A program made the position numbers and the translations under genes. DNA of 64,000 bases. Origin: Rhytidiadelphus loreus (lineage: Eukaryota; Streptophyta; Bryopsida; Hypnales; Hylocomiaceae). The DNA lies in contig OX344765.1 in assembly GCA_947034895.1 (NCBI GenBank), positions 25,611,001 to 25,675,000 of the forward strand, given 5' to 3'. This document shows positions 1 to 64,000 of the stretch, piece after piece; the first letter of the stretch is position 1, and every line of letters begins with the position of its first letter. The notes under the pieces are model-generated. The model was not told the DNA's origin and searched no databases. It saw nothing but the letters and a program-made list of their open reading frames with translations.

Positions 1-345
1 AAGTGGCAAGTACTAAAAGATAACAACAAACAAGACTTAAGATGCAACAAGAAATAGCAACTAAGAAGCAATAAGAAACAAATGTTAAGAGGCAAAAAAA
101 AGAAACAAGAAGTAAGAACTAAAAAGCAATAAGAGGAAATAAAAAGCAAGAACTAAAAAGAAAAAAGAGTTGAAATGCAAGAAGAAGAAACAAGATTCAT
201 AAACTAAAAAGCAACAAGAAGCAAGAGCTAAGATGCAACAAGAACTAAAATGCAACAAAAAAACCAACAACTATGAAGCAAAAAACAACTATCAACAAGA
301 AAGAGCTAAGAGACAACAAAAGGCAAGGAAGAAGAGCTAAGAGAA
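1..345. repeat. purine-rich degenerate simple-sequence tract
   Basis: Short, imperfectly repeated words of the type aagaagcaa, aagatgcaac and aagaactaaa fill this stretch. It runs off the left window edge, so its full size is unknown. The bottom strand has a hydrophobic-looking frame, but this follows directly from the repeat composition and is not evidence of a gene. Confidence 0.7.
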
Positions 346-497
346 GTGGTGGCTAGGGTTTCAAAATCCTAAAGAAGTGACAACTAGGGTTTCAAAATCC
401 TAAAGAAATGACGGCTAGGGTTTCAAAATTCTAAAAAAGTGGTGATTAGGTTTGAAAATCCCAAAAAAGAATTTGCTAGGATTTCAAAATTTTAAAC
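346..497 (+). repeat. 31-bp tandem repeat containing telo-box-like words
   Basis: Four full units begin at 346, 377, 408 and 439, with a partial fifth from 470. Each carries a form of CTAGGGTTTCAAAAT followed by an A-rich spacer. TAGGGTTT is the complement of the plant telo-box AAACCCTA. Divergence rises toward the last unit. Whether it has any regulatory role cannot be told from sequence. Confidence 0.8.
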
Positions 498-3269
498 AAT
501 GACTTGTCTATATTTTTTTGGATTGCCCATATTTTTCTTGTGCTACCTAAAAATAAAAATATCACTCCCATGAAAATATGACTAAAAATGTGACTCAACG
601 TTTTCCAAACATATTCCCTATATTCTCTATGAAATACTTTGGTGTTCCCAATGGGTGTATAATATACTCTTGTAAAGTACAAGGTCCAAAAATGACTAGC
701 AGTCATATTTGTAGTCATATTTATCCCCAAGGTGTTGGCATCCAAGAATATGACTGTGAGCAGTCACTAGTCATCCTTACTCATATTTTTGGAGTCATAA
801 AACACTACTATTGTTGTAGTGTAACTTTTTTTCAGAAGATGCACTTGGTGAGTGTTTTTGAGCCTATGGTCTAAGTGTTTGCGCCAAATTTTTTGGAGAT
901 CTTTTGCAATTGAACCTTCTAGGCCATCAACAATTCAAATAAAGTCATCTCAAATTAAACTTCAAGAAAGTTGCAAATTTCTTCTTGAAGAATAACATTC
1001 ATTGCTTCAATATTGTTCAAAGAGATAATTTTGAATTTATGTACTTTCAAACCTAAGCGCCATGCTGCCATCTTCTTCACCTTGAAAGGATAGGCCTATG
1101 ACTAGTTTTTCAAACTTTAAAGTTCCTTTCTTTGTATGCTCCTATTTCAAAACTATATATGAATAAATTTCTTTTCAAGGGATCTGATCATATGTTTTCT
1201 ATAAGTCAAACAAATTTCAGATTTTTTGTGAAATTTTGAATAAAAAGTGAAAAAAATTAATATCAAATACAAAATATGCTTTAAAAGTCTGAAATATTTT
1301 CCACAAGTGTATATCATAGTATAGAAAATCATAGTGCAATTCTTTTGTAATTTCATTCTAAAGTTAGAAAATTAAAACACTGTGGTAGTAGGCCCAAAGT
1401 TCAAATTGCAATAAAATATTCAATTTGATGAATTTTTCAAATTTTAAGTTGGAGATGAAACCAAATTTGATAAGCTTTATTTCTTTAGTTGGTTTTAAAT
1501 TCAAAAACAATCCTTTTTATGACTGAAATTCAAATCAAGAGAAGGAAGCAAAAGTTGTCAAAATATACTACTAACATAATCATCAATAAATTTGTCATTT
1601 CCTTTGTTCCTCATGTAGGGAAGTCTATAACTATCGCTTGGAGGAAAATGAGTTTAAGCAATTCTTCAAAAAATTGGATGAAAAAAAGACTTTCTTCCCC
1701 CAAAAGGCCTCTTTGAAATCATTCAAAAGTCACAAAATGTCTTTTGAAGTGTTTCAAAGTTAATGATAATTTTGAATATCATGCATTAAGCCCAAATAAA
1801 AGGGGCATATGACAATATGCATTTATAATAGGAACCAATATATGTTTCTATCATCTATTGTTGACAACTAATCTAATTGATACAATCCAACCATTAGAGT
1901 TATGTAGAACTAATAATTTCTATCCCACCTACTCATGAGATTCATTTAATCTAGGGTGGTTGCAAGAAATATCTATAATATTTTATGTCATAGTCACCTT
2001 GCATGATGATTTGTTTTTTGGCCATAAATTTGCATTGTGACTCCAAATGACTCAAGATCCATAAGTAAGGTACTCATGATTGTTGAAGTAACCAACCTAT
2101 GAAAGGCAAATTGCCCAACTTAGACACTTAGAAAATAATTCATTACAATCTTACATCAACAATGGATTATGGTAAGATGACCATTTTGAGTACACTTTTC
2201 TATGGTTTTGGAGTAGTCTAAAGACTCTTTTGAGCCAATTGGATAACACACTTCAAAAATTCATAACAAATTCTACTTTGTCATAAAAATAAAATTTCAA
2301 TAGCTCTCTTCATTTCTCACATTTGTCTTTATATGTTAAAAGAATTTTAAATTTAAATTTTTAAAATAATGTCAACAAAGCAAACCAATTATTTTTCCTA
2401 TCATAGGATGGTTTACCTTATACACCTTGGCTGATTTTTTTGCATTTTTCAAAAATGTTTGACTATCCACAAATAGCCCCTAGTTTTTGTGATTTTGTCA
2501 TACTTTCATAATTGATTTTTCTTAGTACTATTTAGTATCCCAAATAAAAAATTTGGGCCTAACATTTGAAAGAGATGGTCTTCTAGTAGACTTACAACTA
2601 TTGTTCAAAGAAATTCTACAAACAGATAATTGTATGTTGTATAGAAGTCCATAAATTGAGCTTCTTTTGCTTATATTTCAAAATATGTAAAATATTATTT
2701 TGGTGGTCTTTTGGTGAATGGCCATTGTTATATAGTTGTTACAAATGTTTTATTTTTATTTTTTAAATCATATTTTTTATAGATTAAAACACATAATACT
2801 GAAATATCTATTTTTTTAAGATTTTGTATTTTTCAGTCCTCCTATGTAGAGAATTTTCCTATGCTTTATCTTCCTAGGGTACAATCTTCTTAAAAGTATA
2901 TATATTGGCCATTTAAAAAATAATGATAATAATTTATTTTCTAATTTTAAAGAATTCAAGAAAACTAAGCATGAGTATTGTGAAAATGCAACTAAATCAA
3001 AAGGTGTTTCTTGTAGTCACCTTCTAATTTATTTCTACTATGTAGAAAAGGCCCTTGAGAACAAAAAATTACAATTTTTAAAGTCTATGTGATTTTTGAA
3101 AGAAAGATAAAAGAGATGGTGGTGAAAATATCAATACTTCTATTACTATTAATAATTTTAAAGGCAAATGTTTTTTATAATTTTATTTGAACCTTAAATA
3201 AATAATGTAGATATTGTACACCAAAAATTCATGATTTTATTGTTGGAGTTTGAAAAGTGTTTAGGGTAT
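498..3269. other. AT-rich intergenic DNA, no gene seen
   Basis: Open frames here are under 100 codons, low in complexity and without recognisable domains. No RNA gene or structured repeat stood out. Confidence 0.6.
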
Positions 3270-3549
3270 CATTAGATGGTTTTTGAGGCCTCTAAGAGAC
3301 TGCGGGTTCCCCTGCTGCGAGAACGCAGGGAATCGGACAGTTGGCTTGCCACCTCAGCGTCCTACGTGGTCGAGAGGCGACCAGGTTATTTCTGGAATTT
3401 TTTTTCAACTTCTTTTATCATTTGAAGAATTTTAAATTTTTTTTTTTTTTCAAATTTTTTTCCGACAGTCGGCTGTCCTTCACTACAAGGAACAGTGAAG
3501 GGGAACAGTCTTGAAACGAGCTCTCCCTGGCCTCAAAAAACATGTAATG
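3270..3549. mobile_element. MITE family A, copy 1
   Basis: The left end CATTAGATGGTTTTTGAGG mirrors the right end, whose complement is CATTACATGTTTTTTGAGG. The 280-bp body has GC-rich subterminal parts and a poly-T core, the layout shared with the copies at 10,189, 54,310 and 56,628. It has no coding capacity. A target duplication is not clear. Confidence 0.75.
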
Positions 3550-5039
3550 GTTAAATTGGCTCCTCATTCATTGGTTTGAATTTAGTTCTAACACCACAAA
3601 GCCTATGCTTTTGTTGGATTGTATACCTTGTACAATACATTCATTTAAGGTTGATTTTGTCTTTCAAGTAATTGACCTTTGTTTGTACAACCATTTCAAA
3701 TTTGGAAACCCAAGTTGTTAGGCTTTTTCCAATGTACACAATATAACAACCTCGGACTAAGGGTCTCAAAATGTAATTGTCTTTATTTCAAGAAATATTC
3801 ACAATAAAGTGACATATACAATTGACTTTTCTAAACTATTGATTGACTAACTTTACAACTACAAATCATTTAACCAAAAGTAGCTTGCTCTAAGTACTAT
3901 TTATTGACTAAAATACTCTTGAACGATCATTTTAAGGAACCCTAGCACTGTAAAATTTTGGCCATTTTTCTAGCTTTATTTTGTTGGCATTTGATTACTA
4001 GGTTTGACAATGTTAGTCACGTAGCCTTTTACACTTTATTAACCCCTATGGAACTCTAAATTTACGTTGAGGGATGAAATTGTTGAAGATTGTCAATTTA
4101 TGGTGCATTGTACAAAAAAATATTTTAATTTTAATTTATTTTAAATTCAAATTTAACAATTTGTATAAGGCTACTTTGAAAATATAGGGAACAATTTGGA
4201 AACTTTAATGGCGTTGATTGCAAATTAATAGCAATTGAAGTTAAAAGGGAAAAAAAATCAATCTTGTTCTACAATAGTCCTCTTAGAGAGAGATTTTAAC
4301 ATCACATCATCACATATCATACTATATTACTTACTTATTTGACAAATTTTAGAAGTAGATCTCAAAGAAGTTAGGCAAATGCTATTCAAATCTTTATTCT
4401 GGACCTCAATTTTTTGAAAGCATCCAAAATTTTAATCTAGGAAACCAACTAAAGGAAAACAAAACATTTTTATGAAAGTGAAACATATGCAAGCCTTATG
4501 TCAAAATTTCAATAAGATCCATTCAAAATTGACTTGGTAGAAACCTACCCCAATTTCTATTTGGTTACATCAAGACTAATTGTTGTTTATGGGTTAAATA
4601 ATTTAAAATGTTCTCCACAATAAAATGGCTAGAGTTAGAATGTTATATTTATCATACTCACACCCTTAGCAAATAAATACCTACAATTAAATTTTTTTTA
4701 GAAACTTTCATTGATAATCAAAGGCAATTTATCAACCTAATTAATAATGATATGTACTGAAAGTACGCATTTATAAAGAACTAGTAGCACTATTGTTGCA
4801 AAATCTGCAACAACACCCCTTCTTACAAAAAAACAAAACATTTCTTTAGTTTACCAACAATGGATTTTAGACTCAAGAATGCTTTCAAAATTTTAATGAA
4901 AATTTTAAAGGATGAATAAGTAACCATTGAAATGGATGAAATCATAACATTGGGCCATAGCACTATGCTTTTAATATGAGAGATTATTAGAATTTGTGTT
5001 GATTTTGAGAACTTGCTTCTTCAATTGAAACATATATAG
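3550..5039. other. AT-rich intergenic DNA, no gene seen
   Basis: Nothing beyond AT-rich unique-looking sequence is visible. Confidence 0.5.
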
Positions 5040-5229
5040 GTAGAACCTCTCTTAGTGCATGGTGTTGGGGGACTATGCACTAAGAGAGGTTTATCTATGG
5101 AAAGAGGTGTAATGAATGGGCACCTAACAAATGTCAACTTCCAACACTATTTTTTAGAAAATGTCCTTCAAATTGGCACCTATAAACTCCATCATGTGCT
5201 AATTGAGGATGTACTAAGAGAGGTTCTAC
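5040..5229. mobile_element. small inverted-repeat element (possible MITE)
   Basis: Perfect 17-bp terminal inverted repeats GTAGAACCTCTCTTAGT (5,040-5,056) and ACTAAGAGAGGTTCTAC (5,213-5,229) bound about 190 bp. A second complementary copy of the word lies at about 5,074-5,090, so the left end can also fold into a local hairpin with a 14-nt loop. The 63-codon frame inside is probably incidental. No target duplication was identified. Confidence 0.55.
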
Positions 5230-6769
5230 TTGTATCCCAAATATGAAAATGACTAAGGTATGTGCACTTATAATTTCAATTTAACATAGTTTATAGTATT
5301 AAACATAAATCATTTTTAAAATTGGATATTATTAGAAACTAGAAGGAGATTCCAACACACTTTGGCATGCATTATTTGGACACTAAATGAATTAGTTCTA
5401 AAATTTTAAAGTATCATCTCTAAATGTACTCTAAACCAATATTAGGCTCTTGTATTAACCCTCATATTTTAACTTTGTACATCTTGCGTAATCAACATCT
5501 AGTTTTTTGTAATACTTTTTGGTTTAAATGTAGGTGTGGCACTTTTGACATTGTTGATTATAGTGGCACATATCTCATTATTGATAACCTCACTTTTGAC
5601 ATTGTTGAGAACTTTTACCTCATTATTTGGAATTGAATGGTTCAAATTTTTTTGGATCAATATCAACCTATATAATCTCCAAAAAATAATACGGAGTAAT
5701 TTATACATTTTTTAGAATATATTTTTTGCTACTTGATATGACAATCAAATAAAAAAAACATATAACTTTTGCAATATTTATTAGAATGGTATGAAACAAA
5801 GCTTCATATGTAGATTATGATGAGTAGTATCTATCCTAAAAATTTAATGAAAACTTCCAAATTTTGAAGTCAATAAAGCTTGGCCAAGTTTCAAAAAGCC
5901 CAGAGTGGGCTCCTTAAAACTTTATGAGTTAATTTTGCAATCTCCCACAATGCTAAGCCAATTTGCCTATAAGGCTTGTGAATTGGATTAAGGACTCTAA
6001 AAGCATTGATGATGTTATTGTCTTCAAGAACCTAGACTCTAAAGTCATACAAACCACCTGAGCATAATACTTTAAAAAACGTTAAGACAACCTCCAAACT
6101 AGCACCTATAAAATCCTTAATCATTTGAATGTTGTAAAATTTTGAATTCCTTATTTCTCTAAGTAAATGACAGAGATAACTAGATGGGATCCAAATTTGG
6201 ACTTGTAATTGTTATGGACATTCTAGAACCTTCTAAATATCTTGAGAGCATTCTAGCATCTTTTGGAAGCTTCTACAATCCTCCAGAAACTTTTGTAGTT
6301 TTTTAAAAACTCCCATAGTCTTCCGGAAGTTTACATCCATTGTATATTCCTTGAGATTGGGCTAAAATTCATTATAAGTTATTATTATTAGGGTCATATA
6401 ATATAGGAGTTGCATATCTAGAGAATTTACACTAAAAGAAGCTCTTGCAATTGCAAAGTGTGAATTTGTTGAAGTTATTATTGACATTATTAAGTGAAAA
6501 AGACAAACTATAGATAATATCATGACTTCAAATGTATAAGGAAGAAGAGGCAAAGAAGATGAAGGTGAAAAGAATGAGCACGCATACGGGAGCTGTATTT
6601 CTCATGTGGGTCTTATTGGAGAAAGAGAGACTCAGGCTTCAAATCATTTTTCTAGTAATCATTGTGCAAAGGCTACCAAGAAAAACTTTGGTGCAATTAG
6701 AAGATCTTGAGTAAATTACTAAGGTAACTCTAAAAACTTCTGGAACGCTACATGCTTGGGAGACACCCA
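5230..6769. other. intergenic DNA, no gene seen
   Basis: AT-rich, with only short frames lacking domain resemblance. GC content rises from about 6,770 as the host gene's 5' flank begins. Confidence 0.5.
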
Positions 6770-7269
6770 TTCCAATAGGGGTGCACCGTACCAAGCCGAG
6801 ACTGCGGGCCAGGCCGGGCAGGATACTCTACTGTAGCGGCAAATTTGCTTCACATGGCTTGTTGTTGCTCAGAAATGCCGTTCGCAAGCTCCGAACGCAT
6901 CGTGACACATGATGGTGTCCTCTCAACTGGCTCGTTTTTTTCCCCTCGCAGTTTACAGGTGGTGTGCTTGCAGTAAGTTAGAATTGAACGACGACTGTGC
7001 GTGGAAGGCAGGTCTGTGGCGGAAGGCAGTACAGTAGGTCAGTTCCTTTGCCGGCACCTAAGTTAGACTCAGTCAAGCGGTCTCTGTGCAAGGAATTTTG
7101 CACGCCGGCTGCCTGTGTCGAGCTGGCAGGGCAGCATATCCCCGGGCTGCAGCGCCGAGACAACGTCCGGATCGATCGGAGTGGATCGAGATGCTCTTAT
7201 GATCTCCTTCTGTGTCCCGTGGACAGCAGTTTGGAGTGGAGAGCACCGCACCTCTCTGAATTTCTCACG

Positions 7270-7935
7270 GTAGCAAGTCCTTCAGTGTTTCATTTCTTGT
7301 AGATTGTGGCGGTTTCTAACTCGCAAGTGTGGATGGTATCGATCATACGTAGCTCGCAACGAGTTGTTACGTTGAACGTTAGACATGTTCATTCTGTTTT
7401 TGGAGTCATTGGGGTGTACTGGAACTTGAGGACCAGTCTCAATTCTCTGTACAGCTCTCTGTTGCTAGACTTTACGAATTATTTTTCTTGTAGATTATGC
7501 CGGGTTTTGACTAGCAAGTGTGGTGAGTAGCTCATCTCGAGTCTTTCGATTGAAGGACATGTCCATTCTGATTTTGAGAGGCCAATGGGTTGTACTGGAA
7601 GAGCACTTGTCTGAATTTCTCTGCTAAGCTTTCTGTAGGTCATCTTGAATTATTGAATTTCTTGTAGATTTTGGCAGTTTTTGACTAGCAAGTGCGGGAA
7701 GTAGCTCGCTTCGGTTGTTTACAGTGAAGGACATGTCCCCTACGATTTTTGAGACCACTGGGGTGTACTGCAAGCGCACTTGTCTGAATTTCTGTGCACA
7801 ACTCTCTGTAGGTCATCTTGAAGTGTTGAATTTCATGTAGATTCTAGCGATTGTAGCAGTTGACTAGCAATTGTGGTTGCACTCTTCAACTTTTACATTG
7901 AAGGATAATATGTCCATTCTAATATTTTGAAGGTC
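7270..7935 (+). promoter_or_regulatory. 5' flank of the phospholipase gene with degenerate ~175-190-bp tandem repeats
   Basis: Four diverged repeats share the words TTGTAGATT, a form of TTGACTAGCAAGTGTGG, ACATGTCCATTCTGATTTT and GGGGTGTACTGGAA. Anchor words fall near 7,297, 7,490, 7,664 and 7,837, a spacing of 173-192 bp. The block ends about 120 bp before the chosen ATG at 8,055, so it lies in the promoter, the leader or a leader intron. A regulatory role is inferred from position only. Confidence 0.55.
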
Positions 7936-8054
7936 TCTTGTATGGAAGGCGCGCGTTCATTGGCGTGTCTAGCAAGTCCCAGTTAGTTTTCTAGAATTAC
8001 ACTAGATTGGAATCGCTGACTTGGTTGCATTCTACATAAATTAGGTAGTCCCCC

Positions 8055-11000
8055 ATGAAGGAGGAGGCGGTCGTGATGGAGTATGCGTGGGACGATGAGA
8101 TCCTGTCCATCTTCCGCGAAGGGAAAACTTCGCTGCTCGAGTCGTTGAAGATCCACCCCGAGCCCGCCGGGGATCGTGGTCGGCGAATCACCATCCTCAG
8201 CCTCGATGGGGGTGGGGTCCGGGGAGTCATCCTGGCAAACATCCTGCAACAACTGGAAACGTTCCTGCAGGTCCTCTATTCGATCTCACCTTAAGCTTTG
8301 CAGCCTGAAAACACGATACATGAATTTATTCGATTGGGACGTTTTTTGTGATTTTAGTAAAGAAAATACTCCTTCGACAATATCGATGCATTTCTGTTTA
8401 GGTGGCGAGCTTGCAGTGCATACGGAGAGCATGATCATGTCTCAGAATCTTGCCCTTGTTTGATTTTACAGTGTCCTTTAATTTTGAGATCCTGTTGAGA
8501 TCCTGGATTGAGCCTTATTGACAAAGATCCAACCACTGAGGATTTGCGGTTATGTCCTCTAATGCGAAAATACACGCTTGTTTTGAAGAGTTTAATGTCC
8601 AGTAATGTGATAATACAAACTTGTTATGGACTAGATGATCTGCTAGTCAGAGAAAGCTGTTGGACACAATGCCAAGTCGTTTCTTTGAATCTCAAATGTA
8701 CAGTTTTGTACTTGAGAGACGCAATTGCCTTTACATTCAAGATGGGCATTATGAAAATGACCTCCCTTGCCGCCGAGCTACCAGCTCCTGTGCATTAAAG
8801 TTTCGGCAGTTGGAAAATTGACTAAAACATCAATTTCGTTAAACTGGAGTTCCACGTTCCAGGAGACGAAGGAGGCTAGGTTAGTTAAAAGGGATCACAC
8901 CGAAAAGAACACGCTGTTGAGGTTGCGCGGCCTAAAACGGAAATCTACTCCGGTCCTAGTTTTTGGAGCTTAGCGTAGACGTTACGTTCTTCACTTTGCT
9001 TGGTGCCGAAAGTTGCACCAATTTTTACAAAACTTGACGATCTATCTTGCGACCCATATATATAATGAATATGAGCAGGCTCAGGGTCAATCAGAACCTC
9101 AGTTAGATTTTCGAGCGGTATCAGGATTCTAAAGTGGATCATTGGTTGTTGCAGGAATTGGATGGTTCAGACGTGCGCATTGTGGATTACTTCGATTTGA
9201 TAGCGGGAACTAGCACAGGCGGGTTGATCACGGCGATGCTGGCCACGCCTAGTCGAGAGAAACCGACACGACCCATGTTCACTGCAGCCGAAATCATGGA
9301 CTTCTATAAGAAGAACGCCAGCCGAATATTTCCACAAGCAAGGTTTACCTTTCTGCATGGCTACCTCCATCACGTCCACCAGTCAATTTGATTTCGCTTG
9401 CTCTAAACGTGCAATGCATTAATTCTTGAAGGTTTGATAATTAGAAACGCGGTCGTCCCACTGTCAGATATATTGATTGGGGATTAATTTTCAATCCATT
9501 TGTTGTTTGCAGTCCCGGGGTGGAAACTCACAATACCGAGGTAGGTGCTTTCTGAACTTCTCTAATCCATAAGAAGGGGAAGAAGGGAACTTGTGTGTTA
9601 TTAGAGTTAATTGTAAAGTTTGTCCTGTGTTTGTGAACGTGTGTCAGAGGAAGGTTTAATTAAGAATAGAACAACATAAATATGGCACCAAACTCAATCA
9701 AACGGAGTTTGGGTGTTTCAGGGAGTTTGGTCCTGTATTTTTCCCAAACTTCGGCTGTTGGTCCTGTCTTGCAACACACTTTACAATTAACTCTATTATC
9801 TAGGTTATAAGATCATATATATAAGATCATGTATATAATTTTCTGAAACAAGGAGGAGCAATTAGACCCCTTAAGAGTTTTTTTAAATTATTAAATATTC
9901 TTATTTCTTAATTATCTTCTTAAAAGATCCTTCTAATAATGTTAGTTATTAGACTTTATCATTGCATTCACCACATTCAACTATTTGTGCCTTTGGATTT
10001 GTGAATTAGTTTTCATGACCATTCACCACCTAACTACTTTAATTACTTATTTAGTTATTTCCAAATGTAAAATTGAGCATTCCCAAGTAGACAACTCCCA
10101 TTATTATATGGTCTTGATTATAATCACTTATAATACATTTTAGTCCAATTTCAAGGGATATAATTTGTTTTAATGTCGAAAATTATTACATTACATGTGT
10201 TTTGGCTCTCAGGGAGGGCTGCGAGTTTCCAACTCGAACCCCCCGAGAACCACCGAAATCCGCAGTTCCCGGCCTATGCTGACCTGGCCGAGAGACGGCC
10301 AAGTCAGATTTTTCGAAAAAAAAAAAAAAAAAAAAAAAAAAATTAACTTTGTTTCTCAGTTTAAGGACTTAAATTTTTTTATTTTTTTATTTTTTTTCAA
10401 AAATAAATAAATCTGTCAGCGGCGTTCTTTGACTGCCGGGGGAACAGCGCCGGGGACGGCCCCGAAACGGCCCTTAAAATCCTGAAATCTCTTCTAATGT
10501 ATGAATTTTTTTAATATATGTATCATAGTCCAAGCTATTCAAATTTAAGGGCTTTTAAATAAAAAATTATGATTTTTTTATTATAAATAAAACATTGCTA
10601 TTAGATGATTTTTAGGGCCAAAACATGACTTTAAGTTTGTGAGAATTCCTAAATAGTTGGAAACAATGGAAAATTTTCTAAATCGGCGATTTGACATAGC
10701 TGTGACTATACCATGTCAAATAATATTAATTAATTAATAATTTTATTTAAAAATAATAATAATTAAAAATTAATTAATATTCTGATTGGTTCACAACTCA
10801 AGGAACAAGCTTGAAATGAACCTCCCTTGCCTTCAAATCTCATCTAATGAAATGATTTTTAATTTAATTGGAAAGAACTTCTTGTTTGGATTAAAAAAAT
10901 TATACATAGGTGTTTCAATTCTTCAAATATATTGGGAAGTTTTTTTTAATATATATGCAATCCAACATGTTCTACATCTCATTTCATTTCATTTGGTCTT

Positions 11001-14000
11001 CACTTAGCTTTTGGGTCCTTTTAATTTTGATATTATTTTTACAAAAGCCTTCTTCTAAGTTTTTTTAATGACGAAGACCCATGTATATAATACGAGAATT
11101 GCATGTACCTAGTAACCTAGGGGAGCATTCAATCAGATGATATTCCGGTTGCCTACAAATTGTAGAAATTGAACTCATTGATTGGACAATAGTAGTATCA
11201 TGGACATAGGCATGGACATTGCAAACCTTAATCATGTTGTCATTCTTGCAAAATTTGCTATGCACTCAAAAATGCTTAAAACTCTATCATGAAAAACAGT
11301 TGATAGAATTATATTTTAATAGAAACGATCTCACTTTCAAAATTTTAATGTTCCTTATGTAACATGAAGTGGGCCCCATACTACTAGAATAGGGCTTTCC
11401 TAGATAAGGTTTTGGAATTTATTAGAAATATCAGTTGTACCTCCTCTCATAATTTTTTTATTACAATGTTATCATAAGTTATCAAAGTTGAAGTACGTAG
11501 CTTATTTTGTTCTTCTTAAATTGTTGACCTCTACGTATTATACATGAGTTGCTACCTTGGATTTATAATGGTTCTATTGGAAACAATCAAAAGATTTTGA
11601 AAGCATTGGCAAGGTCGAAGTACGATCCACAAGGGCTAGAGATTCTACTAAAAGAGTATTTCAACCAAAGCGTTCTTAAGGATATGCTGAAGCATGTTAT
11701 CATCCCCTCATTTGATATCGAGTTCCTGCAACCCATTTTCTTCTCGTCAACAATGGTACGTCCATCCTCCAGGGTCATCTAGGTTTAACCTAATGTTTGT
11801 TAAAATGACACCAACTATCATTCTTTGGAGTATCATTTGTTTATTGACACCTTGGTTATCATTTTCATTTTGAGAACCCTAACTAAACAACACTAGAGTG
11901 TCATTAAATGATTGATTCCTCAAGAATAATAGGTGGTTTCATTCCAAGTTGTTTTTTATGCCCCATTTTCTAGTTTTGGATAAGTTTCAAGAACTGGGGT
12001 CCAAATTATAATGTTCAAGTGTCCTTTAGCTTTAGAATCTATAAATCTATAATAGGTATAGATTTGAGATTTATTTAGCTTTAGTTGGGCTCTCAATAAT
12101 CAATATAGGTCATTTTCAGTTGAACCATTTTGCTAATTAATTATGAGTTTTTCCTATTATGTAACAAATATGATCATTTGCTTTTGTGATTAAATTACAA
12201 CCCTTCAAATTACTTTATCTAGAGGAATTGTGGCCTAATTTGGAATGCCTAAGTATATGCTTGATTTTCCATTTCACTCTACCAACCAATTTTACTACAA
12301 GAAATATAGACAGTATACTATTGATTTTATGGTATTGAATCTGAGTGGAAATGGATTCCAATCTTGGAATGCCAAGAAACATTGCTTGCAATCTTGTGTT
12401 GCTAGGAGATCATGGATTTATTGAAAAAAATTGACAGGCAAAGGAATATGAGTTGGAAAATGTGCCATTGCATTTTGTATGTCGTGCCACGATGGCAACA
12501 CCCACATACTTTCCTCCTGCCCAATACAAACTTCAACATCAATCAGAGGTCCAAGTGTTGGAGAGGAGATTCAATATGATTGATGGTGTTGTTGCTGTGA
12601 ACAACCCGGTATGCCTCTCGTTCATCTTCTCTGGAGTATTTAACTTTTAATATTGAGAGGATCAAGAAGCTTATTGCCTTATTAGTCATATTATCAAATT
12701 GTTTCATTGATATCTTGAACAAAATTTTGAATGTTCAATTATGTACTTTTAGTTAAATAGATGGCTTGGAAACATGCAAATGGATTCCCTAATTAGAGCA
12801 ATTCATGTTATGTTCAAACATTTAAACACCTTTGTAAAAATATAGAATTTGAATGTGATGCTTTGTTTGAAACTCAATCAAACTCAATCAAGCCATGTAA
12901 ACGATGGATTTTGTCATTCACTTGCAAAGTTTCTCCATGTTTATATCTAGGGATAGTCTCAATATCTCACATGCTTCATAATCACAGTGCGCTTCATATT
13001 TGTTATAATTCGTGACCAATTCCTTTCTCAAACTTGAAGAAACTTTACTTATGATGCTATCACAAATACCATGTTTCCATTGATTTTGATCTTTGAATTT
13101 GTTCTTGAATGAGTTCAATGTAGACTAGATCACATGAGAATGGATCATGCATATCTGCATCTACTTTAAGATGTGCACTTCGTACATATTTGATCTGACC
13201 TGCTATTATTGATGGCTGCTAGACGTATGTGGCAATCACTCAAGCAATGAAGGACGTGAAAAGTGGAAGAATGTGCTCAGGTCGGGTTAATTATAAAGTA
13301 AGTGTCTATTGACATAGTGGGGGATTTTAGAGTGCAATTCTCCTCTACATTTTAACTTCTTATTTTGTAAAAAAAAATAACTTACTAATACAATGAATCC
13401 AAAACTTACAATATTTAATGTTTAATTAGGGCACTTTGCCACTAAATAACTTTTGCCTTTATGTGTTGGGATTCAAATACTAGTAACTTTTGTATTGCAA
13501 TTATGTAGAAGTTTGTTGTATTCTCCACTTTTTGTTTAGTTAGGAGGTTGCTTCCACAACACATTGCATAGGCATTTAAGACCATAGAGTAAAGGGCTAA
13601 AAGATTTCAGAGTTTAGTTTTCTAAGTTCAAACTTTGTTTTGAACAACATATTGATTGAGTGATTGGAGTTGTGTTGGTGTATGGGGAAAGGGCTACAGC
13701 GATCTATTGGTTCTATCGTTGGGGACGGGAAACCAAGTGCAAAGCTTCACCACAAATAAAATGGACCTAGTAGACATAGTGTTCAATGCGAGCTCCGACA
13801 TGGTTGACTACAACCTCAACATCATCTTTGAATCCCAAAAAGCATCCCGAAATTACTTACGAATCACAGTATGCAATCTTCTAGACCTTGTATGCACATG
13901 ATTTCAAAGTTTGTGGTGAATTTTGATGCCAAGTATGCAATCTTCTAGACCTTGTATGCACATGATTTCAAAGTTTGTGGCGAATTTTGATGCCAAGTGT

Positions 14001-14927
14001 GTTGATGACACTGATTGAATTCCTAATATAGTACAAAATGTACACCCATGCAATTTGCTATCTAGTTTATTGTAAATCTCAAAATATCTACCTCATAGTC
14101 TGTAGTAGTTATTTGTCAATTCCTTACATTCAAGTGTTTCTTCTCGATTGGTTGTTTGCATTGTATATGCAGACAGATAGTCTCAAAGACTCGGTGGTGT
14201 CATTCGACGACTCGTCCCCAGCCAATCTAGATAGACTAGACAACGTGGGGACTAAACTTCTAGAAGAGCGGATTGCAAAGCGAGACATCGTCACTGGGAA
14301 GCTTGAGCCTGCTTCCAACGGCAAAACAAATCTTCAAGCACTCCAAAGGTAACCACTTTATAGTGCTACAAATTTTTAGTCTGCACCACATTGCACTATA
14401 CTATCTAGTATTGATGTACTCCATTAACGTTGATTATGAAACTCAGGTTTGCAAAATTTCTTTCACAAGAACAAAAGGCTCGCACCAAGCCTACCAAAGC
14501 AACAAGATTCACACGTAAATTTACAACCTTCTTGGAGAAAGTGAAGGAGAATGAAGTCGAGGTTCAAGAACGTGCATATGTCACATTCCCATACCACTCG
14601 CCACAACAATTCTTCGGTAATCCCTTCCAAATGCCGACTCACAATATGAACTCTGGTAGTTACCTTGATGCTTCTTTCATGTCTCCCGCCTACTCTAGAT
14701 GGTCGAATTTACCTGAAAGCTCTGAATCCTCAGGAAGTTGGCGGGGAGACCAATCAACAACTACAACTTTTTCTAATTACCCCTCTAATAATTGTGAATC
14801 CGGTCAAGGTTCCTATACTTATTATGAAAGTGCTTATGAGATGTCATATTCAAAGACACAGTCCTCCAGTCAGAGCTCCCAAACTGAGCAAGGTAGGTAC
14901 CAGGATTATTTCAATATTTTCTCGTAG
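8055..14927 (+). CDS. patatin-like phospholipase, nine exons
   Basis: Predicted lipid acyl hydrolase of the plant patatin family. Exons by GT-AG boundaries and phase: 8055-8270, 9155-9342, 9513-9540, 11549-11755, 12438-12608, 13223-13297, 13692-13868, 14173-14348, 14447-14927. They join into an uninterrupted 572-residue frame. DGGGVRG at residues 51-57 is the oxyanion-hole motif. GTSTG at 90-94 holds the nucleophile Ser92. [10 protein letters not shown] supplies the partner Asp262 (usual motif DGA/DGG; here DGV). Other family-typical blocks are [17 protein letters not shown] and LLVLSLGTG. Residues from about 440 form a Ser/Gln/Tyr-rich tail unlike a short patatin. No signal peptide is obvious, so it is probably cytosolic or membrane-associated. 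The start is the first ATG of the frame, followed by family-like sequence. The 28-nt exon 3 and the acceptor at 13,691 are the least certain points. Confidence 0.9.
10189..10499. mobile_element. MITE family A, copy 2, inside intron 3
   Basis: Starts CATTACATGTGTTTTGG and ends CTGAAATCTCTTCTAATG. Between them are a GC-rich block, an A-run of more than 20, a T-rich core, then GCGGCGTTC and GACGGCCCCG. The layout and end words match the other three copies. It accounts for part of the unusually long intron 3 (9,541-11,548). Confidence 0.75.
13869..13996 (+). repeat. 64-bp tandem duplication across the exon 7 donor
   Basis: Units 13,869-13,932 and 13,933-13,996 are nearly identical. Each begins gtatgcaatcttctagacc, so the splice donor of exon 7 is duplicated. 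One visible difference is ggtgaatttt versus ggcgaatttt. The duplication lies wholly in intron 7 when the first donor is used. Confidence 0.85.
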
Positions 14928-15570
14928 AGAAAGTATTAGGTGGCAGTCATCAATTCTATTGTAAATTTAGACTATTGTAATTGGGTAATAATTATTCATT
15001 TGTAGGAGGTTTTAGTTTTCCTACTACAAATGCAAACCAAAATGCAAATTGTATAGATACTTATTAAAAATAAATTCATGGCAATTGATTAAATTAACTG
15101 GATCATTGTCAATGTATGATACTATGATTGTACTTTTGTTTTTCAGTTGTATGTAATTGGACAATTGTATTACAAGATTTTCTTTTCTTATTGTCTTGAA
15201 CTTTCAAGGATAGTTGATCCAAGCAATATGATATTCTTGAGCATTACAATTTCAATCCTCTTGAAAAATAATTCTTTACATACAAATACTTTTTTGGCTC
15301 CCAAATGTTCTCTATTAATTTTTAGGCAAGTCAACTTCAACTTGTACCAAAAATTATGACTGAAATGTGCACAAAGTTCTAATCACTAGGATTGGTATAG
15401 AATGACGTTTCAAGCTGCAAATCCCAAAAGTAGTAAAGTTGTGGAATACTCCAATTTAACAAAATTTTAGATAGGGCATTTCATTGTTCCATTGTCTTCT
15501 CCACTCTTATCTCCATTCTAGTGTCTTTGGAGTGAGATTCACTATTTCATCAAATTTTGCTACTTCAAGT
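14928..15570. other. 3' flank of the phospholipase gene
   Basis: AT-rich. An aataaa word occurs near 15,068, about 140 bp after the stop, and could serve for polyadenylation. No other gene is seen. Confidence 0.4.
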
Positions 15571-16022
15571 ACACTAAAGATGATATTTAGTGTCTTGTAC
15601 ACTAAATACGAAGGCATACACTAAAAGCCAATTATCCTATGAAAGTAAGTAACATTAAATGTCAATTCAAACACTAAATGTGAACCAGAGTTGTCATATC
15701 AGACGGAATATCACTATTCACTGACAGAATCGGACCGATTAGGGCTAGCCGGCTGCAAACTTCAGAGCCTTGTAACTTTTGCAAAAATTCTTCAAATAAG
15801 GAAAATGAGATGTTTTTCGGCATCTACAAAAAATTGTAGATGCCGAAAAACATCTCATTTTCCTTATTTGAAGAATTTTTGCAAAAGTTACAAGGCTCTG
15901 AAGTTTGCAGCCGGCACATTCAAGTCTAACACTAATTGTGGACAAGTTCAGATTTAGTGTTGTAGCTAGTAGGGGGGTAAAAACACTAAATGTCACTCAA
16001 CACTAAATATCATCTTTAGTGT
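15571..16022. mobile_element. CACTA-ended MITE with nested palindrome
   Basis: Perfect 23-bp terminal inverted repeats (15,571-15,593 and 16,000-16,022) begin ACACTAAAGATGATATTTAG. The element is flanked by the 3-bp duplication AGT (15,568-15,570 and 16,023-16,025). The CACTA word and 3-bp duplication suggest mobilisation by a CACTA/En-Spm transposase. Several further ACACTAAA words lie inside near both ends. There is no coding capacity. Confidence 0.75.
15748..15915. repeat. perfect inverted repeat, 82-bp arms, 4-nt loop
   Basis: Arms 15,748-15,829 and 15,834-15,915 are exact reverse complements around the loop AAAA. They start GCCGGCTGCAAACTTC and end GCAGCCGGC. It sits inside the CACTA-ended element. 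If transcribed it would form a fully paired hairpin, suited to Dicer processing into siRNA. Perfect pairing argues against an ordinary miRNA precursor and for a young foldback or a conversion-maintained palindrome. Confidence 0.95.
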
Positions 16023-16025
16023 AGT

Positions 16026-18784
16026 CTTTTTGTTCAAGTAGTCTTTTTGTTTCTCCTCTAAACTTCCAATGCTTGAATTTATTGCGCAAACTAAATCTGT
16101 AATAAGGTTGTAGTTTGGATCTTCCTCTCTAGTATTTTGTTTGCATGGGTTTATATATCTTCTTCTTCCTGTTTGAAGTTCTAGATCCATTGCATCTCAT
16201 CCCATTGAAAATCTCTACACTCAACATCAAGATATTCAAGAAATAAACACAATGGCTCAAAAGCAAGTGGTGGCCTAGTGGTTTGCAAGGTTGCCTAGAT
16301 AGCTTAACAACTTAGTAGCTGTTATAGGCAATCACTCCACTGCATGAACTATGTTTTCGCTCTCAAATTTTCGATTAGGTTTACATGATAGGTAAAAACA
16401 ATTGAAGACTTAAGCAAACCTTCCTATGTTTTTGTGTGCCCTCTTGTTTCAAGCCCTAATCCACACAAAGTCTTTCTGTGGTTTTTCTTCATTGATGGTT
16501 TAACGTTTTTTCTTGCAATAATACAAGTTGTAGTTGCTAGCTTCCAATTTCCTTGTCCGACCTCATTCCTTTTCTCTATTGTTTCTAGTGTCACAATTAG
16601 AAATTGAAACTTTGGTTTCAAGTTTAGGGTTTAGAGATCAATTTCAAGTCATTGTCCTATGTTCATTTGTTGCATTTTTGCAGGTCTTCACTAAACTATT
16701 TTGACTCTTACTTCTATTATAGCCCAGTTTATAATTAGGGTGACCTTTTCAAATTCTAGAATTGGCCAACTAGGTATATAACTTTGTGCTTTCCTAATCA
16801 ATTTACATGGTCTAGGACTTAGGGCCATGCTTCACTCATTGCAATGCATTCATAGAAGTTCTATTCCCTCACCAATTTCTTTGAATTAAATTTCAAACAC
16901 TAGCACCACAACTTAAAGACGTTGTGCAAGGGCAAGTCGCACGACTCTTGTGAAAATTTAGACATCTAGTTTCTATCAACATTTGAAAGATTATGGTGAA
17001 CTACAATACCAAGTTCAAGTAAGTGAGGTTGATGCAGGAATGTATGCTAGTAAAAGGCGGTCACAAAATATAAAAGATTAGGAGACCAATAAAAGAACTA
17101 CTTCAGTTGTATTTACCACAAGGAAGACTTCACTAACAAGCAATGATTGAACAAGCATTGTTGGGAAGCACTGTGCCCTTTTATGCTGGATGACATGAGA
17201 AATATGAAAAAAAATTCTTCCATATCCCAATTAGGAAAACAATCAAGGCAAAGTATTGGATTGTTGTTCAAGAAAGAAAGCAACCAATATGAGAGCAAAG
17301 ATGGGAGTAAAGTTTGAGGACAAGGGTTGGCAATAGTGCTAAGGTATGAGCGATAACGACTTTAGGGACAAGGACCTTGGGACCAAAGTTGCACATATGA
17401 TGAAGACAATGATGTGGGCAAAAAGAAATGAAAATGTAGATTAGCTCTTCATTTGAACACAAATAATTAAACACAAGCCTAGGTTTATGTAGACCAATCA
17501 ACTTATAAAAAGATACATGTCAAATAGATTGAAATCAAAATTATACCAATTAAAAAAAATCAACAAGAAAACCAAAACTAAAACCTCAACTCACCTCAAT
17601 ACTCAAACAAAATTCACTAATACCTTGAAAGGTAAATCTACACCAAATTCTTGATCTCTAAATGGATATATACTACAAACTTTAAAACAAAAATTATGGC
17701 AACTAAACAAAATTAACAAGAAAATCCAAACTCATCACTCATTCAATCCATTCACTCATCCACTCACATCAATAAATACACTTATGGGCAAAAGAAACCC
17801 CCAAAAACCCCATGGGGAGATGCTAATTCACATACAACAACAAAATTCTACCAAAGAAAGGCAAAAATTATTATACTATAGATACTACATTTCATCATTA
17901 CAACTAATAATACAATGTCAATACATAAATATATGCAAGTCCTAACATTTAAAGCTCCATATAGATATATGCCTAAATCCTTAGAACCAAAAGTATACCA
18001 ATCAAACAAAATTTACCAAAAAATTATAAATTATCTCTTGCTCAATCTAAGCAATTTTAAAACTTGTAACAAGAGAAGCAAATAAGAAGATAAAGGACAA
18101 GACCAACTGTAAGAACATGTGAAAAACATGATAAATCACTTTGGTAATTATTGTAAGTATTCAAAATTATTAAGAATCTATATCAAGATCATATTTATTA
18201 AGACAAGTGTAATCCTAAACAAAAATATGTAAAATACTAATTCTATATTCAACTTATAATTTTTTTTTATAAAGACACTTAAAACCAATCTATTCACACT
18301 AATTCCTAAAAAAAATCTACCAATGTATTCTCACTTAACTCAAACACAACTATCACTTACACAAAACAAAATAAAAACAACTAAATCCAACCTACAATTG
18401 ATAAATAATCACCACAATAGTCTAAAACTTTCATTCAACTCAAACAACATTGAATCTTACAAGATAATAAAATCCAACAAACTAACTTATCATTGTAAAT
18501 TCAAGAATCACACTTATAAAGATATAAATATCATTACAAAACCACTAAACCTAAAATGTATACTTTCAAATCATATAATATATAATATGCCAATAAATAT
18601 AACTACTCTTTTCAAGAAAACCAAAACATACCTACTTCTATATAAACCACCAAAAAATCCAAAACACACAAATATCATAAATAAGAACTTTCAAAGATGT
18701 AACAAAAAATTAAACCTACTAATCCTCATGCTTCAAAACATGCTAGCACATACAAGAGCAACTAGAAAAATAGTCTCTACTACC
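16026..18784. other. AT-rich intergenic DNA, no supported gene
   Basis: Contains an Asn/Lys/Thr-rich 191-codon frame from 18,323. It is typical of chance frames in A-rich DNA and was not accepted. No RNA gene or structured repeat is evident. Confidence 0.5.
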
Positions 18785-19975
18785 ATGGATACTTCAACAC
18801 ACAACTCCTCTAATAAACTAGAGCATATGGAGATTGAGGACTCTTCATCACCAAACAACAACAAGAGAGGAAAGGGAGAAAAGACACCTATATTGTGAAA
18901 AAAGTCAAGAAATTCCACTAAACTAGTAATCACCACCCCACGATCTCATCATCTCATCATTTTTGGTATGGCTTTCCTATGATGGAGGCATTGGCAAGAA
19001 AGAGAGGGAATAGGATATGCTCTAGTATACCAAATCCTACTACACTTTTTCAAACCAAAGAAAGATTATAGCAACGTTGATATTATCAAGATGACCATTG
19101 AAAGACTACTTAATATGCATATTATATTAGATGGCTTTCTAGAGCTGATTATACCATTATGCAACCTCAGAGGGGCCAATGTATGGAATGAAATGATCAA
19201 GATTCATCTAAAAGATCCAATCAATGATGGCACGATGTTGCTACATGGCAAAAGAGTTTTTGCACTCGAATTGGACGGATCCTTACACTTGGCCAAAGTG
19301 ACTAAAGGATATGATAGTCTAGCTTGAATAAAAGATCTCTCAATCAAAATCACCATCCTCAAACTTGTTGGACTCTATTCATACTAGATCATAGAAAAGA
19401 TTCTTAAAGATAGTTTTATACATAAATTTTAGTTTGAGATAACCCAAATTATCAAGGAAGTTGATGAAGACCATGCATACATTATCACAACATTTTTAGA
19501 TCAAAGAACAAAGCTTATGAAGTTCAAAGTGGCAATTTTGGAAGAGCTCATTCAACCTACAACCAACAAAATTGAGCAACTCATTGAACTGGACGTAGCC
19601 AAGAAGAATTGTGTGGTTCTTGTAGCTACCAACCACAACATGGCCAAAACCTCAATGGAAATCAATGAGGGACTCAAAAATATTATGGGGGACAAAAACA
19701 TAGTAACCACTTATTTTTCCAACACTAAGAATGGCATGCATAATGGCAAAGTTAACATAGATTGCCTCAACCCAACTATCTACAAACAATTTTCAAAGAA
19801 AACCGGGAAACTCCATTCCAAATCTATCAAATTCAACCCACATCCTCATAGCCTTGATGGCTCAAGTGCACCGGATGAACACACCCTCAAAAATTATGGC
19901 TTTGGGGATGGCAACACATCATTAGCAGAGGCAGTAGTAGCTTTCAAAAATGCACTAGGGGTAGGAACCTCTTGA
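18785..19975 (+). pseudogene. decayed unrecognised reading frame, interrupted by the hAT element
   Basis: Three open segments on the top strand (18,785-18,898, 19,091-19,327 and 19,517-19,975), separated by stops or shifts, read like parts of one protein. Landmarks are MDTSTHNSSNKLEHMEIEDS, then DGTMLLHGKRVFALELDGS, then LDGSSAPDEHTLKNYGFGDG. I do not recognise the family. An old transposon gag- or ORF1-type product is possible from style alone. The frame ends at the hAT insertion point. Removing the element and one copy of the 8-bp duplication continues the same frame, after its stop, into 34,759 onward (EVTQEEINTLVTKVVTKGN), which supports both the insertion and the older identity of this sequence. 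Confidence 0.5.
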
Positions 19976-19978
19976 AAT

Positions 19979-19989
19979 CAAGGTTGACA
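19979..19989 (+). repeat. left terminal inverted repeat of the hAT element
   Basis: CAAGGTTGACA, preceded directly by target duplication copy CTTGAAAT at 19,971-19,978. It differs from the right end at one base. Confidence 0.92.
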
Positions 19990-19997
19990 AATTTCAA

Positions 19998-20290
19998 CGT
20001 CCGGGGCAAAATCACGTCCATTTTTCGGACGTCCGGACGTCCGGACGTCCACATTTTCGGGACGCGCGGACGATGTGGACGGCGTCCATCGGATGGCACC
20101 CGTCGGCCGTTCGGACGACGCGGACGGCTGGTCGGCACGGTCGGCGCGGTCGGCGGACGGATCGACGGGCGGACGGCGGACATGTCCGCGCGGTCGGCGG
20201 ACGAAAGGCGCGGACGGTGGACGCGTCCGCGCGGATGGCGGACGGAAGGCGCGGACGGCGGACGACGCGGACGGGCGGACATCCATAAAA
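19998..20290. repeat. left subterminal GC-rich CGGACG array
   Basis: Dense CGGACG/CGTCCG words, including consecutive palindromic GGACGTCC copies at about 20,035-20,052, then GGACGGCG, GGCGGACGG and CGCGGACGG words. GC content is far above the flanks. Unlike the other arrays it is not upstream of a gene: it follows the transposase 3' end. This favours a role at the transposon end, probably transposase binding. All long frames here come from the repeat. Confidence 0.85.
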
Positions 20291-20547
20291 CTACAGTACA
20301 TGAAGCCAAATTTGATGCATTATACTATTACATTTTTGTAGGTAATACTTGATCCAGAAAATGATGCACACAATGTAATTTCAGTCAATAGTGCTTGACT
20401 ATTTAGAAACAAAAAAACCTTAATGATATTTTGAACATCATTAAGTTCAGGTGCATTACAATGATAGGTTCAAAAAATAAATTGTTGTTACATGCTTCCA
20501 TGTAACAATTCATTATGAACACTTGAATAATGAATTATACATCCCTT

Positions 20548-23500
20548 TCATCCCAAAGGCTGATAATCACTATCTCCTTTCACCTCTACCCCGCTACTAT
20601 GACCTCTAGTATCCCATCCTGAATCTTCATCTTCATCGTTGTCTGACTTTTCCATATCCTTTGATAAAGATTGTACAATTGCCCCTCCTTGTACTTGCTT
20701 GGATGCAACTGACCTCGTTGGTCAGCCCTTCCTCTGCTCTTGTTTGGCTCTTAGTATAGACTTTCCTATGCCTTCTTTAAGGCCATGAATCGGTTTTAAT
20801 TTCCTCGCTGAAATTGGTTGACATACATCAAGAGGGGTTTTACCAAGACTTTGTTTCTTTGATGGGGAAATTGCAAAAGCCTCCATTAATCTTTTATTTC
20901 GAGCTTTGTGGGACTCTTTCACCGTTGGTGGTCTTACTTGCGATCCTCCTTGATTGGGTATCTTTGCTCCAATCATCTGCTGCAATGTTCCATCAGACGA
21001 TTTGAATGAATCACGTTTTGTTTGGCCAAAACGTTGACCAAACATTGATGCCAATGTCTCGTCCTTCTCATCATCGCTCCATGATGAATTGAATGGATCT
21101 AGATTGACACGAAGGTGCATTCTGGTCGGACTGGTCAAATGTTGTTCAACTTGTTTCCCAAATCTTGAGCCTCCGGGACCATTCAAAGTTGTATTACCTC
21201 TTATATGTAGTGTTGATGGACGATCGTTACGTGGTCGTAATTGGAGATCTTGCACAATTTGCTTCTAGTCTTTGACGTTGTGAACTAGCATTGGGCGATC
21301 AAACTCCGTCACACGTGCATCTACATTCGATGGTAATTCCACACATTCAACACTTGTATTATCCACATTCATGTTAGACTTCACCCCACACTCTCCCATG
21401 TCATTGACTTCGGGATTTTCTTCTACAAGTGCCATTGCCATGGGTAGACTCTTGAGAATTGGAATCACTTCATCTATTTGGGGGATGCAATCATTGACAA
21501 ACATTGCCTCATTTTCCTCCACTATTTGCGCATGAGTGTCCTCCGTATTGGCTAGAATCTTTTCGCTAGTCAACAACCCGATTCCATCTACAAATTTAGC
21601 TATAGAAGGGCCACCTTCATCGTATTCACAATTGTCCTCATCCAATGGAAAGTTGTAAATGTCTTCCGCATTTCTATCCCCTTCTTCATTGTTCCAATTT
21701 GGGCTCCGGAGCGGTTCATCATCCAAATTGGTGATGTCATCATTCATAGCATCTTTGTCATCGAATAGAGGATCACCATCTTCACCATCTTCATCACGCT
21801 CGTCCTCCGACATAGAATCTTCCGACTCCACATTCTCGGTGTACCACTTCTTCTCATCGTTTTCCTTTGATGCAGAAAGGACTTTGGAATTGGTGTACAC
21901 ATACACCAAATCTTGGGCTCTCTGTGGCTTCAACTTGTTTCGAAATTTGTTGTGAACAAATGAATAGCTACTCCAATTTCGTTCACATGAAGATGAAGAT
22001 ACCGGTTGGGCCAAAATCCTCTTAGCAATTGGAGCAATGAGCTTCCCACACGCACCTTCAAAATCCCACCAAGCGTGCGCCGACAATTGTTGCTCGTCCG
22101 GGTTCAACATGTTGTGAAATGGAGGTTCCCTGTGGCGGAAGGCTACAAATTCTTTCACGACCGAGGCGTACTCCCCTTGTTTGCAAATTTTCATTAGAAT
22201 ACGCTTGCATGCATCCATTGCATCTTGGTCGTCGGCTAGCTCTTGATCTTCAAGAAGGTAGGGGTTCAACAAAGCTCCTGCATAATGTAGATCGGTCTCC
22301 ACCAATTCCCGTCGGGCATAATACGGTTGCACTAGTGGAATGACAAGGTCTGAGGATAAACGAAAAGGCGGTTTATCTAAAGAGAGGACATGTTTATCTA
22401 ATTTCCTCATTATGTGCAGCACCTTGCCCATGCATGGCCTCTTTGCATCCAAGTCACGTAGACCATTTACAACGGGAGCCGACAAGTCCTTGAAATTTTG
22501 ACAATGGCGCCAAAAATGCTCGCTCAAAATTATCTTCTTCACCATCCGACATTCATTGCGGGATTTGGAGTTCCGCCCAAACTTCCTTGCGTATTCATCC
22601 CATTGCGGGTCCGTCACTGTTTGTTGCAACTTCCCATTGACCTTCAACATGCGCCCAATCATGTTGTAATTAGAGGCAAACCTTGTTTCCACCGCCATCA
22701 ACAAATTATATTCCGGTGAGTACTTCCGAAATATTGCAAGTGGCATGTGCCGCTTCTTGAAGAATTTCACCACGATACGGGCATTTTCCACGACCTCTTC
22801 AATCCATTGTTCATTCCCCCAATCTTTCAGCAACAAATTGAAGGCGTGCACCACACAACCTTGAAAAAAAATGTGGGGATATTTACTAGATATCAAATTC
22901 CATGCTGCAGGGTTCACTGACGCATTATCTGTACTCACCTGCACTACATTGTTGGGGCCTACTTGTTCTATGAAGCTCTCAAGTATGCTAGCCAAGTATG
23001 TTGCATTTTTTTCGTGCCCTGTCGTATCCACCGCTCCCAAGAATTGCTCACCTGCAGAAGACACGAGCATGGCATTTATCAACGGCCGATTCGTAACCGA
23101 CGTCCATCCATCAATAGACAATGTTGCTCCAAACTTCCTAATGTTGTGTTCAGTCCGCTTTCGGAGATTGACCTCAATGTCTGTCTTTGCTTGGTCAAGC
23201 AATTTATGGCGTAAGTCGTGATAAGACGGTGGGATATAAGGCCGTTGAAACTCGGCGGTTCGCTTCACCGCTTCTTTGAATGTTGGATTCCTCGCAACAG
23301 CAAATGGTATGTTTGCAGCATAAAAGAAATTGGCCCACACCGCATTCAACTTGCGTTTATTTGCTTCTTCAAATCCATTCACCAGACTACTTTGCTTCTG
23401 ACTAATCAGAGGCCTACTGCTTGATCCCCGTGGAGTACCACGCTCACTTGATCTTTGTGTACTGAGGTTCACTTCAAAAGACAATGGATCCAAATCCTCC

Positions 23501-23850
23501 GGTGCAGTGCATGAGTCGGAATGTGTAGACCGTGCCATGTTTCTTCCATTTGAATTATCGCATTCCCGCATAGCCATAGGTGTGCCACTGCCATCCACAT
23601 TGTTCAGAGATGATCTTCATAGGATCGCCCCTTGGCAACCCAAAAATAAAGCTCGAACTTGAGATGTCATTTTTGCGCAAAGGCTAATTCCTTTGTCATG
23701 AGCCCCCGATGTGCCTTGGTATCCTAAGTGGCTAAACAACCGGCTTATTTTCTTGGCAAACACCAAGTTGCAAAACCGGCATTGCACTTTACCAACCTCC
23801 GGGAAGCCATACCAAGAAGACCAATCCTTGCTCATAGTGATCACCTCCAA
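20548..23850 (-). CDS. hAT transposase (BED-like, DUF659, hATC), one frame with three in-frame stops
   Basis: One frame of 1,100 codons runs from ATG 23,850 to TGA 20,548-20,550, broken only by TGA (23,617-23,619), TAG (21,265-21,267) and TGA (20,722-20,724). The N-terminus has WYGFPEVGKVQCRFC and later H and C residues, consistent with a BED-like DNA-binding finger. The uninterrupted middle (777 codons) holds SIDGWTSVTN and STDNASVN, placing catalytic Asp at about codons 247 and 308, then the hAT insertion motif CVVHAFNLLLKDWG. The hATC dimerisation region is AWWDFEGACG to SSSSCERNWS. Acidic and basic tails follow. Product would bind the element's ends and catalyse cut-and-paste transposition in the nucleus. 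No frameshift occurs over 3.3 kb. Either these are nonsense changes, with the middle possibly still made, or readthrough or introns bypass them. Confidence 0.9.
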
Positions 23851-24162
23851 TTCCGTAAATTGGATTCAAATTAAAAATGTAACCGTTGGATAAGATTTGT
23901 AAAAAATATTAGAAACAATGTGTAAATGAAGCCTTGGAAACCAAAGCCCCCCTGTCCACTGAACTATGCATTACCAAGCAAGGGACACAAAATAAATTGC
24001 AGCTCCTAGCCCTTGGAAATCTTAGTGTTCAGTTTCTCAAGAGTGCTTGTTAGTCTGAAATTCTAAGAACTTATAGATTTCAGATCAGGCCCATTCCTCA
24101 TGACCGTTGAGCAGCAAAAACTAAAACATTTCTAAAGCCCCAACGGTTCCGAGAACAAAAAT

Positions 24163-24351
24163 GCGGACGGCAGCGACGGCAGCGCGGACAGCGACCTGCG
24201 ATAGGCGGACGGTAGCGTCGGAAGCGCGGACGGCGACCTGCGACAGGCGGACGGCAGCATCGGAATCGCGGACGGCGAGCTCCGACAGGCGGACGGCAGC
24301 GGCGGAATCGCGGACAGCGAGCTCCGACAGGCGGACGGCAGCGTCGAAATT
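24163..24351. promoter_or_regulatory. 42-bp (2 x 21) GC-rich array upstream of the transposase
   Basis: Units start at 24,163, 24,205, 24,247 and 24,289, with a partial one from 24,331. Each reads like GCGGACGGCAGC-CGGAA-CGCGGACGGCGA-CTCCGACAG. Read on the minus strand, each is two 21-bp half-units beginning CCGTCCGC. It lies about 310 bp upstream of the transposase ATG and also past the RING gene 3' end. Promoter or transposase-binding function is inferred from the same boxes appearing at every gene of the element. Confidence 0.8.
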
Positions 24352-24721
24352 GTAGGCGGGTGGCGGACTAGCGGACGGCTGGTGGATTTTGAGTAATTCA
24401 TTAATTCTACAAGTTTTAATTTTAGGGACTTAGTTTAGAGATGCACGTAATTTTAGGAATACAGAAATTAATGAGATAAAATTATGTTGAGAGATAGGCA
24501 TGTCCAAAATCATACTTGACAAAAAAGTATCGCATAAAATATTAAAAACTTAGGAGAGTAAATTCAAAAACATTTGAGTAACCCATATATTTTTATATTA
24601 ATGAAAAGCAACTCATAGCATACTATGAGTGTTGTGAATTAATAGTATTGAATCCTCTCGAGATTCAAAATTAACAACACTCCATAATGTCATATCGAAA
24701 TACAAACAAGGTGTAACTACC

Positions 24722-27700
24722 CTATATATTATCCGTGCTACCTCCCTCAGAAAGACGCGACGAACCCTCTTTATCCTTCAACCTTGCACTTGCACGGCGT
24801 GTTTGAGGACCAAGATTGCCCTCACTCATAGGCCCCCTGGACGTAGCTTCCATGTCTACTGCGGAAAAGTGTCGTTTCGTATCCGGAGAGTAGTCATCCT
24901 CGTCTTCAATCTTCCGTTTATTCTTCCGTTTTGGAGTCAAATCCACGTCTTCTGCCTTCAACGCTCTCAAAACAGCATCCACTTTATCTACCAAAAAGTT
25001 GACCACGTCATCATCATTTTTCATGGAAAACCACTTTGGTTCTTCTCCCCCCACTAAAAATGCCCTCCAATGCATTATGATTTCGCCCATCCTCTTATCA
25101 AATGCCCCCGCCACCTCCACCATTGAATTTTCTGTGCTTGATTGCCCATCTAGTTCCACAAAGGCACGAACTTGTGCAGCTTCCTCCAACTTTGATAAAA
25201 ACAGGGCCCTCCCTAGCAAAGTGTGATTGTAATCCCCGTATTGCTCATTAAACTCTTGTGTTGGCTCCACCTCTATCCAATTGCCATCTAGTCCTTTCTT
25301 CACTTCCTTTTCGGGAAATCGAAAGAATTTGTGGTGTTGCATGCTCCAATGGCCCCCCATACTACGACAAAACACTTCTCGATCCTCCTCGTTGGCAATA
25401 CCTCTAGCTCGCAACTCCACCTCTCGATCGTGGGTCATCCACACCAAGGAATCTATCGACACCTCCGATGATTCGTATAGCCCATGTGTAGAATTTACCG
25501 AATCCCACGTTAGACTTTTTCCCCAATGCGCATAATTTTGAAATTTGAATGGCTCTTGGTCTAACGGAAGGGTCCATCGATTGTATTCATGGCTGGGGGG
25601 CATAGCTTCCGAGATCCCGAGCATTTCGTAGAACCTAGGAGGCAAGGGAGAACGACACTCGGGGCACACCGAACGAATAAGGGATGCTCTCACGATGCAT
25701 GTGACGTGGAAAGTGTGGGGACATTGGCCCATGGTGAGGGCTCCCTTAGGCCCAAAATGAACTCGACAAAGGCTACAATGACCCTCCAATATTAAGGCCG
25801 AAGGATCACAAGCATGCACCATTGTCTTGTCATTCTTCTTGATGTGTGCCAAAAGCGTGGGATAAGGGACCCAACCTTCTTCTAGTTCCAAGGCCCAATT
25901 AATGGAGGCCACCTCTTCCTTCTTTGTGTGGTTCACACGCTCGAACATTGCATCCATGTCTCCCCAATATGTGATTTCGGTAGACCCCGTTGGCACAAAG
26001 GCAAACATCTTCTTCAAACGCCAAAGAAAGGACTCCACGCTATCGCATTCTTCATCCGACTTCATTGCCAATTTGAGTAGCCCTTTCATTGCTCGTGATA
26101 TTACAGACGGTTTGTCTTCGAGTTTTTGCACCCATGCCAACCATCGAGAGTCCAAAGTGCCCTTTGGCATACATTCATCCAATTGCACTATCCGTTGCAA
26201 TCGTTTCAACTCGGCCTCCAAACGTGTGTTTTCTTCGGTGACCTCGTTCAATTTTTGCTTCAATTCTTTGACCTCATTGCTTTCCGTTTGCATGGAAGCA
26301 TCGTGGAATGTCAAATTAGTATTACCGATGGGGGTCAAATACAACAAATCCGGATTGTTGTTTTCCTCAATGCCATCTAGTCTGTCCTCCACTTTCTCCT
26401 TTCCCTTCTCAACAACCACCTCACCTTCTCGGATTTTTTTCTTCAACGCTACAATTTCGTACTCCAAGTCTTCAATAAACTTCCTTTGGAAAAGCAATGT
26501 ATTATGGCGACGATCTGATTGAGCCTCCAATGTCTCTAGCTTCTCTTTCAATTTCGAAGCATCCGCCGCCAACTTGAGATTCTCAACATCTATACCCTTA
26601 TACTTCTTGATCTCCTTTTGGTATTCACTCAAAACCTTCAAATCTGTAACACGCTCGTCGAGAAATGGTGTCATAGATTGGCTGAACTTCACGAAGTCCA
26701 AGGCACCACTCAACAATTCAGGCGCTAATTTGGAAAAATCCGTTGCAACTTCTTGCAGCCTTGGAGCGACTTCTGCTACAAATTGAGCCGTAACTGCCAA
26801 TTTTGATGCGGTCAAAACAAAATCAGCCCATTGACTCTCGGAAGGCTCATCTTGGGTTTCCGCGCCTCCGTTACTCGTGCCATCCTCGTTGGTGTGCTCC
26901 ATGTTCTTTAAACGTTCTTCGTGTGACCGCCACAAATGTGAACCTTTACACAAAGATTCTAATAATGCAACCGAGGGCATCCGACGAACAATTTGCCATT
27001 TTGATGTCCTCAATGATGACAAATGTGGATACTTGGAATCGATAAATCCACCAAGAATGGTCTCATTTGGCAGCACGCCATTCGATTGTTCTCCATGATG
27101 AGGTGAAGGATGCACCTCAACTCCTAGATTCAATGTCGGGCTCGGTGTCTTCGGCAAACTTTGCTTCGAAGTACTTGCCAAATGATTTAAAGCATTGCTG
27201 TCTATAAGATTCTGAATGGCAATTCCCGCATTAGCAACTTCTCCCTCAATGACATCATCATGACGTTCATGTGGTGCGGATGGGGCCACGTGCTCCACCA
27301 TTGTTGTTCCATTTGGTGTGCATATCAAATCCATTGGAGGAGTTAAAAATATGTCTCCTTCCACATGCTCGCCTTTGAAATCTTGTATTGCCGTACGGTT
27401 TTGTGTTGAAGCCAATTGCATTGCCGAACTTGTGACCTCCACGTCCTTGGTCATAGTCATTGTCATTGGTTTGACCTCTCTTTTGGATTTAAATGCCTCA
27501 CTTGGCCCTGCTTGTGGATTGTACAAATCAGGAATATCTTTCCGATTACATTCAAGCACACGTGGAGCGTTCGTTGTCGTTGGAAACATGCTCCAATCCA
27601 CCTTGCGTGCCAATATCAATTCTGCATACACCATAGAAGCCAAGCTGTAGTTTATATACCCCTTGGACATTGCTTTATCCCCGAAGAGGGCCCGCCAAAC

Positions 27701-28081
27701 TTCATGCGCTCGGTGAATGAAGTGCGCATTGTTGCAATTCCCTGGTTTGCAACAAAAACCACGAGTATGGATGATGTGGGCCTCCCTAGGCTACAACTTG
27801 TCGATGTGGTACATCTTCACATACTTCTTGCACGTTTTGGAGGACCAATATTCCGCTTCCTCCGCTTCCCAACCACCCTCTGCTTTGATGTTGGGATCAT
27901 CTAAAATCTCATAGTGGAGCTCATGGGCGGTTCCCTTTGGTTTAGGCCTCCTACTATTGTCACCTCCGCCGGTCAACCCACCACTACCTTCAACGCATTG
28001 ACCACTCATGGTTGTCAACTTGAACTTGTCCCCAATTGAATTTAAATAGTCACCAAAAGTATGTGTCTTCAATCCACCCAA
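24722..28081 (-). CDS. RING-H2 finger, coiled-coil protein carried by the hAT element
   Basis: The 982-codon frame (27,670-24,722) continues in phase upstream through an in-frame TAG at 27,791-27,793 to ATG 28,081, giving about 1,119 residues. Before the stop: an acidic stretch and YWSSKTCKKYVKMYHIDK; after it: CNNAHFIHRAHEV and YAELILARKVDW. This region is shared with the small protein at 33,028-34,125. Numbering from 27,670: coiled-coil-prone heptads at about 340-500; RING-H2 at 632-672 with CSLC, GQCPHTFHVTC and CPEC; nuclear-localisation-like PKRKNKRK at 913-920; basic C-terminus. RING-H2 domains usually confer E3 ubiquitin ligase activity; the substrate is unknown. A TATA-like CTATAAGGG lies at about 28,244-28,252 in the GC-rich array. 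The TAG could be CAG mutated by C-to-T, or the working start may be 27,670. Confidence 0.85.
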
Positions 28082-28239
28082 GTTTCAATGAATGTTTGTA
28101 TGTGAACCAATAATGATAGATGAATGACCCCACCTCTCCACCATGTAGGAGCAACTGGCACAATGAAGCAACAGTAGCACATCCAACACGGTTCTGAGTC
28201 CTAGGAAGGAGAGGGAAGTGAAAAAAAACAAGAAGGCCG

Positions 28240-28612
28240 TCCGCCCTTATAGCTGTCCGAAACCAAACCTACAATCGTCCGCCACCGAACCTCCCGCGAC
28301 CAATGCGAAGCGGACCCGAACGTCCGCTCAATCGGACGGCCCATCCATCTCCAAATCCGACGCTGCCATCCGCCTTCCCGCTGCCGCCATCCGCCTGCTG
28401 CCCCCCGTCCGCGATTCCGACGCTTCCGTCCACATTTCCGACGGGCCGTCCGCCTGTCGGAGCCGCCATCCGCGTGCTGCAGGCCGCCGTCCGCCTGCTC
28501 CGACGGGTCCGTCCGCATTTCCGACGCTGCCGTCCGCCATTCCGACGGGTCCGTCTGCATTTCCGATGCTGACGTCCGCCCTTCCCTCCCCGAGGTCCGC
28601 CCAAGCACACTT
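28240..28612 (-). promoter_or_regulatory. GC-rich 21-bp-phased promoter array of the RING gene
   Basis: Consecutive 21-bp units of form CCGTCCGCATTTCCGACGCTG end near 28,570, and looser units fill the rest. Reading toward the RING gene, CTATAAGGGCGGAC gives a TATA-like core at the gene-proximal edge, about 165 bp before ATG 28,081. The unit matches the half-unit of the 24,163 array. Confidence 0.75.
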
Positions 28613-28689
28613 GGGGAGTTTGGGCCTTGTTTTCACCCTCTTGAGTCCTCTAGTCCTCTCCTGATTTCCAGAAGCATAGGATTCTTTCA

Positions 28690-29998
28690 TTTGGGAATGT
28701 AGAGATGTTGTACTAGTACCGGGTGCTCATTGATGAAGGAATGTTTCAATGTTCGATGCATTGACTTGGTTTTCATAAATGTCAAGGCAATCCACGGACT
28801 CAAAGGTAGTATTTTGACTAATGCAATGCCTCCAAACCCTTGTTAGGGTTTAGGGTATAGGGTTTAGGCCTTTCGTTGTCCAAATGGGGGTGACAATCAC
28901 AATCCTTTGTCTTTGATTTTGGATAAACAAATATGCCCCCCAAAATTCCAAATAGAACTAATAACAAAATGGAAAGGAGTTATTGAATTGCAAACAATTC
29001 CCAAGGTCCAATTCATGTAATATTCAAAGTTGATTAATTTTCCAATGGATCAAATCTTTTAGAGGTTTGAGTGCCCAAGCCATTCAAAGTGTGTTGTACG
29101 TATGAAAAAAAAAATGGCCTTTTAGTATCCACAACGAAAGAAACATTTGTCCTTGCATTTCCTAACCATGTAGATGTTTAGACTTTAAAAAATTTGCTTG
29201 AATGCCTAGTAGGGTGCACATGAACTTGTGAGGTTATAAGAAGACAAGTGTATGCACTATTTTCATAGCACGTTGTCCCACCCTAGTGATTGAGCAAGTT
29301 ATAATTTCATACTAGAATTAATTTAACTTGATATAATTGGCGCTAATATTTTAGCACCTTATGATTCTTTAAAGAATGGAAATCAATACATTGGAAATCA
29401 ATAAATTCATTCAACTCAAAGGGAGGGGGGGGAGACTTTTAGAAATCTACTTCCACACGTTTTCATGCTAGAGTATCAAAACCTTTGCAAGCCCCTAATA
29501 TCCCCTTCATGTAAAATACCATTTAAAAGAATTTTTGTCTTTGGTTTTGAAATGACCATTTTATGAGGTGTTGACATACAAGAAACAAACCTCGTAGCTT
29601 CATTTGGACAATGAGAAGCTTTAAGTTTTTTCTCGAAGTTCAAATAAGTAGAATTAAATTACCATGTGTTCAATTCTTCATTTCATTCAAAAATTTATAT
29701 CATAGGAAATTCAATTGCATCCCTAGAAAATAAGAGAAAATTATAAACTCAATGCATGCACGTAAAAACAACATAAAAAAATATGTGAATCTTTTAGATA
29801 ATTCCTAAATTCACACATCCTTTTTTCTATTTATTTTTTAATTTTTAGATCAAATGAAATCCCAGCGCCATTAGCACAAAGGAACCACATTAAAAATGAA
29901 ATTGAACCGGAGGGCCAGCCAGCTGGTGACATCAAGGATTCAAAGACCCCTAAGGCCGTAATGATGAATTTGGGCGGGATGCACTTCAAAATCCCACC
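28690..29998. other. spacer between the two divergent cargo promoters
   Basis: AT-rich, non-coding as far as seen. Near 28,840-28,872 lies a short degenerate telomere-like tract with the words TTAGGGTTTAGGG and ATAGGGTTTAGG. No gene or inserted element with clear ends was recognised. Confidence 0.5.
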
Positions 29999-30320
29999 CC
30001 CGTCCGCTTAGGCGGACCCCGCCGTCCTCCGTTCCCACGCTGCCGTCCGCGCGTCGGAGCCGCCGTCCGTGTGCTGCAGGCCGCTGTCCGGCTGCTGATC
30101 GCCGTCCGCGATTTCGGCGCTGCCGTCCGCGTCGCGGAGTCGGCGTCCGGCTGGGCGGTCTGTTCTGGTCGTCCGATGAAGCGGACTGCCGATCCGTGCG
30201 TTTCATCGGACGGCCGAAGCGAGGCGGACAGTTGGCCGTCCGGTTTGGGGTCCGTCCGCTCGTGCGGACCTCGAGGCCGTCCGCCTCATATAAGGCGGTG
30301 CGGACAGCCCGTCCGCTCTC
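29999..30320 (+). promoter_or_regulatory. GC-rich promoter array of the kinase-like gene
   Basis: CCGTCCGC-type units at about 20-21-bp spacing (GCGCGTCGGAGC, GCGATTTCGGCGCTG and GCGTCGCGGAGTCGG variants) precede a TATA-like CATATAAGG at about 30,286-30,294. A further CCGTCCGC box flanks it on each side. The predicted transcription start would be about 200 bp before ATG 30,519. Confidence 0.75.
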
Positions 30321-30518
30321 ACTTTTGCCTTCCCCCTTGTGCTTTGCAAGAGAGAGCGGAGAGCTTGGTGGTTTATCCTCCATTGGCTCCTTTCGTTGGG
30401 AAGGTAGGAGGTGGGTTTTGGGGGCCTATATTTTGCCCGTTTTTTCCAGTTTATGTGTACTTGGTGCACTGTAATTTTTTATGAATTAAATTGGGACTAA
30501 AAATTAATACTTTCTACA

Positions 30519-32003
30519 ATGCTGAGACCGAAGAGAGCGGCGAAGGGGAAGAATGTGGTGCCCGATATTGACTCAGCACGTGAACTTCCTTCCAATGCTT
30601 GCAAAGCATTCTTGATTGAATACATTGTGAAGTTTTATGAGGCGGAAACTACAGTGTCTCTTGACACTAAATATGTGAGATACCAAGAGGAATGTGTAGA
30701 CAAATTCAAGATGGATATGACACAGAAGTTCACGGATGCTCTAAACGTTCCAGAATGGATTCATGAAATGGAGAAGAAAGGCTTCCAACAATTTCTAAAG
30801 AACAGGGTGCAAGACGCATTGTGGAATGCGAAGGTGATCCTAGAAAAATACGGGAGGGAACACCGTGCAAGTGATGAAAGCTTTGAACAAGTCATTCTCA
30901 AAGCTGACTTGTTTGTTCGTCGTTGCGCTCCGTTTGCAAAGAGACGCAATCGGCGAGGGTCATTGGGTTGGTGGACTTCGGATGAAGGAGATGTAGAATT
31001 GCAACGTGGACGACGACATCTCATAGTACTACCAAACACAGCAAGGGTGATTCTACAAGATGACAAAATCTTGAAGGGCGGATACGCAACAATTCGCAGG
31101 GTTCGAATTGAAGGATGTCATGAGATTCCCACATTTTGGGAATTTGCTGCAAAGATATCTCATCAACAACGGATTCGTCCTCAACTTGCGAAGTTGGAGC
31201 ACCAAAACGAATCAATGGCAGTGAGGATTCCACATGACGGAGTTATTCGGTTTGCCGCTGTCCATGCAACAAACAATGAAGGGTATGCATATTGGTGGAA
31301 TGGTGGTACATTGCGGCAAATGTTGATTCTCGATAATGATTATCCAGATAACATTGCCATTCGATTGTCTTATTCACGACCAACGCCCGAAGAGGTGATT
31401 CAAGCTTTCCGTCTTGGTCGATGGAGAAAGAAGCGCACCGAGTTGGCATGGGCATTGGTGCATATCATGAATGCGGTCCACAATGCGGGTCATCTACACA
31501 ATGATATTTCTCCCGACAATATCATGTTTCACTTTCCTGAGGATGAATCACGTGTTTACATTGGAGTTTGCGATTGGGGCATGTCTACGGTTCGTACTGA
31601 ACCAATGAAGTCATTGTATACGTTCACATCCGCGGCAGATCGGGATGCAGCTTTGAACCGAAGGTGGTGGGTGGACCCTTCAATTGCATACGTGCACCGC
31701 AAAGATGCGAATGTGGAAATGATTCCAACTTTGTCACGTAAATCGGAGGAATATGTCGTTGGTCGAATAGCTCAACGGATCAACAAACTATGCATGTCAG
31801 AGGCCTACACATCGCTTCATCGTGAAAATGAAGGACATACGAGGTTTAGCCACCATGATTTGGCAAGGGTATTTCACCTCTACTTGGATCGCCTTTGCAA
31901 TTCAGTGATTGCGGAGCGCGGAAGTTTTTCCGAAATCATCCAACGATTTACTAATTCTTACAATTGGCCTATTCCAGATGACCACTTCCGTCACTCATAT
32001 TAA
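30519..32003 (+). CDS. protein-kinase-like protein carried by the hAT element
   Basis: An uninterrupted 494-codon frame from ATG 30,519 to TAA. Residues 1-180 are an N-terminal region rich in charged helices that I do not recognise. The kinase-like part follows: a glycine-loop-like LKGGYATIRRVRI (185-197), FAAKIS with the candidate ATP-binding Lys at about 212, catalytic loop HLHNDISPDNIMF (325-337) with Asp329 and Asn334, and CDWGMS (351-356), where DFG is replaced by DWG. The key Lys, Asp, Asn and metal-binding Asp are all present, so activity is plausible. The sequence is remote from ordinary plant receptor kinases. It is transcribed opposite to its neighbours. Being the only large frame here with no lesion suggests selection or youth. 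Function in transposition is unknown. Confidence 0.82.
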   Translation: MLRPKRAAKGKNVVPDIDSARELPSNACKAFLIEYIVKFYEAETTVSLDTKYVRYQEECVDKFKMDMTQKFTDALNVPEWIHEMEKKGFQQFLKNRVQDALWNAKVILEKYGREHRASDESFEQVILKADLFVRRCAPFAKRRNRRGSLGWWTSDEGDVELQRGRRHLIVLPNTARVILQDDKILKGGYATIRRVRIEGCHEIPTFWEFAAKISHQQRIRPQLAKLEHQNESMAVRIPHDGVIRFAAVHATNNEGYAYWWNGGTLRQMLILDNDYPDNIAIRLSYSRPTPEEVIQAFRLGRWRKKRTELAWALVHIMNAVHNAGHLHNDISPDNIMFHFPEDESRVYIGVCDWGMSTVRTEPMKSLYTFTSAADRDAALNRRWWVDPSIAYVHRKDANVEMIPTLSRKSEEYVVGRIAQRINKLCMSEAYTSLHRENEGHTRFSHHDLARVFHLYLDRLCNSVIAERGSFSEIIQRFTNSYNWPIPDDHFRHSY

Positions 32004-33027
32004 TATATGAGTGTGCTACATAGTACTATAGATTATAGAAGTAATCGATAAATGTATCAGTGAGGATGTACGTTACTATGTGTGCTAACTATAGACTATA
32101 TATACACCATCAATGTATGCCAATATATGTGAAATTGGCTTTCCGTTTTGAACATTTTGTATTTTCCGGAACACAAACTATTTAAATACAAAACATCTTT
32201 TTTGGGTGGATGAGAAATGTAGACTTGGAGTTCTTCTTCTTGATGTATCATTGATGTTGGATTGTTGGGTACCTAGCCACCTAGGTTGGCAAGGTGGTGT
32301 GCTAAATTGTATGATCTATCGTGTAAATGTGTATGGCACATGCAAGAGAATCCCCCAAATTTTCATTGGGAGGCAACAAAGTAACAACATCATTTGTATT
32401 GAAATAATACAATTATACAATATGTTGTTTTGCGAAGTTGATTTTGTTTAGGAGAAGCTTAAGTGCCAAACTCCTTGAATCAATTTTCCGTTCATTATTC
32501 TAGAACCCTAAATGAAATTAAAATTCCAAAGCATAATTGGGTTGTGGTCTTGTAAATTAAACCGAAATTGCAAATTTTAATTTGTAAAAAATTCTTTACT
32601 GAAATTTTGTCTGAGATTAAAGGCGTTCTCAATTTCAAATGCAGTGCTTATCATGCCATATCTTTCAATCCATGCAGTCAAAATTTTTGAAATTTTGGCG
32701 CCATGCTCTCAAATAAGTTATGTACAAAATACTTTATTTAAATTCCCCCCAGAAATTGATGTTGATGTTTTTCTACGGTATATACCGTAGAAGTGGTCCG
32801 AACAAATCCATTTTTCTAAAAACATCCATAGGGCTTTAGGGCTTAATTACAATATATTTTATTCATAATTTACAAATAGGAAAATACTATTTGTTAAGAG
32901 CCAACATCTTTGTACCGTGCTTGTCACTTTCTATATTATGTGGCAAGAGATTACAAATTTACAATCACTTGATTGTATTGTGAGACAACAACTACAATCT
33001 TACAAATGTCCAATAGTCCAATCTACT
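32004..33027. other. spacer between convergent kinase-like and small-protein genes
   Basis: The two genes' 3' ends face each other across this AT-rich kilobase, so it should hold both 3' UTRs. It includes a perfect 22-bp palindrome at 32,771-32,792 (listed separately). An 81-codon frame at 32,206 has no support. Confidence 0.5.
32771..32792. repeat. perfect 22-bp palindrome with no loop
   Basis: The half-site TTCTACGGTAT is followed exactly by its reverse complement. It lies between the two convergent genes. It could be a dimeric protein-binding site or a small hairpin in a 3' UTR; neither can be decided. Confidence 0.8.
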
Positions 33028-34125
33028 TCACTCAGATTCTGATTCGGTGTCATCTTTTTGGCTTGGGCCTGTACCACTAGACCTATAAACATTGAGAAAT
33101 GGTCCTCCGCCATAGTAGTCGTCTCCATATCTGTTTTGCCCACTTGCTTGTCCATAATGTCCTTGGTATGGACCTCCAAAAGTTGGAGGAATTGAATCAT
33201 TGTGAGTAGATGCTCCTTGAGTTGAACCGCCATAAGAAGGGCCTCCTTGAGGTTCATGAGAACCAACTCCAGTAGACGTAAAGTTGTATTGGGAGCCTCC
33301 CTGGTTACCTTCAAAATGATGTGTGGTTCCGTGGCTTGTCCTTGAGCTGTGATACCCCCCTTGAGGATCATTATTGTAGTGTGAAATACTTCGCGTATCT
33401 TGCGAGCCATATGCACCACGATCGGGTCTGTACACCCCATGATGGCCATATTGTCGACCACGGTCCTCTAGGCTTCTTTGCATTGCCTCTCGCATTTCTT
33501 GTTGGTATTGAATGTCCTCCCGATCTTCTGTACGCTCGTGCCTCTCTTCCATCCTCGCGGGTGTTGGAGTGTCTTTCTCATCATCATCACCTGACCATTC
33601 ATCTTCTGCATCCGGCAATACAACCGGTGGAAATCCAAACTGGCCTCGATTAGACCACTCTGGCATGCAATCGCTCGGCCCAATCCAACTGGTATAAAGT
33701 ACCGCATCACTGCGATTCAAGTGGGTAACATCTTTTCCGTAAATTGTACGCCAATCTACATCTTTGTGGAGTACAATCTCCGCCCAAACCATGGTCATGT
33801 TGGAATAGTTCATTAAATTCGGTTTGGAGTCCCGTATTTGAGCTGAACGTGTTACTTCCTCGTATCGATGAACAAAGTGTTTGCTTTGGCATGTGGAAAT
33901 TTGTCCTTCCCAACGACGAACTTGCACCTCTGCGCGTTCTCTGGACCATATTTTGGAGAGGTGCGTCATTTTGATGTACTTCTTGCACGTCGTGCAGTCC
34001 CAAGTTTTTTTGGGTTCTTCTTCCCAATCCGGTTCAGCTACACACATTTGGTTGTCCCAATCATCCCAATTTATGTCTTGGGATTTGCCCTTCTTACTGG
34101 ACTTCGATTTCTTATTGCGAGGCAT
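33028..34125 (-). CDS. small acidic protein sharing the RING protein's N-terminal domain, with a G/Y/S/Q/H-rich tail
   Basis: 365 codons from ATG 34,125, chosen because the following MPRNKKSKSSKKGKS is a plausible basic start; the frame stays open 11 codons further. Residues about 40-135 parallel the RING protein: WDCTTCKKYIKMTHLSKIW versus WSSKTCKKYVKMYHIDK, CQSKHFVHRYEEV versus CNNAHFIHRAHEV, and VWAEIVLHKDVDW versus VYAELILARKVDW, then LY and GPS. The Cys/His pattern suggests metal binding, which is inference. The C-terminal half is low complexity (Gly, Tyr, Ser, Gln, His), resembling disordered condensate-forming tails, and ends DTESESE. A TATA-like ATAAATAG on this strand at about 34,294-34,301 lies at the edge of the right-end array. 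The two related proteins probably arose by duplication within the element. Confidence 0.8.
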   Translation of the reverse strand: MPRNKKSKSSKKGKSQDINWDDWDNQMCVAEPDWEEEPKKTWDCTTCKKYIKMTHLSKIWSRERAEVQVRRWEGQISTCQSKHFVHRYEEVTRSAQIRDSKPNLMNYSNMTMVWAEIVLHKDVDWRTIYGKDVTHLNRSDAVLYTSWIGPSDCMPEWSNRGQFGFPPVVLPDAEDEWSGDDDEKDTPTPARMEERHERTEDREDIQYQQEMREAMQRSLEDRGRQYGHHGVYRPDRGAYGSQDTRSISHYNNDPQGGYHSSRTSHGTTHHFEGNQGGSQYNFTSTGVGSHEPQGGPSYGGSTQGASTHNDSIPPTFGGPYQGHYGQASGQNRYGDDYYGGGPFLNVYRSSGTGPSQKDDTESESE

Positions 34126-34289
34126 GGTAAGCTTGCTTAAATGATTAATGATTCGCACTTACACTTGAAACAATTTAGGGTTCGATCACAATCATTTGCA
34201 CACCAAAATGGAAGAGGCGCACAGAGCCTTAGGCACTAGATCACCCACTCCGCAAGGGAAACGATTGTAGCAAAATAAGCCGTGCTCTC

Positions 34290-34739
34290 CGCTATTTATG
34301 CAGTCGGACGGCATGAATCCATGTACGGGAGCATCGGACGGCACACATGCGGACGGCAAGATCGAACGGTGGAAAATCGGCGTACGTCACATCGCACGGT
34401 CACCGTCCAAAGCGGACGGGCCCTCGACGGGCGGACGGACATCCGGTCGCCAGTCCGCCCCTGTTCCGTCGGGCCGTCCGCTTCTGCTCCATCGGGCCGT
34501 CCGCTCCTGTACCGTCGGCCCGTCCGCTTTTGTTCCGTCGGGCCGTCCGCTTCTGATCCGACGGGGCGTCCGCTTCTGTACCGTCGGCCCGTCCGCTCCT
34601 GCTCCAACAGGCCGTCCGCTCGTGTTCCGTCGGAAGAATCGGCCGTCCGCTCGTCCAGCGGTCAAATGCCATCTACCGCCAGGTATGTCAAAAGACGTCC
34701 TGGGGTCAGCGTCCGCGGACTCGGGACGTCCGGACGCCC
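34290..34739 (-). promoter_or_regulatory. right subterminal GC-rich array and small-protein promoter
   Basis: Eight 23-bp units run from 34,453 to 34,636, each starting GTCCGC and ending near TCGGGCC (starts 34,453, 34,476, 34,499, 34,522, 34,545, 34,568, 34,591, 34,614). Looser CGGACGG words flank them. Closest to the terminus is GTCCGCGGACTCGGGACGTC, echoing the left end. The array combines an upstream promoter position with a transposon-end position. Confidence 0.85.
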
Positions 34740-34750
34740 TGTCAACCCTG
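34740..34750 (-). repeat. right terminal inverted repeat of the hAT element
   Basis: TGTCAACCCTG, the reverse complement of CAGGGTTGACA. It is followed directly by the second CTTGAAAT at 34,751-34,758. Confidence 0.92.
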
Positions 34751-34758
34751 CTTGAAAT

Positions 34759-35075
34759 GAAGTCACACAAGAAGAAATCAATACTCTTGTCACTAAAGTA
34801 GTGACCAAGGGCAACCAATAACTTAAAAAGAGTTTACCATTGATATGAAGGAGGCAATTGTAGATGAAACCTACACCTACATCATAACACTTGAATTGAT
34901 ATTCAAACTTGATAAGCAATTTGAGAACATAATGAATGTTATGGCAAACACCTGCAAGATGCTCACCGAACCAAGGATTCATTCAACACTTCCTTCCACA
35001 TCACAAGACATATGTAGCCATACATTAGTATTTTCAATACCACGTACATTGATATTTCAATACCACATGTATTGA
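34759..35075 (+). pseudogene. right-hand continuation of the interrupted decayed frame
   Basis: The frame resumes with EVTQEEINTLVTKVVTKGN, then stops. A second open segment from 34,845 (MKEAIVDETYTYIITLELIF) looks like the same protein after a shift. The family is not recognised. It belongs with 18,785-19,975. Confidence 0.45.
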
Positions 35076-35734
35076 TATTTTCATCACCACATACATATAC
35101 CATTAGCAAAAAGTCCAAAACATAAAAAACCTACTAAGAAAACACCCCAAAAAATCCAAAAAACAAAAACAAAATCCAACCAAAAATCCAACCAAAAATC
35201 CAACCAAAAACAAAAGCTAAAAACAAAAAACAAAATTAAATGACCAAGCCAAACCAAGTTTTTCTAGAACATCCTTAGATAGGGCAATGATCTAATTAAG
35301 CCTATGCTTTTTGACATCCACTTCTAGGTTCTAAAAAGCTCTAGGTATTAGAAAAAACCTGCATTTTTTCTGACATGGTTACGTGTTTAGTTTAACATTA
35401 GGCATGTCTAGGAAATCCGTCAAGATTGACAGGACAAAAACATGAAGAATTTGAAAAAACATGCCGTGTTTTTAAAGCAATGTCACAACAAACATGGTCA
35501 AAAAAGGAGATGGAAGTGTGCCATGTGGCAACCACGTAAGCGCCACATATGCAAGCGGGCAGTGCCCTACGGAATTTCTTAAACCTGACTTCCTGATGAT
35601 GTGGCACCTGACGTCACATCATTTGAAAAATTAATATTGTTTTCAACAACATCAACGTAGATGTCTAAAAGAATTTTAATGCTGTTTTTTGCGATGTCCA
35701 CTTAGATGTCTACACATTTTTTTAAACGTCAGCT

Positions 35735-35985
35735 TAGAGCCTTAGACATACACTATACACAATACACCATACAAAAAAAGACATCAAATACACCATATAG
35801 AATACATTGTACATTATACACAATACAAAATAGGCCATACACAATATATTATATACCATATACAATACTTTACATCATACATTATACACCATACATAATA
35901 TGCAATATACTATACATCATACACAACATGTCATACATTGTACACCATATATAATATGTAGTATATTATAGAACATATACAATAT
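35735..35985. repeat. ATACAC/ATACA-type simple repeat
   Basis: Degenerate words of about 10 bp (ATACACAATA, CCATACACAA, ATTATACACC) fill the segment. The 82-codon Ile/Tyr/Thr-rich frame is a product of the repeat. Confidence 0.8.
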
Positions 35986-36136
35986 TGGCAATTATGTCAA
36001 ATGGCCTAAAAAGCCACTTATTATGAGTATATTGACATGACAAGACCAACTACTTATACTGTGTGGTGATAGGAGCAAAGACAAAGCATATGGAATATGT
36101 GAAACTTAGAGATTGTATTTTATGAGAAAACATTTG

Positions 36137-36290
36137 GACATCTCAATTGACACATTAGTTGACATTGCAAAAAATATATAGACATCCTCTAAGACGTCTC
36201 AATTGATGTGCCAGTTGACATCGCAAAAAACATCTAGATGTTTTAGAAGATGTCTCAGTTGACGTTTTAGTTGATGTCTTCAAAAATAGT
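36137..36290 (+). repeat. 56-bp degenerate tandem repeat
   Basis: Units begin at 36,137, 36,193 and 36,249 with GACATCTCAATTGAC, GACGTCTCAATTGAT and GATGTCTCAGTTGAC. Each is followed by an AGTTGACATYGC-type word. About 2.7 copies. Confidence 0.75.
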
Positions 36291-39247
36291 GTTAATCTAA
36301 ATGTTTCTGACTATGCTTTTACCAAAAATGCTCCAAAATTGCCATTTCTAGGACAAGTACTAAAGTTTAGAGAAAAAAACATTTATACACATGTAACCTT
36401 AGGATCTTGCAATACACTAATTTGAAAAGATGTAGAAAAAAATTCAAAAATTTCCATTGTGTAGATTGCAAGATATTAGTGTTTGAATTGACAGAAATTC
36501 TTTAATTGGCTTTCCAAAAATACAGGTAGCTAGACTTCACAAGGTCACATTTATATACAAAAATGTCCATATTGATGGTACTTCTTTGGATTCATTTTTC
36601 AAGGCAAGTTGGTTGCATGCTTGAAAAATTTATGATCTTTTGGAATTGTACAACATATAGGAAAAAAATAGAAAGTAGAAAAAAAAAATAATGATTGAAA
36701 ACACTACACTGTCAAGAATTTAGTTATAGAATTGAAAAATGTCAATTCCAATGATTGCAATGTTGCAATAAATAATCTACATCCTACAATTTTATTTTTT
36801 TACAAAAGAATTGAAAATTGAATTAAATAAAGGACTTCAAAGTTTATTTTAGAGTAGCAAATCCATAATTGCCCGTAAACTAAAACTCCTCTTAATCTTC
36901 ATCTCATTGATCAAAATGAAATGACTAAAAGCTTTTTACGCATATATAAATTTAGAAAAGCAATTTCAAATTTTAATTTTAGAAATTAAGAATTTTCTAA
37001 GAATTTTTTGAGTAGCCTATTAAGCAATGAAAATTACATACGATGTAGTCAAAAGTTATGAAAATTATTGTGCCTTAAAGGTACCCTTCGACACATGTTG
37101 TGTGAAAATTTCAAAGAAAATAAAAATAAAAATTCAATTCATAGTGAATTGCCCAAAATTACAAAAATAGTGTTTGGGCATGTAGGGATTAAAATTTACA
37201 GACAACATCAAGTTGTCAACGTGTATTGAAGTGGCATGCCACTTCAGCTTCATTGGTGCCATATCATTGAAATGCCATGTCAAATACCATTTTTTTAAAA
37301 CTATGCCATGTGGTTGCCCTTCCCATGTCTTTTCCATATGTAGTCAACATTTCACCTCAGCCCCCAATAATTTTTAGAAACTTATCTACAGTCAAATCAT
37401 AAGTCCATGCGGCCATGCAGGTCATTTCTACTCTATAAAGTATAAATCTTTTGAAAACGAATATAAATTGTGATTTTTCCTCTAAGATGTATTGTTCTTG
37501 ATGCTAATTTTGAAGAGCCCTCAACAATAGAAAATGAAGATTTGCAGTGGACACCCTTGCACAAAATGTTGAATTGGAAAATCATAATCATTCATTATAA
37601 AAATCAAATGTCTGATGCTAAAACTACACTTCAAGAAGACATCATTCTTAAGAAAAAAATTAATTAGAATAATGAGTAGTTTTAATAAGGATTTCATTCA
37701 CTTCAAAGTTCTATCAATACCAAAATGTAGTGCCTTCTGTGTTTCTGGTTTAAATGTTGTTAAAGTAATAGTAGAAGGTTAATACCTACTTTTACAATAC
37801 TATTACTTCACTACACCGTCAAGATAAATTTTGATTAACGAAATAATGAAATGGAACAAAATCTCAATTTATAAAAGAAGAGCTGCCTCATAAAATTCCA
37901 AGTTGATAGCAATATTGTTTTTAAACATGTAAACAAGAATTTGCGTTGGAAGTATTGAATTTGAGTATTGAACATATGAAGATTGCAATGTCTTCTAATA
38001 TATTTGCAATCCAGTCATTTTGAATATTCTCTGTTGTTTGGGAGAAGATTTGAATAATAACTTTAGCAAAAAAAGAATTTTATTTGCAATGCAGTCAAAA
38101 AATGAATCTTCAAAAACTGACAACAAAATATGTTTTATTATGAAGTATTTGGGAGCATAAAGACAAATATTTACATATAGTATATATACTATAACGCATT
38201 ATACTAATTTTTTAGGACTTGTTAATTTAATTTGTGCTATATTGGAAGTACAACAGAAAATGAAATCATTCCGCAGCTTTCCCATCCATGCATGCAAGAT
38301 TTTTGAGAAAAGATGCCAAAGAGCTGCCCCTTTTTTGTATTTTTCACACGTAGTCAGCGTTTTACCTCAGCCCATAAAAAGTTTCAGTAACTTACCTGTA
38401 GTCAAACCGAAATCCTTTGCCGACATGGCAATTACTTGTTTTTCAAGACATCAGGAGAAACATGACTATGTTTTTTGTAATGTTCTCTAAAACATGGACA
38501 TCAGACAGGACAAAAACTTGTTATGACCCTAACGTTGACGTGTTTCTTGCAACATCCAACTGAATTAAGCCTCCCATGGCTAAAGTCCCATTTCTTTGCT
38601 CATGTTTTAAAAAACATTATTGTTTCATGCTACCATAAAAAAAACCAGGGGTTCCTACTAGTGAGGATATATAAGTATCTTATTGTCTCTTTATGAGCTT
38701 CAAGATTGACATATAGTCTAAATAAATGCTATACATTTTTGCTTCCTAAGTAATCCCAATCTTTGTGAAGTGTATGAAATATGTTAATGCCAAGTAAATC
38801 CATTAATCACTCCTTTCCACAATGGTATAGTCAAGATGTGTTCAATACTAGAGTAAAGAACTTCAAAGTTTACACAAGAAAGTCTTATCTATATCTCTCT
38901 AAGTGTAGGGCATAAAAAATTTGCAATTTACAATCAAGTAGAGTAAGAATGCAACATGAGAGTTAGAAGTATTTTTGTAGTTTGTCAAAAATCCTCCAAG
39001 AGGTTGTAGACCTCACTTGTGCCCATTCCACAACAAAACAACATGTTTTGAGTGTTAGTGCAGAAATAACAAGTGTCTGCAGTCCACAACACATGTTATA
39101 GTTGTCACAAAGAATTAAGAAAACAAAATACTAAAATTAGTACTTCGTCCCCAAATGATCTTCATGTTTAACTATATGCTCCAAATTAAGGTAAAAAATT
39201 AATATTTTTGAATTTCGTTTTGAGCTAGAAATAAATGTCTATGCTCT
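36291..39247. other. AT-rich intergenic DNA with one diverged direct repeat
   Basis: Segments at about 37,335-37,420 and 38,345-38,420 share GTAGTCA, TTTCACCTCAGCCC-like and AACTTA-CT-TAGTCAAA words, a diverged duplication about 1 kb apart. No gene was recognised. Confidence 0.5.
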
Positions 39248-39523
39248 CTATGTCCTTTGAATTTGAGCTGTAGATTCATCTTCAAATTTGAGTTGTAGAG
39301 CTTTGAAATGTGCTTTTGCGGGGCCTTTTAGGAAGAGCACCGTTGGATAATCGATTGAACACTTCGTGCGTTGTTTATCGTCATTTTTTCTCTTCCCATT
39401 GTATGAGCTGTATTTTCCGCATCCACCAAACTTCCGCCTGGGACTTCCGCGTCCACCACATATTTCCTGAGAGAGCCGCAAATAACCACAACTTGGATTG
39501 TATTGATTACGAAATGTGTGCAC
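39248..39523 (-). CDS. small unrecognised open frame (doubtful)
   Basis: A 91-codon frame with a Gly/Arg/Lys-rich part (CGGRGSPRRKFGGCGKYSSY). It is locally less AT-rich than its surroundings, and a TATA-like ATAAATAG on the same strand lies just upstream near 39,528-39,535. I recognise no family. It may be a short real gene, a fragment, or chance. Confidence 0.25.
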   Translation of the reverse strand: MHTFRNQYNPSCGYLRLSQEICGGRGSPRRKFGGCGKYSSYNGKRKNDDKQRTKCSIDYPTVLFLKGPAKAHFKALQLKFEDESTAQIQRT

Positions 39524-39849
39524 TATTTATGAAGTCACGTACTTAATTAAGAAGCCCTCAATTTAGATGTGCACTTTCAACGTTAGGCCCGTGCTTCCCG
39601 AAGTGCTTCCAAATCTAAAAACCTGAAAACTTCATTGTACTTAGTCGGTCCCTTGTTGTCGAAACAACCGAATCTACAATCCCTAAAACTTCATCGCACT
39701 CCCAATTCAATCCCTTGTTGCCGAAACAAGTAGTCTTGAAACATAACCAACACTCTAGTTGGTAACGTTGTCATGCTGCAAATGCAGACATTATGTAGAA
39801 TATGTATATACACATGATTTAGATAGTTTTAAATGTTTGTAGCATTATA

Positions 39850-40140
39850 AAGAAGATGACGTCATTTGAGGTGGCTTGAAGGTGACGCCTTCTCTCTCCG
39901 ATTATATAGAAAATGATTCACTTGAAAGCTTCATCTCATTTGATATTCTTCTTCTTCTTCGTGTTTTATTTAGATTATACTATATCAAACTGGAGGGTTT
40001 TTTTTTTAGTCTCAAGATGAAGAATCTCAACCGGGATGTGAGTTTGAATTTTCTTTATCACAACGACCGGATTAACCACAATTGCCACTAGGTCTTTCAT
40101 TGCTGCATGGGTGACCAGAAGATGAAGTTGGTCCATATGA
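39850..40140 (+). pseudogene. degraded third copy of the 45.0-kb small gene
   Basis: From GATGACGTCATTTGAG through CTGGAGGGTTTTTT to TAGGTCTTTCATTGCTGC, the sequence parallels the complement of about 45,320-45,610. Frame remnants are WRVF, SQDEE, FEFSLSQ and LGLSL. It has stops and shifts. The shared upstream words (GATGA-GTCAT, TGACGCCTTCTC) suggest promoter and 5' exon were copied together. Confidence 0.6.
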
Positions 40141-43100
40141 GAGCCCCAAATTCATCACTTGGGACTCATAGTTTTCTTTTTTCAGTTTGTTGTAAATTAA
40201 GGCATAAAATAATATAAAAAGCCCAAAAAAGAATGTAGAACCAAAATATGTATGTCGTGTACCAATATAGCATTTGGTCATAAATAGCCTTTTACCTATA
40301 GATTACCTATAAACCCCACTTGTATATAGGTTAGCACCCGTAAATAGAGGGAACCAATAGGACTACCAGAAATTTACCCAAAATAGCCCAAACCCCGTGC
40401 ATGTGACCGTGATAGGCTAAATTGGTCCCAGGAGAGTTAGGGAGGTCCCTACATAAATCTCCAAAGATAGGTTCTAGTTTCTCCATTCCATTGACGAAAT
40501 ATTAGGAATCCCAATTGTTAGCTTGCAAGTGTTACTTGTCCAAGACAGGCCACATGGAGGAATCCATTGCCACCAGATAGTGCTCTCGGATCTGGAACAT
40601 GTCAGGGTACCCACAGCGAAATTCATTCGCCAAGATTCCCTCACGTGTGAAAGATTCCCTGACTATTGGTAATTTAAAAGAAGTTAGTTTGCGCCTCGCC
40701 ATCGATTGTGTGCCAGATTAGTCCAAGACTTGGTGTGTGGCTTGGGAAATTCCATGAGAGGTTCCCCCAAAAGTCTCGGTTTTTTCTGATCTCCAGAGGA
40801 TCTTTTTCTGAGCGGTCAACCGCTAAAAGCCACGACAGGAAGTTCATATAAATTACCCAGGCTGCGGTAAAATCTCACTAAAAATTATATTAGCATCTTT
40901 TATATTAATAACGCGCACTAACAAATTTCATGGTGTTCCGATAGCGGGAGGCAACCAAAATCATCAACATTTCCCCAATTATTAATTACGGTAGGATCTT
41001 TGCGGGGTTGACCGGCATCCCGGGAGCATACGAAGTCGGAACAAAGACATCAAGAAGTCTTCTCTTACTCCCTAGAGCCTCTCCAACAACCCTATCTAGT
41101 TACCCAGGCCAAAAAATGTAAACTCCAAAAGTTAGGTTTTTACCCTTTTAACTAGTTTCAGTTGGCGCTAGTTTCCGATGGTTTTTTCGAGATAGAAACA
41201 GGGGGTGGGAGGTCTTCTAGATTAAAATGGCCTTCTAAAGCCATTGGTGCAATCCATTTTCAATTCGGAGTTAAACTCCAAAAGATAGAGGTTAGGACCA
41301 GCGTAAAATCCAAAATTAGGTAAAAATCTCAAAGGATAAGGATGAAAATCCGGATGGATGAGGTTACTAGTAGTAAGTCGAGGGGGGGAGTGGGCCCTTG
41401 GAACCCTATAAATGGGAGCCCTTCTCCCTTCCAAAATATCCCCAATGCTTGTTTTGGGTCCGTAGGTCCAAGTTCTTTCTATTTTGGCATTTTGGTCAAA
41501 ACTCCCTATGGTGTTTTCGGAGCACTTTTGGCTCCAATTGTTCTATTTACAGTTTTGAAGGTCCATAGGGGTCCTTCTTAGTCCTTGGAGTCCTTGTGCC
41601 TAGTGTCTTTTAGTCTTTGCATTGGTGTCTTTTTGTTTTGCAACTTAAATCCTCATGACCATGTATTGTTGTGTCCGTATTATTAGTCAAGTCGCGTTGG
41701 TGGTCTTCTTTTGGTATCTTGTACTAACCCTAGAGCAATCCTCCACTGTAGTGACCGTACCTTGGCGATGCCGTTCTGGAGGACCTCTAGTTCCATCCTT
41801 TCCTTGTTATACTAACTTTCTTGCTACCAACTATGGGTCATTCCCGTTCTTGTTACTAACCCAAGGCTTTCATGCCATATCGAGTCTAGTCCATACGTCT
41901 TGTCAAGAAAAGAGTGGGGTGGTCCCTTTTGGGTAACTAAGATCCTACCTTTCCTTGTCCAGTCCAGTCCTAAATGTCCAGTCCAATCTCTTGTGTGTTA
42001 AAAGGCCATCCAAACAGCGGAGCTTTGAACCTATAGGGGCAAGCAAGTCCTAAATTTGGTATTAAAACCAAATCGACGGTGAAGCTTTGCATCTACCCCG
42101 TGGTTAACTCCAAAGTTTAGTTTCCAAAACGCTTTGAAAACTAGCCAAAGTTTAGCCAAAGTTTAGCATCCAAAATAGAGTCGTCTAAATCTGTAAAGGT
42201 CACGTTTGGCCATTCCCCTAGATATAATGGTTGAAGGGAAGACAGTCGCCATGTATAATTAGAGGTTCTGTTTTTTTGTTGTTATTTTTTTTGCCAAGGC
42301 ACCCAGCTCAGGGCCACAAGCCAATAGCCCGAGCAAGCAGCTTGAGCCAACAATTTGAGCGTCCAGCCTGAGCCAGCAGCTCGAGCGGCCAGTCTGAGCC
42401 AATGGAGAGGGGGGTCGGCCAGTAGTCGGAGAAGGGGATCGGGCTAGTAGTTGGGGAGGGGATCGGGCTAGCAGTTGGGGAGGGGATCAGACTAGCAGTT
42501 GGGAGGGATTGGGCCAACAGTTGGGGAGGGAGTTGAAGGTCCAACAGTTTGGGGGGGAGCTGAGGGTCCAGCAGTTGGGGGGGGAAATTGAAGGTCCAAC
42601 AGTCAAGGGGAGCAAGATTAGCATAGCGGGGAAAAAATTAGAGTAGAGTGAGTGATTCAAATAGGGTGAGTAGAAGTAGCATAGAAAAGGGGGGGAAAGT
42701 GAGAGTAGATGTAGTCGACTTGGTTTAGAAGTAGACGAAAAAACTACATCAAACACCACAAGAACCACCATTGGGAGCAAGAGGCCTCTCCATCCTAACC
42801 TCACCACTCTCTCCATCATTATACGCCACCAATTTGAAGAGCAAGGAAGAAGAAGGGAGAGAGGGCTTAGATAGGAGAGGGAAGATATAGTAGGGATAAG
42901 GGGGGAATCCCTCCACCCATTAGGATAAACTGACATGCACGGGAATTTGTTCGGGTGTAAGTGGTAGTTAACTTGTAGTTTGACTTTCTAAGTAAGTAGG
43001 GTACAACCCAACTACCCCCCATCAATGGGACACGGAAGTTGAGGTAAAAGAAAAGAGGAGCAAAAAGAAACTCCTTCAAGAAAGAAGGTTACATCTTTAG

Positions 43101-43599
43101 GCTATAAAGATAAAGACTTACTTCCGCCAACTTGGGGGTTCATCCATCCCACGCCCACCATGGGGGAGGGGAGAGATTTAACAAGCTTGATCATGGATCT
43201 TTAAGTCGGGGTGAAGTCCTAACTCTTCCTCTAAAAATCTAACTGCTAGGGGTCAAGACCGTAGGAAGGCCGAGAGCTAGGTGCCACTAGGACACAAGTC
43301 AGGTCAGGTTTGAATAGGTAGACTTAGAGTAGGCCCCGAGAGGTTTCCGAAAACATAAGACACGTAGGAATCCGAGTTAGAACGCCCGAGATATCAATGG
43401 ATGAAGTTTAGAGCTCAAAATGGATGAAACCTAGGATTTCTCATCCATCCAAGTCAAACTTAGCATGTAGATAGATTAGATAAATTCAGGTCTGTAGAAT
43501 AAACCCTGCATTTATTTGGAATTAGGAGTCCATAGGAAACCATGGATGAAATTTAATGGCCCGTGGTGAAAACTTCATCCGTTCATAGCGGTGTCGTGT
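40141..43599. other. non-coding, moderately GC repeat-like DNA
   Basis: Composition is richer in GC than the window average, with repeated TCCAAAGTTTAG- and GGGGATCGGGCTAGCAG-type words (the latter near 42,430-42,590). A TATA-like TATAAATGGG occurs near 41,410. It may be remains of a long-terminal-repeat element, but no polyprotein, primer-binding site or paired repeat was found. Confidence 0.35.
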
Positions 43600-45305
43600 A
43601 GCGAGAGTTTGCCTCGGGAAATCACGAGGATTCTAGCTGCGACTAGAAATGGCTCGGGAATGAAATAAATTGTAACTTGTCGAATCTTCAAATCTTCGAG
43701 TCTTCAAATCTTCAAACTGCTACTCGTTGTCCTATCCTGCTGTATTTCTAAATAGGCCAAGGGTTAAGGTAGGGTGATAAGAAACCACGGGCTTCGGATG
43801 TGTAAAACGGGACGGCCAGACCACGAGCTGAGCCGTCCGAGGAATTGGATCCTAAATTTCAAACCCACGGTGACCAGTAAACTTGCCTCACCAGTGGGAA
43901 CAACATAAAAATCTCGACCATGTGGGCAATTAACCCCACTTCGTCGCATCCACAACACCAAATGAGGCTAGTATTGGTGTGAACCAAACTGCCCGCAACA
44001 ATAAAATGAAATTTACAAAGCCACAAGCCACACACACACAAACACAAAAGTCTTCCAACTCCTCCAACTCCTCCAACTCCAACTCCAACTCCAACTCCAA
44101 CTCCAACTCCAACTCCAACTCCAACTCCAACTCCAACTCCCAAGTTGATCTTTGGATGAGTGTCTCTGTTGATCTATAACTCCAAATGAACTAAATGATA
44201 GCTTTTCGGAAAGCTAAAATAATCATCTACTTCTCCTCCAAATTTCATACAATTCTAAGACTGTGTCCAAACTCTATGGCCATCCAAAGTTTCGGCCTTG
44301 AGAAGGGAAAGGCAGCAGACCTTCCTTCGCTTCCACACTCACAACTTTCTCATACAAACTCCAAACAGAACTAATGATAGCTTCATGAAAAGCTAACACA
44401 ATTTACTACACTCCCTCCAAATTTCATGGCAAAACAAGAACCTGTCCGTCTTTTATGGTCGGTCGAAGTCTCTGCCTCTTAATTTTAAAGGCAACAAACC
44501 TCCCTCCACTCAAACTAGCACAACTTTTGCTTCACAACTCCAAATCAAGCAAGTGAGATCAATTTGAAAACTACACACCATGATACACAACACCTCCAAA
44601 TTTCATTTCAAAATACTTCAAAATCACAACACAATGGGCCCTCAAACATTCGGGCCTTCCTAAACTCACAACGGGAGAGACGATGAATAGTGTTCCCTTT
44701 TTTCTCCACCTTATCTCTACTCTAACCACACAAACAAGTGGGGTCAGCCCCTAACTCACTCCCAAAGCTCTCACATCAATAATTGAGCCCTTATTTGACC
44801 CCACAACTATCTCTTTATCTTTATCTTAGAAAGAAAATTCACTTCAAGTTCACCTAGAAGGAAAACTATTTCATTAATTCCTTTCTATCTTTTCTTTCTC
44901 TATTTTCAACACCCAAAATGAAATCTACAAACAACTAACATAAAATAAATGTCTTCTCAAAGGTAAAAAACTAAAGTCTTCAAAGAAACTTCACTTCATC
45001 TTCAAAGAAACTTCACTCCATCTTCAAGAATTTGAGAATTCGCTTGATGGTAGTAGCAACAAACTCAACACGATCCGCCTTCGTCAAGGGATTAACCGGC
45101 CCCTCTAACCATCGTTGGTGACCGCGACTCCCTTTAATAGGCCTAACCATACAATAGTATTGATCGTCGTTAAGACCTTCAAAACTCCTTTCGAATGTCA
45201 CTTCTTGGGTACCAGGTTCAACACACCCAACCTGCAACAGGATCACTAGTGCTCGAGCTCCACACTGTAGGTTCCCGTGCCATCGCTGCTCCACACGGGG
45301 TTGCT
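43600..45305 (-). repeat. left arm of a 1.7-kb inverted duplication
   Basis: Matches the reverse complement of 46,015-47,765 along its length. Checkpoints are GTTTGCCTCGGGAAATCAC, CTGCTACTCGTTGTCC, CCATGTGGGCAATTAACC, CAAACATTCGGGCC and CAACACACCCAACCTGC. Divergence is substantial by eye, so the duplication is old. The arms face each other across about 0.7 kb. Confidence 0.85.
44056..44139. repeat. CTCCAA microsatellite
   Basis: Runs of CTCCAACTC then CCAACT repeats. It gives Ser-Asn, Leu-Glu and Gly-Val frames in different readings, all artefactual. The right arm lacks an equivalent expansion. Confidence 0.9.
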
Positions 45306-45471
45306 TTGGCGGTCAAGAAGGCCCAGATTCATCTGGAGGACGCTCGTGCGATAATGAAAGACCTAGCAGCTGAAGAGGTTGAGCCGGTAGTTGAGATAAC
45401 GAAAACTCAAACTCCGATTCTGGTAGAGGCTCCTCATCCTGAGACTCAGAAAAAACCCTCCAATTCGACAT
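45013..45471 (-). pseudogene. unrecognised small gene, one in-frame stop
   Basis: On the minus strand ATG 45,471 opens MSNWRVFSESQDEEPLPESE, an acidic Ser-rich start. The frame meets one TGA near 45,317 and then continues to the true stop at 45,013. The C-terminal part (VGCVEPGTQEVTFERSFEGL, then QYYCMVRPIKGS, then NPLTKADRVEFVATTIKRIL) is preserved in the right arm after a TTGCAG acceptor-like word, so it may be a separate exon with the stop lying in an intron. No family is recognised. At least three copies in this window suggest a repeated gene or transposon component. Confidence 0.5.
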
Positions 45472-46014
45472 ACTGAAATCTATAACATACAATAAAGAAA
45501 CTACTTCAAGTTTGGTGGCATTCTAAGATGATAACCTATTCTTATATAGATGGCTCATGTCATCGTGAGAAGGCGTCATCTTGAAGCTACTAAGGATGAT
45601 GTCATCTTTATTTTTATATTATTAAAACCAAATCTATGGAAATAATGTATTACTATGTATTTTTACACTATGTACGCATTTACAGTGCGACAACAGTCCA
45701 CCAAAGAGTCCGAATTAGATGAGTTTTAGGTTTTTAGAAAGGGTGTGAGGTAGGCTAATACCTTAGGATGATAGGATAGACTTTAGAAATAGGGACCCTG
45801 GAGACATAACATAGCATAATAGTGAATTAGGAGTCATTTGGAACCGCAGCTAGAAAGTCCCGTTTAAGAAATTAGCAAAAAAATTAATTGCTTAGAAGGC
45901 ACAACGGATTGACGCTTAGACACCCATTAGAGTAGAAACCTATCTTAACACTAGAACCTAATTGTGTTTGCTAATTTACCAAAGGTGGGTAAATAAGCGT
46001 CCACACCATCTCAA

Positions 46015-47765
46015 CCACTGAAATAACCTCGCGTGGAGAAACGATGGCACGATAACCTTTAACGTAACACTCGGTCATTGGTGATTTTATTGCAGGTTGG
46101 ATGTGTTGAATCCGGTAGTCATGAAGTGACATTTGAAGAATGTTTTGAAGGCTTAAACGACAAGCAATATTATTGCATGATAAGGCCTATTGAAGGGAGT
46201 TGTAGTCATCAACGATGATTGGAAGGGTTAGTCAATCCTTTAACTAAGGCAAAACGTGCTGATTATGTTGTTGCTATTGTAAAACACATCCTCAAATTAT
46301 TGTAGATGAAGTGACATTTCTATTGGAGCTCTAATTTTTTACCTCTATTAGGTATATGTTGAATTTTAGTTATCTATTCCATAGTTGGAGTGATACACTA
46401 CAATAATTTTGTATTTGTAAAGTACTATAAGGAAAATATTCAAATAGTTTATCTTCTAGGTAAACTTGAAATGAATTTCCTTCAAAGATAAACATAAAGA
46501 AATAGTTGTGGAGCCAAACAAGTGCTCAATTATTGATGTTGTAGCTTTGAAAGTGAATTAAAGGTTGACTCCACTTGTTTGTGTGGTTAGAGTGGAGATA
46601 AGGTAGTGAAAAAGTGAACACTATTCATCTTCTCTTTTGTTGTGAGTTTAGGGAGGACCCAAATGTTTAGAGGCCCATTGTGTTCGTGAGTTTGAAAAAA
46701 TTTAAAATAAAATTTAGAAGAATTGTGTATTATGATGTGCATTTTTAAAATTGATTTCACTTGTTTGATTTAGAGTTGTGAATCAAAAGTTGTACTAGTT
46801 TGAGTGGAGTGAGTGGAGTGGAGGGAGGTTTATCGCCTTTTAAATTAAAAAGCAAAAACTTCGACCAGCCATAAAAGACGAATAGGTTCTTGGTTTGCAA
46901 TGAGATTTGAAAGGAGTGTAGTAAATTGTGTTAGCTTTCCATAAAGATATCACTCATTCTATTTGAAGCTTATATGAGTGAGTTGTGAGTGTGAAAGTAA
47001 AAGAGGGTTTGCTACCTTTCTTTTCTGAAGGACAAAACTTTGGATGGCCATAGAAGTTGGATAAAGTTTTAGAATTGCTTGAAATTTAGAAAAAAAGTAG
47101 AATTTTGTGTTAACTTTTCAAAAATCTATCACTCACCTCATTTAGAGTTGTAAAGCAATGGTGGAATTCACCCAAAGTTCATCTTGAGAATTGGAGGTTG
47201 AAGTTGAAGATTGGAGAAAGTGTCAAAGACTTGTGAGTGTGTGTGTGTGGCTTGTGGCTTTGTAAAATTTGTTGTTACGGGCGGCTTGGGTTACACTAAC
47301 GCTAGCCTCATTTTGTATTATGGATGCGACGAAGTGGGGTTAATTACCCACATGGTCAAGACTTTTATGTTTTTCCTACCAGTGAGGCAAGATTGTTGGT
47401 CACTGTGGGTTTGAAATTTAGGATCCAATCCCTCGGACGGTTCAACTCGTGATCTGACCGTCTTGTTTTACAAATCCGAAGCCCATGATTTCTTATCATC
47501 CTACTTTAATCCTTGGCCTATTTAGAAACACTACAGGATTGGTTTCTTATCATCCTACCTTAACCCTTAGCCTATTTAGAAACATTACAGGATAGGACAA
47601 TGAGTAGCAGTTTGAAGATTTGAAGACTTGAAGATTTGAAGATTCTACAAGTAATGAGTTCATTTGTTTTTATTATCTTACGACTTTCTTCATTTCCGAG
47701 TCATTTCTAATCATAGCCAGAATTTTCTGTGATTTTTTGAGGCAAACACTCTCAACAGAACAACG
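46015..47765 (+). repeat. right arm of the 1.7-kb inverted duplication
   Basis: Reverse-complement partner of 43,600-45,305. Inside it, about 47,487-47,600 is a local tandem duplication of TTTCTTATCATCCTAC...GCCTATTTAGAAACA, about 55-60 bp per unit, absent from the left arm. Confidence 0.85.
46096..46305 (+). pseudogene. right-arm copy of the unrecognised small gene's last exon
   Basis: After an acceptor-like TTGCAG, the frame reads VGCVESGSHEVTFEECFEGL, then QYYCMIRPIEGS, a TGA in place of the Trp of the left copy, then NPLTKAKRADYV and a stop at 46,303-46,305. Many of its differences from the left copy are amino-acid-conservative, hinting that both evolved under constraint before decay. 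Confidence 0.6.
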
Positions 47766-49984
47766 TGCATTGAATCCATGATCCTCCAAAACTGTTTGAA
47801 TAGTCTAGCATTAGTCTAGCAAAATTGGATCCTCAATTAGAAGCAACTACAAGGCTAAAACCTTTCACATAAGGTAGGACTTCTTGAAAAAGTGGAGTAC
47901 GTGAGCTAGTTGTGCGAGTATTCATACTTCTCAAAGAATTTTGTTGGGGATTCTTGAATCTAGGGAACGTGTTCGGCAACAACATGATGGTGGGACCATC
48001 CATGCTCTTGAAATGTGCATTTCAACGACGTAAATGCTATGTTGATGAAACACTATATATGTAACTCAACCAAGAATCTACACCAAGCAACTAGCCAGTA
48101 TTGAAAGTATGGATTACGGAATGTCATTATGCAAATTTTTGTAGTTGTTCGAGTTCAAGTTTTGGTTCTATTTTGAATGCTTCCGTTGTATGGTACTCGG
48201 TTGAAGTACAAAGTTTTACATTAACAAAGTATGGTTTGTTTATCTAAAATCTAAGGGTAACTGAAGTAAGAGAACTGTGTGATGGATAATTAATTTTTGA
48301 CTCTATTTATATTTCTATGATAGCCTAAGAACATGTTTATTCTTTAGCTGCATAAAAAACTTTGTAATTGTGAGGTACCATTTTGAGCTTGTCAATTGGA
48401 GAGAGTATACGACTGTTTGTTGCCATTGCTGGGATTATGGTGAAGTAAACATCATCCATTTTGATTAGCGCGAACTATCAATACTTTCTATACTGAATTT
48501 CTTTTTATGTATATTGATCATGCATTTTTACATTTTGAAACCAAAATTGGATGTGCAGATTGGGATGTCATCAGTCATCACTCGGTTTGAGAATTAAGAA
48601 TTCTTCTTGAAATGTATTGAACTGCTTCAATTCTTCCTCTCAGGTATTGAAACGGACACAAATAATTTAATTTTTGTCTTCTTGTAGAACTTTCACCTGG
48701 AGCTTCAAATCTTTGTCCCTATGTAGTCTTCCAATCAATTCATCCATGCATCTATTTGTTTTGTGCTCGCATTCTGAACTTGTCTTCTTTAAACATGAGT
48801 TGTTCCATTTCAGTTACTCTATATGTGTTGCAAATTAAATTAAATTTCAAAGCAATGTCTAGAATGAGATTGTTTTTGAAAATCCACTAACACAAATTAG
48901 AAGAATGAAGGATAATTCACCTGCAACAGTAATTTATAGGTAGAAGAAATGAATTCTAGGAGTCACAAGAAAATTGAGTGGTTGTCTGACAATTTATTTT
49001 GTTGATAAATTGATTAAAAAAGGTGGGTGACCAAAGAACACCACTTCTGAATGATATATCTACTTACTATTCTTAAATTGGTCATATTTTTATATTTTCT
49101 TGTTTGTAAGTGAAAAGGGGTTCCATTGTACCAAAGAAAGTGATATTTGGATACCATATGCAAAAGTTGTGAACTCAAGGGTCAAAGTTTTTTTGGTAGA
49201 TGTTCAATAATTGTTTTTTCACAATTAATTTTGGAGATGTACATTGAGTGATGATGGTGTATACGCTACTTGAATGGTTCATAAATTTTTGAACTGTTGC
49301 ATTAGTAAAGCAACATAGTATATTTTTCTTTCTTATTCCGTATGGTCAAATTCTATTTTTCCTCTTACATTTTCCAAGATTAGATGTATCTTTCAACTAT
49401 TCCGTATATGGTTTCAAAAATTTCAAGGTCATCTATCTAAAGAGTCCCTGTCATTAGAAGATGTGAGAGATTCCACAACCAACTTGCGGCCTACGTCACA
49501 ATAAGCAAAATGGCTAACAAGTGAGACCATGCATTAATCATTAGTAACATTGTCCCATTTACATAATCTTTGAAGGTAGATGTGGTTGTAATCCATATTA
49601 TACACACAAAGTTCTCCAAACTAAGAGTTCATTCCTTCAGGTACTTTCTTATTGACTTGACTAAAGGGAAGGAGTATAATAATGTCATGTTATAGTAACT
49701 ACAACAAAGAGGAAGGATTTGATCTTTTAGCAACCATTGAAGATTTTTTTTTAAAATTTTAATCTTTTTAAAAAAAAAATGAAACAGGATTGGATAAACA
49801 ACTTTTAAAGAACATGTTTTGACTTATGAACTTCATTTATAGTCTATGTCTCACTACTCCTTTCTTATTCACATGTTGAACTTCAAGGCAAGGCTTCATT
49901 ATTAAAGTCATTTCATTCTTGCGTAGGGATGGAAGGGGAACAATAGCCCAAAGTTGCTTTGCCGGTCCAAAAGGCAAATATGAC
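47766..49984. other. AT-rich intergenic DNA, no gene seen
   Basis: Short frames only. It includes the upstream side of the mariner-like gene, where no terminal repeat could be identified by eye. Confidence 0.5.
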
Positions 49985-51270
49985 TTAATCACAATGTCAA
50001 TCATGTTATGAATTTTTACTAGCTCAAAGTACCAACGGAATCTTGAAGAAAGGATCAATGACAATTGCGGCACATCAATTTGGTTTCACCACTCGAACAA
50101 TAAGCAGTGTATGGGCAAGGTGGCAAGCATCCATTTCCAATGGAAACGACTTTGTAGATGTTTCTTCTCATATTCAAGGAAATTCGGGACGAAAGAAGAA
50201 AGAGATCAATGTAACCATTGTCAAAGATATTTCGTTGAGGCAGCATAAAAACATCCGATCTTTGGCCTTTGCTATGAATGTCTCAAAGTCAACGCTACAT
50301 CAACTTATAAAAGAAGGAAAGCTCTACCGCCATTCAAGTGCGTTGAAACCATTCTTCACCGAAGTGAACAAGAAATCTCAGCTTCAATATGCGCTATCAA
50401 TGATTGAACCATCATCCCTATATAAACACGAAGTTGCCAACATTTAAGGACTCATTCAATTGTATTCATATTGATGAAAAATGGTTCTATCTCACTAAGG
50501 AAAGTGAAAAATTCTATTTGGTCCCCGATGAAGAAGAGCCCCATCGTACTAGAAAAAGCAAACACTTCATTCTCAAGGTGATGTTCCTTGTTGTTGTTGC
50601 TCATCCTTGCTTTGATTACTTGAGGAATCAATATTTCAATGGTAAAATTAGAATATATCCTCTTGTTTTTCAAGAACCTGCAAAACGATCCAGTAAGAAT
50701 CGTCCGGTTGGTACAATGGAGACAAAGCCAATTTGCAGCTATCACAAAGGAGGTTACAAAACGGATACTGATAGAGAATGTACTTCCAGACATCCAATCG
50801 GTTGGCCACGAAGTTAAGAACTAGGACCAATTGAAGTCTTTGTTCAACAAGATAATGCAAAGCCACATCCGAGTCTAGATGACCCGATTCTAATTGAAGA
50901 GGGCGATAAGGACAGACTAAAGATCCGTTTAGTATGCCAACCACCAAACAGTCCAAATACAAATGTATTGGACCTTGGATTCTTTCGAGCCATCCAATCA
51001 CTACAACATCAAAAGGCGCCTAATATGATTAACGAGTTGATTACTGCAATAGTCGCTTCATTCAATGAGATGGAGAAGGAAAAATTGAATGATGTCTTTC
51101 TTTCTCTTCAAATTGCCTCATTAGTGTACTAAAAGTTAATGGTGGCAACAACTACAAGCTTCCTCACATGGGCAAAGCAAAATTAGCAAGATTGGGCCAT
51201 CTTCTTATAAATCTACAATGTCCTACCCACATATTACAAGGTGCCCTAGATGCTATTTGTGACATGTAGA
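49985..51270 (+). pseudogene. plant mariner-like (Tc1/mariner) transposase, frameshifted
   Basis: From about 49,990 the frame gives an N-terminal helix-turn-helix region (YEFLLAQSTNGILKKGSMTI, TTRTISSVWARW). A shift near 50,440 moves to NCIHIDEKWFYLTKESEKFY and DEEEPHRTRKSKHFILKVMF, with the first catalytic Asp in HIDEKWFY. Further shifts follow near 50,750 and 50,820, then FVQQDNAKPHPS (second Asp) and CQPPNSPNTNVLDLGFF. There NSPN replaces the usual NSPD, but the Asp of NVLDLGFF fits the last catalytic position of plant mariners. A last shift comes near 51,120, where the end reads KVNGGNNYKLPHMGKAKLAR. Four or so shifts make it inactive. It is a normal domain order in a decayed copy. Confidence 0.88.
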
Positions 51271-51289
51271 TCATCAGATAGAAAAAACT

Positions 51290-51690
51290 ATGGCATAAGC
51301 AACTAGACTTTTAGTTTGATGGATAGCAAAATGAATACATTTTGTATCTTATAAATTGTATCTATGTGGAAAACTTTTTAATTCATGTCTTATAGATTGT
51401 TATTTTATCTACATTAGAAACTTTGGTTCATCCCATTTGAATTAGTGATGTGAAAATTGTAGACAATCTTCTTTTGCAATTAACCAAAATATTTTCTTCC
51501 TAAAAGATTTAGTAGAATTCATTTTTTTTCAATTTTTTCAATTTAAATAAAATTTCACAAGGTTCTAATCTCGTGTTAGAATAATCTCATTGTTGGAATT
51601 AGTGTGTTTCAATTCTATGTTAAAGCTACTAATGTTGTAGTTCTCATTTCTATTTTAAACATATTTCTACTTAACAATTGTTTAACCCGG
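51290..51690 (+). repeat. dispersed repeat B, copy 1
   Basis: Shares with 53,560-54,250 ordered words such as TTTATCTACAT-GAAA, TTCATCCCATTTG, AGAATAATCTCATTGTTGGA, GTTAGTGTGTTTCA-TTC and TATTTCTACTT-ACAATT. It begins just after the mariner-like gene, so it could be that element's 3' non-coding part or an unrelated repeat. Confidence 0.65.
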
Positions 51691-52416
51691 CCCTAAAGTC
51701 CCATTGTCCCGGGGGGTGCACTCCCCGGTTATTTGATGTTCACGTGCAAACTAATGAAGACTCCTTTTAATTAAAAAGTCATAAATTTTATATAGTTATT
51801 CAAAGTAAAGTAGCCTCCACATAATGGACTTTTAGCTATTAAATCTAATGAAGGGTATACAAAAACACTAAAATTTTATTTTATTTATTTTTAATGGTAG
51901 CCCTGCCAAAATTCCCCTCCAAAAATTCGAACTTTCCATAGTATACTTAGAATAACTTAGTATGAATCCATGATCTATATTCTGAAATCACAGAGTTGTA
52001 AGAGTTAAGTAAGAGTTAATGGTTAGTTAAGTGTCATCTAGAATCCCATGTGCTAGTTGTAACTTACAGATTGAATGTGAATGAATGAATTTTAAGGCGG
52101 CACTTTACGAAAGTTTGTTCAGTTCAATGACAAGGGAGTGGGCAAGTGAACGTTGAATTCCGTGCGCCGAACGTTGCTGTGAGTTTTCTTGCTGATCACA
52201 CCTGCGAGTTTGCTGAATGGTTTAGGGTGTTTGCTGGACATTAGGGTTTGGGTCACGGTTTCAGAGATTGCGCAGCTTCTATTTGAATTTCCGTGAGTGT
52301 TCATGGTTTAGGGTTGAGAGATTGCAGATTCGTGTTCGAATTTCGTGTTTCAATTTTGGGTGGGATTTGCAAGGATTAGGCAGACAATTCGGTTTTAGGA
52401 ATTTAGGTGGGGTCAT
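51691..52416. other. intergenic, becoming 5'-flank-like toward 52.4 kb
   Basis: A short GC-rich word with CCCGGGGGGTGCACTCCCCGG-like character lies near 51,705-51,738. From about 52,090 GC rises and words such as TTTAGGGTTGAGAG and TTAGGGTTTGGG (telo-box-like) appear, typical of plant promoters or leaders. Confidence 0.4.
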
Positions 52417-52749
52417 ATGGCAAACAACAAGGTGACTTTGTGGACGTTGGAGTGCGAGTCGGCAGATCCTGAGTACTTAGGCAAGCTGGACAATGGAGGA
52501 GCTGCGACCTTGGAGGCATTGAGAAACTCGTTGGAGTCGAACGACATGGCGGTCTTCTCCAAGTCCTGGAAGTTGGAGATTGCCATTCCTGAACGATGGC
52601 GGATGGTGCCACTTTCTCATCTTCGAGTTACAGAGCTAATCCAACTCCGGGCAATTCTTCTGGGCAGCTGGTCTCAGGAGATTGAAGCTTCACCGAGAGA
52701 TGGGCAAGTCGATAGTTCAATGGTGTGGCTAACCCCTGCATGTCGGTGA
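52417..52749 (+). CDS. possible first exon of an unrecognised gene
   Basis: A 110-codon frame in a locally GC-richer island opens MANNKVTLWTLECESADPEY and contains KSWKLEIAIPERWRMVPLSH. It is followed at once by GTGAGG and GTACGTATG, both good splice donors, so the stop at 52,747 may be spliced out. I recognise no domain and found no downstream exon. A gene fragment or orphan exon is equally possible. Confidence 0.4.
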   Translation: MANNKVTLWTLECESADPEYLGKLDNGGAATLEALRNSLESNDMAVFSKSWKLEIAIPERWRMVPLSHLRVTELIQLRAILLGSWSQEIEASPRDGQVDSSMVWLTPACR

Positions 52750-53559
52750 GGTACGTATGCATTTCCATTTTCAATGTTGCTTTTCATATTTCAGAGGCTT
52801 CCCGGTGATGCTTGCATGGATTGTGTTTCCCCTTTGTCTATGGTTGCAATTTGAATCATCATGTGCTGTTGTTTTTATTGTGCAAGTGTTGACTTGATTT
52901 TGGACTGAACCTGCATTTCAGCCCATGTGTACATACTCAGTTTTGCGACTTTAATCATGAATGGTGTATTATGTGTTTGTTAACACACACACCAAATTTT
53001 TTGGGACTTGAACATTCTATACAGCTTTTGTTTTGTCATGATACATTGTTTCTCCATCATTGTTTTGATCTCCACAGTTTGGGCACAACTTTTGGTTTCA
53101 TTGCTTCAAAAATTTTGGCCTACTTGCTGTGATTTCGGACTCTTCTGAATATAGTTTGATTTTGGACTCTTCAGTTTCGGTTGTGGTGTAAGAATTTTGC
53201 ATGTGAAATGTTGGTATGTTTTTTGAACAAATCTAACTCAAGCATTTTTATAATGAACATAGGGTATAGAAAATTGGAGCTCCAAACAAATTATACTAAA
53301 AGATAGGATACATGAAATAACCCTCTTTTAGAAATTTAGGTAAATTAAGCCCCCTATAAATTCTCAAAAATCACCTACATAGCCCCTGAATAATAGGGGC
53401 TTGTTCGCAGGTGATCAATGAACCTCCTGAATAGTGCACCCCTCATGCCCATTGTTCCCTCAAGAGACAAAATGAATTTCAGACAAGCAAAATTTATGGT
53501 TTCAATATTTTTCATGATTTTTTGAAATTTTTTTTGAAGATAGAAAAACACATTAGCTT
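52750..53559. other. intergenic or intron-like AT-rich DNA
   Basis: No exon with recognisable coding sequence was found after the 52.4-kb frame. Confidence 0.4.
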
Positions 53560-54250
53560 TCCGAAAATATAATTTTTATTTCAATCAATGTCTGGGAACA
53601 AAAGTTATGGCACAAAGAGACAAAATTTTAGTTTGGTGGGCAAAAAGAATCCCTAAAAAATCTTAAAGTATAAAAAATGTTTTTTTTTTGTATAAATTTT
53701 ATTTTTATCTACATGGAAAGCTTAGATTCATTCCATTTGGATTTGTTATGCAAAAGTTTTGAACAATCTTATTTTTCAGGCAATTAGAAAATCTTCTTGA
53801 AAAAATAACTTGAAGAATTCATTTCTGAATTCAAATTTCACAATTTTTCATATAAAAAGGTTTGCAAGGTTAAAATCTCTTGCTAGAACAATCTCATTAT
53901 TGGAGTTAGTGTGTTTCATTTCCATCTTAGAACTATTAATAGTTTAGATTTTCCTTCAATCTTGAAATTATTTCTACTTTACAATTTTTTAATGAATGAA
54001 AATTAGTTTAAAAAATATATATATATTCTTAGGCTCTCAACTCAATTCTTCATCATATGAAATTAGAAATTCAAAATTAGTGAAGCAAAAAAATTTAAGT
54101 CAAGAATGTTGAAAGAAAAAAAAGATAGTTGAACAAGGTGCAAAAAAATTGTCTTTTTCACTTTAAATGCAAATATCTTGTAATCTACACGGTCAAAGAT
54201 TTTGTATTGTATCTTATAATGTTTCAAAACTTCTTCCACGCATTTTTACA
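53560..54250 (+). repeat. dispersed repeat B, copy 2
   Basis: The most complete copy. Its first part matches 51,290-51,690. Its last part (CACTTTAAATGCAAATATCTTG, then TCAAAG-TTTTG) matches 54,780-55,260. Confidence 0.65.
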
Positions 54251-54309
54251 ATATTTCAATTCCAGATTATATGATATAAAATGAAAAAAAGACAATTGTT
54301 AAATCTTTT

Positions 54310-54611
54310 CATTAGAGGAGATTTCAGTCTCGTGGAGGGCCGTTTCAAGCACTTCCGGGCGTTGGTTCCCAGCAGTCCCTACAAACGCCAGCGCTGCCAC
54401 GTCACCGTTTTAAAAATTAAAAAAAAAATTAAAAAAAAATTCTTCTTAAAATGCAAAAAGAAATCGAAAAAAAATTAAATTAAATTTTTTTTTTTCAAAA
54501 AATGACGTGGCAGTCTCCAATCCACGTCACTATGCTGCGGGAGCGCAGTTCCTGCATTGGGAACAGGCTGGGAACTCGCAGCCCTCCAGCAGCCTGAAAT
54601 CTCCTCTAATG
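54310..54611. mobile_element. MITE family A, copy 3
   Basis: Perfect terminal inverted repeats CATTAGAGGAGATTTCAG and CTGAAATCTCCTCTAATG enclose GC-rich arms with GGAGGGCCGTTTC/GCAGCCCTCC and CCACGTCACC/GACGTGGCAG around an A- and T-rich core. This is the best-kept copy and best defines the family. It sits between two copies of repeat B. Confidence 0.85.
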
Positions 54612-54779
54612 TTTCTCTTTGCAATATATGGAAATGACTTTTGTAGTAGGTTTTGATGGAAGAAAGGCTTGTAACTTCAAGGGGTAATTCCTAAAGTCCC
54701 AAAGTCCTTCTAGAGGATTGTGGAGATTTCAAATATGCTTGTATGACCTCAATTTATGACATTATTTTCTTAACCATTT

Positions 54780-55260
54780 TTTGAAGATAGGAAATCAAAT
54801 TAGCTTTTTGATTATAGAGAGAGAGAGAGAGTCATTTTTACAAAGTCATTTTCACAATTTCTCAAAAATAAATGTTAGACAAGGTTAAGTTTGCTTATAG
54901 AACAATCTCATTGCTGGGATTGTTGAATTTTAATTCTATCTTAGAACTACTAATTTAGGGGTTTTATTCTATCTCATACTTACTTCTATTCAACAAAAAA
55001 TTTAAAAATGAAAATCAAATTTATGTTTAGGATTTTTTTTCTTTAACTTTGAACTCAATGCTTGAGCATAAAAGAGTAAAAAATCATAATCAATAATATA
55101 AGAATTTGAAGTCAGGAAGATTCAAAAGGAAAAAACCTAGTTAAATGAAGTCTTAATACTTGGAGTAAAACTTTGTTTTTTACTTTAAATGCAAATATTT
55201 TGCAATGTAAACAATCAAAGTTTTTGAAATCTCTTTGGCACCATTTCACATATTAATTTT
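54780..55260 (+). repeat. dispersed repeat B, copy 3
   Basis: Shares AGAACAATCTCATTGCTGGGA, TTCTATCTTAGAACTACTAAT and TTTTTACTTTAAATGCAAAT with copies 1 and 2, in the same order. A short GA microsatellite interrupts it near 54,820. Confidence 0.6.
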
Positions 55261-56155
55261 TTTTTAAACTTTGGTACCATTTGCAATAGAAATGACAAAT
55301 TTAAAATTTTTATTCTTAGCAATAGAAATGACAAGAAGTCTAATATCTTGAAAGGCAATTGTAAGAAAGTTGTGTACTTACAATTGCAAGATAAATAGAC
55401 ATTTCAACTCAATAGGGTTCAAAAAAATTATGAAGTGTCTTTGCATCTTTGTGTCTTGGTATTAGAGCAAGAGAGGACTCCTATTAATGTTTAAGACAAA
55501 TCAGAAGTCCTAGGACACAAGTGCAATTGAAAGATTTTTTATCGGAAATAATAGTGAAATGAATATAAAATTTCTTACTCTAGATCTAAAATTCATTAAA
55601 ATAACACACTTTTTAAAATAAATTAGAAAACACTCCAATTTCAAACTTGAGAGTTTTTAAAAAATATTATGAAGGGACTCACCAATGACTTGTAGACAAC
55701 CATTTTGTGAGCCAACTCACAATCTCATGTGCCACTACATGTTAATGAAATTTAAAGGTACCCAATGTAAAGCTATAATGGCAATAGTTATATTAGCAAT
55801 GATATGTAGGGTTATTGTTGTACTTTTTCTAAAGTTTGTAATGTCGAGAATGTATATCGATGTCATATAGCGTAATTATAATGGAACATGGTGCAAAAGT
55901 AACTCCTAGAGATTCATGCCTAAAACATACACTTCTTGAACATGAAAGTGTGGTTGACTTTAAAAACATATAAAAATTGTATGGTATACCTTAGAAATTC
56001 TTAATTTATTTATACATAGTTTGTAATATATAAGAACTATATGAAGAGAGTTTTAAATCCCTATCAATAAGACCTAATTGAAACTAAGACAATCTATTAT
56101 AGAGTAAACAATAATAAAAATTATGTTCAAATGTTGAAGTGGTCATTTTAAGGTG
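55261..56155. other. AT-rich intergenic DNA, no gene seen
   Basis: No structured feature recognised. Confidence 0.5.
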
Positions 56156-56514
56156 TAAGGTAGCAACACCCATAACCATTAGTGTACTCATACTTCAATA
56201 GTAGAGTTATCTTAAAGTGTCTCCAAATGTACCTTGAACCTGTGCCAATGCTTAATTGTAGTTGGTAGGCTCTGATTCTTTTAGATTTTGGTGCTACAAT
56301 CAAGGCAACTTTAATAGAGTATGGTTTAGGATGCCCTAGTGAGTTCTACTTTGAAGATTCACATAATTTAGATGCTTTATCCAAAAATTCTAATTCTTTT
56401 TTTGAAAATTCATGATTTTCAGTTGCTAATACAAAAAAATTATTTTTTCTAGAAAAAAGTGCCTCCAACTATGCTGAATTGCTTAATTTGACGGTTATGG
56501 GTGTTGCTACCTTA
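56156..56514. mobile_element. inverted-repeat element with 22-bp perfect ends
   Basis: TAAGGTAGCAACACCCATAA... at 56,156-56,177 and its exact complement at 56,493-56,514 bound 359 bp with no coding capacity. Flanking duplication is uncertain; the right end is followed by TATA. The transposon superfamily cannot be assigned. Confidence 0.65.
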
Positions 56515-56627
56515 TATACATTAACTATTGTCCAACAAGTCATTTTGGTTTCCTTGGTGGTAGTACAATGTGCACCCTAAAACACAAGCACGTCCAACAA
56601 ATCATAAATCTTTTATTCATCCATCTC

Positions 56628-56933
56628 CATTAAATGGGATTCCGGGTAGTTGGAGGGCCGTTTCGGCACCGTTCCTAGCTCCGTTCTCCAGGAACCCCAT
56701 TGAACACGACGGCAGATTTTTTTTTTTTCAAAAAAACATAAAAATAAAAATAAAAATTTTAAGTCCTTAAAATGAAAAACAAAGTTAATTTTTTTTTTTT
56801 TTTTCAAAAACTTTGACCTGGCAGTCGCTTGGCCAGGTCAGCACAAGCAGGGAACGGCGGGTATCGACGGGTTTCAGACTGGTTTCGACTGGGGAACTCA
56901 CAGCCCTCCCCGATGGCTGAATCCCATCTAATG
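56628..56933. mobile_element. MITE family A, copy 4
   Basis: Left end CATTAAATGGGATTCCGG, right end complement CATTAGATGGGATTCAGC. The interior keeps GGAGGGCCGTTTCGGCACC, the poly-T/poly-A core, GACCTGGCAG/CTGGCCAGGTCAG and CAGCCCTCC. It lies 114 bp after the previous inverted-repeat element, so small transposons cluster here. Confidence 0.8.
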
Positions 56934-58626
56934 TACATATTTTCATCCATCATATATTGTAAAATTAACTAACCTCATTAAAACTATACATTATAAGTAA
57001 GATTTTAATGAGTTTAGTTTATTATAGAAGATATCATTGATGGACAAAATGGATAAAAATATAACAAAAAAAATTTGGACTTTTTTTTTAATAGGTAAGA
57101 TTTTGACAAATGAATTGACCTAACAATATTTCATTATTCCTAGCCAAATTTTGAGAGTACTTTCCCTTCTTTCTCTTCTTATATTTAGAATTTGTTTAAC
57201 CCTTGAAGGATACTGAGCATCCATATTGTCCAATGGATGACTTCACTATTCAATGTAGAAACAAAGAATGCACCTATTTTGTTGGGGGCGTGTCCATCAC
57301 GAGTTAACCAAGGAACAACAATGTGCATTCAAAGTGTCCTATTGATGACTTGGGAGTTTTTTTGGTAGCTAATGGAACTCCAAATTTTCACTAGCACTTT
57401 TTTGGCCTTTTATCTTGGGTCATCACATTGGTAAAAAGTCTTTCTTCCGCCCATTGAGAGTACAACTCTATTTGAATGTGGCACATTAAAAAATTTCAAA
57501 AAATAGGCAAATTAGCTAAGCCACTTGGGGTTTGTTTGCATGCTCTATTTCTTGACAATGAAATTTCATTTCATTTGTTTAAAAACAATGAAACAAGATG
57601 ATGGGCTTCAGAAACTGTGTACAGTTACATTGTTACTGTTTAACCCATAAATGCCGGAGATGCCATTTCCTGGCATTTGGATGATTGTGCGGTGGTGAGC
57701 ATGGAGAGTGAAAGCATTTTTTCATCCATTTTTTGCTTCTTGACCTTTCACAGAGGATTATGAAGAGTACTTCAATGAGTTTGTAATTTTGCTAGTGTTT
57801 GTATTCACGTGAATCAGAAGTTAGTAAAAAGAATGGATCACAAAATATGCTATTTTCAGTGTATTTTGGGAAGTTGTTGCTCCTTGCTTTACATCTAAAA
57901 TTTCTCCACAAAAATAATAGTTTTTGAGTTTTAAACCAACTATGGAAATGAAGGTCATGTATTCTAGTTTTTACTCCAATTGGAATTTTGAAAAAATTCA
58001 TAATATTGAATATTTTATTGCAATTTGAACTTTGGATGTATTTTCAATACCTATTTCATTCTAATTATAGAATGATACGGGATTTGAGTTTCCACCATGA
58101 CGTTTCTCATTATAATGTACACCCATGGTGAAATTTTCAGATTTTTTGAAATAATTTTCTATTTGATATGATTTTTCTTCACTTTTTCTTTAGAAATTCT
58201 CAAAAAAATCAATTTTCCTCAAAAAAATCTAAATTTTTTTAGTGAAGTAAAGAAAACATGTAATTTCATCCCTGAAAAATAAATATAAATTTTTTCATGC
58301 ATATCTAGTTCAAAAATGGCAACAAACTGAGTGATGGGCAATGAGGCCTAAAATCAATGGTTATAGGTCTGTCCTTTAAGGTTTAAGTTAGAGATTGGGG
58401 GCATGACCGACAAGCAGCATGTCACCTTCCCTTGAAAATGAAGCCTAGCTACATTACCCTGTGGTGCCATAATTGCTTCAAGGAAAGTGTACAATCCTTG
58501 GTCCCACTACGGCCTATTTTTGTTTTAAAAAATATATATCCTTGCTCATCATCAGGGTGGAATTTCTTTACAACTAAACTAACTTAAGTTATGTTTCATT
58601 TCCCGGGCTCTTCCTCCACGTCACAG
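56934..58626. other. intergenic DNA, no gene seen
   Basis: AT-rich with short frames only. Confidence 0.5.
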
Positions 58627-58693
58627 GAGGAAGATCATTTTGGGACAATTTTTTATGGCCAACAAGAAGATCATTTTGGGACGGAGGGAGTAT
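58627..58693. repeat. Stowaway/mariner-type terminal sequence, truncated
   Basis: GAAGATCATTTTGGGAC occurs twice, and the second continues GGAGGGAGTA. Its complement, TACTCCCTCCGTCCC, is the familiar end of plant Stowaway/mariner elements. No matching opposite end was found nearby, so this is a lone end or a truncated element. Confidence 0.6.
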
Positions 58694-60254
58694 GAAACAT
58701 CTGTAAGCAGCGCATTTGTAAACTTGGTTCTGGTAAATTTTTTAAATCCCTGTTGCTCCCCCCAAAAATCAGATGGTGAAGAAGAAGCCATTTTTGGAGC
58801 GCAGGGAGAATTGACCCCCTCATTGCCCCGGTCAACGTTGGTTTGAAAAAAAAGCCCCCTATGTTGTGCCAATTTTTTGGTAATTCTTGCATCTCTCCAA
58901 AGTAAATTGGGGCCTCTGATTGCAAATATGAATTCAGAATTTCAAAAAAAAATTAAACCTTGAAAATAAAAAATTTCAGGGTTTGCCCTGGAGGGGCAAT
59001 GAGGGGGGCAATTCACCCTGGCCATTTTTGGATCCCTCAGTTGCTCCCCGTAATCAATAAACTTTTGACTTCCCACGGTGCCGAATCACTCGACTGGTCG
59101 AAGGGAGGTTGAGTGGAACGCAATCCATCAGCCCAGGCCGCAAAATTAGCCATCATGGGTCCACAAGTTTTGAGTAGTGGCTAAGGTGAAGCCACCTAAA
59201 GTAGTCTGCTCTTAAAGCAACCATTTTAAGCGCTGAATGCCTCTTCGAGAGTTTCTGACAGCACTCAGAATTTCATGTTCTTCGAACTATAGATTTGGTC
59301 AGTTTCTCACTTCATCACTGAGTTATCGTGATCATAGGGTATTCGTTCTTCTCACACTCAGGGTTTTTCAAAAACTCCTATCACTTTGATACTGGGATTA
59401 ATATGAGCGGCTGTGATAGTGCATTCACTGCGCGGGTCTCCCTTTTCCCTCAGAATGATGAATGAAATAAACATCTATCGAAATCACCAGCTTCAAATCA
59501 TGACGGATTTGCAGATGACGAATTGTGAGAAAATTCTCTGGAAAATGTGAGACTCGCGGGGGAATGCACTATCTGAGATCCACGGTATACCACTCAACCA
59601 TTCTAAGCTCACACGTACTCTATAAAGGTTAATAAACCCCAAAGCTATAGAGACGACTAGCTATTAACTGCACACGAATTCAGTCCTGGCGAGATGTTGA
59701 TTAGGAAGCTGAAATTAACCGATTTCACGAAGGAGAGAAGACTGAAGTTGGTTGCTTCTTCATTGCGTACTACAGCACTATGCTGAATCTGAAAAAACCC
59801 TGGGTGGTGTATGCTTATTTCGTGATGGGCTTGCCGCCTTGCCATCTGGAAGGAACATGCAAATCTCGTGCAAAGCATTTAATCCTGTAACTGCGCTGCG
59901 GACACTACTTAAGTGTCCGATGGATGTTTTTGGACAGCATATATTGTTGCTGTTCACACTCACTTAGCAAAGACTCGCCACCTGGTAGTACTGAAATCTT
60001 AAGCGTTGCAGAAGCCAAGTCAGTTGGTGGATTTATCAGTCACTGAAATTCTTTTTTAAATGGTCGTCATGAGACTCATGACTGCCGAAATTTGTCTCGC
60101 ACGAAGTTAAAAAAATTGCTTTAGATCAACGTTTTCGTCGGAAACTCTAAGTTAGCTGCTCGCTGCCTCGCGTAGATGATGAGTGATGAGCACTGATTTT
60201 TTTATTTACTCTCTCCTTTGGACAGAGATTATGGCATGAACTCTGGTGTCTGAA
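58694..60254. other. intergenic DNA of near-average GC, no supported gene
   Basis: Composition resembles old coding or leader sequence in places (59,050-60,150), but frames stay below 75 codons and carry no recognised motif. Confidence 0.4.
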
Positions 60255-61023
60255 TCACAAGGAGATTTTTCTGGTTTCCTACATTATCAATGTAGTAAAA
60301 TCAAGGAAAACACCACTTTCGAAAGTGTGAGCATGTAGAGATTTGGAATCGCTATGTAGAATTTCAGTCATTTTAGTACATTACATAGTAAACAACCCAA
60401 TTTACTACTTTCTAGCATACATTCCTATTATGCATGATTGTAGTAAAATACATAACATAGGAAACAACCCAGTTTTACTACTTTCTCACACACATTTGAA
60501 AAAAAATGTGATTTTACCATGTAGTTTTTTTGTTGAGGACATTATCCCATAAGGATTGTCGGTGTTGAGACTCCGGTGGAGTATAAGAGGCAAGCTTCCC
60601 ACATCGTTGCATCGCAGCTTTTGCCTCCATTTGGAATGTTCAAAGTATTGTACTGTGGGGTACATTGTACACTACAATGTTATACAGCATACAATAATGT
60701 ATCCTTTGTATTGTTACGAAAGGAACAAAATTGTGTATTGATATTAATATTTCTCATAAATAATTGGTCCATGAAAGACTACACTCTACTTTCCTTGTTT
60801 CAGTTTACTACATTCTCAATTCACTACATTTTCCATTTCCTACGTTCCCAATTTACTACATTTTCCATTCACTACATTTGTCATTTTACTACTTTCGAAA
60901 TGTAGAGATGGTAGTGCATTCACTACATTCTGTCTTTTACTACTTTAGTCTTAAGTACATAGGAAAATAGGTAGTAAAATGCCCTGTTTTCCTAGGTAGT
61001 AAAACGAAATAATCTCCCTGTGA
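60255..61023. mobile_element. foldback-like element rich in TTTACTAC words
   Basis: Ends TCACAAGGAGATT and AATCTCCCTGTGA are inverted repeats with one difference. AAT flanks both sides if the element starts at CACA. Both halves are full of TTTACTACATT and GTAGTAAAA words in mainly opposing orientations. There is no transposase. A CACTA-like origin is possible from the CAC end and 3-bp duplication. Confidence 0.55.
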
Positions 61024-64000
61024 ATTCCAGTTTCCAAATCCTATCTACAACCACATTCATATTGCACCTCCAAAGCTACATCTTATGAACATCTCCATGT
61101 GCATGTTCACGCTCGCATCATTCGTGCAAACTCTCCTGCATCGTTGCTGCCACAGTCGGCTTTTGAAAACTCTTGCTCCGTAAGATAAGTTTCACAGTCT
61201 TGGACTTGAGTCCTAGTTCATTGAAGTAACTTCACTTCCTCGCTAGTCTTTTCTGTACAATACTACAAAGGTGGATTGTGGGTTTGGGAGCTTTGAGATC
61301 TAGATGTTGAGAGTTTGGTAACACATTTGTGTTTGTGTTCGTTTCCATCGTCTTGTTCCAAGTGACATCCAAGCTATGGTCATTTATGTTTCTAGCTTGT
61401 GTGGAAGCCTATTGGCTTCTTTTTTGTTGCTTCATTTCATCATTGGAGTTTGAAACTAACGATGCAAGATGGCAGATCATCTAGACTTGTGTCTCATTGT
61501 TTCTTGTTGAGAATGGGAATTGGTGCTCTGTTACTTGGGCAATCTGAGGCATTCCTCTCCCTTGCAACTGGATCTACATTACATGTAAGGTGTGTTCTGT
61601 GAATGGACCAAACTAACTAATCTTCTGTTGTTGAAGTTTTTTCAAGGTCATGATGTGTTTTTGTTGTTTCGCTTTGCCAATTATGGATGAATGCATCTAA
61701 TAGTCCATTAGGATTGGATAAGAAGCAACCAATGGCAAATGAAATTAAAGATTTGAAAAGCATGTTGTTGCAATCATGGTCAAAGGATAGGTTGTAATTT
61801 TGAAAAAAAATGAAAAAGATGTTATGAATCATGATTCTTTTGTAAAGTTGTTGTAGAACTTATCTATTAGTTGGTAGATTGATTGATTGCAACTTAGCTC
61901 AAGTAGTTTTGATTTTGAATTGTTTTTTGGATCTAATTGTGGGATCAATTGTATTGCAATTGCTTTCATTCTAGTTCAATGAGTTTTAATGTCTTGCATG
62001 TAGTTAGTATATAATTTCATCAAGTACAAACTTAGATTTTTGAAGTTGATCCCTATTCTTTTGCCATAAAAAATGGGAGTATAAATATGAGCTCACATAT
62101 TTTACATTCTTTCAACAACCTCTCTCAACTAATAAATTCATTTCTAATAAATTTTATAGAAAATGTAGTGTAGAAGATACTCTTGTGACACCACTATTCA
62201 TCTATTGAGATGAAAGGCTTAAAATATTTTCTTGACTCCATTGTATTTGATTATGGACTACCTCTATTTGCTTGGTAATTGTCAAGATTCCATACTTGAA
62301 GATTTTTGACATTTAAGTTTTTATTTGGTAACTAATGCATATGAAAAGAATCTCATTGTCATTGTTAGAAGAACAAACACAACAAAGTATGAATAGAGAC
62401 AAGGCACAATAGGACTTAAGACATGTTCAAAATAAAAAGTATTATGTTTTATTTTCCACTTTTATTTAAAAAAATTAAGGAATCCAATAAATGATTTTAT
62501 ATAGATTTTAGATCATCTAGAAATAAAACAATTCCTTCTTTGTTTGTTTTGAAGCAATTCAAATTTATGTTCATTTGAACAAACTCAATAGTATTCCATT
62601 TGTTCTAAATAGAACCCTTTAAAAAAAAATTGTCATTTTCATGTTGTCTTCACAAGATCTACTCATAAACCACAAAGAGAAAATTTAACCAAAAATCAAA
62701 TGTAATATTTTAACTAAAAAATTGAACATTCTACTAAAAGAGCATACTTTATTTTATACAAGCACTTGGACTCCATCATGTGATAAATTAGGAAAATAGT
62801 CTTAGAAACTACTCTTCAACTATATGGTTTCAATCATCTTTTATCATGCCATGCCTTTTTTTCCAACCCATCCACAAGATAACCTTTTTTCTTCTGTTAT
62901 TATTAAATACACAACAACTCTTGCATTGCAAATTTTCAAAGCACCCTTTGGTGTTTGGATCTTGTTTATTTAGGGTTCACCCTTGATTAAGGGTGGCAAT
63001 TAGATGTAGATCCTTTGAGACAATTTAGAAAGTTGTTTTATATCTGAGAGGATGTTACTTCAACCAAATGAGCTAAAATTCATTTTGTCATTCTATTGTT
63101 GTGCTAATGAAACCAACAATTACACTCATTCATTTGTGAGTATGTGTAAATTCTAAATCATACAAAAAATTAGATACTAAAGCAAGAACTTGGCTTAGCA
63201 TACAAATGATTGTAATGATGCAAGGTCAAACTAAGAGCAACTATGAAGATGGAAGATTTAAATTTTAGAAAATTAGCATGTTCATGAATGTGTACACACT
63301 TGAGACTATCAACCAATGGTAAAAGAGATGGTGAAATACTTGTTTCTTGTTTCATTTGTTTGATAGCTTGTAGGAAGTGAACTTTAGAGGCATGTAGTAG
63401 CAAATGTACATCCATATATATCCATGTACATCCATGAACACATTGATGAAAAAATTATTGATTCATATAAGGATTTCTATAATTATGAAGAAAGAGCAAT
63501 TGCTTGCAAACTTATTGCTTTTTAATGATTTCATCTATCAATATTTTCTTACAAAGATATGCATTGGTTTTCAACATATTATCATATTCACTAAATAAAT
63601 TGTGGGTGAGAGGAAGAAGTACCTTCAAGGACTAGTGGGCAAGAGTGAATTGGTATCCAATGACTTATTGATATAGATTCACACTAGAAGCCTTATCAAT
63701 TTAGAGGTGTGACATGTTTCACCAAACTTTGTCAAGCATTATACTTTTATTTTCTCAATGAGAATTGTAATGTCAATGAGTTGTGATTGTAGAATCTTGA
63801 GATTGATAATAGTGAGCATTGTATGTGTTAAATATTATAAATGTATTTAAGACATGTCACTTGAAAATATTTTTCAATTATTGTTGATGTTCTAGTTGAA
63901 CTGTTTATTTTCCATTTTTTTTGGCTTAATTGGAGGGGTGTATTACTGTTTTTGATAGGATGTTGTGAATTTTGTATCCAATCAGGTCTTTTAGCCAAGT
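61024..64000. other. intergenic DNA, no supported gene
   Basis: A 67-codon frame at 61,399 (MGIGALLLGQSEAFLSLATG) has gene-like composition but no recognised family. The rest is AT-rich without visible structure. The window ends here. Confidence 0.45.

Follow-up and report, generated by a model that had tools for sequence, protein, structure and literature searches.

We show here that a 14.8-kb unit of four genes in Rhytidiadelphus loreus has been inserted whole at many sites in the genome, generating 8-bp target duplications. The copy described lies at 19979-34750 (14,772 bp) of the window, by which we mean the whole 64,000-nucleotide stretch of contig OX344765.1 (positions 25,611,001 to 25,675,000) that was analysed, and its target duplication, termini and transposase domains make it a member of the hAT superfamily. 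A hAT element with exactly these limits had been proposed from the letters of the window, and the proposal is borne out by termini that match at 10 of 11 positions, by an exact 8-bp duplication and by copies elsewhere. The proposal that four gene units and their promoter arrays lie inside the element holds as well, the same genes being present in 27 other paired elements. As a whole, the evidence is very probably best explained by a multi-gene hAT DNA transposon that would mobilise itself, operate an array-based regulon and carry accessory cargo.

Boundaries and copies of the element

The features of the window copy are as follows.

19971-19978, no strand: left copy of the target-site duplication, CTTGAAAT, with an exact partner at 34751-34758
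19979-19989, + strand: left terminal inverted repeat, CAAGGTTGACA (CAGGGTTGAC in most copies among those listed)
19998-20273, no strand: left-end array, 18 motifs, 14 as CGGACG; 242-420 bp between anchors in 5 copies
20548-23835, - strand: transposase gene (BED-like finger, DUF659, hAT dimerisation region), 1,095 codons in one continuous frame
24164-24377, no strand: array upstream of the transposase gene with 8 motifs, every one CGGACG on the + strand and most at intervals of 21 or 42 bp; TATA-like box at 24075 (-)
24722-28009, - strand: RING-H2-like protein gene, one continuous frame with an in-frame stop at 27791-27793 in the window copy
28238-28578, no strand: array upstream of the RING gene with 10 motifs, of which 9 read CGTCCG on the + strand; TATA-like box at 28251 (-)
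28621-29999, no strand: AT-rich spacer A, belonging to the element; 28650-29950 found in 10 of 10 fetched copies
30001-30315, no strand: array upstream of the kinase gene with 12 motifs, of which 11 read CGTCCG on the + strand; TATA-like box at 30289 (+)
30519-32003, + strand: gene for a predicted kinase-fold protein, 494 aa, open in the window copy; catalytic-type residues invariant in 27 aligned sequences
32004-33027, no strand: AT-rich spacer B, belonging to the element; found in 10 of 10 fetched copies
33028-34125, - strand: small protein gene, 365 aa with a low-complexity tail, open in the window copy
34305-34736, no strand: right-end array, at the same time the upstream array of the small gene, with 16 motifs (10 read CGTCCG) and 23-bp tandem units; TATA-like box at 34300 (-)
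34740-34750, - strand: right terminal inverted repeat, CAGGGTTGACA read on the - strand
34751-34758, no strand: right copy of the target-site duplication, CTTGAAAT, exact partner of the left copy

The inner ends, CAAGGTTGACA and the reverse-complemented right end CAGGGTTGACA, match at 10 of 11 positions, and only the two element ends carry CARGGTTGACA without mismatch in the 64-kb window. Judged by the window sequence by itself, the match of termini and duplication is just moderately unlikely and not decisive, because a de novo scan (exact 8-mer plus 10/11 termini) yielded 5 such matches in 10 shuffled windows; the same scan of the real window gave three matches besides the element's ends. The boundaries are instead settled by the other copies in the genome. 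Composition also shifts at the borders: of the 15 kilobase bins between 20001 and 35000, 13 have a G+C of 0.42-0.53 and two, which are the spacers, 0.32-0.34, against 0.28-0.37 in the two bins that adjoin the element on either side. The observed/expected ratio of CpG is 0.7-1.1 in 2-kb bins inside the element versus 0.18 and 0.30 in those adjoining it.

Genome-wide searches of the 407-Mb assembly, with reversed patterns as the control, returned 247 left termini (CARGGTTGACR, at most 2 mismatches), 171 right termini (CAGGGTTGACA, at most 1 mismatch) and 151 matches to a kinase 30-mer (at most 3 mismatches), while each control returned 0. When 100 of the 247 left ends and 100 of the 171 right ends were paired (same strand, nearest, less than 60 kb apart), 42 end pairs formed, of which 28 measure 14.2-16.1 kb. 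The duplication test took in these 28; the other 14, outside 13.5-16.5 kb, were left out, and the oversized ones may contain later insertions, as fetched copies such as 6 and 7 do. Exact 8-bp duplications flank 23 of the 28 paired elements, the window copy among them, in contrast to 0 of 756 mismatched end pairings used as the control. The remaining five comprise two that match at 7 of 8 positions and three that match at 5, 2 and 1 of 8. Three further complete copies (2, 8 and 9) stand outside the 28-pair set and have no exact duplication.

Gene probes of 200 bp each, placed at the expected offsets in the 27 paired elements other than the window copy, matched on the right gene and strand in 27/27 (transposase), 26/27 (RING), 27/27 (small gene) and 15/15 probed (kinase). 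For the kinase in the other 12 elements and the window copy, a listed match lies 2,658-2,861 bp from the right end. The single miss of the RING probe is fetched copy 7, in which an insertion shifted the probe and the sequence covers the whole RING gene; every probed gene is thus in place in 26 of the 27. Probe identity across copies is 93.9-100% (median 98.5). Kinase copies reach 99% identity, which is an upper-end sample because it comes from the best 40 of 281 candidates. Of 39 further kinase copies, ten were retrieved as long stretches and five more in short pieces. All of the ten, which were picked by their kinase, hold spacer A, the kinase, spacer B, the small gene and the right end, and the left end is visible within the fetched span in 4. 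The original prediction had suggested searching the assembly for the termini and genes together at other loci, and such loci were found, with 8-bp duplications.

An assembly join or a nested cluster, which had been named as the explanation that would overturn a single element, is ruled out by the presence of both spacers in 10/10 fetched copies, and was rejected on complete copies at other sites with duplications at their outer ends. A composite of separate small elements that share common arrays and are read as one would account for internal arrays that face each other and for two AT-rich spacers that break up the coding part. However, no internal terminus was found at 1 mismatch or fewer to CARGGTTGACA elsewhere inside the element, and the four genes and spacers recur in constant order at different sites, with the duplications at the outer ends, so that a composite is exceedingly improbable.

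The transposase and the three companion genes

All four genes are single continuous frames without introns, and they lie in the element as predicted, with the correction that the window copy has three in-frame stops in the transposase (23617-23619, 21265-21267 and 20722-20724) and one in the RING frame. This copy is decaying. Relatives of the transposase align through the window's stops, P0072 and P0073 each in one match. An intron at the first stop was considered and rejected, because the P0072 alignment runs across that stop ungapped and the P0073 alignment is a single match. DUF659 (E 1.9e-36) and Dimer_Tnp_hAT (2.2e-10) are over their Pfam cut-offs, and the zf-BED match in the window transposase (E 0.0061, 17.0 bits) is below its cut-off of 20.6. 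Residues D169, D230, C254, H257 and E545 are nearly invariant in 16 sequences; we take D169, D230 and E545 to be the hAT acidic catalytic residues and C254/H257 to be the C-x2-H. A PDB sequence search with the transposase gave one chance match only (E 1.7).

The kinase-like protein of the original prediction is corroborated by a fold match and by invariant catalytic-type residues. Its AlphaFold model (pLDDT 85) finds protein kinases as its best PDB matches (E 6e-10), and K212, E231, D329, N334 and D352, which presumably play the corresponding catalytic roles, are invariant in 27 sequences. The model and motifs together point to a cargo protein with a protein-kinase fold and catalytic-type motifs. 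Pkinase is found at E ≤0.01 in 26 of 27 family members, the window member being under the Pfam cut-off. There are 66 relatives at E ≤0.01, the nearest of which aligns end to end at 68%; just two bear eukaryote names, both from Ceratodon purpureus, and one of these represents 126 member sequences. In keeping with a moss host, the plastid PsaA and PsaB proteins of the assembly gave their highest scores, among the best 60 of 171 and of 170 matches, with 8htu and 6l35, which are Physcomitrium structures. The N-terminal part of the protein is helical.

The RING protein was recognised in part. It consists of an N-terminal Cys/His domain, a long helical, coiled-coil-like middle and a RING-H2-like finger at residues 671-713 of a 1022-aa open part. 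The window's match to zf-RING_2 (E 1.6e-4) is below the Pfam cut-off, but one relative, P0069, of three full-length relatives scanned, passes zf-RING_11 with 27.9 bits against a cut-off of 27. Four relatives were found, three full-length at 45-51% identity and one shorter at 31%, and they are continuous where the window frame has its stop. The structure model is poor (mean pLDDT 35). From its sequence, the protein is a putative ubiquitin-ligase-like cargo. As for the small protein, predicted to be RING-related, the relationship stands in that it and the RING protein have paralogous N-terminal domains (37% over 114 aa), but a Pfam scan found no RING in it.

Motif arrays and the fate of copies

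Five arrays of a tandem core motif, GCCGTCCGC, mark the two ends of the element and precede each of the four genes on its 5' side. The window has 69 occurrences of CGTCCG/CGGACG, of which 65 are inside the element and 64 of those within the five arrays. Spacing is often 20-23 or 38-45 bp, and irregular in the left-end array; orientation is mixed in the right-end (10/16) and left-end (14/18) arrays. Copies differ in array length and motif number, the transposase-side array having 2-20 motifs outside the window copy, but not in the main orientation. Parts of the arrays at 24164-24377 and 28238-28578 are inverted repeats of each other. Each of the four genes has a TATA-like box in the space that separates array from start codon, or at the array edge; this is weak evidence because such words are common.

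Among the fetched copies, 2 of 4 full-length transposase frames are open, as are 9 of 15 kinase frames and one of the six RING frames assessed (one copy with an insertion was left out). For every shared variant there are 4-8 singletons, as would follow a recent burst; pN/pS among copies is 0.52-0.76, which is near neutral allowing for transitions (observed/expected 0.9-1.32). Because copies within the genome diverge near-neutrally, selection on the cargo shows solely in conserved protein relatives between samples. Singleton transitions per 1000 site-copies amount to 25.6 at coding CpG, 8.2 at other C/G and 0.7 at A/T, and this is the pattern of methyl-cytosine deamination.

The arrays invite the explanation that a protein of the element, be it the RING protein, the small protein or the transposase, binds them and strips or blocks DNA methylation element-wide in the manner of VANC. 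The arrangement matches that of VANDAL21 in PMC5735166, namely a dense, same-orientation, noncoding short motif that evolves in tandem; 65 of the 69 window motifs are in the element, and array lengths differ between copies. However, CpG decay is 28.2 per 1000 site-copies in arrays versus 25.6 in genes, the array alignments being less sure than the gene ones. Because array CpGs decay as fast as gene CpGs, there is no sign that arrays protect copies, nor any that arrays or present copies escape methylation, as judged indirectly by CpG decay in the sampled copies; these appear methylated throughout. Pfam scans of the element's frames gave no further strong domain. We therefore regard anti-silencing of this type as unlikely.

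Age of the cargo, proposed mechanism and known systems

Equal contig sizes recurred between independent protein searches, whose tables give the longest contig. Transposase P0072 and RING P0068 each come from a single contig of 17,649 bases, transposase P0102 and RING P0070 each from one of 45,926 bases, and transposase P0082 and kinase P0036 each from one of 27,639 bases; from the identical sizes we infer that the members of each pair share a contig. In a FastTree tree of 59 transposases and that of the window, shown without support values, the window's subclade takes in P0072 and P0102, a sister subclade contains P0082, and the named seed-plant proteins lie outside. Because P0082 sits in the sister subclade, the association of kinase and transposase probably predates the split of the two subclades. 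The cargo would accordingly be old, since relatives of the transposase share contigs, as deduced from size, with those of the RING protein or the kinase in other samples.

It could be argued that a hAT passively took up host genes in a Pack-type-like manner and amplified them, the kinase and RING protein being useless to the element. The near-neutral divergence of copies after insertion would be expected under such capture, but full-length kinase (up to 68%) and RING (up to 51%) relatives recur in other samples, the three single contigs inferred from size join cargo with relatives of the element's transposase, and the continuous cargo frames share one promoter-array type with the transposase. 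Pack-type elements hold host gene fragments without a transposase, whereas this one encodes a transposase and whole-length cargo genes. Since the cargo has been kept long, as its full-length relatives in other samples indicate, it is not a recent passenger, and passive capture is distinctly improbable.

A viral descent, or a virus-like nature, of this kinase- and RING-bearing mobile element would agree with the intronless continuous frames, and large DNA viruses too can have a kinase paired with a RING protein. Yet no relative turned up in IMG/VR when it was scanned with alignments of the kinase, the RING protein and the transposase, and Pfam on seven frames of the element gave no capsid, polymerase or packaging domain, which leaves a viral origin very improbable. 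Kinase and transposase searches of prokaryote genomes likewise found no support for relatives there. Two relatives, P0004 and P0112, are labelled as from a Bacilli metagenome bin; we take the label, without proof, for plant contamination of the bin.

For the preferred reading, that of a self-mobilised multi-gene hAT, we propose the following mechanism, in which the regulon and the role of the cargo are extrapolated from the mobile four-gene unit documented above. The element's own long BED/DUF659/hAT transposase would cut and paste the 14.8-kb element. A DNA-binding protein encoded by the element would recognise the GCCGTCCGC arrays; the transposase is the likeliest candidate, because arrays sit at both ends. 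One protein might thereby pair the ends and also run the four genes as a regulon whose promoters it drives or autoregulates. The three companion proteins (kinase, RING and small) would be long-kept accessories rather than passengers, and may act on the host or on the transposase, through stability, timing, silencing or repair; silencing, transposase stability and repair had already been suggested as possible roles in the original prediction. More tentatively, and as a possibility that we do not consider probable, an old bryophyte lineage of giant hATs with a private GCCGTCCGC regulon may use its kinase and ubiquitin-ligase-like protein to rewire host control (silencing, cell-cycle timing or repair) and so enable efficient 15-kb transposition.

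Like the hATs Ac, Tam3, hobo and Hermes, and BuT2 in PMC3942097, the element has 8-bp duplications and short terminal repeats beginning CAGGG. Its transposase with DUF659 and a C-terminal dimerisation region and its repeats near the ends are hAT-like too. hAT elements have subterminal binding sites, and the arrays of this element resemble these as well. Unlike these, it has four genes and a 1,095-codon transposase with a long C-terminal part, and its repeat arrays also stand 5' of every gene. It measures 14.8 kb versus the 2.5-5 kb given for hATs in PMC3942097, so that typical hATs reach at most a third of its size and are indeed several times smaller, as had been claimed. This range is typical of hATs rather than defining, and the 28 paired elements, at 14.2-16.1 kb, are outside it. 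Fungal hAT elements are given as 0.6-3.4 kb in PMC9674265, and DNA transposition is reported in PMC6431247 to be less efficient above 6 kb of cargo.

With VANDAL21/VANC21, as presented in PMC5735166, the element shares several genes and dense, same-orientation, fast-changing tandem motif arrays in noncoding parts. It is unlike VANDAL21 in having a different motif, no VANC-like protein that we recognised and no sign of hypomethylation in the sampled copies. The VANDAL21 transposase is moreover Mutator-like, unlike that of the hAT element here. CACTA (En/Spm), MuDR and other multi-gene plant DNA transposons encode an accessory protein beside the transposase, as this element does, and the subterminal repeats of CACTA/MuDR-type elements are used for binding and promoter control. 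CACTA (En/Spm) and MuDR are not hATs, unlike the element here, and we know of no kinase plus RING cargo in elements of these types.

A literature search by titles and abstract openings of the papers listed, with Repbase and most subscription journals outside its scope, recognised no description of a hAT with kinase and RING genes, in line with the original prediction, which knew of no described plant hAT with such cargo. The term "hAT" was not found in the review PMC13317346 or in the main text of the giant-transposon review PMC6431247. In PMC6431247, giant eukaryotic transposons are, like this element, large and cargo-bearing with accessory proteins; here the transposon is a hAT. The superfamily is known, and the four-gene architecture appears to be new. 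That a 15-kb hAT has amplified means that a multi-gene programme can be borne and retained within a superfamily known for small elements. Two questions thereby come within direct reach of experiment: what advantage a transposon draws from encoding a kinase and a RING protein, and whether common motif arrays serve DNA transposons as a coordinated regulon.

Chromosomal distribution of the element

Copies of the four-gene hAT element seem to be concentrated on one chromosome, as judged from the left-end matches listed. Among the left ends listed from a genome-wide terminus search of the Rhytidiadelphus loreus assembly, 86 match exactly, and 34 of these sit on contig C3, which accounts for about 21% of the assembly.

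Other repeats and frames in the window

Further features were observed in the window:
7443-7848, tandem duplication of 173 bp, the surrounding stretch being raised in G+C and CpG
15748-15915, perfect 82-bp palindrome with a loop of 4 bases
43675-47652, imperfect long inverted repeat (arm likeness 79-92%, arms separated by 1.6-3.8 kb)
49989-50447, open frame

The inverted repeat is likely to be an element separate from the four-gene hAT. The open frame resembles the N-terminus of a Tc1/mariner-type plant transposase, a likeness judged by eye.

A kinase relative in Ceratodon purpureus

P0035, a relative of the element's kinase-fold protein, is Ceratodon purpureus KC19_VG055000, an annotated kinase gene whose cluster represents 126 sequences. 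Its gene tag suggests that it probably lies on the V chromosome. This cluster may perhaps constitute an unrecognised transposon gene family within an annotated moss genome.
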